A DNA stretch of 64,000 nt, from assembly GCA_024516035.1 (NCBI GenBank), contig CM044966.1, positions 16,411,377-16,475,376 on the forward strand. The letters run 5' to 3'. This document shows, in pieces, positions 1 through 64,000 of this stretch. A model generated the notes under the pieces. The model saw only the letters and a program-made list of their open reading frames with translations, did no database searches and was not told the DNA's origin. Position numbers and translations under genes: made by a program. Position 1 is the first letter of the stretch. Each line of letters starts with the position of its first letter. Source of the stretch: Bactericera cockerelli. Its lineage: Eukaryota; Arthropoda; Insecta; Hemiptera; Triozidae.

Positions 1-639
1 GGTACAGAATATAAAATATTATTACTTATAATATGTCATCTTAGGAACAATAATTTTATTTTACGTTTGAAAAGATACATACAGAAGTCGATTTTTTCAA
101 AATTAATATTCATGTATTTATTTAATGTTTATACATAATGTCTGGTTCCTATTCCTTGGGATATAACCCGGCAGTTAAAAAAACAGAAGTGGAAAAATCA
201 TTGTATTGAACATGTACGTAAAAAAAATATATTGTCATTAAATATTTTAATGAGAAGTTCTACCGCAAAAAAAAGAATGACCGAGTTACGTATCGTCGAG
301 ATAGGGCTGAACTACAGAGACTGAAATTGGTTTTCGCTTATCAGGTGAGTTTGGTCTGTGAGGCACTGAATAGCGAACTGGGTATCTATGCCTATCTACC
401 TATATGTATTATGTATAATCATGGTAGAAGAGAACTCAATGAGTCATCTAGGTGTGCAGGAGAGGTATATGGTCGAGTTTGAGAACTCACCAATTCTCCA
501 TCGGTGACTATATGTACAATTGTACATGCATGGTAGGAGAAACTCAATGAGTTATCTAGTCGTATGGTCGTGTTTGAGAACTCACCAATTCCATCGGTTA
601 GATAGATATAAAAAAGAAAATACACTGCCAGTTGTATAT
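1..639. other. Intergenic, imperfect direct duplication
   Basis: I see no gene here. The only structure is an imperfect tandem duplication of about 110 bp (roughly 420-528 and 529-607). Both copies contain the pair of phrases AACTCAATGAG and GAGAACTCACCAATT. The rest is AT-rich with no clear signal. Confidence 0.5.
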
Positions 640-1390
640 ACTCGAAAATTTTGAGATTTTATAATAAACCACTTGTATCTCCAAAACCGCTTAACCAATT
701 TTCTTAAAATTTTCTAAATCCTACAAAAAATCAGGATCGGCAAATCTTGGACCTTATTTTTTGATTTTTTGTTTAAAATTTCGGATTTTCTTAAATATCA
801 AAGCTAAATCATATTTTATTAAATGATAATTACAAATTCATTATGTCAAACACTACTACACATATACATACAAAATTTCATCAAAATAACCGTTTACGAG
901 ATACAAGCTATGTAAAAAGTTAGTGGACAGGCGCATGGTCTGTATCACCAAGAACCGCAACATGAATTTAATATGAGACCATTTACAATACGTTTCCTAG
1001 GTATATGTGTACAAAATTTCGTCGAAATCTGTTTTGTAGTTTCTGAGATTTGAGCGTTACAAGGAATGTATTAATTAACAGATCGACAGACAGACACAAA
1101 ACCAAAGTTGCTCAGGAGGATATGAAACGTCCAGAAATATAAAAAAAAAATTGAAATAGGAGAAAAAATATATTTTTTTTTTTTACAAAAGCGAACACAA
1201 TACTTCCGATTCCTAATATCAGAAATTTGTTGAAGGTAATAAAATGAGTTTTAGAACTACAAGTACCTACGTATTATGTAAAAAATAAGTAAGAAGAAAA
1301 AAAAAGAACAATAATAATATTTTTTTACAAAAACAAACACGATACTTCCGATTTCTAATATTAGAAAATTGTCGGAAGTAAAATAAATGA
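640..1390. repeat. AT-rich interspersed repeat (family 8)
   Basis: Dispersed repeat marked by the phrase ACAGACAGACACAAA followed by CCAAAGTTGCTCAGGAGG, then an AT-rich part ending in ACAATACTTCCGATT. Related blocks occur near 2405-2660, 4540-5060 and 60645-60820. No reading frame is preserved. It resembles the 3' part of a retroelement, but I cannot assign the class. Confidence 0.6.
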
Positions 1391-1603
1391 CTCAGCTGTT
1401 TCTGTTTTATACGAATTAAATACCACCAGGTCCACCGGTGTGTTTCCAGATGAGCAATAAACCGCAAAAACTTCTAAATCGTACTTTCATACAAACCACA
1501 AACATGTGTCATACATCATACATACATGGTAAAGGATTCATAAGAGGAAGTGGTCAAGTGGCTACAACGAATGTTTCGTATGTGAACAGTTATTATTATT
1601 ATT

Positions 1604-1838
1604 AGTCTGGCTGGGGGACTTTAAGCAGGGAGGAGACCAGCAGTCTGGCTGGGGGACTATAAACAGGGAGTAGACCAGCAGTCTGGCTGGGGGACTATAA
1701 ACAGGGAGTAGACCAGCAGTCTGGCTGGGGGACTATAAAAAGGGAGTAGACCAGCAGTCTGGCTGGGGGACTATAAAAAGGGAGTAGACCAGCAGTCTGG
1801 CTGGGGGACTATAAACATAAACAGGGAGTACACCAACA
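1604..1838 (+). repeat. 38-bp tandem repeat, about six copies
   Basis: Copies start at 1604, 1642, 1680, 1718, 1756 and 1794. The unit begins AGTCTGGCTGGGGGACTATA and ends GTAGACCAGC. The last copy has a 6-bp insertion (ATAAAC repeated) and then degenerates. It is a non-coding minisatellite. Confidence 0.9.
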
Positions 1839-1959
1839 TTGGCTTGGTTCTGGGGGCCCTTGTCAATTATTAGCCTCCTTCTAAAGACAGTGGTAGAAGT
1901 GCTGAGTCATTCCTCCACTGTCTGGCTACCATCGTTCACGATGACGCCACCCTATGATG

Positions 1960-2165
1960 ATTATTATTAAACACTTTATTAGATATAAAAAGACATAATT
2001 ATGTAAAATACAAATAATTATTATAATGATTAATAAATGAAAAAATATATACAACAAGAAGGAAAAAGAATAGAAAAATTTATATAAACATATGTCCTAA
2101 CTAAAGAGCGGGGATATTGCCTATGGCAATCTCTTCCACCCAACCCTTGACTCCAAACTCCGCTG
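1960..2165 (-). repeat. Retroelement 3' tail (family 7)
   Basis: Contains the minus-strand signature AGAGATTGCCATAGGCAATA, then TTAGTTAGGACATA, then an AT-rich tail ending near AATAAAGTGT. The same tail occurs at 4445-4515, 23633-23812, 26460-26665 and 55755-55945. Probably a SINE or LINE 3' end. Confidence 0.55.
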
Positions 2166-2404
2166 GGACACGGTCACTGTTTAATTTCGTCGATTAATTT
2201 AGCCTGAACTGTAAAAAACGAACGGTTTTTCCTGATGTTTCCGTACATTCCGGCATGAGCGGTATCAATGTACAGAATGAACGAAAAGTCCAGGAACGGA
2301 TTCTTATCTTATTATCAAAATTGGGTGTACCGTTCACGAAATATAAGAGTTTAAGTAAAAAAAAAATAGTGGTAAGGGGAATGGGCTCTTTCACCCAGAA
2401 CCGC

Positions 2405-2660
2405 TAGTGTGAAGTTTATGTATTTAAAATGGGGCTATCTACAAAACATCTCCTATATGTGTACAAAATTTCATCGAAATCCGTTCAGTAGTTTCCGAGA
2501 TTTGTGCGTTACAAGGAATATTTTTAACAGACAGACAGACACAAATATAAAAAAAAATTGGAATCGGTCCAAAAACATATTTTTATTTTTTTTATATATA
2601 AAAACGAACACAATACTTCCGATTTCTAATATTAGAAATCCATCGGAATCAAAAACAATG
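2405..2660 (+). repeat. Family 8 AT-rich repeat
   Basis: Second block of the ACAGACAGACAGACACAAA repeat, preceded by CCGTTCAGTAGTTTCCGAGA, a phrase shared with the 4540-5060 block in inverse orientation. Between 2700 and 3160 I see only a CACCCTGTA motif near 2870 (typical of Tc1/mariner-like TIR ends) and ATA/ATT microsatellite. Confidence 0.55.
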
Positions 2661-3162
2661 CTGCTACGTGAATTATCATAAAAACTACACTAATTTGATG
2701 AAGAATTTAACGTAGCTTTTGAATACCAAATAATAAATATAGGGTTCTATTAAAAAATTAAAAGTTGGTGCCTGTTTCACTACTTTTCATGTTTCTGTTG
2801 TTTGTATTCTTACATAGGGTTATTCCCGTTCAATAAATATACTTACTAATTACTTTCGGGACACCCTGTAGAAATTTCGATTCCACCAAAAATTGACAAA
2901 CTTACATAATTCAAAAATCTATCAAGTCTCTATCTTGAGCAGTTGAAAAGATAAAAATCCGTTCCCAAACTTTTCGTTCTCTCTGTATTACATTCATCGT
3001 GACCAATCAATTTCCATCATAATAATAATAATAATGATAGTATATATAATAATAATAATAGTATAAATAATAATAATAGAAAGTACCTACCGTCTCGGAT
3101 CTACTGTTTTTCATTCCCAGGACCGTTACCTCTTCCTTGCCAATTGTTTTTTGTTCATCATC

Positions 3163-3335
3163 ATCCGTGGCGTAACGGTTGTCACTTCTGACCGTGGTCC
3201 AGAGATCCCGAGTTCGATCCCCGGGTTGGTCAGAATTTTCGAACAAAAATTTCTGTTCCCTCCGGTGTGAAAAACACGCGAGACTGGCATTTCCGGCCCA
3301 ACACAAGTTGAGTACTAAATTTCCTATGTGCGTCT
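3163..3335 (+). repeat. tRNA-derived SINE-D (5' part)
   Basis: tRNA-like head with GTGGCGTAACGGTTGTCAC (A-box region) and GAGTTCGATCCCCGG (B-box region), then the body phrase CTGGCATTTCCGGCCCAAC. A fuller copy lies at 6129-6487. Confidence 0.7.
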
Positions 3336-3494
3336 AAAGAGTATTTTTTTTTTTTAAATACCAAAAATTACGCGTCCGAGGTATTCACATTTGGAATACT
3401 CGCAGGGTTCAACCCAACCGAAGTACAATGGAAGGGCCTCACCCTGGAGGAACCTCCTTCTTGATCAAGGTAGCCTCCACGTCAGGTAAGTAAA

Positions 3495-3660
3495 GTAAGG
3501 TAAGTTAATTTGGGTTTAACGTCGCTTTCAACTGCATGGTCATATAACGACGGGGCTGTTACCCTCACAAACCTTGACCAATACTGCTACCCACATTAAC
3601 CTCACCCAGCCTGGGTTGGGCCGGAATGCCAGCATCACCTCATTGGACCAGGCGCGGCCG
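3495..3660 (-). repeat. Body of 5S-derived SINE, fragment
   Basis: Shares the phrases TTTAACGTCGCTTTCAACTG, GACGGGG and ACCTCACCCAGCC with the complete 5S-derived SINE at 30461-30741. The 5S head is missing or diverged here. Confidence 0.55.
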
Positions 3661-4210
3661 GTGGGAAGATGTTTTGAGGGTGCTTTCACATATAAACCAG
3701 ACTAAAATGAGATTAAAAGAGTCACTCTTTTAGTATGTATGTATGGTTTTATTTGTGGTGAAACACAAGGCCTCTTCACAATTTTTGTGGGTGGCGCAGC
3801 ATTACTAAGAGCCTCCTTTACTTTTCGAATTATTCTATTACATTAACTTCTTTTTACTCTGGTAATGCCGCCACTGGTCGTTTACTCATACATGTAACTA
3901 CTCAATTTTCCTCGCAAGGTATGAGTGGACCCCGAACATCCAAGTACAGAGCAGAAAAATTCCTGTCCCGCTGGGGATCGAACACAGGTCACAATGCCTA
4001 GCGCGCTCACTCACTGTGCCACGGAGACTACCTCACTCTTTTAGTACCTAACGAGTTTGACAGGCCAATCATAATAATTCTAAATTAATTATTCGAGAAA
4101 TGTGGAGTGATTTTCAATGTGGATGACCAAGAACATCGAAAAAACTGTTTTTTTCCTGCAGTTCCTCAGCTCTTTTTAGCACCAGCCGCGTCTGTTAGAC
4201 ACGGTCAGTA
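3646..4210. repeat. Duplicated intergenic block with SINE-E inside
   Basis: The edges match 5446-5760: CAGGCGCGG near the start, CCAATCATAATAATT, and CTGCAGTTC followed by TTAGCACCA near the end. Between them at about 3765-4035 lies a minus-strand tRNA-like SINE-E, recognised by GGGGATCGAAC (B box, reverse complement) and GCCTAGCGCGCT. It looks like a SINE nested in an older repeat. Confidence 0.5.
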
Positions 4211-4444
4211 AAGTAGGTCCTAACCTCCTACCTTATCTGACTCTCGTGCAGAATTTGCAATTACAACACAATTGTCAACTGTAAGACTCTGTGAACAATT
4301 AGGTACTTTAGCTGTATGAATCACGGATGCATGAATCAGTATGAATCACTTGCAGCTGGATGAATGATGAATGAGTCTAGGTACCTCCTGAGTGTACGCA
4401 GTAGGCTCTAGGTGTGTCTAGATAAATCACCTACTCATCCAGTA

Positions 4445-5060
4445 GTAGTCAACTTGGCCTAGCGGTTGGGTGGAAGAGACTGACGCAGTCAATAAACCTG
4501 CCCTTTAGTTAGGACATAGAATTTTCATCTTTGTTATTATTATTCTTTTTTTTCAATTACTTCCCAGAAATTTCTAATATAAGAAAACGCAGGTATTGTG
4601 TTCGTATTTGTAAAAAAAAATTTGCTCTGATTTAATTTTTTTTTTTTTTCATATTTCTGGACGTTTTATAACCTCCTGAGAGTCCTGAGCAACTTTGGTT
4701 TTGTATCTGTCTGTCGGTTAAAAACATCCCTTGGAACGCACAAATCTCAGAAACTGCTGAACGGATTTCAACGAAATTTTGAACACATAGGTAGGTATAT
4801 GAGACGTTCTGTAGATGGCCCCATTTTATATTAATTCATTTCGCAGTAGCGGTTCCTGGTGATAGAGACCATGCGCCTGATCACTAACTTTTTACTTATT
4901 TACGCTTATATCTCGTGAACGGTACACTTTTATGTTTTTGTATGCAACGGAAATTTTGAATGCATATTTGTACTAGCGTTTTACATACCTACTGCATTTA
5001 TAATTATTTTTTAAATAAATTTTAATTGAGCTCTGATAAAAAAAAACCAAAATTTTGTAC
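4445..5060. repeat. Family 7 tail then inverted family 8 repeat
   Basis: A short family-7 piece (TTAGTTAGGACATAGAA) is followed by a reverse-oriented family-8 repeat (GTCTGTCGGTTAAAAA, CTCAGAAACTGCTGAACGG). There is no coding potential. Confidence 0.5.
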
Positions 5061-5445
5061 AAAAAAATAAAAATAAGGTCTACGATTTGCTGATACAGAA
5101 TTTTTTGTAGAATCTAGAATGTAGGAAAAACGGTATTTTACCATATAAAATATAAAACAAATGAAGATAATCGGTTGAGAACTTTTGTAAATACAAGTGA
5201 TTCAGTAAAAAATCTCTGACTCTGCTATTTTTTTCTAAAAGTATTTCTAAAAGAAAATTTTTTATTACCATTCGAGGGGATTTTTTTTTAAACTTTCAAG
5301 ATGGTAGGCAATGTTAGTTCGCGCATTACCTCACATTTTTCAAAACTCCAAAGAAAGACCTGAATAAAGGTGACTATGGCAATAAACAACCCAAACGGTA
5401 AAAGTGCATTCAAAAGTTGCTAACTTCTAGCTACTTACCAGCAGG

Positions 5446-5760
5446 CGCGGACGGTGGGAAATTTTTTTAGGGTTCTTGCAACATAAACTGGACTAAAAGC
5501 GGACTTATTATTTATAGGGTCGCTCTTTCCTGGACACGTAATAATCATAATGTGCCAAAAAGGGTTTGTTTACCATGCCAATCATAATAATTATGCATTA
5601 ATTATTCTAGAAATGTGAGATAATATTTATTGTGTACGAGCTAGGAACTGAGAAAATCCTCTCTTTTTCGTCCGGGGGTGCTGCAGTTCCGCAGCTCCTT
5701 AGCACCAACCGCCCCTGTTACCTACTATGGTAAACAATGAAACAACTCCGTCGTCATATA
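5446..5760. repeat. Second copy of the 3.6-4.2 kb block, no SINE
   Basis: Matches both outer parts of 3646-4210 but lacks the SINE-E insert. This supports the view that the first copy was interrupted later. Bases 5835-6120 hold only an ATT run and AAACTAAA repeats. Confidence 0.45.
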
Positions 5761-6128
5761 ACCATACACATTACACACCATAGAGTATGCAGTTGAAAGC
5801 GACCCTACGCCTCCAAAAATGGTTCCTAAAGTTATTATTATTATTATTATTATTATTTATGAGTTGACGGGAGATACCCATTTTACAAGTTTCCCTAACC
5901 TAAATCTAAAACGTAAAACTAAAGCTTAAAACTAAAAAAGCGTAAAACTAAAACTTAATGCTAAAGTAGGTGATGAAAAAATAAATAAATCCAGTTTCTT
6001 AGTAGAGTATGTCCGTGATGTGTGCAACTGTGCATGTTGTGTTTTTCTCTTTAAACAAGAGCGCGTTTTGAATTGTGTGCCTATTTTACTCGTTTAAATG
6101 TCAATGTTTCTAACAATGAAACGCCAGA

Positions 6129-6487
6129 CTTCGTGGCGTAACGGTTGTGACTACTACTCGTAGTCCAGAGATCCTGGGTTCAATCCCCGGTCGGAGCAGA
6201 TTTTTCACATAGAAAATTTTGTTCCCTCCGTACATGTGAGGCTGGCATTACCAGCCCTACCCAGGCTGGGTGAGGTTAAGGTGGGTAGCTGGTACGATTC
6301 TCAGCGAATTGAGATTAAAACCCCCGTCCTAATCCAGAAATCAAATAGAATCGTTGGCGTTAGGAAGGGCATCCAGCCGTAAAAATGTGCCAAAAACCAA
6401 GCAACCTCAACCATGAGCTTGAACAACGTTGACCCTGCTTAAGCGGGATAAGATGGAATAAAAGAAGAAGAAGAAGAAGAAGAAGAA
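6129..6487 (+). repeat. SINE-D, near full length
   Basis: tRNA-like head (CGTGGCGTAACGGTTGTGAC, then GGGTTCAATCCCCGG), middle part with CCCAGGCTGGGTGAGG, and a tail with GGAAGGGCATCCAGCCGT and GCGGGATAAGATGGAATAAA that ends in an AAG microsatellite. This copy defines the element's full extent (about 360 bp). Confidence 0.75.
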
Positions 6488-6726
6488 AAACGTCAATGTT
6501 TCTAACTCTTCTTAAATCTAGTACAGTATCTATTAATACCACTGTATCTATAAATGCCACTGTATCTATTAATGCTCGTTGACATTGACATCTGATGAAC
6601 CAATCACAGAAATACCTATAGTACCAGGAATTGAAATGAACGCCATATAAGTTAGACATATGTTAGTAATTACTGTACATGGATGTATCCTTGTATTCCT
6701 TGTACCTACATTCCATACACATACAG

Positions 6727-6940
6727 ATCATACTGGTAGTCAAGTGGTTTAGACGCTAGTCTGGTAATCCAGGTAGCGTAGGGATCCGTTGGTTCGAATC
6801 CCACCCAGAGCATGAATTTTCCCTTATTAATTTAAGTTTGTGACCAAATAATAATAAGACTCTGAGGGTTAGGTGGTAGAAAATGCTTTGAGCATTAACC
6901 TCGCCTGGTGGTTACCTTCCACTAGAGAGCATTATTATTA
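6727..6940 (+). repeat. tRNA-derived SINE-B
   Basis: A-box-like GGTAGTCAAGTGGTTTAGAC near the start and canonical B-box GGTTCGAATCC at 6791-6801. The body has GTTAGGTGGTAGAAAATGC. Other copies lie near 11895, 12640, 53103, 54410 and 62207, mostly on the minus strand. Confidence 0.8.
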
Positions 6941-7164
6941 CTAGTTTGTTTTCTTTTTACTCTGATAATGCCCCCACTGGTCGTTACTCAAAGAAGTGAC
7001 CACTCATTTTTCCTCACGAGGTGTGAGTGGATGTCGCAAATCTAAAATAAAAAGCAGAAAATTTTGTACCCCCCGGAGTCGAACCCATGTCCCCGTGTGT
7101 GCAAGTCTGGTGTTCTATGCCACTCGGACACCGTGTCTACTTACTATACGGACATTAGAATAAT

Positions 7165-7445
7165 ATATTTTTTGTGTTATTATATCATTTAGTGGGTAGC
7201 GCAGAATTATAGGACTTTTCCGTATCTCTAATATCCTAATATCTTATTTTTGACTATATTTCCGCCACTGGTCGCTGCTAATATTGAAGTAGCTACTCAT
7301 TTTTCCGCACGAGGTATGAGTGGACCCCGAACACCCAAGTAGAGAGCAGAAAAAATAATCCTGCCCCGCTGGGGATCGAACCCAGGTCACCGGCGCGGCG
7401 GTGCAATGCCTAGCGCGCTAACTCACTCTGCCACGGTGACTACTT
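7165..7445 (-). repeat. SINE-E (tRNA-like)
   Basis: Minus-strand copy with GGGGATCGAACCCAGG (B box), TGCCTAGCGCGCTAACTC and GCCACGGTGACTAC at its 5' end. It shares the body phrase GTATGAGTGGACCCCGAAC with the copy near 3900. Confidence 0.65.
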
Positions 7446-7765
7446 ACTATACGGACATTACGGTCTATGATTCAGCAATTTCCCACAGTTCTGGTTACAA
7501 ACGGATAATTATTACCTACTTATGTATGAACATACAACGAACCACCACTATAGATCCATTCATATAGATTCCGAAAGCACTATAAAAAATATAAAGGTCT
7601 ATCACTGCACATTGGAATTTATTAAGGACCGGTTTACAAGCCAGCCCTATATTTGGTACCCAGTTACAAACCAGTAGACCAGGCCTATATTTGGGTCTAC
7701 ACGATGATGACTTTTATTGTTATTATTGATAAATACTTTATTAATAGGATATATTTATATGCATC

Positions 7766-7955
7766 TATCCCTGTAGCTCAGTGGTACTCTGTGAATCCAG
7801 ATATTCCAGAGGTCGTGGGTTCGAAACCCATCAAGTTATCCTCCCATTTGGGATTATTAACACATAATAATATGTCTTGGGCTTACTGCTGGAATAATGG
7901 GACTTTAATAGTATTAATCGGACAGTATAAATAAGGCGATATTATTATTATATAT
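7766..7955 (+). repeat. tRNA-derived SINE-A
   Basis: A box GTAGCTCAGTGG, B box GGTTCGAAACC, then the body GGGCTTACTGCTGGAATAAT and the tail TATAAATAAGGCGATATTATT. This family is the commonest SINE in the window and is the one interrupted by the Polinton. Confidence 0.85.
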
Positions 7956-8061
7956 TATGTGTGCAAAATTTCGTCGATATCCAGTCAGTACTTTCTGAGA
8001 TCTGTGCGTAACAAGAAATTCTCTTAACCGATAGACAATCCTACTGGACGGACACAAAACC

Positions 8062-8062
<1 letters not shown>

Positions 8063-8108
<46 letters not shown>

Positions 8109-8130
8109 GGGAGAGAGAGAGAGAGAGATA
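8063..8130 (+). repeat. (GA)n microsatellite
   Basis: Uninterrupted and slightly interrupted GA dinucleotides. Nothing else is seen between 7960 and 8330. Confidence 0.95.
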
Positions 8131-8334
8131 CTTACATGTTCACAGGGATCAAACAGGTGTGCCGGCGAAAGTTTCTTATCCCAAGGCCAAGTTCTCCAGG
8201 GTCCGTTTATGCAAATAAAAAATTCGTCAATTCAAATTAAGGTCCATTAACAAAAACTAAAATTTCGGAGAAATACATTGATTGGGGAAAAAGTCACCGT
8301 ACGGTTGCAAGAAGGTATTATTTTTATTTTTAAA

Positions 8335-8465
8335 GATGAGTGTTTCACAGCCTTTTTTATTTCGTAACCACGAAACAGGAGCTACTGTAGACGCTTGTGG
8401 TCTGTATTGTAGCTTGCCCATCCCGTAGTATGCCTCCCCTCTGATGGGGGGGGGGGGGGGGGGTC
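8335..8465 (-). repeat. SINE-F 3' part, reverse, with G-run
   Basis: Reverse complement of the phrases found at 23512-23610 and 24365-24490 (CATCAGAGGGGAGGCATACT, CACAAGCGTCTACAGTAG). A run of about 17 G residues interrupts it near 8445-8463. Confidence 0.6.
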
Positions 8466-8798
8466 AAGTCTATAACAAAAAAGGCGAAGTGCTTTCTATT
8501 TTCCTCCTGTGGCCGGCCCTGAGAGTGCAATGACCTCGATTTCCACATTAAAATAAAGGCGTCATCTTGTATTGGGAGTCGACTTTTTTACGCGCTTCAA
8601 TAACTCTAACAGGTAAGGCCTCATTCAAAATCTTAGATTTTTTTAAAGAACCTTTAGATGCGTGTATCTCCCTTATGAAGCACTTTCGACCTTCTTGTTA
8701 TAGACTTGACCCACCCTAAAATGGTCCATATAACACGTGGTTAAAATAAAGGGACACTTTTCTGTAACACCCTGTGTAAATACTTAATACACTTGGAA

Positions 8799-9240
8799 TT
8801 TTCAGTGAAGAGAAATTTTTATTAAGAAAAGGTTGGTTGATGTTTGAATCGAGTATTATTTAATAAAAAAAAGGTTAATTTATTAAGGGCTTATTATTTA
8901 ATATACTTTCTTATTCAAAAAAGTAAGATGCTTTCATTGTTAATTTATACCCTAATATTTTCAGTGAAGAAAAAATCATTGATTAAGGAAATAGATTGAT
9001 TTTTGAAGCGGTTTATTTATTAAAGGTTTTTTTTTATTTGATTACTTCCTTATTAAAAATGTAAGATGCTTTCATTGTTAATTTGTAAATACCGACATAA
9101 ATATTTTCAGTGAAGAAAAAATCACTGATTAAGGAAAGGTTGATTTTTGAAGCGAGTATATTATTTTAATAAAAAAAGGGTTAATGTATTAAAGTCTTTT
9201 ATTCCAAAAAAAAAGTTAATGAATTAAAGGCTTTTATTAA
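8799..9240 (+). repeat. Three degenerate 145-160 bp tandem units
   Basis: Units start near 8799, 8959 and 9104, each with TTTTCAGTGAAGA. The first two also end with GTAAGATGCTTTCATTGTTA. They are AT-rich and non-coding. Confidence 0.7.
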
Positions 9241-9468
9241 TTAACCACTTTACTAATTACCGGTAGGTACTTTAATCGATTCAAGAAAAGGTTCTGAGCA
9301 ATACGTGACACAGAAAATATCTTTACATTTCCTATGAAATCTGTTATCGGTGACTAACCACCAACTTACTGTAGATACCTATATTGAAAGAGTGTGTAAA
9401 ATACCAAAAGTAAAAAAAAACGGTCAAGTTTCTAAAATCACAAACTCATTTTTGTCCCTTGATATTTA

Positions 9469-9540
9469 GGGCGGAATTAATAGACGTTTTTGTAATACCA
9501 CAGAGGTTAATTAATACCTCTGTGGTATTTCGCCCTTAAT
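9469..9540. repeat. Short hairpin inside a MITE-like edge
   Basis: AATACCACAGAGGT and ACCTCTGTGGTATT form a hairpin with an 8-nt spacer. Outside it GGGCGGAATTAA and CGCCCTTAAT extend the symmetry imperfectly. GGGCGAAATTAATAGAC recurs at about 30870, so this is probably a small fold-back element. Confidence 0.55.
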
Positions 9541-9655
9541 TTCTAATTATTTTTTTCTGAAGGGTCCCTCATAATTATATGTCAAGACCATTTGTCAAAT
9601 AAAATAAAACATACCTAATCTATTTTAAAATTACTGATATAAAAAAAGTTAATTG

Positions 9656-9845
9656 CCAGCGTTGAATCGTCGATAGCGCGTTGAATGCACCAATTCTCGT
9701 GGAATCACCGAAGATAAGCAGCGAGATGACAACTTGGTGATGCTGGCATTCTGACCCAAAAAAATTCCTGCTCGCTGGGGATTGAACCCAGGTCTTCATG
9801 CATGCAATGCCTAGCGCGCTAACTCACTCCGCAACGGTGACTACT
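9656..9845 (+). repeat. 5S rRNA-like segment joined to SINE-E
   Basis: Bases 9656-9745 follow the order of metazoan 5S rRNA on the plus strand: CCAGCGTTGAA, CGATAGCGCGTTGAATGC, CACCGAAGATAAGCAGC, ACTTGGTGATGCTGGC. They are followed by a SINE-E end with GGGGATTGAACCCAGG. It is a decayed retroposed copy, not a functional 5S gene. Confidence 0.55.
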
Positions 9846-10245
9846 GATTATTTTAAATAATATGTAACTTAACAAGAAATACCTAATAAATTCCAATAAT
9901 CGTAAGCTTCCAATAAACATTTTTTTCCCTTGATATTTAATTTCTAATCGTTTCTTTATTTTTTTCTGAAGGGTCATTCATAATTATATTTCAAGACCAT
10001 TAGTGAAAAAAGAAACGACGAGCCAGCACTACTTGGTGTGACGCAGCACTACCTTGATATTTTCCATACCTCGCTACTCACTATGTTGAGAGAGCAAAGC
10101 AAGATAATGTCAAGTATCAAAAGAGTTACTGGCCTTATCAGTGAATTGATAAGGAAGAGAGAGATAGATATACTTACTCGTATGATAGATAGGTAGATAC
10201 TTTTTGGCATTCGTGAGAAGAGTGAGAGAGATAAGTGATTTTTAA

Positions 10246-10254
10246 TTGATCAGT

Positions 10255-10327
<73 letters not shown>

Positions 10328-10362
10328 AAGAGAGAAAGAAAGAGAGAGAGAAAGAGAGAGAT
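10246..10362 (+). repeat. (GT)n-(GA)n-(GAAA) microsatellite
   Basis: A GT run passes directly into GA/GAAA repeats. Long apparent open frames on both strands here are only microsatellite translations. Bases 10480-10700 hold nothing I recognise. Confidence 0.95.
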
Positions 10363-10704
10363 ATATTGACTTTTCAACGCGCATTGATGTGTAGAATTCA
10401 CACTATTTTTTTACCGCCACCTAAAGGAGTCACCCTGTATATCTCCAAATGATGTCTATTCAATTTATTAAATTTTCTTTGTTATTTTTTTTTTTAATCT
10501 TTTACAAAATAAATATTGTATGGTACCTACAATCGGTATCTATTAGTCCTCCTAAAGCAGGGGGTGCTGGTGGTCCATGGAAAATTATGAAATTCAAAAG
10601 TGGTCCGTAGCTTGAGGAAGTTTGGGAACCGCTGTCCTAAAGCTAATAAAGAAAAAAGTTATCTTAATTGTATTAATCACAATTACTCAAACTGGTGTAA
10701 CTAA

Positions 10705-10785
10705 ATTTTTGCTGAATTTGCGGGACTTGAACCACCGACCTCCAGATTACAAGTCCGCCGCCTTATCGACAAGCGACTGAGGTAG
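10705..10785 (-). repeat. SINE-C head
   Basis: Minus-strand tRNA-like head: GGGACTTGAACCACCGACCT (B box reversed), CCGCCTTATCGA, GACTGAGGT. Confidence 0.65.
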
Positions 10786-11299
10786 TTTAAATTTGTTCAA
10801 TAAATAATAATAAGAATATCACCTCCACACCTCACCCTGCCTGAATCAACATTAATGTGGACAATGTTGCAGTAAAATGTAAAAGAGTTACAAGAGTACA
10901 CACATTGTCATGTAGATCTGTGTGATCTGTAAAAGTGATGAAATATATAATAATAATAAAAATGCTTTGTTTAGACATGAAAAAAGAACAAGATAGATTA
11001 AAATACTTAAATCAATATCACTTCTTGATGTTTATTTGTACAACTTTTGTGTAAAAAAAAAATAAATACTCTGCTAAGTAACAAAATTTGACAAGATACA
11101 AACTATCTAATACTGCGCAAGAGAAAAAAAAAATACATTTTGTACTCCTCTTTCAATAAACATAAAATAAGAATTCATTGTAATCAATTGAACAAGTTAA
11201 TCATTAAATAAAAGTAAGTAAATTAGTAGTTTAAATTTTTCATTTGTATCATTATGATGCTACTTGACAAAGTATCCTTGTTGGAGAATTATATCATAT

Positions 11300-11435
11300 T
11301 TGTGTTAATCACTTTAGTGATATCACAACTACTCAACCTCGCTTTACTTGATCTACGCTGAAACCGGGACTTGAACCACCGACCTCCAGGTTACAAGTCC
11401 ACCGCCTTATCGATCAAGCTACTGAGGTCGGTTCA
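11300..11435 (-). repeat. SINE-C
   Basis: Second minus-strand copy with the same B-box and CCGCCTTATCGATCAAGC head, plus the body phrase TAGTGATATCACAACTACTC. Bases 10860-11290 and 11440-11890 are AT-rich with nothing recognised. Confidence 0.7.
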
Positions 11436-11894
11436 TAAGAATTAAGTAAGGTTGTTGTGAGGAAAATATCATTGAGTAAAAAGTAATGGAGGAACTCGTA
11501 ATGCATCTAACCTGTCACAAAAACAAACTGATAACAACTATCCAGTATGGCTACCATTATTATATTTAAAAACACGCTAAACTAAAGAAGAAGAAAAATT
11601 AATTTGTTTTTGTTGTGATTTCTTCTGTGTTTCAGCTATCCAGAATGGTCGATATTATGTGATAGGTTCATTACCCATTTAATAAATAAAGTACCAATAA
11701 CAACAATAGAGCAATTTAATTTAATTTCATTTCATTTTAAAATTGTATAAAAGTTTTATCCGTCGTGATTCGTGAAATATAATAGTTATATCTTCCAAGG
11801 AATTTACACAAAAAAGGGAAATAAAAAATAAACAAAAGATTGCTTATGATATTTATAGTACCTATATTATTAGGTAAGGATAACTTTAAAAATA

Positions 11895-12085
11895 ATAATA
11901 ATTGCACTCTCAAGCGGAAGGTAACCACCAGGCGAGGTTAACGCTCAAATTATTTTCTACCACCTAACCCTCAGAGACTTATTATCATGTGGTAACATAC
12001 TCAATTTAATGAGGAAAAATTCATGCACTGGGTGGGATTCGAACCAACGGATCCCTACTTGGATTACCAGACTAGCGCGTTATTA
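11895..12085 (-). repeat. SINE-B
   Basis: Minus-strand copy with GGATTCGAACCAACGGATCC (B box reversed) and AAGGTAACCACCAGGCGAGG. The 5' end is cut at CTAGCGCGTTA. Confidence 0.75.
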
Positions 12086-12429
12086 TAAAATAAAAAAATT
12101 GAGGGTTCTACTCAAAACGCTTCAGTATTTGTTCGTTGAAAAAATTATAAAAAAATCCATAACACAGTACATTTTTCTACATTAATCAATACTTTGGTAT
12201 TTTTACGTACATAAAAAGTAGATAAAACAAATAATTGTGTATAAAAAATGTTTCATACAAGTAACATTACAATTATATTTATAAAAAAAAACTTATGTCG
12301 AAATAGTGAGAATACAGTCAGTGAAAGAGTTCATGTACATATATTTTGTACACAGTGTATTTACATAAAAAAGCTCAGTTTACATAATGTTATGTACAAT
12401 ATATAAAACGAACGTGTTCGGATAGATCA

Positions 12430-12570
12430 GTGTTCAAGGCGTCGATCTAGTAATCCAGAGGTCGCGGGTTCAATTCCAACCCGGGACACGACAAGTTATT
12501 TACCCATTTGGGATTTTGGCGACATAATAATACGTTTTGGGCTTACTGCTGAAATTTTGGGACTCATTAG
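12430..12570 (+). repeat. SINE-A, diverged
   Basis: Retains CCAGAGGTCGCGGGTTCAAT, ACATAATAATACG and GGGCTTACTGCTG. The A box is degraded. Confidence 0.6.
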
Positions 12571-12639
12571 GCTAGGATCCCATTGAGTGCAACAATTTGG
12601 CCCGCAATGTTTTGCAACATTTGAAGCGTTGCAGAGCTC

Positions 12640-12766
12640 AAATTGATGAGGAAAAATTCATGCACTGGGTGGTATTCGAACCAACGGATCCCTACGCTAC
12701 CTGGATTACCAGACTAGCGCGTTAACCACTTGACTACCAGTGCACTTAACTCGGGACTTGAACCAC
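12640..12766 (-). repeat. SINE-B fragment plus SINE-C B-box fragment at gene 3' end
   Basis: Bases 12640-12744 are a minus-strand SINE-B head. Next to it, 12747-12769 matches the B-box stretch of SINE-C (GGGACTTGAACCACC). The stop codon of the giant gene (12767-12769) lies at the edge of this SINE-C match. Confidence 0.6.
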
Positions 12767-15700
12767 CTACGTAACCATCTGGGATCCGACCATGCTAGCA
12801 GACTCGCCCAGATCATCATAGATGTCACTGTTGATGTCTCCCTTAGAGCTGTTTCCCGTGCAGGACATCAAGTCCAGGTCATTCTCATTGGAGATGAACT
12901 CGTTGATGATAGGGAGCTCCAGCGGCTCACCGTTGGGTTTGTACATGGCCCGAGGGGGTTTATACGGGTTGGTAGGAAACCGGTTGAACCCGGTGTTGGA
13001 GGACATGGCTGGGTCAGTGGTCGCACCGTGGTAGGATGTCAGAAGATTGGTGTGCAAGGATTGTTGCGTTGAGCTTGGTCCGTGGAGGGTGTTTTGAGAC
13101 GGTGAGAAGCTGCTGTGTTGGAGACTGGGGTTTGTTGAGAAACTGTTGAGTCGGTGATTCATAGACGATTCGTAGGACGGTGGTTGATGGGCAGTCTTCA
13201 TGCCCGTTGTGTCGTAGCTCGTTTTAGCATTCGACTCTTTGTTGTAGAGTGTTCCTGTGTGCGCAATGATTGCTCGGTGACTTGCATGGGCCGCCTGCCG
13301 CGATTCCGGAACATTCGATCTTTTGCACGGAGGCTCGAGGACATTGGATCTGTCACTGGGCCGCTTCAGTGGTGGACACAGAGGGTCGTGTCTCGCGTTG
13401 CCGCCTATGTTGGTGCAGCGTTGACCTCGGTTGAATGGTTGCTTCCCCATGGAGGAATCGTTCGCCGAGAATATCCAGGAGCTACCGGTCGCAGGAGGCG
13501 GGAAGTCCTCGTCTTCATCCTCCGATGAGAAGATGTCGAGTTTCGGGTGGGACGATTTGTACGATGGAAATCCACGATCGTTCTTCTTTTCTGGAAACAC
13601 CGCTTTCGTCTGCGCAATGCGTTGCGGATAACTTTGGTGGGCGCTGCTGAACAGATTGCCTGTGCTTTCCTCAGCGCTGGTGAAGCTCGAGCACTGTTGG
13701 CGTTCCATCAGTAATGGTCTTCCATTAGCAAGAGAGTCCATGCCGGGAAAGACTCGAGGATTCACGATTTTACTCTGGTTGCTGACTAGTTTATTCTGAG
13801 AGGGATGGTATCCTTGTGATGGATACTTGGAGATCAACTCTGACTCATCATCGCTGTCCGAGAAGATATCCATTGTTGTGAGTCTGGTTTTGCTTGCCGC
13901 AGTTTGTTCGCAATTTTGGTTATACGTGTTACTTTTGCTGACGGTTCTTTCTTTAGAAACCGAATGAGACTCCTGTGCTTGTCTCTCGATAACGGTGCGA
14001 TGCAAGGAGTTCACTCGAAACCGGTCCTCAGTCTGCCGTGCATAGGGATTCACGTTGAGCGCACCGGGTGTAGGCTGGGTGAAATCTTCGTCGTCTGACG
14101 GAATGATTCCGTTATCACGAAAATTCCAGTGAAATTTGGATCTGTCTGGTGCAGTGGGCTCCGCCTGTCTGCGCACGTTTGTGGTGCAGTGGTTGCTTGT
14201 TCTGCGCACCTCTGAGAAGTTGGAAACTAATTGAGGAACAATGGGAGGCGGGTTGTCTAGTTCATCATCATCGCTGTCAGAGAAAATCGTCATTGTATTT
14301 GAGGGATACTTCGACTTGGACGAAAACTGTTCCTCACGACATCTTGCTAGAGACATCCTTGCAATCGTAGATTGTTTCAGTGTTTCTTGGACCGGTTTGG
14401 CATGATCAAGCGAACTTTTGAACAGTTTATCGTGGTGAGTCGTGAGCCACTGAGAAGCAATGTTATTTCCAAAACGGTTCTCCGACACAGGCAGTTTTCT
14501 TGCTGAACCAGCAAATGATGGCAGAAAATGGTCGAAATTGCCGGCAGCTCTTGGTAAATTATCCGGAAGTCCATCGCCATCACTGTCTTCACTGGAACTT
14601 AAGAAAGCGCGGTATTTGTCAGGAGCTTCAATTTTAGGCTTTGCCAAGCCGCACTGTTTCTGTCTTTGCACCGTCCCATGTTTGTACATCATTGATTTGT
14701 AAAGTCGCGTGCACTCTTCAAACACTCTATTGTTAACTGTCACAGGGTCTAGAATAGTTTGAGCATTTCCTATCTTGAGTGATCTCTTTTCCTTGACGAC
14801 ATCATCATAATCAAACCCGCTGGTGCTATCCCAACCATTTCCTTGTCTAGCAACACCTTTCCTCTTGTCCCCATCGTCATCATCAAAACCGCTCGTACTA
14901 TCCCAACTTTTCCTTATTCTCTGCCTCCTCTTGTTTCTTGAATTCAACAGCCCGTGCTCATCCTCGGATGAGAAAGTGCTCACATTGTCATTGGATTTGC
15001 GTCTGTTGTTTTGTTCCACATTGAAATTGTCTTCCACCAGGTCGTACAGACTCAGGTTCGTATTGAAAACAGGACGACCAGATTTTTCAGATGACTTTGA
15101 CTTGCGCAGGTTCTCTTGCGCACTGGGGTCGTCGGCTGGGTCTGTGGCGTCCACAAGAGCTTCGAGAGGACTGGAGTTGCCCACACTAGAGCTCGCGTAT
15201 ACGGGACAGTCAGGGTCCTCGTCCAGGATGCTCTGCGGTGTTTCACACTTGATGGCGTCTCTGTCAAGGAGTGGTTCAGGGGACTCCTGAGGACCAGTGC
15301 TTTCGAGGATCAGGTCATGATTGTCCGTACTTCTCAACTGGGAAGAGTTGTTCGAATCACCATCGAACTTGGAGAAGAACTCTAGCCTGTCAGCTTCCTC
15401 AACGAGAGGCGGCTCCATCTCGTCTAGCACAGATCGCTTTCCCCACTCATCTTGATTGAGCATGGAGAATATTTCACACGGGAAGGTAGCGTCGTCGTCA
15501 ATGATGGTGTTGGTGAATATGTCAAACATTGAATCGTGCGGGGTTGAATTTGTTTCAGGAGGATTTGGCGGATGAGAAGATTGACTTTCTGTTTCAAGAG
15601 GGTGTTTCTGCAACTTTTGGAGAGGTTTTTGACATTCTGAGGGCTTTTCACTCATTTCGTGAGGTAATTTTGCTGGTGGTAGATCATCTTTCGTCGCGGC

Positions 15701-18700
15701 TTTGAGAGGATTGTCAAATAATGGCTTGTGAGAAAGTGGACTTTCTGTTTCGAATGAAAAATCACGTGACTCTTGTAGAGGTTGGTGATTCCTATCTGAC
15801 TGGTGCTGTTCATGAATGTTGGGATCCATTTTTGTACAGGATTGAGCATCTTTAGTTTGCTTCAACAATGGAGTATGAGGGGTTGTATTAACTGTTTTCA
15901 GGGAACTGTCAGAAAATAGCTTAAGAGGAGTTGGACTTTCCGTGTCGAGAAGAAAATTGTGTGAGTCTGAAAGAGGAATCGGTTGCAAACTACTTGACTT
16001 TATATGAATTTTGAGATTTAATTTTGGTACTAGTTCAGCGTTTTTGGCTTGGATATCTAACAATGATTCGACATTTTCAATGGGTCTTTTGGGATCTGAA
16101 CTTTTTTGTTGTTTCTTTTCTTTGTTTTTCTTGCCATTTTTCTTACTAGTGGTTGTAACCTTCTTATTGGTTCGATGACCACCAGATATTTCTGATTTAG
16201 TTTTACTGGTCTTTTTATGTTTCGTTGAAGAAAAAATACTTATAATGCTGTCTACATCAATTGAGTTTGAAGATCTTGTTTGATATGTAGTGTATTGTTC
16301 TTTTGTGGCTGTGTTCGTATCTATCAATTTGCTATGTGTATTGACTTTTGCTTCCAAAATGTCCTCAACACAGGGAAATGAACTTATGACACTGTCTTGA
16401 TCATTATGAATTAGTGGACCAGGAGGTACACCTAAAACACTGTCTTGGTCATTCAATATTGGAGCTGGGTTCCTATAGGTTTTGTTAATAATCTCTTTGG
16501 GTTGATTCTTTCTGTCTGATGGATTTTTTATGGGTGAAACACCTAACATGCTGTCTTGGTCGTTCTGAGTTACATGTCGATATTCCCTGTATTGCTCCAT
16601 GTTGATAGTATTGATAGAAACTTCTTGAATGATTGGTTTACAAATTCCGTCATTTTCAGAGGATTCTTTTGTACTTGTTTCTTCTTGCATTTCAGTTAGA
16701 CTAGTCATAATGCTCATTTCGTCAAGAACTTTTCCATTTCGATATTCTGAGTCCTGGATCACTTGCAGTGAAATGCTTGTTTCGCCACTCTGAGTGGTGT
16801 CTTCTTTGTTTGATTCTATTAGATCTCGGAAAGACGTTAGAGACTTCGCCAGACATACATTGTCACACGACTTGTCAAGTGACATTTCATCCGTTGCTGG
16901 CCGAAGATGAACACTTGTTTGAGCAACAGGACGAATGTCAGCATCACTTTCTTGATCATTCAGTGAAAAAGACGGATTTTGGTGAGCATTTTCGTTGGGA
17001 ATCTTTCGAGGTGGTTCACTATTTTCACCTAGTTGAGGGATTTTCGGTAAACTATCGAACATGAACTCTTCACTGTTCAGTTCTCGAGTTGGATCTTGAT
17101 TCGTTTCCCCCCTTTTTGCCCCTGCTTCATTGGTGCCTTGACAATTTTCATCGCGAATGTGGTTGTTCATTACGTCACTGGAGGTCGAAACGACAAGTGT
17201 TGACTGTGACACAGCACTCATCGCTAGATCAGTGATGGAAGACAGGGTCTGACGGGAGAAGAGAGATACTCCCTCAAAAGAGTTGCTGATTCCGGATAGC
17301 GTGCTGCCGCTTTCAGGTCTGTTGCCTGACATTTCAACCACCGCTTCGGTTGTTGTGCCAGTTCCTCTTTCATCTGGATGTGGAAGGGCCTCTGGAGGTG
17401 GGAGGGCCTCCGGAGAGTCCCAATTCACGATAGATCTTCCAGTACTTACTTCGTCCAGCAGTCTTTGATCACTTTGTGAATTATCCATAGCTGTTTTTCC
17501 ATTGATGCTGACGTGTTTTGAATGTCCTAAGAATTTCTTGCTCGTCAGGTCCTTTTGTCTGTTTTCTGTTATGTCATCTTGTACCAAATCTACTGAAGCA
17601 TTGACTGCCACTGAGTTGACTTTCTGATCATGATGAGAACGAGCATGTTCAACTTTAATTGTTTTCTTAAGCACTCTTTTTTGATTAGAACGTTTTACAT
17701 GTGGTTTTGAATGAACTTCCTCTGAATCGGAAGAGTCATCATCAAGGCCGAGATGATTCTGATAAACCGGGCCAATCCGATAAGTCACTGGTATGGACTC
17801 ACCTTCTCCTGTCCTGATTTGATCTAAAGCATGGGAGTTTTTGGACTTATGACTTGCTGCCTTTTTCAACATACCATTTTTGTTTTCAATGTTCATATCA
17901 ATGGGTTCTCCGAAAATGTTGAAACGGCCGTGCTCAGCCACAGTCGACTTGAAATTATCCAAAGCTGTCTTTTTTGAAGTGTGCACATGCTTTTTTGAGC
18001 CACTTGTTTCATTTCTATGGAGAACAGATGTAGCATCTCCAACACTGATTTCATCCATTGCAATTCTGTTTGGATGACGCATCATTGGTGTACCTACTAG
18101 AGGTGCATCTCCAACACTGATTTCATCCATTGCAATTCTATTTGGATGACTCATCATAGGCGTACCTACTAGAGGTGCATCTCCAACACTGATTTCATCC
18201 ACTGCAATCCTATTTGGATGACGATTCATAGGTGTACCTACTAGAGGTGCATCTCCAACACTGATTTCATCCATTGCAGTTCTGTTTGGATGACGCATCA
18301 TAGGTGTACCTACTAGAGGTGCATCTCCAACACTGATTTCGTCCATTGCAGTCCTGTTTGGATGACGCATCATAGGTGTCCCTACTAGAGGTGCATCTCC
18401 AACACTGATTTCATCCATTGCAGTTCTGTTTGGATGACGCATCATAGGTGTCCCTACTAGAGGTGCATCTCCAACACTGATTTCATCCATTGCAATCCTA
18501 TTTGGATGACGCATCATAGGTGTACCTACTAGAGGTGCATCTCCAACACTGATTTCATCCATTGCAATCCTATTTGGATGTTGCATCATAGGTCTACCTA
18601 ATAGAGGTGCATCTCCAACACTGATTTCATCCAATTGATTTCTTTGGCTATGGTAAACACGACTCTCTGTGGGAATTATTATAGAGCTTGAATCTCCAAT

Positions 18701-21700
18701 ACTGACTTCATCAATCAGTTTACTATGATGGGTTACTAAGCCACCAGTATTAGATACGGAGGTACTATAACAACTATCTATTGTGTCTGGAAAATCAATT
18801 GTGGTATCACAATCACTGAAAATATCCATGCCCATTGTACGGATGTGGAAATTTTCCATATCCAATTTTACTCGATCATTAGTTTCCTCGTTTGTTGAAA
18901 TGTTCTTGGAAGTGCTTTCAAGCTGAACTGGCTCTTGATCACTAATGTTGTCAATCTGATCAATTAGTTTTTCACTGGACGTGGGAACAAGAAAAAGGAG
19001 TGAATCTCCAACGTTGATCTGGTCGAGTGGTGTTGTAGAGCTATTTGGTTGAGGTAAAAGAAGGTTTCCTCCATCACGAGTTTCTTCCAATGGATTTCTA
19101 GGGGGATTTGTTTGATGTGACATGGAATAATTATATCCTACGCTGATTTGATCTAATGGCATTCTCAATATATTTGGCTCATGCAAAACAGGCTTGATCA
19201 CAAGTGTGGTGTCTCCATTTTTTTGGACATGAGAAACACCACTCTGCTTTGTGATGAGCTTGGAATTAGAATCACCGACACTTACTTCATCAAGAAGATT
19301 GCTTTGATTATTTCTATTGCTGAGATTGTTATTGCTAATGGTGTCACTATTGGGCGTATTTTCAATTTCTTCAATATGCATTAAGCGTTTATCAGTCACG
19401 GTCTCTTGAGTTGTGTATCTATCAAACATATTACTCTGATTTTTGTTAGCATTAATAATTTTGTTTGTTCCTTTGACATCTTCATTTCTGACTATACATT
19501 GCTCTGGTTTTTGTAAACATCCATCAGATTTTTTCAGTTTTTTGTTTTGCAATAAATTCAGAATCTTTTTCTTCTGATCACTTTTAGAGTATGGTTTGGG
19601 AACTTTTAAGACTTCTTCATTCTTTGGTCTTTTCTTGCTGCTTTTTTTAAGTGTCTCATTAGGTTTGGCAATTGTTTTTATATTGCTTCGAATTTCAGGA
19701 GTAACATTTATCAATTCTGTTGAAGGATTAGAGCTAGAATATAATCTTAATTCGGACTTTTCCATTTCAGATGGTTCAATGCAGTTTCTTGTTTCTTTTG
19801 AACCATCTTGGTTAGAGGTTTTTGCACTAGGCATTTTCACAGAAGCACTTGATTTTTTCTTGGAGTCTGTGTTTGATTTATGACATTTGTTTGTTTTCTT
19901 TTTCCCTGAAAGTGTTTGCTTGTTAACTTTTGTTTCTGTACATTTATTTTTAATTGGAATTTGAATGGAACTCGGATTTTTATTGGACGGCATTTTCGGT
20001 TTTGTGTTATCATTGTTATTAACATTTTTATTTCTTTTGGAAGTTTCACTTTGGCTTTTGTGGATCCTGTTTTTCTTTTTGGGATTTTCAGAAGTTTCCG
20101 CTTGGCTTTTTTTGCTATCTGAAACAAGACTTCTATTTTTAGAGTCTAAGTTTTTCATCATTGTGTTGAAAACATGTCTTACCTCAAGCTTGTTTCTTGT
20201 GTCGAGCTCAACTAGATCACTGAATTTTTTATTGACATTCAAATTATAATCAATAACTTTTTCAGGAAGTCTTTCAAGAAGAACCTTACATTCACCAGAT
20301 TTTTTACAACGTTTATCTTTATTTTTGCATGATTTTATGTGACTAGATTTTTGAGATTTCCTGGAATTATGGTGTTCTTTTGAATTGCTTTCATGATTTG
20401 ATTTATTTTCAAACTTTTCATCAGAGGTCTTTTCACGATTTTTGAACAGTTGTTTATGTGTGGATTTTATTCCTGTGGGCAATAGTTCGTTGGAGACAGT
20501 ATTTGACATTTCTTTCGACTCGAGGAAATTTCTAATTTCTACCTGGACTTTTTCTCCAATGAGTTTTGCATTTGGGCTAACTTCATTTTCTCTTACTACG
20601 GATTTCACTTTTGGACTAACATCTCTTTTATTTTTTTCATTGGTAATAGCCATGTCTTTTGATTTGCACAATATTCGGGATGAGATAGTTCGTGACAAAG
20701 TGTCATCCGTCATATCTTCATCATTCTGTTTCACCAATGGTTGAATTGGTGGTATGCTTTTGTTAAAACTACCAGGTAACACGGAATCTTTTCTCTTAGT
20801 TTCTTTATTTGTAATAGTTTTGTCACTTGATTTGCACAGTAATTCTATGGATGGTTTTGAGTGTGACATAGTGTCATGCATGATATCTTCATCATTCTGT
20901 TTTTCTAACGATTGGATTGCTGGTGTGATTTTGTTAACACTACCGAGTGACTTAGATTTTTTTCTCTTAGTTTCTTTATTTACAATATTCTTGTCACTAT
21001 ATTTGCACAATTCTTTCTGTGGATTTGAGTTTGACATGTGGTCAATAACTCTATCACTCTGTTTTTCCGATTGATTGATTGGTGGTATTCCTTTGTCAAT
21101 ATTACCGGTCAAGTCTTTTCTTTTATTTTCTTTATGAGTCTTGTCACTTGGTTTGGACAGTAATCTTCTGGACGAGAATGATTGCGACACAGTATCATGT
21201 TTATCTTTATCATTCTGTTTTTCCGATGGATTGATTGGTGGTACTCCTTTGTCAATATTACCGGTCAAGTCTTTTCTTTTATTTTCTTTATGAGTCTTGT
21301 CACTTGGTTTGGACAGTATTCTTCTGGACGAGATTGATTGCGACAAAGTGTCATGTTTATCTTTATCGTTCTGTTTTTCCAATGTTTGTTTTGGTGGTGT
21401 ACTTTTGTTAACACTATCAGGCGACTCGGAATTCTTGCTCTTGGTTTCTTCAATAATAATAGTTTCGTCACTAGATTTGGATAACAATCCTTTGGATGAG
21501 ATGGATTGTGACAGAGTGTCAGGTTTATCTTTATCGTTCTGTTTTTCCAATGTTTGTTTTGGTGGTGTACTTTTGTTAACACTATCAGTTGACTCGGAAT
21601 TCTTGCTCTTGGTTTCTTCAATAATAATAGTTTTGTCACTAGATTTGCATGATAATCCTTTGGATGAGATGGATTGTGACAAAGAGTCATGTGTGATATC

Positions 21701-22458
21701 TTTATTATTCTGTTTCTTCAAAGGTTGAATTGAGGGAGTCCTTTTGTCATCGCTACCAGCTGAATCTTTTCGATTTTCTACAGTCTTAACATGAGAAGTC
21801 CCGAGTGTTGAAATTATACTACTGTCTACTTTTGTGGTATCTAATATTGAACTATTTCTATCTTTTTTGCTATTTTTAATTTGCTCACTATCTACTGATG
21901 ATTTTTTCTTATCTGAACATTCTTTTTTGAGCACACTATAAGTTGTGTTTGGTGGTATGTTTTTTGATCGCCTACTGTTTTTACTAGGAGAACTTCTTGA
22001 ATCTTCCTTGGATTTATGAGAACAATACTTTGAACTACTCTGAACTGAATTAATTTCGTTTGCTAAATCAGTTTCATTATTTGGACTAGTCGGTGAAAAT
22101 TCAGCATTTTTAATTATTGAGGTAACCTTGGTTAACAAATTATCTCTATTTAGAGGACTACTTTTAGATAACACTTTACTTTCATCTATCTTACAAATCA
22201 TCGCTGACTTTGTATCTATTTTACTGCTTTTGGGATACTTACTATCTACTTTATTTTTACTTACGGACAAATTTAAATTAGCTGTCTTTGTACTATGAAT
22301 TTTACTATTTATACATAAATCCATGGTTCTCTCAATTACACTTTCAGTCAGAGATATGTTTTCTTGGGATTTACTTTTCTTGCTACTGTTGCTGTCATCT
22401 TCAACTTGTAATTGATGGGTGACGGTGATATTGCTTTCTTCGTTGGTGTTTGATAGGT
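12767..22458 (-). CDS. Giant gene exon 7: 3,229-residue repeat-rich tail
   Basis: One uninterrupted 9,692-nt exon. Three repeat systems are visible. First, about eight ~55-60-residue Lys/Ser-rich units (roughly 20690-21750) built around KSSDKTI, ETKRK or ETKSK, and KQND. Second, a 24-residue tandem array (18043-18640) with core DEISVGDAPLVG, with dispersed relatives LDQISVGYN, LDEVSVGDS, LIDEVSIGDS and LDQINVGDS. Third, acidic motifs of the type MDIFSDSDDE, MTIFSDSDDDE and LDIFSSEDEDE towards the C-terminus. A further motif, NDQDSVLG or NDQDSML, recurs around 16380-16560. The exon ends SASMVGSQMVT. Confidence 0.9.
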
Positions 22459-24483
22459 CTGGAAAAGAGACAGAAAAAAAGATAGGTCAAAATGATACCA
22501 ATAATAACATCGCCTTATTTATAATGCCCCGATTAGGATAAACGAGTCCCATTGTTTCAGCAGTAAGGTCAAGACCACATTATTGTGTGGTCAAAATCCT
22601 AAATGGGAGGATAACTTGTCATGTCACGGATGGATTTCAAACCCGCGACCTCTGGATTATCAGAATGACGCCTTGACAACTGAGCTACCGGGACAGAAAT
22701 AATAATAATATTGCTTTATTCATACTGCCCGATTAGGACTATTAAAGTCCCATTATTCCAGCAGTAAACCCAAGACGTATTTCTATGTGGTAAAAATCCC
22801 AAATGGGAGGATAACTTGTCATGTCCCGGTTGGGTTTTGAACCCGCAACCTCTGGAATCCCTGGATTCACACAGTGCCGCCTTTAAACACAATTGCAGAC
22901 CGTACCTTGACTTCTATCATCAGTGGCGGACTCTGTGGGAGCATCAGTGGTGGTGGGCGTGTCTTCATCACCAGTGGCGGAGCTCTTTCTACACTCGGGT
23001 TTGTCTCTGTAGCGACGCAGTCTGACGAGTTTCCTCTGGCCTTCATACAACTTCTGCCACATAGTCTCTGCGGTCGGAAGAAATACACAAACACAAGAAA
23101 ATCAACAACATTGCCACAAACACAGGAGACTTTAGGGCGGATTCAATAGGTGTTTCTTTTATACCTCCCCGTGGACCCGAGATAGATTTTGCGTATTGTT
23201 TTAAATGGGAAAATTAATGCTTGAATACAAATTTGAATCGAAAATTAACGCTTGAATCTTCATTTAGTCTACTAATTTTAACCCTAGAGCTCAGTGGTAA
23301 GTTTGATTCTCAGGGTTGACGAAAAAAAAAATGTACTAAAAAATTGGTTGCAGTTGTTTTAAGGTACGCTCGTGTTGACGCAGCCCTTAATGATAATAGT
23401 AATATAGCCCAGCAAATGCGAGTATACGGACAAGTATTTTCTAAAAATTACAAATATGTATTATCATTAACAATAAATTTGTAAACTAAAAATGGGAAAT
23501 ATTGTGTCACTTCTCGCCCATCAGAGGGGAGGCATACTACGGGACGGACAGGCTACAACACAGACCACAAGCGTTTACAGTAGCTGCTGTTTCATGGCTA
23601 CGAAATAAATAAGGCAATGAAATAAATAAGGGTTGGGTCGAAGAGATTGTCAAAGGCAATAGCCCCGCCTTTTAGTTAGGACATATATTATGTATATATT
23701 TTTTTTTTTCTTTCTTTATTTTTCTCTTATATTGTATTTTAATTTGTAATTATTTGTGTTGTATATAATATGTCCAATTAATAAAGTGTAAATAAATAAA
23801 TAATAAATAAACACTCATCTTTAAAAAAAAAATCTCTTCACTCACCATTGCGCAGAGCCCGCTGCGCATCCTCCACGGAGCCAAAGATAAGAATCGCCTG
23901 CCTCCGGTGCGCATGCGCAAACCTCTTCTTCCTCCTCACGCGCATGTCCGTGCGCAGACTCATCATCTCCTCCGGGGAGAGCAGCTCTGTCTGGAGGGAG
24001 ACGGAGGCGGGGGGAGGGGAGAGGGAGAGGAAGTGAGCCTCGTCCATGTGTGGCTGAGAAGTAATTCAAGAGTTCAAATTAGCGCGCGATTAGCTCAGTG
24101 GTTAAGCACTCGCTTGCCATGCGGAAGGTCCTGGGTTCGATCCCCCGTGCCGACAAAAATTTGTATATATTTTTTTTTTTTCAAACGCATCATTTCTGAT
24201 GTTATTACATGAAAATTTACAAAGGGGAAAAATAATATAAATATATATCTATGTTAAAAAAAAATAATTATAACAATATTTTTAATTTGGTTACAATTGT
24301 TTGTAAGGGATACCTTCCGGTGCGCTCGTGTTGACCCAGCACCTAAATGGGAAGTATTGTGTCACTTCTCGCCCATCAGAGGGGAGGCATACTACAGGAT
24401 GGGCAGGCTACAACGCAGACCACAAGCGTCTACAGTAGCTCCTGTTTCATGGCTACGAAATAAAAAAGGCTGTGAAACACTCA

Positions 24484-24514
<31 letters not shown>

Positions 24515-26457
24515 CAAATCAAGGCTTCATTAATGTTCATCAATATAAATAAATATTTAACATTAGTCAAAATACATTAAAATAAAATAATAATGAAAAA
24601 AAAAAAACTTAGAAGCTATAGCTTAGGAGTTTGAGTCCCTAGTGTGGTGAATATTTAGCAAGTCGAGTATGAGTAATTGTGATTATCACAAATGTTTTTT
24701 TTTTATAGTTTTGTTTAGAATATATTTTTTTGTCGATTCTGATGTTGTTGTTGTTGTAGCCAGCTTGGCTACAGCTGGAGGGGTGAGTGATGGTCTCGAG
24801 CCAACTTTATTTCAAAGTTGGCTCGTCCTGAACCACATATTTCTATGTGCGATCAACCATCATCTAGTACAACATCTAGTACAACTTCTCAATTTTCTGT
24901 TTATACTGATACTGATCATGATAACATGGACTTTTCTTTATAAGCCATTAAACCCATAGGAAACTGCAAGCTAGCCTGGCTTGTAAGGGTTGGCTGGTCT
25001 ATTCTCTGTTTATAGTCCTCTAGTGAGACACTGGTCTTCTCTCTGTATAACTACAAGCTAGCCTGGCTTGTAAGGGTTGGCTAGCCTGCTCTCTGTTTAT
25101 AGTCCTTTAGTGAGACACTGATCTTCTCCCTGTTTTACTACAAGCTAGCCTGGCTTGTAAGGGTTGGCTAGTCTGTTCTCTGTTTATAGTCCTCTAGTGA
25201 GACACTGGTCTTCTCCCTGTTTAACGTCACACAGCCAGAGTCTGATGTTCGAACCCAAGACCTTCACCGTGGTGAGGATCTGACCACTGATTCCGGGGTC
25301 AAGTGGCAGAGAATGCCTAAGGCATTAACTTCGCCCTGGATTACAAAACAATTGTAATTAAAAATTAATATTGATCTTGTTTTCTATTTGTACATACTTC
25401 TAAAGTTTTTTTTTAATTTATTGTTATTTTTTTGTTTTTTGTTGATGATTGTTTTGTAAAAAATAATAAAGTGTAAATAAATAAATAACTGACCTAATCA
25501 TGCTACTCACCTCAATGTTGGTAATGATCAGTGTGGTGGGATCCACCTGATATTTGCTGCTGTACCAAGGTCTGTGCTTCGTCGGCCGTAGCTTGGCACC
25601 CCCTGGCTCCAGACTCATCTTGGCTAAGTCAGCCAGTGTCTGCTCGCTCTGGGTTTCATCCTGGAGCTTTAGTTCAAAATAGCAGGGACGGGAAACTGAC
25701 TGAGGAGAGAGAATCAGAATTATTATAAGTCATTACTGTTTTTTTTTTAAGTATTAAAAGAGTGTAAGAGAGAGAATCAAAATTATTATAAGTCATAGAG
25801 CTTTAGTTCAAAATAGCAGGGACGGGAAACTGACTGATGAGAGAGAATAAGAATAACATTATTATAAGTCATAGTTGTTTTTTTTTAAGTATCAAAGGAG
25901 TGTAGGAGAGAGAATCAGAATTATTTTAAGTCATTAGTGTTTTGTAAGTATCAAAAGAGTACAATTTTGTATTGAAAAAAAAAAAAAATCTTTTGTGCAA
26001 TGAAATAGTTATGGTGTTTAAATGGTGTAGTAATTTGGCACCAAATTGAAGCATCACTGCATCAAGGAGCTCAGTAGTGCTCTGCTCTTTCTACAGTCTA
26101 CATTATTTATTAATATATATATATCTCCTTGCCTTTATCCCATATTAGCTTATGTTGCTATTTGTAAACATGTACAGATATAAACAGATATATGTATAAA
26201 AATAAGTAATTAAATAATAATAAAAAAATATTATTTAACTACTTATTTTTTATATATCTGTATATGTTTATAAATAAAGCTACAACAACAAGTTGTGAAA
26301 CATGTTCAATAAAAAATACATACTTTTTTTACAGCATCAAGAGACTGAAAGCTGGGATGCAGCTTTAGGATGTGTTCCTCGGAGAATACCACGTCAGGAT
26401 AGAGGACTCGGAGAGTGTGGTGCTCTGAAAAGAGAGGAAAATATAATTATATATAAG

Positions 26458-26488
<31 letters not shown>

Positions 26489-28680
26489 TTACACTTTGTT
26501 AGATATAAATGGACATAATGTACAATGTAAATAATTATTTAAACAATGAAAAAAATGGAAACAATACATACAATAAAATGAAAAAGAATAGAAAAATATG
26601 TAAAAACTTATGTCCTAACTAAAGGGCGGGGTTATTGCCTATGGCAATCTCTTCCACCCGACCCTTTTACTCTTCAATCTCAAAGAACTCAAATGTTGTT
26701 GGTGTTGTTGTTACCAGATTGGCTACAACTGTGGGAACAATGGTCTTTAGCCAACTTTCTTTGGCTTGTATTGAGTCATATATATTATATTCTCATGTGT
26801 GATCATTTATTTTGATGAAGCCATTAAACCCTTGGAAAAATCCATGATAGCCTGGCTTGTTAGGGTTGGCTAGTCCCTTCTCTGTTTATAGTTCTCTAGC
26901 AAACACTGGTCGTTTCCCTTTAGTATTCTTTTATAAAATTGATTTGAAATTATCAATCATATGAAATTATAATACAAAAAATTACAGTTTTTCAAACTTA
27001 CCAAACTTGTTCAACAGGTTTTCCTCTAATTGTACAGAAGTCCTGATTTCTTCATCACTCCAATATCGTTTTGGGAACACTGGTATAATACTCATTACTT
27101 GGTTAGGTTTGGTGGTGCTTTGGTTTGGAGGTTTTATTGGTATTTTCAAATCTTCAGAATTGCTTTCTTTGGATTTATCCTCCGACCTTTGATCAGTACT
27201 TTCAGTATTTGTTTTTTTAGAAGAAGTTGTTTCTTGGCTGTCTGTGAGATCAAAAAGAAATAAATCAGTAGGACGTATGTATTTTTAATTCAAAATGAGG
27301 GAATTTTTTACTAACAAAATAATGTTTATTTTATTTTGAACTGCTCTAAAGAAAGAGTTGCCAACTGACACAGTATACTTGAATCTAACATTCTTGTCAT
27401 TTGTTAATTAAACATTTTAAGAAAGAATGAACTTTGTTGAAGATGAAAATATTTCAGCAGCATTTTTGGGGACAGCTTTTATTAGTACATATAGTTATAA
27501 AATAAGGCCTGTGTACCAACACTGGCAGCAAATTCCAAAATTAACATATGCCATTCTCCTCCTCATGGGTTCAAATCCCAGCCAGGGTATAATATTCAGA
27601 AATTTTAACACATTTAATGTTCTTTCCAACTTGAGTAGCTCACATTTATACGGCAGCAGATCTGTAACCATAAGTCAGTGGTTTGAGTCCCAAGTTCAGC
27701 AAAGATTTAGTAAGGAGAGTTTAAGAAAAAAAATTTCTTTTCTTTTCTACTTCATAAAGTATATTTTTGATATAAATTTATCTATATATAAAATATAGAA
27801 GAATTAAGTTTAAGTATTTGTGATATCACATTGTTATACATAGGATTTCTAGTTGTTTCCATAGGATTCTGTGTGGGATTTTTGATACATGGCTGGCATA
27901 TCCTCCCAGTAGGTTATGGGAATAAAATGATAGTTGTACAACTGAGAAATGGCCCTCCATGTATTTTCTATTTACTACTGTAAATTGAACCACCAAAACA
28001 GATTTTGAAAATGAAGAAATTTTACCTTCAGTTCTGCATGCTTCAGGAAGGGAGTTCACATCAGGATCTGAGTTTGAGTTTCTAGAGCTTCTTTCACTTG
28101 ATGTGTCAGACAAATACCTCAGTCTTTCATCAAGGCTCCTGAAACTTGCAACACTGGTGGTATCAGATTGCTTATTTGTTCTGAAATATCTTTCACTGAA
28201 GGTATCAGAAAAACTTTTGTGTCTACCATGGTGGTTGGAAAATCTACTTTGTCTGTTGTTGTGAGATGGAAACTGATGCTGGAACGGTTCTGATTGGTTT
28301 GGAAATCGGAACAGACCAGGATGAGTGAATGGAGGTGGAGGCACTTGCATGAAACTTGACGGGTGAGGTAGAGGTTGACTAGACATCAAGTACGGGTACT
28401 CAGGCACTAAGAATCCAGGTGGTGGCGGTGGCAGTGATGGTAGCGGAGAGTTTGATAAAATATGTGACATTTGCAGCGGGCCATTGAAACTTCCAGGTGG
28501 AAACGGACTAGACAGTGGATACATTGGACCTGGATGAATGGGTTTTGGATAGTGGAGCGACTGTGTTGGCATGGCTGGATTTGGCCATGTATAGTTTGGT
28601 TGATTAAGCATAGTATTTGATGCCATTGTGAAGGACGTACCTTGGAAATAGCTTGGGTCAGACATACGATGATCTGCCAT
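12767..28680 (-). CDS. Giant 3,748-aa low-complexity protein with RRM-like region (seven-exon gene)
   Basis: Exons, in transcript order: 28680-28026, 27241-27002, 26424-26324, 25699-25511, 24053-23846, 23067-22906 and 22458-12767. All junctions are GT-AG, and the phases join into 3,749 codons including stop. An in-frame stop lies upstream of the first ATG. The protein starts with about 220 Pro/Ser-rich residues. A conserved-looking core follows (about 285-520), with an RRM-like stretch at 388-460: a beta-strand-like TLIITNI and an RNP1-like QAILIFGSVEDAQRAL. The last 3,229 residues are Ser/Lys/Asp-rich and probably disordered, with several repeated motif families. I do not recognise the protein. 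A nuclear RNA- or chromatin-associated scaffold is a guess from composition only. The gene model is firm; the function is unknown. Confidence 0.85.
18043..18640 (-). repeat. 72-bp coding tandem repeat (24-aa DEISVGD units)
   Basis: Eight full units plus the start of a ninth, in frame in exon 7. The protein units differ at few positions (I/T before the final Ala, MM/MN, R/S/Q before HPNR, one M-to-V). DNA similarity is high, so expansion is recent relative to the dispersed single motifs on either side. Confidence 0.95.
20690..21750 (-). repeat. Coding ~170-bp repeats in the N-terminal part of exon 7
   Basis: About eight related units, each with a Ser-rich part (SQSISSKGL, SQSFSSRRL), KSSDKT, a Lys/Glu stretch, a Pro-containing turn (STPPKQ, GVPPIN, SIPPIQ) and KQND. 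The pair at 21240-21690 is nearly identical, as is the pair 21070-21320. Confidence 0.85.
22499..22885 (-). repeat. Two adjacent SINE-A copies in intron 6
   Basis: Copies at 22499-22696 and 22702-22885, both minus strand, with reversed B boxes (AAACCCGCGACC, GAACCCGCAACC). The second copy contains the intact sequence TATGTGGTAAAAATCCC, which is the site the Polinton occupies in the 33127/51222 copy. Confidence 0.85.
22906..23067 (-). CDS. Giant gene exon 6
   Basis: 162 nt starting TMWQKLYEGQRKLVRLRRYR, then a Thr/Asp-rich linker ending ESATDDRSQ. A minus-strand SINE-A ends about 20 nt past the donor (CAAG|GTACGG). Confidence 0.85.
23278..23812 (+). repeat. SINE-F copy followed by family 7 tail
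   Basis: 23285 onward: AGAGCTCAGTGGTAAG, then GCTCGTGTTGACGCAGC and CATCAGAGGGGAGGCATACT to about 23610. Next comes the family 7 tail (TTAGTTAGGACATATATT, AATAAAGTGTAAATAAATAA) to 23812. Both lie in intron 5. Confidence 0.65.
23846..24053 (-). CDS. Giant gene exon 5: RRM-like core
   Basis: 69 codons plus one base. Contains a basic stretch RVRRKKRFAHAHRR followed by QAILIFGSVEDAQRALRN, which fits the beta-3/alpha-2 part of an RRM. The acceptor is CTTCTCAG and the donor AATG|GTGAGT. Confidence 0.85.
24083..24514 (+). repeat. SINE-F, near full length with poly(A)
   Basis: tRNA-like head GATTAGCTCAGTGGTTAAGC (A box) and GGTTCGATCCC (B box, 24134-24144), body GCTCGTGTTGACCCAGCACC, and tail CACTCATCTTTAAA running into about 27 A residues (24488-24514). 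The head could fold like a glycine-type tRNA, but the attached body and poly(A) show it is a retroposon. Confidence 0.8.
24670..25490. repeat. GTT-rich element with ~88-bp tandem units and family 7 tail
   Basis: Opens with GTTGTTGTTGTTGTAGCCAG. Three direct units start near 24966, 25051 and 25140, sharing AAGCTAGCCTGGCTTGTAAG and TCTGTTTATAGTCCT. It ends with a tail AATAAAGTGTAAATAAATAA. A partner copy of the first part lies at 26695-26935. Intron 4 otherwise holds nothing. Confidence 0.7.
25511..25699 (-). CDS. Giant gene exon 4: start of RRM-like region
   Basis: 63 codons, phase 0 to 0. Includes RPCYFELKLQDE and ends with TLIITNIE, which looks like beta-1 (RNP2-type) of an RRM. Its 5' end is duplicated in the preceding intron (25797-25850). 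Confidence 0.85.
25797..25850 (-). pseudogene. Duplicated start of exon 4 with intact acceptor
   Basis: Repeats the last intron bases and the first ~13 codons of exon 4 (AGTTTCCCGTCCCTGC), about 130 bp upstream of the real exon, with a plausible acceptor CTCTCATCAG. No donor follows, so it is a partial exon duplication and potential cryptic 3' splice site. Confidence 0.75.
26324..26424 (-). CDS. Giant gene exon 3
   Basis: 101 nt encoding HHTLRVLYPDVVFSEEHILK and onward to DAVKK. The acceptor is CTTTTCAG and the donor AAA|GTATGT. It looks like globular sequence, unlike the tail. Confidence 0.85.
26460..26665 (-). repeat. Family 7 retroelement tail
   Basis: Minus-strand copy in intron 2 with an ATT run, TTAGATATAAATGGACATAA, then GGGCGGGGTTATTGCCTATG. 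Bases 26695-26935 continue with the GTT-rich element related to 24670-25235. Confidence 0.6.
27002..27241 (-). CDS. Giant gene exon 2
   Basis: 80 codons in phase 1 to phase 1. Begins with a Ser/Thr/Lys-rich linker and ends with the more conserved-looking FPKRYWSDEEIRTSVQLEEN. The acceptor is TCTCACAG and the donor G|GTAAGT. Confidence 0.85.
28026..28680 (-). CDS. Giant gene exon 1: Pro-rich N-terminus
   Basis: 218 codons plus one base, starting MADHRMSDPSYF. Contains runs such as SLPPPPPGFLVP and QVPPPPFTHPG, then an Arg/Ser-rich part (SDTSSERSSRNSNSD). The donor is GAAG|GTAAAA. The short open extension past the donor (to 27826) is intron read-through and I excluded it. Confidence 0.85.
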
Positions 28681-29034
28681 TTCTATTGGTTTAAATTCTC
28701 TGGTGATTGTAATTTAATCAAATATATTGATATAAATATCTCATATCATGCTGTAGAAATCACTCAGACTCATTTACATTATTATTATTCAAGTCTTTTC
28801 ATTGGATGTAAACTGAAAGGGAACAACATAATCTGTTATTAATTATAATAAATAAAGTACCTTCCAATTTTATTATACAGTTCTGATGGGTTGAAAAATT
28901 GAACATAAAACTAATTGAAAATTGAACTTTTGTATATTTTTTTAACAATTGAGGCAGAAGAACCAGTGATATAAGTGATATATACTTTTTCTTTTGGGTC
29001 AGAAATTGCAGTACGAAGCTCACTTTCTCAGCTA

Positions 29035-29135
29035 GACATTTACCAACTAGTCAGTTTTGGGATTTGAACCTAGGACCTTTCACGTTGTAAATGAGTACCT
29101 TACCACTAAGCTAATCGTGTACTCTGAATATCTAG
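29035..29135 (-). repeat. tRNA-like SINE-F head
   Basis: Minus-strand tRNA-like sequence with GGATTTGAACCTAGGACC (B box reversed) and TACCACTAAGCTAATCGTG (A box reversed). It lies in the 5' flank of the giant gene. Bases 29140-29795 show nothing I can identify. Confidence 0.6.
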
Positions 29136-29799
29136 TCTTATGACTTGAACCACTCTAAACTAGATTTAGATTCTCCTTGAAAAAATCTTGTGCAGATTCC
29201 AATGTACATATCCAAATTTGGAAATCAAATTACCCATTTGATTAATGGTGCAACTTTTGTGGATAGTGAAAAAAACAATCTTTTCCTTAAAATTCTGTAC
29301 AATTTGCATTTGCACTGAATCTCTGATGTACCTTTGACAAGATAATAATATTTACAAAACAAACCTTATCAAACCTTATTCATGAAATATAACACCAATA
29401 CATTGAACAAATTGAAAGGTGATTTTCTCACTACAAATGTGAGAGAAGTTACATTAGTGAAATTAAGACAGTAACCATCAATTGTATAATGAAAAATTCT
29501 AAAAATTATTAAGAAAAAGTAAAGTAAAAGTTATAAAGTTTAAACTTTAAAGTTAGATAATTAGATAAGACAAGACCATGTCGTACGAATGAAAATAATT
29601 TTCTCCATTTGTTTACATCGTCCTTTTTACCTCTAATAACTGAAAAAAGGTGGCTCTTGATTTGTGTCCTCTTTTGAGTTCATATGTGATTGAAAAATTA
29701 TGTGTACTTTAATCAACTCACGAGCCGTAAATATAAATTGCATTGGATACTTTTTCTGTATGATCTTGGACAGTAGTTGTAAAATGCCTACAAAATCTC

Positions 29800-29938
29800 G
29801 CGATGATACCATCAGCGATGCATATAAATAGTGTGTTTTTTGTTGGCGCTTCTTAGTAATAGTTTTTATTACTAAGAAGCGCCAACAAAAAACACACTAT
29901 TTATATGCATCGCTGATGGTATCATCGCTCTGCACATT
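29800..29938. repeat. Near-perfect ~62-bp-arm hairpin
   Basis: Arms run about 29800-29862 and 29876-29938 and contain GCGATGATACCATCAGCGAT, GTTGGCGCTTCTTAGTAATA and their exact reverse complements. The spacer is only a few T-rich bases. There is no ORF. Immediately downstream, GGCGTTTCTTAG recurs at about 29956, 30010 and 30060, a degenerate echo of the arm. Confidence 0.9.
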
Positions 29939-30300
29939 GCGTAAACTTTTTTGAAGGCGTTTCTTAGAAATTAAAACGCACTGCATAGAGCATTAACTTT
30001 TAGTTTTAAGGCGTTTCTTAGTAATCTGAATGCACTACATATAGCATAAAGTTTATTGAAGGCGTTTCTTAGTCATAAGTTATCAAAACTCAGTACATAT
30101 TATAAGTAGCACTAGCCGCGTTTGTGGATAGACCTGCGGTGCCTGTGAGTTTATCGAGGCATGGCCCACATGTAATGAAAACGTAGTATTTTTTACTGTC
30201 CACAATTTTTTAAATTTATGACCACGTTCGCATAACTAATAAATTTAATACTGTATCAATGTGATTTTCCCAATTATATTACAAAATCTTATTTGTCAGT

Positions 30301-30341
30301 CTTTTCTACGACAGCATATTAAATATGCTGTCGTAGAAAAG
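30301..30341. repeat. Perfect 20-bp-arm palindrome
   Basis: CTTTTCTACGACAGC...GCTGTCGTAGAAAAG, two exact 20-bp arms around a single A. It lies in the giant gene's upstream region; no function is assigned. Confidence 0.95.
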
Positions 30342-30460
30342 CACAAATTTTGTGCTTCTCCGATTGAACTTACATGGACCGTTATAAATACTATGTATTC
30401 ATTACAAGTCGGCCATGACTCGATAAACTCACACGGGCCACAGGCCAGTAAGGTATATTG

Positions 30461-30492
<32 letters not shown>

Positions 30493-30741
30493 TGGGGTTT
30501 AACGTCGCTTTCAACTGCCATGGTCATATCACGACGGGGGTTTTACCCTCCATTCGCAGGAAACTCACAAACCTGCTACTCACATTGACCTCACCCAGCC
30601 TGAGTGGGGCCGGGAAAAGCCAGCGTCACGAGAATTAGAATTTGAATGGTCACCCATCCAAGTCTTAACCTCGCTGGATGTCGCTTAACTTCGGTGTTCT
30701 GAAGGGAACCGGTGTATTCAACATGCCATCGACGCTGGCTT
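30461..30741 (-). repeat. 5S rRNA-derived SINE, complete, with target duplication
   Basis: On the minus strand the head (from about 30738) follows 5S rRNA: GCCAGCGTCGATGGCATG, TTGAATACACCGGTTC, CACCGAAGTTAAGCGACATC, GACTTGGATGGGTGACCAT. The body carries GGCTGGGTGAGG and GAAAGCGACGTTAAACCCC, then an A-run (the T-run at 30461-30489). Flanking GTATATTGTTTT occurs on both sides (30453-30464 and 30742-30753), a likely target-site duplication. Such 5S-headed SINEs (SINE3 type) use internal Pol III promoters. The head match is from memory of 5S structure, not a search. Confidence 0.8.
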
Positions 30742-30794
30742 GTATATTGTTTTACTCTGTTTATCCTGCAAGAAGAGTACAAATAAGTAATTCA

Positions 30795-30870
30795 CCTCCT
30801 TCAGTAACTTGATCGATAAGGCGGCGGACTTGAAACCTGGAGGTCGAAGCTGGTTTTGAGCGTAGATTTA
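30795..30870 (+). repeat. SINE-C fragment and MITE edge
   Basis: Has CTTGATCGATAAGGCGGCGG and CTTGAAACCTGGAGGTCG, then runs into GGGCGAAATTAATAGAC, the same edge as at 9469. The A box is missing. Confidence 0.5.
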
Positions 30871-31039
30871 GGGCGAAATTAATAGACAAATTCTACATCA
30901 CTTAATTGTTAACTTAATTAATAATTTAATAAGCATTGGGTTAATACTTACGTTAATATTATTATCTGATGGTTGCAGGGTTTTTAGTGAAACCCTAACA
31001 ATTAACAAAGCAACCTAATTAGATCTATTGTGACCAGTT

Positions 31040-31258
31040 GATTCTATTTGGTTTTAACGTCCTAATTGAGATAGATAGTCAGGACGGGCGTTTTACCCTC
31101 CATTCGCTGGGAATCGTACCAGCTACCCACATTAACTTCACCCAGCTTGGGTAGGGCCGGAAATGCCAGCCTCACGTGTTTGGAGGGAACAGAATTTTCT
31201 TCGAAAAGTCTGCTCCAACCGGGGATCGAACTCGGGATCTCTGGACTACGGGCACTAG
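31040..31258 (-). repeat. SINE-D
   Basis: Minus-strand copy with GGGATCGAACTCGGGAT (B box reversed), GGAAATGCCAGCCTCACG and AGTCAGGACGGGCGTTTTAC. Confidence 0.75.
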
Positions 31259-31499
31259 TCACTAATAATACTCATGTTATCTCTGAAACGTTTGAATATA
31301 CTAGGGATAACAAAACAAAAATAATAAGTATTTGAATGTTAATTTTCAACGGAATAATATAATTATTATAATAAAATACATAAGAATACAAAAATAATAT
31401 AATTATAATCATCTGAATAAACTTATTTTTAAACTGAATATTATAATTAGGTAATTATAAGAGTACAAAAAAACGACATAGCATGGACGGACAAACCAA

Positions 31500-31645
31500 C
31501 GTCAGTAGCTTGAACTCGATTCATGATAAGGTATTTTTTAAAAGTAGGTATTGTAAGCTGGAGGTCGGTGGTTCGAGTCCCAATTTCGGTAAAAATTTAG
31601 CAGTATGAGTTTGAGTAGTTCTGACATCACGAAAGAGAGATGAAC
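31500..31645 (+). repeat. SINE-C
   Basis: Has GTCAGTAGCTTGAACTCGAT, GGAGGTCGGTGGTTCGAGTC and GTTTGAGTAGTTCTGACATC. Bases 31650-31920 contain two AT-rich imperfect copies of the phrase AACTCTGAAACGTTTGAAT but no gene. Confidence 0.65.
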
Positions 31646-31925
31646 AGAAAAATAAAACCATTTCAACTTTTGTGTCTTGTCAACTAATTATTGCTTGAGG
31701 TAATACTCATGTTAACTCTGAAACGTTTGAATGGACTTAGTGATAACAAAACAAAAATAATAATCATTTGAATTAAGTTATTTTTCGACGGAATAATATA
31801 ATTAGGTAATATAATAATACAAATATAGTTTTAATCATTTAAATAAACTTCATTCTCAACGGATAACAATGTAACAAAAAATAACAGAAATAATTTAGAT
31901 CATTTGAATAAGGTTAATATTTGTA

Positions 31926-32286
31926 TCAACTATGTTTATAAAAAGAACAAGATTCAAAATTAGGAAGCTCTAACGACCACAACTCATATGCCAGCAAGCT
32001 TTTTTCGGAACCTTCCGAAGACGGCGAAAATACTCGTGAATAATCGGCTGTTTCCGCTGAGCCATCACCGGAAAACTTCGGCAGGAATTCGTTGCCTGTG
32101 TTCTGGCTTCGTCGCGGCTCGGTAAACTTCGTGTCGGACTCGGAGTCTTGGCTCCTCCCCCGAGACATTGCCTTGGCCACGCCCACAATGGATGTTTCAG
32201 TCTCGGCGCTTCTGCGCACGCGCAGTCCCGTCAGATCTGCGATCAGTTGGCACAGGAAGTTGTTGCGCGATGCACCTCCATCCACT
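31926..32286 (-). CDS. GK5: GK5 exon 9 (last exon)
   Basis: 361 nt: completes Lys then [40 protein letters not shown], then an 80-residue tail, TGA at 31926-31928. The D-G-G-x-S-x-N motif is the family's adenosine-binding signature. After VGVAKAM the usual A-x-L-A-G-L-A helix is not evident. Instead there is a Ser/Glu-rich tail of unknown role. The acceptor is TCTCCACAG. Confidence 0.88.
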
Positions 32287-35200
32287 CTGTGGAGAGAGGA
32301 AAAAAAAAAAAATGTTGATATCCCACAAAAAAATATCATGTACACACAGGAGCTAGACAGAATTCATGCCACCTATCCTGGCAGACTCAGGAAATGTATT
32401 GCAGCAGAGGGTGGTGTTTTTGATCATCTGTAGAAGTGAATTACCTACATCGTACATAAAAACTTCAGGCACGGACTCGTGTTATGACTCACGCGCACGG
32501 AAATGAACGCAATTCAGAGGTTATTCGTCTGCCATTTTAAGGGGAAAAATCGCAGAAAGTTCATTTTTTTTCATTGTATGCTGCTAATTTTCTTCTTTTA
32601 TTTAAAAGAAAAAATATAGGGGTCCAATTTAAATTTCTGGACTTTTGGTCTTTTGAAACTGAAAAAAGTTTATGACCAATTTAAGGACCTATGACTTCCT
32701 TAAAGAATAAAAACAAGTACATCAAATTAAAGAAGATAACTTTACCTATTTTTTAACATTTTTAGTTTTTTTTACAACGTTTACCGGGTGCCCGTAATGA
32801 CTTCCGCAACGTGGGCCTATTTTCTCCTAAAAACCGTGTTTTTTTCGGGACTCGAATCAAGGAATATTTTTTTTCTTTTTACTAATGTTACTAACTTGCT
32901 TTGCATGTTTTGAAAGTAAAATAAAAAAATATATATTCAATTTAAAATTCGGGAGAAACGGACATGTGTCCCCCTGTAAACGCCCTTAGGGGCGGTGAGC
33001 TTTCCAATAAAACTTCAGACTTCATATTGGGGACCAATTTTTTGTTTCAAGATCCTAACTCAAACCGTTCTCGAGAAAAAGATAGTGGCTGGGTGGTTTC
33101 GATCACCCTGTATACAAATAATTAAATAATAATATTGCCTTATTTATACTGCCCGATTAGGACTATTAAGTCCCATTATTGGAGCAGTAAGCCCAAGACG
33201 TACTATTATGTGGTAAGTAGTGTATAAAGGAAGGGTCTACCAGGATAAGCAAGATTTTGCTCTAGCGTCGCAATGAAAGGTCGTAGGTTCGATTGTGGGT
33301 AGTCAAAAGATGCGTATTGAGCTCCAATATCTTTTGATATAACGTTTAGCTTTCTACTTCCCCCCTAGCCCCCCTAGATCAAATTTAAGTGGTCCATTTT
33401 TTAATTTCTATATTTTGCGGTTCCTACGATATGGTTATTTTTTTTGTAGTTGTTAGGTATCGATGTCGTTTATATATTTTATCAATAAATACATTTTTTT
33501 TTGACAATATAATAGATGAAAAATTTCGAGTGAGCCCTGGATTCGTACGTACAGAGACATTGTGTGTTCAATAGCGAGGTGCATGTAGGTAATTTGTTAT
33601 CAGTTCGTTGCAATGTGTGTTGCCTCGCTCATATAGTTGAGTAATTAAAAACTCTTGAAATCGAGGCAAAGTCACGAAACCAATTTTAGATTTAAAAACT
33701 AATTTGGGTTAGACCAATTCCAGTTGGAGATTTAATGTTTCAATTTAAAAACTTATTATTTTAGATAACGGAAGCATTGTGTGTTCGTTGTTTTTATTAT
33801 TATTTTTTGTGCTATAATTAATTTTAAAAGTACAAAGAAGAAATTTGTTTGTTCTAACACAGTACCGTTAGGAGAGGTAGATAAAGAACATAATACCTGG
33901 TAATTTTATTGTTATTACAAAATATAATTTTTAGGGGACCAGTATTAACCTTACGAGCACGGGTAATGGGTATGTAGCACATGATTGCGCATTGCATAAC
34001 AATTAAGATACCGGGCGTGCATAATTCGTACGAACAGAGACATTGTGTGTTCAATTCTAACCAAGGTGCATGTAGGCAATTTGTTATCGTTGCAATGCAG
34101 TGGCTCATATAGTAATTAAAAACTATTGAAAAGTCACGAAACCAATTTTAGATTTAAAAACTAATTAGCAGGCTAGACCAATTTCAGTTGAAGATTTAAT
34201 GTTTCAATTTAAGAAACTAATTATTTCAGTTTGAGTAATTAAAAACTATTGAATATTGAGGCAAAGTCACGAAACCAATTTTAGATTTAAAAACTAATTA
34301 GCAGGCTAGGCCAATTTCAGTTGGAGATTTAATGTTTCAATTTAAAAAGTTTGAGTAATTAAAAACTATTGAATATTGAGACAAAGTCACGAAACCAATT
34401 TTAGATTTAGAAAACTAATTATTTGAAGCAGGCTGCTAGACCGTTAAACATATTTTTTTTTTTAACAAGCAAAACTTGGTATAGGCTCGACGTGTATGGT
34501 CAAATATACAAGGTGTGTTGTCATAAAATATTACAAACATTTATTTTATTTCATTTTTTTTCTTACGTTAATTAAAACAATGGATAGGATACTAAATAGT
34601 ATTAATGAAAAAATCCAATACATACATGTGTTAGATGTAGGAGCCGGTTTGATGGTTTCACATAGTGAATTCAAAGCAGACAAAAAGTTCACAGCGTATT
34701 CATTCAACATTGTGGAATTTTTGCAATTGAATATATTGGAAGATGTAATTTCAGAACATTCATCGTAGGTTAAATTTAATTTTCTTGCTTTTGAATCCCA
34801 GCCATGTACATCATAACTATCCAGGAAAGATTGGTTTTGGTAAATCAAACACATTCTAATCAAGTACATTGCATATTCGCGAGCACCGAGCAATAATTGG
34901 GTAGCATTATCACTGTTCTCATGTTGAATCATGTTTGCGTTATGAAGGAGTATGCGCTTAGAATATTGGTATTTATAGATGAACCTCTCAGTATTATAAC
35001 CGCTACGTGAGATTGAGAATATTTGAGAACAAGCAAATCAGTTCCATTTCTTCTCTTGTGGTGTTAGTATCGTGTTTAATACGTGCATTAAAAAAAAAAA
35101 AAAAATATATAATAATAATGGTTTGTAAAATTGAGGGTTGTCAGTGTCAAAAACAAGAAATACCTATTCACCTAATGTACTGGCTTACACATCATGGCAT

Positions 35201-38200
35201 TGATATTCGTCCTCTCTTCCAAAAGCCTTATATTAGTAAGAAAAAGAAACCAGTCGCTGTTTCAAATGAAGGCAATATCGTCACTGAAGCGACCTACAAC
35301 TTTGTACCGGTAGAACATAATGGAGGAAATGTTTTGGAAGAATTTTTGTTTGAAATGCCAAACTTGGAACAGGAAACAAGCAATGCTCAACCAAACAATA
35401 GCAGTAACGTCAAAAGAAGTATTCCCTACAAAGTTCCACCCACAAGAAGAAGGATATAAATAGTTTTCAAATCGGAAACAAACAGTTAGTTATGAAGAAT
35501 CATTCGGTAAACTATTTTGGTGAGAGTGAACTTCACCACGCCTTAAGACGAGCATTGAAAAGACATCACAAAGAAGAACAACCTGAACAGAAAAATAAAA
35601 ATGAAATTGAAAGTCAAACTGAAAAAGAAGTCAAAAAATTCATGAAAGAATTCCCTCGCCAGTCGCATGTTCAAAAGTTACTGTCCTACTTTGTAGAAAG
35701 AAGAACGTTTGATAATTTATCAAATCACATCAGCAAAAATAATTTTGTGCCAACACGTGTGGCTAATAGCACTTATTTGGAGCAAAAATCTTTTACTGAA
35801 TACAAAGCAAACAATGAAAAAAATGTGAACGATGTGAAATTATCAATAGACGAATTGAAACACAATAGAAAACAGGATAATGAGATTTATAATTCTAAAT
35901 TTATGTTGAAAAAAGCGTTTGATGACTACATTGTTGAGGCTGGAGAAAAAGAACAAAAAATCACCGAGGACTTGAACAAAGTGAAAGAAGATCTTTCCAA
36001 CAGGATACATGAATTGGACAATAAGTTCACACCTCTTTTAGAAATAAAAAATACAGTAGATCAACACTATAAACAACATGTGCATGCAACCACAGCTTTA
36101 AGAAAAGATATCGCTGCTTTGGACAAAAAAGCTCTCTATGGAACAACATTTTACAATTATAAAAAAAATCACGAGTCTGATTTCAAGGAGATTGTTACTG
36201 AAAAAGAGAAAAAATTGAAAACCGAAGTAACAAATATGTTAACTTCATTGCTGTCAACTCATGAGACTGATTTCAAAAGAAAAGTTGAGGAAGAAAAAAT
36301 AAAAATTCGAAGTGATCTGTCAAGAATGTTTACTCAAAATTTAAATAATTTTCTTCTTGAAGAGTCCAACAAAAAGAAATTCTTACAACAATTGCGTTCT
36401 AATTTACTCGTCAGAATAAATACTGACAAGATACTGTCAGCATTTCTATCGTGTTGGAGTGAAGGTGAAATTACGGATGACGTTTTAGAAAAAGTTGTAA
36501 CTCAACTTAGCAAAGAAATAATGGAGAAATTGGATGTGGAAATAATCACTATAAAAGAACAAATTAATATCTCTAATGAAACAATTGAAAACTATATCAA
36601 GTTGAATGTAGTCGATGAGTTGAAAACTGATATAAGTTTAAAAATTAGGAATCTGATATTTGAACCTCTCTTGTATGAAAAATTGGAGCCTCTTGTAAAA
36701 TCTAAATCATCAAAGAAAACCACCATCGGAGAAGTTGAAGAACGAGCAACCCGACTTCCCGTTCCAATAGAATAATGTCAAAGCGTGATTTGGTTTTGGA
36801 GCTACATCGTCCTGCTAGAAAATTATTTCCCCACCGGAGAACTCTACTTCGCAATGTTCATGATCTTTTCCAAGCTGATCTAGTGGAAATGATTCCATAT
36901 GCCAATGAAAATGATGGTTATAAATACATACTTACCTGCATCAACTGCTTCTCCAAGTTTTCTTACTGTGCGCCGTTGAAAAACAAATTTCAGTTTTTTA
37001 AATTGAAAAATTAAATCTTCAACTGAAATTGGTCTAGCCTGCTAATTAGTTTTTAAATCTAAAATTGGTTTCGTGACTTTTCAAGAGTTTTTAATTACTA
37101 TATGAGCCACTGCATTGCAACGATAACAAATTGCCTACATGCACCTTGGTTAGAATTGAACACACAATGTCTCTGTTCGTACGAATTATGCACGCCCGGT
37201 ATCTTAGTTGTTATGCAATGCGCAATCATGTGCTACATACCCATTACCCGTGCTCGTAAGGTTAATACTGGTCCCCTGAAAATTATACATTATCATTATG
37301 GTGATGGAAGCCTTCGAAGGGTACTTTGCAATAGATGCAATTTAAAATTTAAAAAAGAAAAATTTGTTCCTGTTGTAGCACATAATTTTTCAGGCTACGA
37401 CAGTCATTTGATCATTAAAGGTTTGAATTATGATGATAAAAAAATAGAAATAATTCCAAATTCAACAGAAAAATATGTTTCCTTTTCAAAAAAGGTTACC
37501 GACAACCTGAGTGTTCGTTTTATAGATTCATTCAGGTTTTTGTCAAGCAGCCTTGATAAATTGAGCAAAACATTGCCAAAAGAAAAATTTTATCATACTA
37601 GGAAACATATTCAGTCCGATATTGATTTTGAATTACTGACTAGAAAAGGAATTTTTTGTTACGAATACCTTGATAGTTATAGTAAATTGTTCGATACTAA
37701 TCTGCCACCTCTTGATGAATTTTATTCCTCTTTAACAAATAGTTCAGTTACTCAGGAAGATTATGTTCACGCTCAAAAAGTGTGGACACATTTCAAGTGT
37801 CAAAACTTGAAAGAATATTCGGAAATTTATCTGAAAACTGACGTTCTATTGTTGGCAGATATTTTCGAATCCTTCCGAAACCTCTCCCTAAGTATATACA
37901 GCTTAGATCCTGTATGGTACTACTCTTTGCCGGGTCTTACCCTGGATGCTATGCTTAAGAAAACAAAAGTTGAAATAGAACTTTTGTTAGAATATGACAT
38001 GTACCTCTTTTTTGAGCAAGCAGTTAGGGGAGGTATTTGCCAATGTATTCAAAAGTACGCAGAGGCAAATAATAAACACATGGGAAGCGATTTTATTTCA
38101 TCTGAAAAATCCTCCTATCTTACTTATCTAGATGCTAATAATCTTTACGGTTACAGCATGGTTCAGAGAGTTCCTTTGAAAGATTTCAAGTGGTTGAGCG

Positions 38201-41200
38201 AAGAAGAAATCAACAGTATTTCTGTTTTAGATCTGACTCCACAAGATGATGTTGGATATTTTTTCGAGGTAGACGTGGAATATCCCAAGGAATTACACGA
38301 TTTACATTCGAATTTACCCTTCCTCTGTGAGAGAAAGAAATCTCCATTGTCTAACGCTCAAAAACTTATGACCACATTGGAAAACAAACATAAATATATT
38401 GTACATTGTCTAACGCTAAAACAAGCTCTTGAACATGGACTCAGACTTGTAAAAATTCATAGAGGAATAAAATTCATCCAAAGCAATTATCTAGCTCCGT
38501 ACATTAATCTTAATACTGAGCACAGGAAAAATGCAACCAATGATTTTGCAAAGGCTTTCTTTAAACAAGTCAATAACAGTTTGTATGGTAAGCTCATTGA
38601 AGGTGTGCGTAAAAGGGTTAATGTACAGTTAGAAACAAATTGGAAATTAGCTAGAAAACGTATTTCTAGTCCATTTTTCGAAGACTTCAAAATATTCGAA
38701 GAAAATCTCGTGCTCTTTACTATGAAGAAAACTAAAATTCAATTCAACAAAGCCATTTTTGCAGGCGTTTGTGTTCTCGACCTCAGTAAAACTTTGATGT
38801 ATCAATTTCACTATGATATTGTGCAACCAAAGTTTGGTCCTGAAAATGTTAGGTTACTCTATATGGACACAGATTCATTTTTTTATCAAATTTTTACCAC
38901 TGACTTATACCGAGACTTTTCGAACCTTTTGGAACACTTGGATACAAGTGCATACCCGAAGAATCACGAATTATTCTCTCTTCAAAATAAAAAGGTACTT
39001 GGAAAGTTCAAAGATGAGTTGGATGGTAAAATTTTGAAAAAATTTGTGGGCATTGCGAGTAAACTTTATTCATATCAAGAGCATGAGGGTAAAATAGTAA
39101 AGAAGGCTAAGGGTGTTAAGAAACATGTTACAGAACGACAGATCAAGTTTGAAGATTTTGAAAGATGTATGCGTGAAAATATTGAACTTTACAAATCTTT
39201 TCACAACATCGTCTCTAAAAATCATTGTTTGACGACTGTGAAACAAAACAAACTTGTTCTGAACAACTTTGATGACAAACGAGTTCTCATGACCGATAAA
39301 ATCAACACCCTGCCATTCGGTCACTACAAGTTAAAAAATGAGTCTTCAGAAATGGATTTGGAATAGGTTTTCGATTTTTTGATTGTGTTTATAAAAAAAA
39401 GTATAAATTCAACTAGCATGTAGTCCTTATGGTCAGTACTTGTTTATCTGTCTCTTGAAACAAGTGTTAACTGTTATCTTAAAATGGAAAATACTTTTGT
39501 AGCAGATATTCAATTTTTTCGCGACAATGAAAAACAAATAATTTTAAAAAGTTTCTCATTCTCGAAACTTTTTGACGATAACTTTGTGCAACATTTTGTA
39601 TTCAAACCACCCTATGATTTTCAAAAATTAAATTTACTCCGTCGACGAGAAGCTGCTATCGTTACATTAAATTATCATCACTTGGATTGGGATGATGGCT
39701 TTGTTGAGTACGATCAAGCAGTGCAAATCATTCGATCGTGTCTCTCTAAAGCAAGCGAAATAATTGTAAAAGGATTAGAAAAGGAAAAGTTTTTAAATTC
39801 TATTTTACCTATTAAAACATGTTACAATATTGAAAATTTAAACTGTCCTAACTTTAAGTCTTTAAAATTGAAATTGTGTCCACAAAATTCTATTTCTCCG
39901 GTTTCAAGTTTAAATGTAATTGTTATGAAACAATGGTTGTGTGAGCTAATGAAAAGTAGTTTAATCTTAACCAACGAAGCGATTGGCATCTTTAATGAAA
40001 CCAATGATTTTTTCTCATTGAAACCCAGAGACCTATATTTTTTACCTGTAAATTTTCTTCTTTATGCTTTTGATATTGATTTTCTAAATAGTATATCTTA
40101 TCTTTTGCCTCCACATATTGTACAGAACCCATACTTTAAGAATTCTCTTAGTACTGACAGTGGATATGATACCGTAGAGTAAAAGATAAAAAAAAAAAAA
40201 TGATTTTTCACGAAAAGTTCACGTATTATAAACTTAGAGTTGGTATTTTGTACAGAACCCACTTACTTTGAAATAATATTTTAAAAGTTACTATTGTTAA
40301 ATATGTTTGCACTAATATGTATATTCCAAGATTTGATTTTCATATTTTTTTAATTATATTTTTATAGTACACAATGTTTTTTTTTTTTTTTAATTTATTT
40401 TTCACAATGCTAGCTAAGTGAAATTATGCTTACCCTAAGTTGTTCACATTGATAGTTTTAAGTAATTATTTCTTTACTCCAAGATAATTTATATCCACTA
40501 TTTCATTTTTTTTTTTTTTTTGTATAGTACAGTTTTAAAGTATCCTAAATTGATTTTTTTAAATAAGAACAATAAAGTATTTTGATTTTATTAAGTATTT
40601 CACTATGTATTTTATTACAATTTAAAATATATAAGAGAAAAATCATGCATCTTATTCTTACATCTACTTGTTTTCATTTTCTATTTCTCAATTAGGGAAG
40701 AAATAGGGACCCATTGGTTTTCTTCAGGTCCAAAACCTAAATATTTTACTAAAACCTTATCACCTTTACGTTGGAGTATCTTTTCTACAAGATAAACATC
40801 TGGATATGAGGTCTTGAGTAACTCTTGCTCGTAGAAACAACCATGGATTGGTTTCCCGTTTAAATCTTCTAAGTGAAATACCCTAGGAAAAGTATGACCT
40901 ACCTTAACCACTCGAAAAACTTCATAACTCCAGTTGGCCTCATAACCTTTCTGAAACAAATGTTTAACTTTGGAAATTCGTACAAGATCACCTAGTTTAA
41001 ATTTACCAGTTCTATCTAGGACTTGCTTGGGTTTGTTCAATCGAAGAGCTACAAGACTTTGATTTTTAGAGTTTACATCTTTGGGTGCCATACCAATAGA
41101 GCGATGTTTGCTGGCATTGTAGGTAGACACAAGATTTGGTAAAATATCCAACCATCTGTACGAACCAAGTAAATTAAATTCAATCCACATTTTACTTTTC

Positions 41201-44200
41201 AAAGTTCGATTAAACCGCTCTACAATAGCAGCTTTCATGGGAGAAAATGTACTGTAATGGGTAATGTTATATTTTTGCATTAGTTTGCGGAATGGTTGGC
41301 CAAAAAACTCTTTGCCAGCATCCGTTTGCAAGTGGGTTGGGATCATGGTAGGTTTCAACTTTTCTAGAACATATTTTTCCATCTGCTTGGCAACTTCAGC
41401 ACTCGTTTTGTTTTTCAACGGCGCACAGTAAGAAAACTTGGAGAAGCAGTTGATGCAGGTAAGTATGTATTTATAACCATCATTTTCATTGGCATATGGA
41501 ATCATTTCCACTAGATCAGCTTGGAAAAGATCATGAACATTGCGAAGTAGAGTTCTCCGGTGGGGAAATAATTTTCTAGCAGGACGATGTAGCTCCAAAA
41601 CCAAATCACGCTTTGACATTATTCTATTGGAACGGGAAGTCGGGTTGCTCGTTCTTCAACTTCTCCGATGGTGGTTTTCTTTGATGATTTAGATTTTACA
41701 AGAGGCTCCAATTTTTCATACAAGAGAGGTTCAAATATCAGATTCCTAATTTTTAAACTTATATCAGTTTTCAACTCATCGACTACATTCAACTTGATAT
41801 AGTTTTCAATTGTTTCATTAGAGATATTAATTTGTTCTTTTATAGTGATTATTTCCACATCCAATTTCTCCATTATTTCTTTGCTAAGTTGAGTTACAAC
41901 TTTTTCTAAAACGTCATCCGTAATTTCACCTTCACTCCAACACGATAGAAATGCTGACAGTATCTTGTCAGTATTTATTCTGACGAGTAAATTAGAACGC
42001 AATTGTTGTAAGAATTTCTTTTTGTTGGACTCTTCAAGAAGAAAATTATTTAAATTTTGAGTAAACATTCTTGACAGATCACTTCGAATTTTTATTTTTT
42101 CTTCCTCAACTTTTCTTTTGAAATCAGTCTCATGAGTTGACAGCAATGAAGTTAACATATTTGTTAACTTCATTGCTGTCAACTCATGAGACTGATTTCA
42201 AAAGAAAAGTTGAGGAAGAAAAAATAAAAATTCGAAGTGATCTGTCAAGAATGTTTACTCAAAATTTAAATAATTTTCTTCTTGAAGAGTCCAACAAAAA
42301 GAAATTCTTACAACAATTGCGTTCTAATTTACTCGTCAGAATAAATACTGACAAGATACTGTCAGCATTTCTATCGTGTTGGAGTGAAGGTGAAATTACG
42401 GATGACGTTTTAGAAAAAGTTGTAACTCAACTTAGCAAAGAAATAATGGAGAAATTGGATGTGGAAATAATCACTATAAAAGAACAAATTAATATCTCTA
42501 ATGAAACAATTGAAAACTATATCAAGTTGAATGTAGTCGATGAGTTGAAAACTGATATAAGTTTAAAAATTAGGAATCTGATATTTGAACCTCTCTTGTA
42601 TGAAAAATTGGAGCCTCTTGTAAAATCTAAATCATCAAAGAAAACCACCATCGGAGAAGTTGAAGAACGAGCAACCCGACTTCCCGTTCCAATAGAATAA
42701 TGTCAAAGCGTGATTTGGTTTTGGAGCTACATCGTCCTGCTAGAAAATTATTTCCCCACCGGAGAACTCTACTTCGCAATGTTCATGATCTTTTCCAAGC
42801 TGATCTAGTGGAAATGATTCCATATGCCAATGAAAATGATGGTTATAAATACATACTTACCTGCATCAACTGCTTCTCCAAGTTTTCTTACTGTGCGCCG
42901 TTGAAAAACAAAACGAGTGCTGAAGTTGCCAAGCAGATGGAAAAATATGTTCTAGAAAAGTTGAAACCTACCATGATCCCAACCCACTTGCAAACGGATG
43001 CTGGCAAAGAGTTTTTTGGCCAACCATTCCGCAAACTAATGCAAAAATATAACATTACCCATTACAGTACATTTTCTCCCATGAAAGCTGCTATTGTAGA
43101 GCGGTTTAATCGAACTTTGAAAAGTAAAATGTGGATTGAATTTAATTTACTTGGTTCGTACAGATGGTTGGATATTTTACCAAATCTTGTGTCTACCTAC
43201 AATGCCAGCAAACATCGCTCTATTGGTATGGCACCCAAAGATGTAAACTCTAAAAATCAAAGTCTTGTAGCTCTTCGATTGAACAAACCCAAGCAAGTCC
43301 TAGATAGAACTGGTAAATTTAAACTAGGTGATCTTGTACGAATTTCCAAAGTTAAACATTTGTTTCAGAAAGGTTATGAGGCCAACTGGAGTTATGAAGT
43401 TTTTCGAGTGGTTAAGGTAGGTCATACTTTTCCTAGGGTATTTCACTTAGAAGATTTAAACGGGAAACCAATCCATGGTTGTTTCTACGAGCAAGAGTTA
43501 CTCAAGACCTCATATCCAGATGTTTATCTTGTAGAAAAGATACTCCAACGTAAAGGTGATAAGGTTTTAGTAAAATATTTAGGTTTTGGACCTGAAGAAA
43601 ACCAATGGGTCCCTATTTCTTCCCTAATTGAGAAATAGAAAATGAAAACAAGTAGATGTAAGAATAAGATGCATGATTTTTCTCTTATATATTTTAAATT
43701 GTAATAAAATACATAGTGAAATACTTAATAAAATCAAAATACTTTATTGTTCTTATTTAAAAAAATCAATTTAGGATACTTTAAAACTGTACTATACAAA
43801 AAAAAAAAAAAAATGAAATAGTGGATATAAATTATCTTGGAGTAAAGAAATAATTACTTAAAACTATCAATGTGAACAACTTAGGGTAAGCATAATTTCA
43901 CTTAGCTAGCATTGTGAAAAATAAATTAAAAAAAAAAAAAACATTGTGTACTATAAAAATATAATTAAAAAAATATGAAAATCAAATCTTGGAATATACA
44001 TATTAGTGCAAACATATTTAACAATAGTAACTTTTAAAATATTATTTCAAAGTAAGTGGGTTCTGTACAAAATACCAACTCTAAGTTTATAATACGTGAA
44101 CTTTTCGTGAAAAATCATTTTTTTTTTTTTATCTTTTACTCTACGGTATCATATCCACTGTCAGTACTAAGAGAATTCTTAAAGTATGGGTTCTGTACAA

Positions 44201-47200
44201 TATGTGGAGGCAAAAGATAAGATATACTATTTAGAAAATCAATATCAAAAGCATAAAGAAGAAAATTTACAGGTAAAAAATATAGGTCTCTGGGTTTCAA
44301 TGAGAAAAAATCATTGGTTTCATTAAAGATGCCAATCGCTTCGTTGGTTAAGATTAAACTACTTTTCATTAGCTCACACAACCATTGTTTCATAACAATT
44401 ACATTTAAACTTGAAACCGGAGAAATAGAATTTTGTGGACACAATTTCAATTTTAAAGACTTAAAGTTAGGACAGTTTAAATTTTCAATATTGTAACATG
44501 TTTTAATAGGTAAAATAGAATTTAAAAACTTTTCCTTTTCTAATCCTTTTACAATTATTTCGCTTGCTTTAGAGAGACACGATCGAATGATTTGCACTGC
44601 TTGATCGTACTCAACAAAGCCATCATCCCAATCCAAGTGATGATAATTTAATGTAACGATAGCAGCTTCTCGTCGACGGAGTAAATTTAATTTTTGAAAA
44701 TCATAGGGTGGTTTGAATACAAAATGTTGCACAAAGTTATCGTCAAAAAGTTTCGAGAATGAGAAACTTTTTAAAATTATTTGTTTTTCATTGTCGCGAA
44801 AAAATTGAATATCTGCTACAAAAGTATTTTCCATTTTAAGATAACAGTTAACACTTGTTTCAAGAGACAGATAAACAAGTACTGACCATAAGGACTACAT
44901 GCTAGTTGAATTTATACTTTTTTTTATAAACACAATCAAAAAATCGAAAACCTATTCCAAATCCATTTCTGAAGACTCATTTTTTAACTTGTAGTGACCG
45001 AATGGCAGGGTGTTGATTTTATCGGTCATGAGAACTCGTTTGTCATCAAAGTTGTTCAGAACAAGTTTGTTTTGTTTCACAGTCGTCAAACAATGATTTT
45101 TAGAGACGATGTTGTGAAAAGATTTGTAAAGTTCAATATTTTCACGCATACATCTTTCAAAATCTTCAAACTTGATCTGTCGTTCTGTAACATGTTTCTT
45201 AACACCCTTAGCCTTCTTTACTATTTTACCCTCATGCTCTTGATATGAATAAAGTTTACTCGCAATGCCCACAAATTTTTTCAAAATTTTACCATCCAAC
45301 TCATCTTTGAACTTTCCAAGTACCTTTTTATTTTGAAGAGAGAATAATTCGTGATTCTTCGGGTATGCACTTGTATCCAAGTGTTCCAAAAGGTTCGAAA
45401 AGTCTCGGTATAAGTCAGTGGTAAAAATTTGATAAAAAAATGAATCTGTGTCCATATAGAGTAACCTAACATTTTCAGGACCAAACTTTGGTTGCACAAT
45501 ATCATAGTGAAATTGATACATCAAAGTTTTACTGAGGTCGAGAACACAAACGCCTGCAAAAATGGCTTTGTTGAATTGAATTTTAGTTTTCTTCATAGTA
45601 AAGAGCACGAGATTTTCTTCGAATATTTTGAAGTCTTCGAAAAATGGACTAGAAATACGTTTTCTAGCTAATTTCCAATTTGTTTCTAACTGTACATTAA
45701 CCCTTTTACGCACACCTTCAATGAGCTTACCATACAAACTGTTATTGACTTGTTTAAAGAAAGCCTTTGCAAAATCATTGGTTGCATTTTTCCTGTGCTC
45801 AGTATTAAGATTAATGTACGGAGCTAGATAATTGCTTTGGATGAATTTTATTCCTCTATGAATTTTTACAAGTCTGAGTCCATGTTCAAGAGCTTGTTTT
45901 AGCGTTAGACAATGTACAATATATTTATGTTTGTTTTCCAATGTGGTCATAAGTTTTTGAGCGTTAGACAATGGAGATTTCTTTCTCTCACAGAGGAAGG
46001 GTAAATTCGAATGTAAATCGTGTAATTCCTTGGGATATTCCACGTCTACCTCGAAAAAATATCCAACATCATCTTGTGGAGTCAGATCTAAAACAGAAAT
46101 ACTGTTGATTTCTTCTTCGCTCAACCACTTGAAATCTTTCAAAGGAACTCTCTGAACCATGCTGTAACCGTAAAGATTATTAGCATCTAGATAAGTAAGA
46201 TAGGAGGATTTTTCAGATGAAATAAAATCGCTTCCCATGTGTTTATTATTTGCCTCTGCGTACTTTTGAATACATTGGCAAATACCTCCCCTAACTGCTT
46301 GCTCAAAAAAGAGGTACATGTCATATTCTAACAAAAGTTCTATTTCAACTTTTGTTTTCTTAAGCATAGCATCCAGGGTAAGACCCGGCAAAGAGTAGTA
46401 CCATACAGGATCTAAGCTGTATATACTTAGGGAGAGGTTTCGGAAGGATTCGAAAATATCTGCCAACAATAGAACGTCAGTTTTCAGATAAATTTCCGAA
46501 TATTCTTTCAAGTTTTGACACTTGAAATGTGTCCACACTTTTTGAGCGTGAACATAATCTTCCTGAGTAACTGAACTATTTGTTAAAGAGGAATAAAATT
46601 CATCAAGAGGTGGCAGATTAGTATCGAACAATTTACTATAACTATCAAGGTATTCGTAACAAAAAATTCCTTTTCTAGTCAGTAATTCAAAATCAATATC
46701 GGACTGAATATGTTTCCTAGTATGATAAAATTTTTCTTTTGGCAATGTTTTGCTCAATTTATCAAGGCTGCTTGACAAAAACCTGAATGAATCTATAAAA
46801 CGAACACTCAGGTTGTCGGTAACCTTTTTTGAAAAGGAAACATATTTTTCTGTTGAATTTGGAATTATTTCTATTTTTTTATCATCATAATTCAAACCTT
46901 TAATGATCAAATGACTGTCGTAGCCTGAAAAATTATGTGCTACAACAGGAACAAATTTTTCTTTTTTAAATTTTAAATTGCATCTATTGCAAAGTACCCT
47001 TCGAAGGCTTCCATCACCATAATGATAATGTATAATTTTCAGGGGACCAGTATTAACCTTACGAGCACGGGTAATGGGTATGTAGCACATGATTGCGCAT
47101 TGCATAACAACTAAGATACCGGGCGTGCATAATTCGTACGAACAGAGACATTGTGTGTTCAATTCTAACCAAGGTGCATGTAGGCAATTTGTTATCGTTG

Positions 47201-50200
47201 CAATGCAGTGGCTCATATAGTAATTAAAAACTCTTGAAAAGTCACGAAACCAATTTTAGATTTAAAAACTAATTAGCAGGCTAGACCAATTTCAGTTGAA
47301 GATTTAATTTTTCAATTTAAAAAACTGAAATTTGTTTTTCAACGGCGCACAGTAAGAAAACTTGGAGAAGCAGTTGATGCAGGTAAGTATGTATTTATAA
47401 CCATCATTTTCATTGGCATATGGAATCATTTCCACTAGATCAGCTTGGAAAAGATCATGAACATTGCGAAGTAGAGTTCTCCGGTGGGGAAATAATTTTC
47501 TAGCAGGACGATGTAGCTCCAAAACCAAATCACGCTTTGACATTATTCTATTGGAACGGGAAGTCGGGTTGCTCGTTCTTCAACTTCTCCGATGGTGGTT
47601 TTCTTTGATGATTTAGATTTTACAAGAGGCTCCAATTTTTCATACAAGAGAGGTTCAAATATCAGATTCCTAATTTTTAAACTTATATCAGTTTTCAACT
47701 CATCGACTACATTCAACTTGATATAGTTTTCAATTGTTTCATTAGAGATATTAATTTGTTCTTTTATAGTGATTATTTCCACATCCAATTTCTCCATTAT
47801 TTCTTTGCTAAGTTGAGTTACAACTTTTTCTAAAACGTCATCCGTAATTTCACCTTCACTCCAACACGATAGAAATGCTGACAGTATCTTGTCAGTATTT
47901 ATTCTGACGAGTAAATTAGAACGCAATTGTTGTAAGAATTTCTTTTTGTTGGACTCTTCAAGAAGAAAATTATTTAAATTTTGAGTAAACATTCTTGACA
48001 GATCACTTCGAATTTTTATTTTTTCTTCCTCAACTTTTCTTTTGAAATCAGTCTCATGAGTTGACAGCAATGAAGTTAACATATTTGTTACTTCGGTTTT
48101 CAATTTTTTCTCTTTTTCAGTAACAATCTCCTTGAAATCAGACTCGTGATTTTTTTTATAATTGTAAAATGTTGTTCCATAGAGAGCTTTTTTGTCCAAA
48201 GCAGCGATATCTTTTCTTAAAGCTGTGGTTGCATGCACATGTTGTTTATAGTGTTGATCTACTGTATTTTTTATTTCTAAAAGAGGTGTGAACTTATTGT
48301 CCAATTCATGTATCCTGTTGGAAAGATCTTCTTTCACTTTGTTCAAGTCCTCGGTGATTTTTTGTTCTTTTTCTCCAGCCTCAACAATGTAGTCATCAAA
48401 CGCTTTTTTCAACATAAATTTAGAATTATAAATCTCATTATCCTGTTTTCTATTGTGTTTCAATTCGTCTATTGATAATTTCACATCGTTCACATTTTTT
48501 TCATTGTTTGCTTTGTATTCAGTAAAAGATTTTTGCTCCAAATAAGTGCTATTAGCCACACGTGTTGGCACAAAATTATTTTTGCTGATGTGATTTGATA
48601 AATTATCAAACGTTCTTCTTTCTACAAAGTAGGACAGTAACTTTTGAACATGCGACTGGCGAGGGAATTCTTTCATGAATTTTTTGACTTCTTTTTCAGT
48701 TTGACTTTCAATTTCATTTTTATTTTTCTGTTCAGGTTGTTCTTCTTTGTGATGTCTTTTCAATGCTCGTCTTAAGGCGTGGTGAAGTTCACTCTCACCA
48801 AAATAGTTTACCGAATGATTCTTCATAACTAACTGTTTGTTTCCGATTTGAAAACTATTTATATCCTTCTTCTTGTGGGTGGAACTTTGTAGGGAATACT
48901 TCTTTTGACGTTACTGCTATTGTTTGGTTGAGCATTGCTTGTTTCCTGTTCCAAGTTTGGCATTTCAAACAAAAATTCTTCCAAAACATTTCCTCCATTA
49001 TGTTCTACCGGTACAAAGTTGTAGGTCGCTTCAGTGACGATATTGCCTTCATTTGAAACAGCGACTGGTTTCTTTTTCTTACTAATATAAGGCTTTTGGA
49101 AGAGAGGACGAATATCAATGCCATGATGTGTAAGCCAGTACATTAGGTGAATAGGTATTTCTTGTTTTTGACACTGACAACCCTCAATTTTACAAACCAT
49201 TATTATTATATATTTTTTTTTTTTTTTTAATGCACGTATTAAACACGATACTAACACCACAAGAGAAGAAATGGAACTGATTTGCTTGTTCTCAAATATT
49301 CTCAATCTCACGTAGCGGTTATAATACTGAGAGGTTCATCTATAAATACCAATATTCTAAGCGCATACTCCTTCATAACGCAAACATGATTCAACATGAG
49401 AACAGTGATAATGCTACCCAATTATTGCTCGGTGCTCGCGAATATGCAATGTACTTGATTAGAATGTGTTTGATTTACCAAAACCAATCTTTCCTGGATA
49501 GTTATGATGTACATGGCTGGGATTCAAAAGCAAGAAAATTAAATTTAACCTACGATGAATGTTCTGAAATTACATCTTCCAATATATTCAATTGCAAAAA
49601 TTCCACAATGTTGAATGAATACGCTGTGAACTTTTTGTCTGCTTTGAATTCACTATGTGAAACCATCAAACCGGCTCCTACATCTAACACATGTATGTAT
49701 TGGATTTTTTCATTAATACTATTTAGTATCCTATCCATTGTTTTAATTAACGTAAGAAAAAAAATGAAATAAAATAAATGTTTGTAATATTTTATGACAA
49801 CACACCTTGTATATTTGACCATACACGTCGAGCCTATACCAAGTTTTGCTTGTTAAAAAAAAAAATATGTTTAACGGTCTAGCAGCCTGCTTCAAATAAT
49901 TAGTTTTCTAAATCTAAAATTGGTTTCGTGACTTTGTCTCAATATTCAATAGTTTTTAATTACTCAAACTTTTTAAATTGAAACATTAAATCTCCAACTG
50001 AAATTGGCCTAGCCTGCTAATTAGTTTTTAAATCTAAAATTGGTTTCGTGACTTTGCCTCAATATTCAATAGTTTTTAATTACTCAAACTGAAATAATTA
50101 GTTTCTTAAATTGAAACATTAAATCTTCAACTGAAATTGGTCTAGCCTGCTAATTAGTTTTTAAATCTAAAATTGGTTTCGTGACTTTTCAATAGTTTTT

Positions 50201-51359
50201 AATTACTATATGAGCCACTGCATTGCAACGATAACAAATTGCCTACATGCACCTTGGTTAGAATTGAACACACAATGTCTCTGTTCGTACGAATTATGCA
50301 CGCCCGGTATCTTAATTGTTATGCAATGCGCAATCATGTGCTACATACCCATTACCCGTGCTCGTAAGGTTAATACTGGTCCCCTAAAAATTATATTTTG
50401 TAATAACAATAAAATTACCAGGTATTATGTTCTTTATCTACCTCTCCTAACGGTACTCTGTTAGAACAAACAAATTTCTTCTTTGTACTTTTAAAATTAA
50501 TTATAGCACAAAAAATAATAATAAAAACAACGAACACACAATGCTTCCGTTATCTAAAATAATAAGTTTTTAAATTGAAACATTAAATCTCCAACTGGAA
50601 TTGGTCTAACCCAAATTAGTTTTTAAATCTAAAATTGGTTTCGTGACTTTGCCTCGATTTCAAGAGTTTTTAATTACTCAACTATATGAGCGAGGCAACA
50701 CACATTGCAACGAACTGATAACAAATTACCTACATGCACCTCGCTATTGAACACACAATGTCTCTGTACGTACGAATCCAGGGCTCACTCGAAATTTTTC
50801 ATCTATTATATTGTCAAAAAAAAATGTATTTATTGATAAAATATATAAACGACATCGATACCTAACAACTACAAAAAAAATAACCATATCGTAGGAACCG
50901 CAAAATATAGAAATTAAAAAATGGACCACTTAAATTTGATCTAGGGGGGGCTAGGGGGGAAGTAGAAAGCTAAACGTTATATCAAAAGATATTGGAGCTC
51001 AATACGCATCTTTTGACTACCCACAATCGAACCTACGACCTTTCATTGCGACGCTAGAGCAAAATCTTGCTTATCCTGGTAGACCCTTCCTTTATACACT
51101 ACTGTGGTAAAAATCCCAACTGGGAGGATAACTTGTCATGTCCCGGCTGGGGTTCGAACCCGCGACCTCTGGAATCTCTGGATTCACACAGTGCCGCCTT
51201 TACCACTGAGCTACCGGGACAGACAAATAATAAGAATAAAGAGAAAGCATAGGCTATTTTATATATTTTGCATGTAATTCTTCATATGTTTTTGTATAGA
51301 TGTGATTAGATGTAAGTTAATTGATTTTGTAATTGCCTACATGTTAGGCGTAAAATTGA

Positions 51360-51399
<40 letters not shown>

Positions 51400-54300
51400 T
51401 ATTTCTTACCAAAGCTAGAACTTACTTGATAGAACTAAACTCGAGATCTGTTTCACTCAGAACTTTCTCATATATTTGTTTCACTCGGAATGCAACACAT
51501 TCGAGTAGAGCACGCACCAGGTGTTTCTTTTCCGTTCTGTATGAAACACCAATGAAACCTGTTACTGAGCCGGGATCATTCTGCAATAATTAAAGTACGT
51601 AAATAATAATAATACTCTTCAGTGGAAGTTAAGTTAGTTTATTATTATTATTATCTGACCTGCTTGCAAGGTTTTCCATGAAACCCTTACAATTAACACT
51701 GCGACCAGTTGATTCTATTCGGTTTTAACGTCCTGATTTGAGATAGCCAGTACCGGGGTTTTACCCTCCATTCGCTGGGAATCGTACCCACTACCCACAT
51801 TAACCTCACCCAGCCTGGGTAGGGCCGGAAATGCCAGCCTCACGTGTTTGGAAGAGACAGAATTTTCTTCTAAAAGTCTGCCCCAACCGGGAGTTGAACT
51901 CGAGACCTCTGGACTACGGGTATTAGTCACAACCATTACGCCACGGATCTCAATTTTTTTCAAGCTATCTCAATTTTTTTTTCAAGATAAGATCCGCAGT
52001 AAAATACGGATTTCTTTAAATCACTTTCAAGATCGGGTTGACCCAGCACCTTAATCTGAAGTATTGTAGCTCAATGGTAAAGGCGGCACTCTGTGAATCC
52101 AAAGATTCCAGAGGTCGCGGGTTCGAAACCCAGTTGGGACATGACAAGTTGTCCTCCCATTTGGGATTTTTAACACATAATTATATGTCTTGGGCTTACT
52201 GCTGGAATAATGGGACTTTAATAGTCTTAATCGGGATGAATAAAATAGGCAATATTATTATTATTATTATTGTGTAACATCTCGCCTACTTACATCTAGT
52301 TCCCGGAGGCCGGGGAAGAAGAGGACCCCGTCACTGCTTTCTGCAGAACTAGCCAGGGCTGTCAGCTCATCGAAACTCCTGAGGATAGAACACAAGGGGG
52401 GTTGGGTGGCAGAGACTGACCAGTAATAAAACGGTAAGGGTTGTGTGGCAGAGAATGACCAGTAATAAAACGGTAAGGGTTGTGTGGAAGAGCTTGCCAT
52501 AGGCAATAACCCCCGTCCAAATCCAGGACGTTAAATCAAATAGAATCGTTGGCGTTTGGAAGGGCATCCAACCGTAAAAATCTGCCAAAACCAACCAACC
52601 TCAACCATGCGGTTGAACAACGTCGACCCTCCTCAAGTGGGATAAGGCAGAGTATTGGTATTGGTATATGTAGGGCTGTCGGCTACGAAAGCTTTGTCAC
52701 TGCGACCTTAAAAAGATCTTTAGTGACAACTTTTGTAAGGCAGAGTAAAAGGAGAAGAGGTCATAAGTCATAAATATGCATCAGTTATTGCATTGCACAA
52801 GTGTCACGTAAATGTGACTAAATATCTATGTACAATGTGTAAAATGCTTACCCTGTTTATTTGTATAGGCGTTCTTCACACCTCGGCCGAGGTGTTTGAT
52901 AAAAAAAAACGCAGTAATTTAGTAAAAATACTCTTTGTGTATGGTTACCGACCTCAGTAGCTTGATCGGTAAGGCGACGGACATGTAACCTGGAGATCGG
53001 TGGTTCAAACCCCATGTTAAACACAAAGTAAAGTGAGTTTCATTAATTGTGATATCACGATTGTGGTTATTACAAAGAACTAAATAAGAAATACATAAAT
53101 CTTCAGTGGACGGTAACCACTAGGCGAGGTTAATGTTCAAATCATTTTCTACCACCTAACCCTCGGAGTCTTATTATTATGTGGTCACAAACTCTAATAA
53201 ATAAGGAAAATTCATGCATTGGGCGGGATTCAAACCAAGAGATCTCTACGCTTTCTGGATTACCAGACTACCGCCTTAACCACTGGACTACCAGTGCACC
53301 TATATACCTACATATAAACTCACTGAAATTCGTCCAGCTTCCCACATTATTATTATTTTTTTAATTTTTTTTTTGTATTTACATAATTTTTTAACAAAGG
53401 TTGGCAATAATAAGCAGAATAATAATTAAAAAAGGTTCTTTTTAAAAAAGGTATTATTTTTATTATGTGCGGTATTTACCCTCCATTTGCTGGGAATTGT
53501 ACCATTAACTACAAATTGCTGTGTTGTTAATAGTTGTTAAGGCTTGATCGATAAGGCGGTGGACTTGTAACCTGAAGGTCGGTGGTTCAAGTCCCGGTTT
53601 CAGCGTGGATTTAGTAAAGCGAGTTTGAGTAGTTGTGACATCACGAAAGTGATTAACACAAATATGATAACTGATAACTAGCTGTTGGTCCACTTACTTG
53701 TACAAGCCAATGCTTAGTCCCCACTCCACAAGGTTTCCAGACTCATGGGAGCCTCCTTCTACAAGATAGGTCAGAGCTGGGTGGCCTATGTCTGGGATGT
53801 GCCAGCCAATGCTTAGTCCCCACTCCACAAGGTTTCCAGACTCATGGGAGCCTTCTTCTACAAGATAGGTCAGAGCTTAGCTCCCTACTTACTTGTACAA
53901 GCCAATGCTTAGTCCCTACTTACTTGTACAAGCCAATGCTTAGTCCCCACTCCACAAGGTTTCCAGACTCATGGGAGCCTCCTTGTACAAGATAGGTCAG
54001 AGCTTAGCTCCCTACTTACTTGTACAAGCCAATGCTTAGCTCCCTACTTACTTGTACAAGCCAATGCTCAGCTCCCTACTTACTTGTACAAGCCAATGCT
54101 TAGTCCCCACTCCACAAGGTTTCCAGACTCATGGGAGCCTCCTTGTACAAGATAGGTCAGAGCTTAGCTCCCTACTTACTTGTACAAGCCAATGCTTAGC
54201 TCCCTACTTACTTGTACAAGCCAATGCTTAGTCCCCACTCCACAAGGTTTCCAGACTCATGGGAGCCTCCTTCCACAAGATAGGTCAGAGCTTGATGGCC

Positions 54301-57300
54301 TAAGTCTGGGATGTGCCAGCCAACCAATGGATAAAGTCCTGGGGAATAATGGATTTTTTTTAAAATTATACAGTGTGGGCAATTTTTTGTTGTTGTTGAA
54401 ATAATAATAATACTCTTTAGTGGAAGGTAACCACCAGGCGAGGTTAATGCTCAAAGCATTTTCTACCACCTAACCCTCGGAGTCTTACTATTATGTGGTC
54501 ACAAACTCAAATTAATGAGGAAAAATTCGTGCACTGGGTGGGATTCGAACCAACGGATCCCTACGCTACCTGGATTACCAGACTAGCGCGTTAACCACTT
54601 GACTACCATAATATATAATATATAATACACATATAATATCCAGTGTGTAATGCTGGGTCCACACAGTTGCAACATGCAACATGAATTCACTCTGTGTGGA
54701 CGGCTTCTGAACACGAACATGAATGTTCAAAAATTATCCATGAGGATGTCGGTTTTCTAACGAACAACTTTGATCTTTGTTTGCTACTATGTTGCACGTG
54801 TGTGGACGGCACCTGAACATAGAAACAGAATGGATCACTTACGAACGCGAACTGCAACACGTTTCTGCAACAGTGTTCTAATTACCACACACATGTTGCA
54901 GCAACGTGTTGCATGTTGCACCTGTGTGGACCCAGCATAAAATAGAATTAAAATGGGACCATTTAAAATATCTCCTAAAATAGAATTAAAATGGGACCAT
55001 TTAATATTTTATATAAAACTAGGATTCTTTAAAAAAAATTCACTCACCGACTCGAGTTTCGCCTAGGCTTCGAACCCACGACCTCTGGAATCTCTGGATT
55101 CACAGAGTGTCGCCTTTACCACTGAGCTACCGGAACAGACATAGGGCTTCAATAATCCTAATCGGGCAGCATAAATAAGGCAATAAAGTTTAAAATGATA
55201 AGTAGCACCTCAGTGTTACCAGCGTCTGTTACCTGCAAGAGAGGCATGTGGCTGCTTGCCAGTGTTAACATCCATGAAGCTGCCAGTGCCGATTGTAAGC
55301 TTGATGTCACCTGGCTGTAGGCAGTCCAGACCAAACATAGAGGCAGACTGATCTGCCATCTGGGGGAAATTAGAGTGAACGATTAGCTTGAGTATTATTA
55401 TTATTATTATTATGGCATACAACGCAAGATAATTTATTTTTCATCCGTACAATACAAATTACTAACATCCGAGAATAAACCATATTCTTTGGATGTTAGC
55501 TAAATCGCTTTCAATTATACACCAAACTTTTTGAGAATGTGGGCTGTACCCAGGATGGCACATGATTGCACTTCGGATGTTATTTTTATTGTTATTTTTA
55601 TTTTTTTTAAAAAAAAGGAAGGGCGGGGGAAAATCTTTTAAAGACACCCAGGTCTTAGCCTGGGGTGTGGGATTTCCACCCACTAAAAACCCACCTTTCC
55701 TGATAGCATACTGCACTTGGAACCGAAATATTTTCATTACTTCTACAACACTTCTATTATTATACAACACTTTATTAGAATTGATGTAAATGGACATTAT
55801 GAACAGTACAAGTAATTATTTTAACAAAGAAAAAAAAATGAAAACAATATATACAATAAAAATGAAAAAGAATAGAAAATATATAAAAACATATGTCCTA
55901 ACTAAAGGGCGGGGTTATTGCCTAGGGAATTCTCTTCCACCCAACACTGAGTGCATGGTTAGCTCAGTGGTAAAATACTTGCGTACCATGAGGAAGGTCC
56001 CGGGTTCAATATCTAGATTTGTCTACAATAGCTGTTGTTTCACGGGTGTCTGTTGCCTTATTTATGCTGCCCGATTAGGATTATTGAAGTCCTAATAATA
56101 CGTCTTGGGCTTACTGCTGGAATAATGGGACTTAATAGTCCTAATCAGGCAGTATAAATAAGGCGATATTATTATTATTATTATTGTAAATAAAAGCAAT
56201 GTGCTGGGTTAACACGAGCGCAAAAACAACAACAATTTGTTTAAAGGTATTGTTCTGTTAATAATTGTAACCGTATACGGGTCATTTTCATTTATCTTGG
56301 GCAGTTGGATTTTTTCAAGTCATGAACGTTACCTTTTTCCTAAACAATTTTTTAGGCTCAGAAGACTAAGACAAATACCTTTGAGCAAAAGCTTTCATTC
56401 AGAAAGCAAAAGCTTACAGATCTTGGTGTCACATTTAGCTCAAATTTGAACTGGGATGCACACATAGATAAAACAATAGGTGCGGCCAACCGGAGACTAG
56501 GGATGGTCATAAGATGCTGCACCCCCATTAGTGATATAGACACTATTACACTCTTATACAAAAGTATAGTGCGTTCGAAATTAGAATATTGTTCTGCTCT
56601 ATGGACTCCACAAACAAAAACCCAAATTATGAAACTTGAAAAAGTACAAGCTAATTTCGTACGATACCTTTTTCAAAAAGTCAATGGTTTTTACCCTAAA
56701 TACCCCTCAAACATAAGCTACAAATTACTGATTGAACATCTAGTCATTGACTCCATTGAATCCAGATTTAGGGACAATCAAATTAAATTCCTCAAAAATT
56801 TACTAACAAACAAAATTAATAGCATATATCTCACATCCAAAATTGATATTAAGGTCCCTAATCCAAGACTCCGTACTGACCCAACCACACTATTCGCTGT
56901 TCATCCAAATTTATTTAAATCTCCAATAATAGCTGCAATGAATGTCTATAATAACATCGAAAACAAACCAGACCTGTTCTATCCATACGAGTAATAAATA
57001 ACACAAAAATAAACAACACTTGAACATCAAACATAAGTAACTCTATATCTCTGTAATCTGACTCATCAGATTAAGACATTGACAGCATGATAATATTGTT
57101 TACTATATGTAGATTGTTTACTATAGATATGCACATTCCACTCATACAATTCATCATCATTCAGCAATCATAATAGAATCAACTAGATAGTACCCAGATT
57201 AATATTAGACCTTGTTTATTTCTTCTATGTTATGTTTTATTATATTCACCTTAATTTTAAGCTATCAGTATGTATTGTATACCTATATATTATATAATTG

Positions 57301-60300
57301 TACATAAACACACAATAAATATATTCGCATCTGTAATTGCTTGTCTAGCCCTAAAAAGCTGGCAAGTGTTGATGTTGTATTAAAAAAAAAAAAAAAAGAA
57401 TATTTCTAGCAGCTACCTCTTCACACAAAATTACAAAAACTTAACGTACCAGGTAATGTTCATGACCACGGGTAACGTTCATGACGGTAACGTTCATGAG
57501 TAACACGCCACTAAAACAATCTTTTCTCAATAAAAGAATATTCACTTACCAAAAAAAAAATATTTGATTGGAAAGAGGACATGCAGAAGAATTAAAGAAA
57601 TACATTATACAGGGTGGACCAAAAAAAACGTTTACACCCGTTAATGGTAGATTACTGGCGACATTTCTAGGACGGATCTGCAATCCGTTTTTTCGGATTC
57701 GCCTTTATAACTGCACAAAGTGATTTTTTGCAACTTTCTGAAAAAAACCGACTTTGGCTTATTCTTCAGGTCAGAACTTTTTTCCTGTTTAAGATGAGTT
57801 GATTCTGAACATTTCTGCAGAAAGCCAACAAAATTTCGATGTTTCTAGCTACACTACTTTGTTTTTTACGGTTTGGTTTGGCATCTTTTTTGACACCTGA
57901 ATAGAAAAAAAATTCTCATGTAAATTTTTTACGCTTTGAAACACTCAAGATTTGCCCGAGCAAATTTTGGCACAGACATGGGCAAGTTTGATAAAAGTTG
58001 GCGGCCAACCCAAGGATGCTAAAAAATAATTTTACGATTTTTTATCACGTGATCTTCTGGGTAAACAAACCAGGTAAGTCTCAAAAAATGATGTTCAAAA
58101 TCTTAAAAGTGTTGACCGTGTAGGGTCGTCTTGTACTCAAAGAGTAATTAGCTATTTATGTCTGATAATTATTTTCCTTGGAATTAATTAAAGGCCAGTC
58201 AAAAGAATGATTGTTTGTTTCTCGATGAAAGTTTTCAAGCATATTTTTCTGCATTCTATGAAATATTATCTTTAAACTTCTTGAGTTTTTTTTAGTACAA
58301 GTTACATTATTATAATTCGGATGCTGAAATGGCAGGTACGCATTTAGCATATGGAGTTGCCAACAGGAACATTTGAGATCACGTGAAAAACATAGTTTAC
58401 GAAATCTGGTAGCAAGAATCCTGTTGGCATTCGATGACCTGACAGAAAAACCTGGAATCTTCCACAACATTCGACGGAACATGATGAAGAGGTTCAACCT
58501 TTGCATCCAGGAAGGTGAACTCCACTTCCAACAGTTCCTCTGACGGAATTGAGAAGGGACTAGCTTACCACTGAGCTAATCGTGCGCGTCTAATCGTTTC
58601 TCATTGAACATACTAACACAAAATGTTTTTTTAAATACCTTTTTGTTTATATCAAAATAGTATAAAACATAATAAAGACTGCATAAGTTTATTAATTTCA
58701 CAAAATATTATCTTGTTTTTTTCAAGCCTTCTATTAAGAGTTGGCAATCGGTAAATATTTGTTATTTAAATAGTATTGTTTATGATAGAAGAACCTACCT
58801 ACATATTTACCTGGATTTATTTCATAAACTCTATTTTCGTTTGGAAAATTCGCTAGTTTTTTTTTCTCTCGTAGGGAAGCATAAAAAAACCATCCTTACA
58901 TTATCAAGGCAGTCTCTCAGGGGCTTACATGAATAATAATTATGTCTATTGTGATACCAATAGTATCTGATATAACTCAATTTACCGATGGTTTTACCCC
59001 AAAAAAAAAACCATAAGTTGTTGGTGTTACAACAGGTCAGATACAGATATGAATAAAATATTCCATCAGATTTTTTTGATAGTTAAAATAATATTGACCG
59101 TCGAGCATTGAACCTCGGTCATGCGACTAACACTCTAAGCACTACCACATCTAGCTAACACCACTGACAATCTGAGAAGCACGAAATTTATCATTTGAAT
59201 TTTCCTAAACTGGCTGATGAAGGCATGTGAGACCGCGGTATTCAAAAAAAGCAATGTAAACAATTTTCGTAAACAATACAAGACGCCCTTACACAGTCTA
59301 CAGCTAGAAAACTCTTAGGATTTTTGAAGAGTTTTTGGCAAACATCTAATAATTTTTCCCAGAAGATCACGTGATAAAAAATCGTAAAATTATTTTTTAG
59401 CATCCTCGGGGTGGCCGCCAACTTTTATCAAACTTGCCCATGTCTGTGCCAAAATTTGTTCGGGCAAATGTCGAGTGTTTTATTTAGTAAAAAAGTTTTT
59501 TTGGGTGTTTTTTTTCTGTTCAGGTATAAAAAAATATGACAAACCAAATCGTAAAAAACAAAGTAGTGTAGCTAGAAACATCGAAATTTTGTTGGCTTTC
59601 TGCAGAAATGTTCAAAATCAACTCATCTTAAACAGGAAAAAAGTTCTGACCTGAAGAATAAGCCAAAGTCGGACTTTTTCAGAAAGTTGCAAAAAAACAC
59701 TTTGTGCAGTTATAAAGGCGAATCCGAAAAAACGGATTGCAGATCCGTCCTAGAAATGTCGTCAGTAATCTACCATTAACGGGTGTAAACGTTTTTTTGG
59801 TCCACCCTGTATATTAAAGAATCATTACAATTTATTTTAAAAACCGCGTAACGTTCTTGTCAAAAAAAATTAGACCCACCATTGTCCCTCACTGTACTGC
59901 ATCAAACATCCAACTGACAGGAAATTTCAAAACAAAAACAATGTCATCTGTAAGAAGCAAAATGGCGGCAGCTGCTAGCTTCTCATTCTAAGGGTTTTTC
60001 AAAATGGTTTACATTTTTTTGGGGGTAACATTCATGATTTTTTTTTCTTCGTAGGGACACAACTTTACACGTCTGTAGAATGAGGTGAACATTATTATTT
60101 TTATGAAAACTAATGGTCACATCATAAATAAACTGTATTTTTCTCATTTATATTGGATTTTGGTGAAAATAATGGGGAGAAATGCATTTTTTTCTATCAG
60201 ACACAGTAAAATCTTAGACTAAGGGACACCTAAAATATCATGAACGTTACTTACATAACTGGCAATTTTGAGTCTCCACATTAGTTTAAAAGACAATTTA

Positions 60301-63300
60301 TTATTGTAATTTATAAAAAAAAATTGTTTCCCATGTGATCAAATAGATTTTAGTCATATATCCCTATTATTTTCACATTTATTAAAGGAGAAAGGTTGCG
60401 GACTTGATATGCCCAAGATAAATGAAAATGACCCATACCAGTCTATTATTATAACTAAAAATTGCCTTTTTTCTGCCCTTATTGAATTTACTCAAAGGGC
60501 ATTAAGTAAAAATAATATGTCTATCTATCTATCTATCTATCTAATAAAGCATTTCATCATAATAAAATATACCAGTGTATTATTATTAAAAATTGCCTTT
60601 TTTCTGCCCTTATTGAATTAAATGTCCTTACTCAAAGGGCATTAAGTAAAAAACCGACGGACCGTCAGACGGACACAAAACCAAAGTTGCTCAGGAGGTT
60701 ATGAAACATCCAGAAATATGAAAAAAATTGAAATAGAAGCAAAAACATATTATTATTTTTACAAAAACGAACACAATACTTCCGATTTCTAATATCAGAA
60801 ATTTCTCGGAAGTAATATACCAGTGTATTATTATTATTATTAAAAATTGCCTTTTTTCTGCCCTTACTCACGTTAAGTTATAAGTATCAAACCACGTCTT
60901 ACCGAGCAGAGGATCGGAATCGCACGCCCCAGCACACATTCGTCAACTTCCCCTAGAGCCTCGCCCCCCTCACAAGCCAAGGTCACAGGATCCCCGCCTC
61001 CCTCACAAGCCAAGGTCACAGGATCCCCGCCTCCCTCACAAGCCAAGGTCACAGGATCCCCGCCTCCCTCACAAGCCAAGGTCACAGGATCCCCGCCTCT
61101 CTCACAAGCCAAGGTCACAGGATCCCCGCCTCCCTCACAAGCCAAGGTCACAAGATCCCCGCCTCTCTCACAAGCTGAGGGCACAAGCCCGGGCAGAATC
61201 CTCGCCGGAATTCCGAACATCCCGAGCGCCCAGCCAGCCCACGCTCGTGTGAACGGGTCGTAGATTCCGGACGCGGAGGCGTGCGAGAGATCCGTGACGT
61301 GCGTAGAGCCGCCTGTGAGCTTGTAGATGAGCCAGGTGTCTAGAGTTCCGTACAGGACGTTGTGATTGGCAAGGTGATGACGGACGGCGGGAATTTCACG
61401 CAGAACCCAAGCTAGCCGCGGGAGCACCTGAGAGGGAGTGAATTGTTTTGAATATTATAGTCAAATCTTAGAAGCCAAATAAAAATAGCTTAGAATGCGT
61501 CCTCTGTACAAAAAAAAAATATGAAAAATAAAACAAATGATTTATTATTATTACACACATAAAAAAAACCTGTACATGAGAGAACTCAATAGACAGGAAA
61601 TTAGTCTCATATTTCCAGGTTTATCTTCTAAAAAGGTTATTTTCCCTTACAGAGAGGTAAATTTGACCTGGAAGTTTGTCTCTTGTATCCAGGTTTCTCT
61701 TACAAGTATGTACTTCTCTAATATCTAGATTCTACAGTAATAATCTTCAGAGGAACTGTCTTGCTAGGGAAAGGTTAAACAGATATGGTAACACCTTTCT
61801 CAGATCATAGGACAATAATAATAATAATAAAAAAAAACCCTCAATTCGCTGGGAATCGTACCAGCTACCCACATTAATCTCACCCAGCCTGGGTAGGGCC
61901 GGAATTGCCAGCCTCATATGTTCGGAGGTAACAGAATTTTCTGTGCGAAAAGTCTCTTCCAACCGGGAATCAAACTCAGGATCTCTGGACTACAGGCAAT
62001 AGTCACAACCGTTAAGCCACGGAGGCTGGCATAAGACAATAACACAGATCATTGGCGTCCTTGACAGGGTTGGTGTTAGGAAGGGCCTTCAGCTATAAAT
62101 AACTGTGGAAGTAGTAGTGCCAGAACCAACCTTCAACCTGAGGCAGAGGTTGAACAATGCCGCTGCAAAGAAGGTTTTGCAAAAAGGCAAAGTGAAATAA
62201 GAATAATAATACTCTTTTGTGGAAGGTTACCACCAGGCAAGATTAATGCTCAAAGCATTTTCTACCACCTAACCCTAAGAGTCTTCTTATTATGTGGTCA
62301 CAAACTCAAATTAATGAAGAAAAATTCATGCACTGGGTGGGATTTGAACCAACGGATCCCTACGCTACCTGGATTACCAGAGCTGCGCCTTAACCACTTG
62401 ACTACCAGTGTACAGTTCTACTCATAGGAAGGTAAACACCTGGCAATGTTAATTTGACAGGTTGTAAATGAAAATGTATTCCCACCATGTGTAGTAATAC
62501 CTACTTGGGCATTCATAAGCTTGAACACACTGCCTGCTTGGAATCGCTTTACTCCTGTAATAGAATACAAGATCTTGCATATTTTGTTCAAGCCCTGAAA
62601 TGTGGTTACAAAAAAACAGATACAAAATTAATCAAAGTGTAGTAATTTTTTTGTGATAGGAGCATTTAAAAATGAAAAGTTTGAGAACATGTTCTTTTTT
62701 TTCATTTTCTTCCCAAATGTTCTTTTTGTGACATACCCATATTGTTTTTGTTTGTTTTATGTTTTTAAACCTACGCATCTTCTTCTTCTTCAACTTTTAC
62801 TCTGTCTTATCCCTCTTGAGCAGGGTCGACGTTGTTCAACCTCATAGTTGAGGTTGGTTGGTTTTGGCACATTTTTTATGGCTGGATGCCCTTCCTAACA
62901 CCAACAATTCTATTTGATTTAACGTCCTGGATTAGGACGGGGGTTTTACCCTCCATTTGCTGGGAACTGTACCAGCTACCCACATTAACCTCACCCAGCC
63001 TGGGTAGGGCCGGAAATGCCAGCCTTACATGTACAGAGGGAACAGAATTTTCCTACCTACCCATATCCTCCAAGAATTATTGTACTCCTCGACAAGCTCA
63101 TTTGCCCGCAAATCATTCCACAGAATGAAATTATGGAACTCTTCGCCACTTGTTTTGTTCCATGTAAGAAACGTGTTCCTTTGAGCTGATATGCCAAGTC
63201 CAAAAATCTCATTGATTGAAATCTGAGCTGTAGATATGCACTTCTTCATCAAATCTACAATCTGCGTCCATAACTGATCTGGTTTTATCTCTTCATGTTC

Positions 63301-63820
63301 ACTCTCTGATTTCACAGTGTGCACCTGAAATTGAAAACAAAATAAATATGTAGATCAACTGCATGTTCATATCACGATGGGGGTGTTACCTTGCTACCCA
63401 CATTAACCTCACCCAGCCTTGGTTGGGCCGCAATGTCAGCATCACAAAGTCTTAAGCTTACTGGACATTGCTTAACTTCAGAGATATTAAGAGAACCAGT
63501 ACATTTAACATGCCATTAGCACTAGCATTTAATTATTTTAAATTATGTATATTAAATAATACAAATTTAATTTACTAAAAAAGTTATGTATACAGTAAAA
63601 AATAAATATATATTTGGTGAAAAATCCCAAAAATTCCATAGAACTAACCCCTGAAATTTTTTGAAAAATAATATGTACATCCAACCCTGAACCTTAAAAC
63701 TATTAGACTCTTTGTTACCTTGTCATATACAATTGTGAGAATCTTGTTCTGCTGCTTGGGATCACAAATTGCACATCGGATGTTGGTGGTGCCAATGTCA
63801 AGACACAAACTGTACTTCAT
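31926..63820 (-). CDS. GK5: Glycerol kinase 5-like FGGY kinase (nine-exon gene)
   Basis: Exons in transcript order: 63820-63719, 63324-63061, 62594-62505, 61427-60903, 55359-55233, 54338-54212, 52378-52294, 51580-51426 and 32286-31926. All are GT-AG and the phases add to 612 codons with stop. FGGY landmarks: DIGTTNIRC at the N-terminus (phosphate-binding start), [28 protein letters not shown] and [57 protein letters not shown], and [20 protein letters not shown]. The order and the FIG-type C-terminal motifs fit GK5 better than classical glycerol kinase. The family transfers phosphate from ATP to a polyol, classically glycerol. At 611 aa it is longer than typical GK5 (about 530) because of an 11-residue repeat in exon 4. 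Intron 8 holds a 17.9-kb Polinton. Confidence 0.9.
32341..32433 (+). pseudogene. Transposase C-terminal fragment (Tc1/mariner-like)
   Basis: Plus-strand frame [28 protein letters not shown], stop at 32431-32433. Fits the end of Tc1/mariner-type transposases. The following 0.7 kb ends in CACCCTGTATAC near 33114, a plausible TIR end. The rest of the element is missing. It lies only ~55 nt from the exon 9 acceptor. Confidence 0.65.
33127..33215 (-). repeat. 3' half of the SINE-A interrupted by the Polinton
   Basis: Reverse SINE-A tail: TGCCTTATTTATACTGCCCG, CAGTAAGCCCAAGACG, ending ATTATGTGGTA at the insertion point. Confidence 0.88.
33210..33215. repeat. Left target-site duplication GTGGTA
   Basis: GTGGTA immediately before AGTAGTGTATAAAGG. 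Pairs with 51104-51109. Confidence 0.93.
33216..34470. repeat. Polinton left terminal region with internal direct repeats
   Basis: Non-coding. A ~190-220-bp unit occurs at about 33541-33760 and 34023-34210 (CAGAGACATTGTGTGTTCAA, GTGCATGTAGG, AAGTCACGAAACCAATTTTA). Shorter units with GTCACGAAACCAATTTTAG follow at about 34227-34345 and 34346-34430. Near the terminus, GTAGGTTCGATTG resembles a Pol III B box. Small open frames here have no support. Confidence 0.8.
34546..34932 (-). CDS. Polinton small membrane protein (128 aa), left copy
   Basis: Unrecognised. Starts [20 protein letters not shown]. The C-terminus is one strong hydrophobic segment (about residues 104-121, [16 protein letters not shown]) followed by NVRKKMK, so probably a tail-anchored membrane protein. 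Contains NLT and NST glycosylation-type sites and four or five Cys. It is transcribed divergently from the 113-aa gene. Its role is unknown; a virion or entry-related membrane protein is only a possibility. Identical to the copy at 49386-49772. Confidence 0.7.
   Translation of the reverse strand: MIQHENSDNATQLLLGAREYAMYLIRMCLIYQNQSFLDSYDVHGWDSKARKLNLTYDECSEITSSNIFNCKNSTMLNEYAVNFLSALNSLCETIKPAPTSNTCMYWIFSLILFSILSIVLINVRKKMK
35118..35459 (+). CDS. Polinton small Cys-containing protein (113 aa), left copy
   Basis: Unrecognised. I start it at [20 protein letters not shown], the ATG after the long A-run. An upstream in-frame ATG at 35007 would add 37 residues, including a poly-Lys stretch read through the A-run, which is less likely. 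Three Cys lie in the first ten residues, and the C-terminus is basic ([11 protein letters not shown]). It sits 32 bp upstream of the coiled-coil gene on the same strand. Confidence 0.6.
   Translation: MVCKIEGCQCQKQEIPIHLMYWLTHHGIDIRPLFQKPYISKKKKPVAVSNEGNIVTEATYNFVPVEHNGGNVLEEFLFEMPNLEQETSNAQPNNSSNVKRSIPYKVPPTRRRI
35492..36775 (+). CDS. Polinton coiled-coil protein (427 aa), left copy
   Basis: Starts [20 protein letters not shown]. It is Lys/Glu/Asn-rich with long predicted coiled-coil stretches (about residues 85-300), for example [16 protein letters not shown] and [15 protein letters not shown] cannot assign a family; there is no capsid, protease or ATPase motif. The stop overlaps the integrase start as TAATG at 36773-36777. 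Codons 247 onward are the source of the palindrome's apex and are repeated, truncated, at 41619-42170 and 42149-42700. Confidence 0.75.
   Translation: MKNHSVNYFGESELHHALRRALKRHHKEEQPEQKNKNEIESQTEKEVKKFMKEFPRQSHVQKLLSYFVERRTFDNLSNHISKNNFVPTRVANSTYLEQKSFTEYKANNEKNVNDVKLSIDELKHNRKQDNEIYNSKFMLKKAFDDYIVEAGEKEQKITEDLNKVKEDLSNRIHELDNKFTPLLEIKNTVDQHYKQHVHATTALRKDIAALDKKALYGTTFYNYKKNHESDFKEIVTEKEKKLKTEVTNMLTSLLSTHETDFKRKVEEEKIKIRSDLSRMFTQNLNNFLLEESNKKKFLQQLRSNLLVRINTDKILSAFLSCWSEGEITDDVLEKVVTQLSKEIMEKLDVEIITIKEQINISNETIENYIKLNVVDELKTDISLKIRNLIFEPLLYEKLEPLVKSKSSKKTTIGEVEERATRLPVPIE
36775..37014 (+). pseudogene. Truncated integrase, left outer copy
   Basis: Identical to the first 71 codons of the full integrase ([16 protein letters not shown] through CAPLKNK). 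The sequence then switches at about 36988-36995 into terminal-region sequence and stops after FQFFKLKN. It retains only the first catalytic Asp and cannot be active. Confidence 0.9.
36995..37290 (+). repeat. Inverted piece of Polinton terminal region inside the arm
   Basis: Reverse-complement match to about 33945-34200, with scattered differences (GAAAAATT versus GAAACATT, CAAGAG versus CAATAG, CTTAGTTG versus CTTAATTG). It therefore derives from the other, diverged, end of an ancestral element. It supplies the first 62 codons of the polymerase frame. Confidence 0.8.
37102..39366 (+). CDS. Protein-primed family B DNA polymerase, N-terminally truncated (754 aa), left copy
   Basis: Motifs by residue: Exo II-type HNFSGYD (94-100), Exo III-type YLKTD (243-247), Pol A DANNLYG (344-350), Pol [10 protein letters not shown] (488-496), Pol C YMDTDS (587-592) and KLY (654-656). 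These define a protein-primed family B polymerase of the Polinton type. Residues 1-62 are not polymerase: they are read from terminal-region sequence, and similarity begins at about [18 protein letters not shown]. The Exo I motif and any upstream N-terminal domain are missing. Polinton polymerases are usually longer than 1,000 aa. Proofreading is probably lost; the polymerase core looks intact. Confidence 0.93.
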   Translation: MSHCIATITNCLHAPWLELNTQCLCSYELCTPGILVVMQCAIMCYIPITRARKVNTGPLKIIHYHYGDGSLRRVLCNRCNLKFKKEKFVPVVAHNFSGYDSHLIIKGLNYDDKKIEIIPNSTEKYVSFSKKVTDNLSVRFIDSFRFLSSSLDKLSKTLPKEKFYHTRKHIQSDIDFELLTRKGIFCYEYLDSYSKLFDTNLPPLDEFYSSLTNSSVTQEDYVHAQKVWTHFKCQNLKEYSEIYLKTDVLLLADIFESFRNLSLSIYSLDPVWYYSLPGLTLDAMLKKTKVEIELLLEYDMYLFFEQAVRGGICQCIQKYAEANNKHMGSDFISSEKSSYLTYLDANNLYGYSMVQRVPLKDFKWLSEEEINSISVLDLTPQDDVGYFFEVDVEYPKELHDLHSNLPFLCERKKSPLSNAQKLMTTLENKHKYIVHCLTLKQALEHGLRLVKIHRGIKFIQSNYLAPYINLNTEHRKNATNDFAKAFFKQVNNSLYGKLIEGVRKRVNVQLETNWKLARKRISSPFFEDFKIFEENLVLFTMKKTKIQFNKAIFAGVCVLDLSKTLMYQFHYDIVQPKFGPENVRLLYMDTDSFFYQIFTTDLYRDFSNLLEHLDTSAYPKNHELFSLQNKKVLGKFKDELDGKILKKFVGIASKLYSYQEHEGKIVKKAKGVKKHVTERQIKFEDFERCMRENIELYKSFHNIVSKNHCLTTVKQNKLVLNNFDDKRVLMTDKINTLPFGHYKLKNESSEMDLE
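39484..40182 (+). CDS. Polinton 232-aa protein, left copy
   Basis: Starts [20 protein letters not shown]. Features: [27 protein letters not shown] and [17 protein letters not shown] recall proteins with this W-D-D-G, K-G-L-E-K and C-P-x-x-K-x-L pattern in arthropod transposon and virus-like loci, but I cannot name a function. It lies 117 bp downstream of the polymerase on the same strand. Confidence 0.7.
   Translation: MENTFVADIQFFRDNEKQIILKSFSFSKLFDDNFVQHFVFKPPYDFQKLNLLRRREAAIVTLNYHHLDWDDGFVEYDQAVQIIRSCLSKASEIIVKGLEKEKFLNSILPIKTCYNIENLNCPNFKSLKLKLCPQNSISPVSSLNVIVMKQWLCELMKSSLILTNEAIGIFNETNDFFSLKPRDLYFLPVNFLLYAFDIDFLNSISYLLPPHIVQNPYFKNSLSTDSGYDTVE
40571..40616. terminator. Convergent poly(A) signals, left arm
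   Basis: AATAAA on the plus strand at 40571-40576 (for the 232-aa/polymerase side) and TTTATT at 40587-40592 and 40611-40616 (AATAAA on the minus strand, for the integrase). The two transcription units converge here. The region 40183-40680 is AT-rich with no gene. Confidence 0.65.
40681..41619 (-). CDS. Polinton integrase with chromodomain (312 aa), left copy
   Basis: Retroviral-type (rve) integrase. DDE residues: D35 (FQADLVEM), D100 ([11 protein letters not shown]) and E134 (AAIVERFNR). The N-terminal HHCC zinc finger is absent or reduced. The C-terminal residues ~275-310 form a chromodomain-like unit ([19 protein letters not shown], then ENQWVP), which in this family can guide insertion to chromatin. 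It joins DNA ends into a staggered target, fitting the 6-bp duplication. The start overlaps the upstream coiled-coil stop (TAATG). Confidence 0.93.
   Translation of the reverse strand: MSKRDLVLELHRPARKLFPHRRTLLRNVHDLFQADLVEMIPYANENDGYKYILTCINCFSKFSYCAPLKNKTSAEVAKQMEKYVLEKLKPTMIPTHLQTDAGKEFFGQPFRKLMQKYNITHYSTFSPMKAAIVERFNRTLKSKMWIEFNLLGSYRWLDILPNLVSTYNASKHRSIGMAPKDVNSKNQSLVALRLNKPKQVLDRTGKFKLGDLVRISKVKHLFQKGYEANWSYEVFRVVKVGHTFPRVFHLEDLNGKPIHGCFYEQELLKTSYPDVYLVEKILQRKGDKVLVKYLGFGPEENQWVPISSLIEK
41619..42182 (-). pseudogene. Truncated coiled-coil gene crossing the palindrome apex, left
   Basis: Codes for the C-terminal ~180 residues of the 427-aa protein ([20 protein letters not shown] onward). 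The frame begins on the opposite side of the apex (MTAMKLT) because the sequence folds back on itself. Confidence 0.85.
42137..42700 (+). pseudogene. Truncated coiled-coil gene crossing the apex, right
   Basis: Mirror of 41619-42182. Overlaps it around the apex. It ends with TAATG into the right integrase. Confidence 0.85.
42148..42171. repeat. Apex of the 17.9-kb palindrome
   Basis: GAAGTTAACA - TATT - TGTTAACTTC. The 4-nt spacer 42158-42161 is the only non-symmetrical sequence at the centre. In the uninterrupted gene the same place reads TAACATATTTGTTACTTC (minus strand at 48076-48093), already a 5-bp inverted repeat TAACA/TGTTA with the same TATT loop. Confidence 0.95.
42700..43638 (+). 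CDS. Polinton integrase with chromodomain, right copy
   Basis: Protein identical to the left copy (40681-41619), with all three DDE residues and the chromodomain. Its two copies face away from each other across the apex. Confidence 0.93.
   Translation: MSKRDLVLELHRPARKLFPHRRTLLRNVHDLFQADLVEMIPYANENDGYKYILTCINCFSKFSYCAPLKNKTSAEVAKQMEKYVLEKLKPTMIPTHLQTDAGKEFFGQPFRKLMQKYNITHYSTFSPMKAAIVERFNRTLKSKMWIEFNLLGSYRWLDILPNLVSTYNASKHRSIGMAPKDVNSKNQSLVALRLNKPKQVLDRTGKFKLGDLVRISKVKHLFQKGYEANWSYEVFRVVKVGHTFPRVFHLEDLNGKPIHGCFYEQELLKTSYPDVYLVEKILQRKGDKVLVKYLGFGPEENQWVPISSLIEK
43700..43750. terminator. Convergent poly(A) signals, right arm
   Basis: Mirror of 40571-40616: AATAAA for the integrase (near 43703 and 43727) and TTTATT for the opposite strand (near 43743). 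Bases 43639-44135 contain no gene. Confidence 0.6.
44136..44834 (-). CDS. Polinton 232-aa protein, right copy
   Basis: Identical at protein level to 39484-40182; same W-D-D-G and K-G-L-E-K features. Lies downstream of the right polymerase copy. Confidence 0.7.
   Translation of the reverse strand: MENTFVADIQFFRDNEKQIILKSFSFSKLFDDNFVQHFVFKPPYDFQKLNLLRRREAAIVTLNYHHLDWDDGFVEYDQAVQIIRSCLSKASEIIVKGLEKEKFLNSILPIKTCYNIENLNCPNFKSLKLKLCPQNSISPVSSLNVIVMKQWLCELMKSSLILTNEAIGIFNETNDFFSLKPRDLYFLPVNFLLYAFDIDFLNSISYLLPPHIVQNPYFKNSLSTDSGYDTVE
44952..47216 (-). CDS. Protein-primed DNA polymerase, N-terminally truncated, right copy
   Basis: Protein identical to the left copy, including the 62 residues read from terminal-region sequence. 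Because both copies share this break, the rearrangement came before the inverted duplication. Confidence 0.93.
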   Translation of the reverse strand: MSHCIATITNCLHAPWLELNTQCLCSYELCTPGILVVMQCAIMCYIPITRARKVNTGPLKIIHYHYGDGSLRRVLCNRCNLKFKKEKFVPVVAHNFSGYDSHLIIKGLNYDDKKIEIIPNSTEKYVSFSKKVTDNLSVRFIDSFRFLSSSLDKLSKTLPKEKFYHTRKHIQSDIDFELLTRKGIFCYEYLDSYSKLFDTNLPPLDEFYSSLTNSSVTQEDYVHAQKVWTHFKCQNLKEYSEIYLKTDVLLLADIFESFRNLSLSIYSLDPVWYYSLPGLTLDAMLKKTKVEIELLLEYDMYLFFEQAVRGGICQCIQKYAEANNKHMGSDFISSEKSSYLTYLDANNLYGYSMVQRVPLKDFKWLSEEEINSISVLDLTPQDDVGYFFEVDVEYPKELHDLHSNLPFLCERKKSPLSNAQKLMTTLENKHKYIVHCLTLKQALEHGLRLVKIHRGIKFIQSNYLAPYINLNTEHRKNATNDFAKAFFKQVNNSLYGKLIEGVRKRVNVQLETNWKLARKRISSPFFEDFKIFEENLVLFTMKKTKIQFNKAIFAGVCVLDLSKTLMYQFHYDIVQPKFGPENVRLLYMDTDSFFYQIFTTDLYRDFSNLLEHLDTSAYPKNHELFSLQNKKVLGKFKDELDGKILKKFVGIASKLYSYQEHEGKIVKKAKGVKKHVTERQIKFEDFERCMRENIELYKSFHNIVSKNHCLTTVKQNKLVLNNFDDKRVLMTDKINTLPFGHYKLKNESSEMDLE
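47027..47323 (-). repeat. Inverted terminal-region piece, right arm
   Basis: Mirror of 36995-37290. The switch into integrase sequence lies at about 47323-47331 (AAATTTGTTTTTCAACGG). Confidence 0.8.
47304..47543 (-). pseudogene. Truncated integrase, right outer copy
   Basis: Mirror of 36775-37014: first 71 integrase codons, then the switch and an early stop. Confidence 0.9.
47543..48826 (-). CDS. Polinton coiled-coil protein (427 aa), right copy
   Basis: Identical to 35492-36775. Here the native, unfolded context of the apex sequence can be read at 48076-48093. Confidence 0.75.
   Translation of the reverse strand: MKNHSVNYFGESELHHALRRALKRHHKEEQPEQKNKNEIESQTEKEVKKFMKEFPRQSHVQKLLSYFVERRTFDNLSNHISKNNFVPTRVANSTYLEQKSFTEYKANNEKNVNDVKLSIDELKHNRKQDNEIYNSKFMLKKAFDDYIVEAGEKEQKITEDLNKVKEDLSNRIHELDNKFTPLLEIKNTVDQHYKQHVHATTALRKDIAALDKKALYGTTFYNYKKNHESDFKEIVTEKEKKLKTEVTNMLTSLLSTHETDFKRKVEEEKIKIRSDLSRMFTQNLNNFLLEESNKKKFLQQLRSNLLVRINTDKILSAFLSCWSEGEITDDVLEKVVTQLSKEIMEKLDVEIITIKEQINISNETIENYIKLNVVDELKTDISLKIRNLIFEPLLYEKLEPLVKSKSSKKTTIGEVEERATRLPVPIE
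48859..49200 (-). CDS. Polinton small Cys-containing protein, right copy
   Basis: Mirror of 35118-35459, same preferred start after the homopolymer run (49208-49230). Confidence 0.6.
   Translation of the reverse strand: MVCKIEGCQCQKQEIPIHLMYWLTHHGIDIRPLFQKPYISKKKKPVAVSNEGNIVTEATYNFVPVEHNGGNVLEEFLFEMPNLEQETSNAQPNNSSNVKRSIPYKVPPTRRRI
49386..49772 (+). CDS. Polinton small membrane protein, right copy
   Basis: Mirror of 34546-34932, identical protein with the same C-terminal hydrophobic anchor. Confidence 0.7.
   Translation: MIQHENSDNATQLLLGAREYAMYLIRMCLIYQNQSFLDSYDVHGWDSKARKLNLTYDECSEITSSNIFNCKNSTMLNEYAVNFLSALNSLCETIKPAPTSNTCMYWIFSLILFSILSIVLINVRKKMK
49849..51103. repeat. Polinton right terminal region
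   Basis: Mirror of 33216-34470 with the same direct repeats. It differs by one base in the G/C-run near 50941-50960 (7 and 6 G, versus 6 and 6 on the left). Ends ACTACT at 51103. Confidence 0.85.
51104..51109. repeat. Right target-site duplication GTGGTA
   Basis: GTGGTA directly follows the element's last bases ACTACT. The same six bases precede the left end. The intact SINE at 22785 has the sequence once. Confidence 0.93.
51104..51222 (-). repeat. 5' half of the SINE-A interrupted by the Polinton
   Basis: Begins GTGGTAAAAATCCCAACTGG and continues GTTCGAACCCGCGACC (B box reversed) to CTGAGCTACCGGGACAG. Its other half ends at 33215. Together they form one minus-strand SINE-A. Confidence 0.9.
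51426..51580 (-). CDS. GK5: GK5 exon 8
   Basis: 155 nt: [38 protein letters not shown], ending FSSI plus two bases. This is the nucleotide-domain helix of the family. The acceptor is ATTGCAG and the donor TCAA|GTAAGT. A 30-T run (51367-51396) follows in the intron, then the SINE-A and the Polinton. Confidence 0.92.
51712..52265. repeat. SINE-D (-) and SINE-A (+) in intron 7
   Basis: 51712-51955 is a minus-strand SINE-D (GGGAGTTGAACTCGAGACC, GGCCGGAAATGCCAGCC). 52056-52265 is a plus-strand SINE-A with A box TAGCTCAATGG and B box GGTTCGAAACC at 52120-52130, ending in an ATT run. Confidence 0.8.
52294..52378 (-). CDS. GK5: GK5 exon 7
   Basis: 85 nt: [28 protein letters not shown]. Corresponds to the family segment ending G-V-x-F-x-P before the nucleotide-binding domain. 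Here GLRELD replaces the usual A-F-S-G-L. The acceptor is TCCTCAG and the donor GAT|GTAAGT. Confidence 0.9.
52505..52640 (+). repeat. SINE-D tail fragment
   Basis: CCCCCGTCCAAATCCAGGAC, GGAAGGGCATCCAACCGTAA and CTCAAGTGGGATAAGGCAGA. Just before it, 52400-52495 has two copies of a ~50-bp unit with AATGACCAGTAATAAAACGG. Confidence 0.65.
52950..53302. repeat. SINE-C (+) followed by SINE-B (-)
   Basis: 52950-53080: GACCTCAGTAGCTTGATCGG and GGTGGTTCAAACCCC. 53103-53302: minus-strand SINE-B with GGATTCAAACCAAGAGATC. Bases 52640-52940 and 53310-53530 hold nothing further. Confidence 0.75.
53535..53670 (+). repeat. SINE-C in intron 6
   Basis: GCTTGATCGATAAGGCGGTG, GGTCGGTGGTTCAAGTCC and GAGTAGTTGTGACATCACG; a well-preserved copy. 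Confidence 0.8.
53691..54211 (-). repeat. Tandem array of exon 6 fragments with repeated splice donors
   Basis: Several partial copies of exon 6 sequence (GAGGCTCCCATGAGTCTGG, GTGGAGTGGGGACTAAGC) and short units made of the exon end plus donor (GGCTTGTACAAGTAAGTAGG). Donor-bearing ends are visible near 53697, 53890, 53928, 54015, 54050, 54080 and 54175. None of the downstream copies has its own acceptor. Copy 53691-53800 keeps most of the exon but lacks the first codons. Confidence 0.85.
54212..54338 (-). CDS. GK5: GK5 exon 6
   Basis: 127 nt: completes Gly then [41 protein letters not shown]. The acceptor is TTCCCCAG and the donor ACAA|GTAAGT. This is the only copy with both an acceptor and a full coding length. 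Phase checks with exons 5 and 7. Confidence 0.9.
54410..54610 (-). repeat. SINE-B in intron 5
   Basis: Minus-strand, well-preserved copy: GGATTCGAACCAACGGATCC, GGAAGGTAACCACCAGGCGA. Confidence 0.8.
54651..54937. mobile_element. Harbinger-like MITE, 287 bp
   Basis: Terminal inverted repeats begin TGCTGGGTCCACACAG, arms of about 30 bp (also GTTGCA/TGCAAC), flanked by TAA on both sides (54648-54650, 54938-54940). A three-base TAA duplication fits PIF/Harbinger. No coding sequence. Confidence 0.75.
55050..55185 (-). repeat. SINE-A head, rearranged, intron 5
   Basis: Minus-strand head (CTTCGAACCCACGACC, CTGAGCTACCGGAACAG) joined to a plus-strand tail (CCTAATCGGGCAGCATAAAT). Confidence 0.65.
55233..55359 (-). 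CDS. GK5: GK5 exon 5
   Basis: 127 nt: [33 protein letters not shown] and PHASLAG. Carries the family's D-Q and G-T-G substrate/phosphate loop region. The Met replaces the Val usual at SVADQ in this family. The donor is GCAG|GTAACA, phase 1. Confidence 0.92.
55550..56185. repeat. Cluster: family 7 tail, SINE-F head, inverted SINE-A tails
   Basis: 55755-55945 is a minus-strand family 7 tail. 55948-56015 is a SINE-F head (GGTTAGCTCAGTGGTAAAAT, GGTCCCGGGTTCAAT). 56053-56166 is two SINE-A tails in opposite orientation (CCTTATTTATGCTGCCCGAT and TCAGGCAGTATAAATAAGG), which could fold into a hairpin. Confidence 0.6.
56401..57396 (+). mobile_element. 5'-truncated non-LTR retrotransposon (LINE) with 3' UTR and poly(A)
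   Basis: An open frame from about 56401 to the stop at 56994 reads [20 protein letters not shown], then [26 protein letters not shown] and QANFVRYLF. This is the region C-terminal to the RT catalytic core in Jockey/CR1-type LINEs. The catalytic YxDD is absent. A 3' UTR follows, ending in about 15 A residues near 57382-57396. It is dead on arrival, in the sense strand opposite to GK5. Confidence 0.8.
57610..59809. mobile_element. Tc1/mariner-like element with 452-bp TIRs, decayed
   Basis: Terminal inverted repeats 57610-58061 and 59358-59809 begin CAGGGTGGACCAAAAA, are highly similar but not identical, and are flanked by TA (TATA on both sides). On the plus strand, 58436-58543 encodes a transposase-like C-terminus ([20 protein letters not shown], ending HFQQFL and stop). 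The frame upstream is broken by stops. TA flanks plus this C-terminus fit the IS630/Tc1/mariner group. It lies in GK5 intron 4. Confidence 0.75.
58436..58543 (+). pseudogene. Transposase C-terminal remnant
   Basis: 36 codons including stop. Pattern: PGIF, basic helix, RFNLCIQ, then HFQQFL, resembling the R-x-x-x-C-I-x-x-G-G-x-F-E end of arthropod Tc1/mariner-like transposases (family recollection). Sequence 5' of it (58318-58435) shows related residues only across stops. Confidence 0.65.
60645..60820 (-). repeat. Family 8 repeat and nearby duplicated block
   Basis: Has GACGGACACAAAACCAAAGT, CAGGAGGTTATGAAAC and ACAATACTTCCGATT. Just before it, 60440-60650 and 60825-60870 carry copies of ATTGCCTTTTTTCTGCCCTT, and an (ATCT)n run lies at about 60521-60541. 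Confidence 0.6.
60903..61427 (-). CDS. GK5: GK5 exon 4 with in-frame 11-residue repeat array
   Basis: 175 codons, phase 0. Starts [20 protein letters not shown] (first codon GTG, internal, after acceptor TCTCAG), runs through [28 protein letters not shown] and [18 protein letters not shown], and ends [17 protein letters not shown]. Between the last two conserved parts lies a repeat of about six 11-residue units ([11 protein letters not shown]) that I do not expect in this family. The exon is GC-richer than its neighbours. The donor is TCG|GTAAGA. Confidence 0.9.
60963..61185 (-). repeat. 33-bp coding minisatellite in GK5 exon 4
   Basis: Six full copies and a partial one of a 33-bp unit containing GGATCCCCGCCTCCCTC and CAAGCCAAGGTCACA. 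The unit length is a multiple of three, so copy-number change keeps the frame. Confidence 0.95.
61838..62035 (-). repeat. SINE-D in intron 3
   Basis: Minus-strand copy with GGGAATCAAACTCAGGATC, GGCCGGAATTGCCAGCC and GCCACGGAGGCT at its 5' end. Bases 61440-61835 of the intron are otherwise plain. Confidence 0.7.
62207..62412 (-). repeat. SINE-B in intron 3
   Basis: Minus-strand copy with GGATTTGAACCAACGGATCC and GGTTACCACCAGGCAAGATT. Confidence 0.75.
62505..62594 (-). CDS. GK5: GK5 exon 3
   Basis: Exactly 30 codons: [20 protein letters not shown] and [10 protein letters not shown]. The acceptor is ATTTCAG and the donor CAA|GTAGGT. It matches the family's helix before the dimer-interface part of domain I. 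Confidence 0.92.
62790..63055 (-). repeat. SINE-D, 5'-truncated, abutting the exon 2 donor
   Basis: Body and tail of SINE-D: GGAAATGCCAGCC, GGACGGGGGTTTTACCCTCC, GGATGCCCTTCCTAACACC, then CTTATCCCTCTTGAGCAGGG and a CTT run. The head is lost within about 5 nt of the splice donor. Confidence 0.75.
63061..63324 (-). CDS. GK5: GK5 exon 2
   Basis: 88 codons, phase 0, from [12 protein letters not shown] to NNSWRIW. Contains [20 protein letters not shown], the FGGY-family substrate-side motif region, and [13 protein letters not shown]. The donor is TGG|GTAGGT, only a few bases before SINE-D sequence. Confidence 0.92.
63360..63525 (-). repeat. Decayed 5S-derived SINE in intron 1
   Basis: Minus-strand remnants of the 5S-headed SINE: ACCTCACCCAGCC, GGGCCGCAATGTCAGCATC, AAGTCTTAAGCTTACTGG, CATTGCTTAACTTC. 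The head aligns in the same order as the copy at 30461-30741. Confidence 0.55.
63719..63820 (-). CDS. GK5: GK5 exon 1
   Basis: 34 codons, phase 0: [20 protein letters not shown] and onward to IVYDK. An in-frame TGA lies upstream and no other ATG intervenes, so this start is well supported. The donor is AAG|GTAACA. Bases 63821-64000 are 5' flank without a recognised promoter element. Confidence 0.93.
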
Positions 63821-64000
63821 GATTGCTGACTTCTCAATACAAGAGGCAAACTTTACAAGGGAATATCTTCATGGAGTGAACGGTTTGTTTGGACAAATGC
63901 TTAGGGCTAATTTGTGTGACATAAATCTAGCATGAATCAAATAAAATATTATTGATTATGTAATTAGTAGACACATTCATCTGCAAATATAATCTGTTAG

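Follow-up and report, generated by a model that had tools for sequence, protein, structure and literature searches.

A Polinton of Bactericera cockerelli that forms a single 17.9-kb palindrome: structure and possible snap-back origin

Introduction

How does a Polinton come to consist of two inverted copies of one half, and was it already palindromic when it entered the chromosome? The question is raised by a locus of Bactericera cockerelli, located in a window of 64,000 nucleotides (GCA_024516035.1, contig CM044966.1, positions 16,411,377 to 16,475,376, forward strand). All coordinates below refer to this window. The best explanation found is a defective Polinton whose free genome would have become palindromic through snap-back replication before insertion, to which we assign a probability of about 0.55.

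Extent and symmetry of the palindrome

The element occupies positions 33216-51103 (17,888 bp, two arms of 8,944 bp), as delimited by self-BLAST and arm alignment. In the self-BLAST of the window it matched its own reverse complement with 99.955% identity over 17,890 columns (4 mismatches, 4 gaps), and this length excludes a chance origin. The left arm (33216..42157, + strand) begins AGTAGTGTATAAAGG. It is followed by a 4-bp spacer, TATT, on the axis of symmetry (42158..42161) and by the right arm (42162..51103, - strand), which is the reverse complement of the left. The two inverted halves of ~8.94 kb reported in the initial annotation were thus recovered. The alternative of two neighbouring elements in inverted orientation was rejected, the centre being without a terminal repeat.

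Alignment of the two 8,944-bp halves showed differences at four places, two of them being homopolymer lengths. These were a C6/C7 run near 33369 / 50950 (153 bp from the end), a single substitution at 33860 / 50458 (644 bp from the end), a T15/T14 run near 40377 / 43941 (7,161 bp from the end) and, at the centre, the unpaired spacer bases 42158 / 42161. Inside the element there are ten mirrored pairs of open reading frames (ORFs) of at least 80 aa. Nine of the ten translate identically, including those of 90, 128, 150, 427, 754, 232 and 312 aa, so that the seven gene pairs said to encode identical proteins were confirmed by comparing translations. The spacer accounts for two residue differences in the tenth, a 187-aa ORF pair at the centre.

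Outside the central region, a single substitution and two homopolymer lengths are all that distinguishes the arms, which counts against a snap-back origin. Because the sole substitution outside the spacer lies in the outer 650 bp, the place expected for ordinary terminal repeats, the arms are barely evidenced as independently read. This bears on an artefact of assembly or library preparation, in which a Polinton with ordinary terminal repeats would have been joined internally to a folded read, and the assembly would then have passed into the right flank by way of the identical terminal repeat. Two of the three off-centre differences, the substitution among them, are this close to the end, as if the terminal repeats alone had been read independently. 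Foldback reads are a known artefact, making up about 0.55-0.6% of genomic nanopore reads in the figures of one study (PMC12870357), and whole-genome amplification is described as yielding palindromic reads (PMC6218980). The nanopore study gives virtually no foldback reads for its PacBio HiFi data, with three PacBio samples in all (PMC12870357).

Ends, target duplication and flanking DNA

The element starts with AGTAGT and finishes with ACTACT, and it is bordered by the target site duplication GTGGTA on the left (33210..33215) and on the right (51104..51109). The symmetry ceases exactly at this duplication, and in the self-BLAST the sequence differs immediately outside. Comparison of the element with its flanks gave just two short matches, of 33 and 28 columns (E ≤ 1e-3). 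The Polinton-like ends, the 6-bp duplication and the stop of the palindrome at the border of unlike flanks, all noted earlier, were therefore substantiated. Both ends of the palindrome are identical and no second end type is present, indicating that it was built from one genome end only. Subterminal repeats of ~70-230 bp, 80-93% alike, lie in the outer 1.2 kb of each arm (33541-33764, 34024-34229 and 34234-34421, with mirror copies).

These borders are difficult to reconcile with the artefact. A folded read mirrors its flank and no mirrored flank was seen; the join would require another switch, located within the terminal repeat; and the symmetry would have to end exactly at a perfect target duplication. 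We consider such an artefact unlikely. A mirrored host flank, as from breakage-fusion or a single folded read, was searched for separately and rejected: the 20 longest flank-to-flank matches were scattered repeats of 150-312 columns, none of them adjoining the element. The same flanks and duplication would be left by a later conversion, in which an ordinary Polinton inserted and its left half was then copied over the right one via the inverted terminal repeats, by gene conversion or break-induced copying. Inverted repeats do recombine readily. The evidence that bears on this alternative lies at the centre and is given below.

The ends agree with those of vertebrate Mavericks, for which a 6-bp duplication is described and 5'-(AGT)2 ... 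(ACT)2-3' is one of two end motifs named (PMC8097293). The total length is also alike, 17,888 bp being within one standard deviation of the 16,862 ± 1,678 bp given there for intact vertebrate elements (PMC8097293). In contrast, the terminal inverted repeats, which are present, are 8,944 bp each and take up half of the element, compared with 46-1,447 bp in the same account (PMC8097293). Terminal repeats of 232-858 bp are listed for three dinoflagellate elements (PMC12721341). In a cryptophyte survey of Polinton-like viruses, repeats are put at hundreds to thousands of bp, with a filter of 100 bp-8 kb for repeats and 6-80 kb for inserts (PMC12220804). The repeat-length limit of this filter would discard the present element.

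Several features were recorded in the surrounding window. The left flank contains a 3,239-aa open frame (12770-22486, - strand) that had no Pfam match at E ≤ 0.01. Within it are a 72-bp (24-aa) repeat in 8.3 copies (18033-18633) and a 156-168-bp repeat (20678-21715). On the other side, two frames on the - strand (60876-61454 and 63028-63354) match parts of the FGGY carbohydrate-kinase domain and are probably exons; the former runs into a 33-bp (11-aa) tandem repeat of 6.5 copies (60962-61175). A dispersed repeat of ~210 bp, probably a tRNA-derived SINE, occurs at 6732-6939, 54400-54608 and 62199-62407, one copy being called tRNA-Thr by ARAGORN (6730-6812). A 212-aa open frame (56356-56991, + strand) had no Pfam match at E ≤ 0.01; it presumably resembles the end of a LINE reverse transcriptase.

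Gene content

The 312-aa integrase is encoded at 40681..41619 (- strand), with its mirror copy at 42700..43638 (+ strand). It matched Pfam rve above the cut-off (E 2.2e-11) and had a weak chromodomain match in Pfam below it. Relatives numbered 2,273 at E ≤ 0.001, the closest of the best 120 being 82% identical; no match was found in phage records. The protein has a DDE triad of D35, D100 and E134. In an alignment with 16 relatives (17 sequences), D35 and E134 were invariant and D100 was present in all but P0012, and a profile from this alignment matched retroviral integrases in the PDB. Pfam, the relatives and the DDE alignment all upheld the assignment as a Polinton-type integrase.

A 754-aa ORF at 37102..39366 (+ strand; mirror copy at 44952..47216, - strand) was identified through relatives and a profile as the C-terminal part of a family-B DNA polymerase. 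Searched from 37288 on, it had 4,848 relatives at E ≤ 0.001, scoring being limited to the 7,985 candidates with the most shared words and listing to the best 120. The two best among the matches listed, Ladona fulva (47%) and Cacopsylla melanoneura (51%), are both arthropods. When 15 relatives were compared, the nine with lengths of 1,162-1,204 aa aligned only from residue 468-528 onward, and in a profile of 59 relatives the alignment started at position 437 of 1,131. Homology to family-B polymerases spans about 690 aa, and the N-terminal ~470-530 residues of full-length relatives are missing. Going by motif labels, we take exonuclease- and polymerase-type motifs to be retained in the ORF. It had no Pfam polymerase match, though some of the listed relatives carry PF03175. 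The earlier claim of a Polinton polymerase thus stands as regards homology to the Polinton type, but relatives and profile alike show the N-terminal part to be absent. In structural models from a preprint, the N-terminal part of Polinton polymerases contains a terminal (priming) protein together with an OTU-like protease (PMC11071308). With the site of the modelled priming protein missing, the polymerase is very probably unable to prime by itself, and replication would need a helper not seen here.

A full-length coil gene (427 aa) lies at 35492..36775 (+ strand), with a mirror copy at 47543..48826 (- strand). Its product is 41% identical over its length to a psyllid protein, one of two relatives found. 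Another ORF (41619..42182, - strand) spans the spacer and continues into C-terminal coil sequence, as a truncated second copy. The ORFs of 128 aa (34546..34932, - strand, overlapped on the other strand by the 90-aa ORF), 150 aa (35007..35459, + strand) and 232 aa (39484..40182, + strand) had, like the 90-aa ORF, no match above the cut-off in Pfam and PHROGs, nor did those of 150 and 232 aa in NCBIfam. A single-sequence structure model of the 232-aa product was of very low confidence (mean pLDDT 37.8) and was discarded. The 128-, 150-, 232- and 427-aa ORFs could be divergent versions of Polinton genes. When viral contigs were searched for relatives, the polymerase fragment, the integrase alignment and the polymerase alignment gave 2, 127 and 106 pattern-matching stretches, respectively, none of which was confirmed. 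Among these contigs neither a palindromic nor a non-palindromic relative was thus found, which counts against the snap-back reading.

Searches of the seven main ORFs in Pfam and PHROGs, and of five of them in NCBIfam, yielded no recognisable capsid, packaging ATPase or protease gene. One published definition relies on PolB, the rve integrase and terminal inverted repeats, with capsid proteins, packaging ATPase and protease as usual, not defining, genes (PMC12220804). Their absence is weaker evidence than the truncated polymerase, given that Pfam failed to detect the polymerase as well. The ends, the duplication, the integrase and the homology of the polymerase identify the element as a Polinton. 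It is probably a defective one in need of help, a judgement that comes mainly from the polymerase.

Mosaic structure of the arms

The arms themselves are mosaics. A block of 753 bp with the end of the coil gene and the start of the integrase gene (36235..36987, + strand) starts in the middle of the coil gene and is repeated in inverted orientation at 41407-42159, adjoining the centre, without a mismatch (100% identity). A subterminal block A (33923..34218, + strand) recurs as the inverted copy A' at 36992..37287 (- strand), 98.3% identical over 296 bp and continuous in frame with the polymerase fragment. The sequence switches within about 15 bp at either edge of A'. The possibility that A' is a genuine part of the polymerase was rejected, as the profile of 59 relatives leaves most of the block unscored; it was treated as an unrelated in-frame fusion. 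The block (37102-37287) provides an ATG and ~62 in-frame codons, which would allow translation of a polymerase with a replaced N-terminus.

Since A and A' differ by 5 mismatches in 296 bp, A' would predate the palindrome or derive from another copy. The order in the parent was probably terminal repeat, 150-aa ORF, coil and integrase, and then, encoded on the opposite strand, the 232-aa ORF and polymerase. This order is suggested by the integrase following the coil gene in both copies, and by its linkage, in opposite orientation, to the 232-aa ORF and polymerase.

Hairpin at the centre

The apex of the palindrome is the hairpin GAAGTTAACA-TATT-TGTTAACTTC (42148..42171). Nearly the same hairpin exists as a native quasi-palindrome in the full-length coil gene (36224..36246, - strand), with a 5-bp stem, one bulged base, 4 more bp and a 4-nt loop. 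On the + strand, this site reads GAAG-TAACA-AATA-TGTTAACTTC. The two hairpins are the same except for one base missing from one native stem; absent from GAAG-TAAC, it is present at the apex (GAAGTTAAC). The apex matches the other strand of the native site through the loop TATT up to TGTTA and then diverges, and the 4-nt loop of the coil-gene hairpin survives as the spacer of the palindrome. It looks as if the turn occurred once TGTTA had paired with TAACA, everything beyond being copied from earlier sequence of the same strand. Copying of one stem from the other would explain why the apex stem is perfect and the native stem is not. From the orientation of the loop, the left arm would be the parent and the right arm the copy.

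Hairpins as good as that of the apex were found at 4 of the 8,142 arm positions scanned, compared with 2-8 in 10 dinucleotide shuffles. They were defined by at least 5 perfect pairs, a loop of 3-8, one bulge and at least 9 pairs in total. A random turning point would fall on such a hairpin with a probability near 0.0005, a guide value only, as this definition was chosen after the apex had been seen. Stems of at least 5 bp were more common (98 of 8,142 positions). Single-strand folding at the native site gave a z of -2.61 and the same loop, with 4 of 200 shuffles folding as well.

The central hairpin argues against later conversion, which predicts neither a hairpin centre, nor a loop kept as the spacer, nor a perfected stem; we regard it as distinctly unlikely. 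It does not sharply separate snap-back from end joining, by which two broken half-genomes would have been joined in inverted orientation through the 5-nt microhomology while extrachromosomal, and then integrated. Judged by its sequence, the 5-nt stem would serve such a joining of two inverted molecules equally well, which counts against snap-back, and an identical centre would result. Non-homologous end joining is moreover the mechanism proposed for adeno-associated virus snapback genomes in one account (PMC8235507). However, end joining requires two molecules broken at nearly the same base, and the 4 bp by which the stem exceeds the 5-nt match are superfluous to it. We hold it to be very unlikely. 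The short stem also has a bearing on the artefact discussed above, since amplification chimeras form at short inverted stems too.

Origin of the palindrome

We return to snap-back replication. In the standard model of protein-primed replication, a strand grows inward from a terminal repeat and displaces the other strand. The role of end repeats in protein priming is discussed for Mavericks (PMC8097293). For the present element, a strand would have grown inward from one terminal repeat as far as the short quasi-palindrome in the coil gene, and folded back on itself there through the 5-bp stem and the 4-nt loop. It would then have copied its own sequence as far as the end from which it had started. 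When replicated once more, this hairpin would open into a duplex of 17.9 kb carrying an identical terminal repeat at either end. As both its ends are proper, such a duplex could be inserted by an integrase, encoded by itself or by a helper, and acquire the usual 6-bp duplication. The strand switch would thus belong to replication and precede insertion, and helper functions may have come from an intact relative.

The initial annotation had proposed that the palindrome inserted as such. This is still the best explanation: ends, integrase and 6-bp duplication are as in Polintons, and a simple folded read would have mirrored the host flank too. What had been missed were the hairpin at the centre, the mosaic arms and the truncation of the polymerase. 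The first of these, lying in the element's own sequence, supplies a mechanism for the palindrome. The size of 17.9 kb would fit selection for a packageable length; the comparison is with vertebrate elements only, and the agreement could be chance.

Related systems and implications

In the 6-bp duplication, AGT/ACT ends, DDE integrase, family-B polymerase and total length, the element is like other Polintons and Mavericks. It is unlike them in its half-element terminal repeats, in lacking the polymerase N-terminus and in having no recognised capsid, ATPase or protease gene. A palindromic Polinton was not found in a literature search, which supports absence from print only weakly.

Snapback genomes of adeno-associated virus are described as defective interfering, self-complementary molecules of one genome moiety and its mirror image, a symmetric form included (PMC8235507). 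They resemble the present element as mirror-image DNA from one genome moiety (PMC8235507). Unlike it, they are packaged viral molecules and not an integrated element with a target duplication. Adeno-associated virus replicates by a rolling hairpin, unlike the Polinton mode. Two features by which snapback or copy-back genomes are recognised were found here, namely a palindrome of one end and a centre on a hairpin of the parent sequence.

Vierula and Bertrand reportedly described in 1992 a deletion derivative of the kalilo linear plasmid that forms hairpin as well as duplex DNA. Kalilo is like a Polinton genome in being a linear plasmid with a terminal protein and a hairpin-forming deletion derivative; it differs as a fungal mitochondrial plasmid, and we know of no integration of it with a 6-bp duplication. 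Palindromic defective adenovirus genomes with duplicated left ends and derivatives of the yeast killer plasmid pGKL1 are further protein-primed linear DNAs with one-end palindromes, both extrachromosomal.

A wider reading, which we put forward tentatively and consider somewhat unlikely, is that Polintons of living animals make snap-back self-complementary genomes during free protein-primed replication, and that these reach a packageable length and re-enter the germline via the normal integrase. To our knowledge, free replicating Polinton DNA has so far been more deduced from sequence than seen. Further cases could be sought as spacer-poor full palindromes between 6-bp duplications, a form excluded by at least one published filter, as described for the cryptophyte survey (PMC12220804). 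If the snap-back origin is true, the element would be a chromosomal record of the faulty replication of a free linear Polinton genome, and it would link Polintons with the defective genomes known from adeno-associated viruses and linear plasmids. On the wider reading, snap-back Polinton genomes could also be satellites that interfere with their parent, e.g. through dsRNA from mirrored genes.
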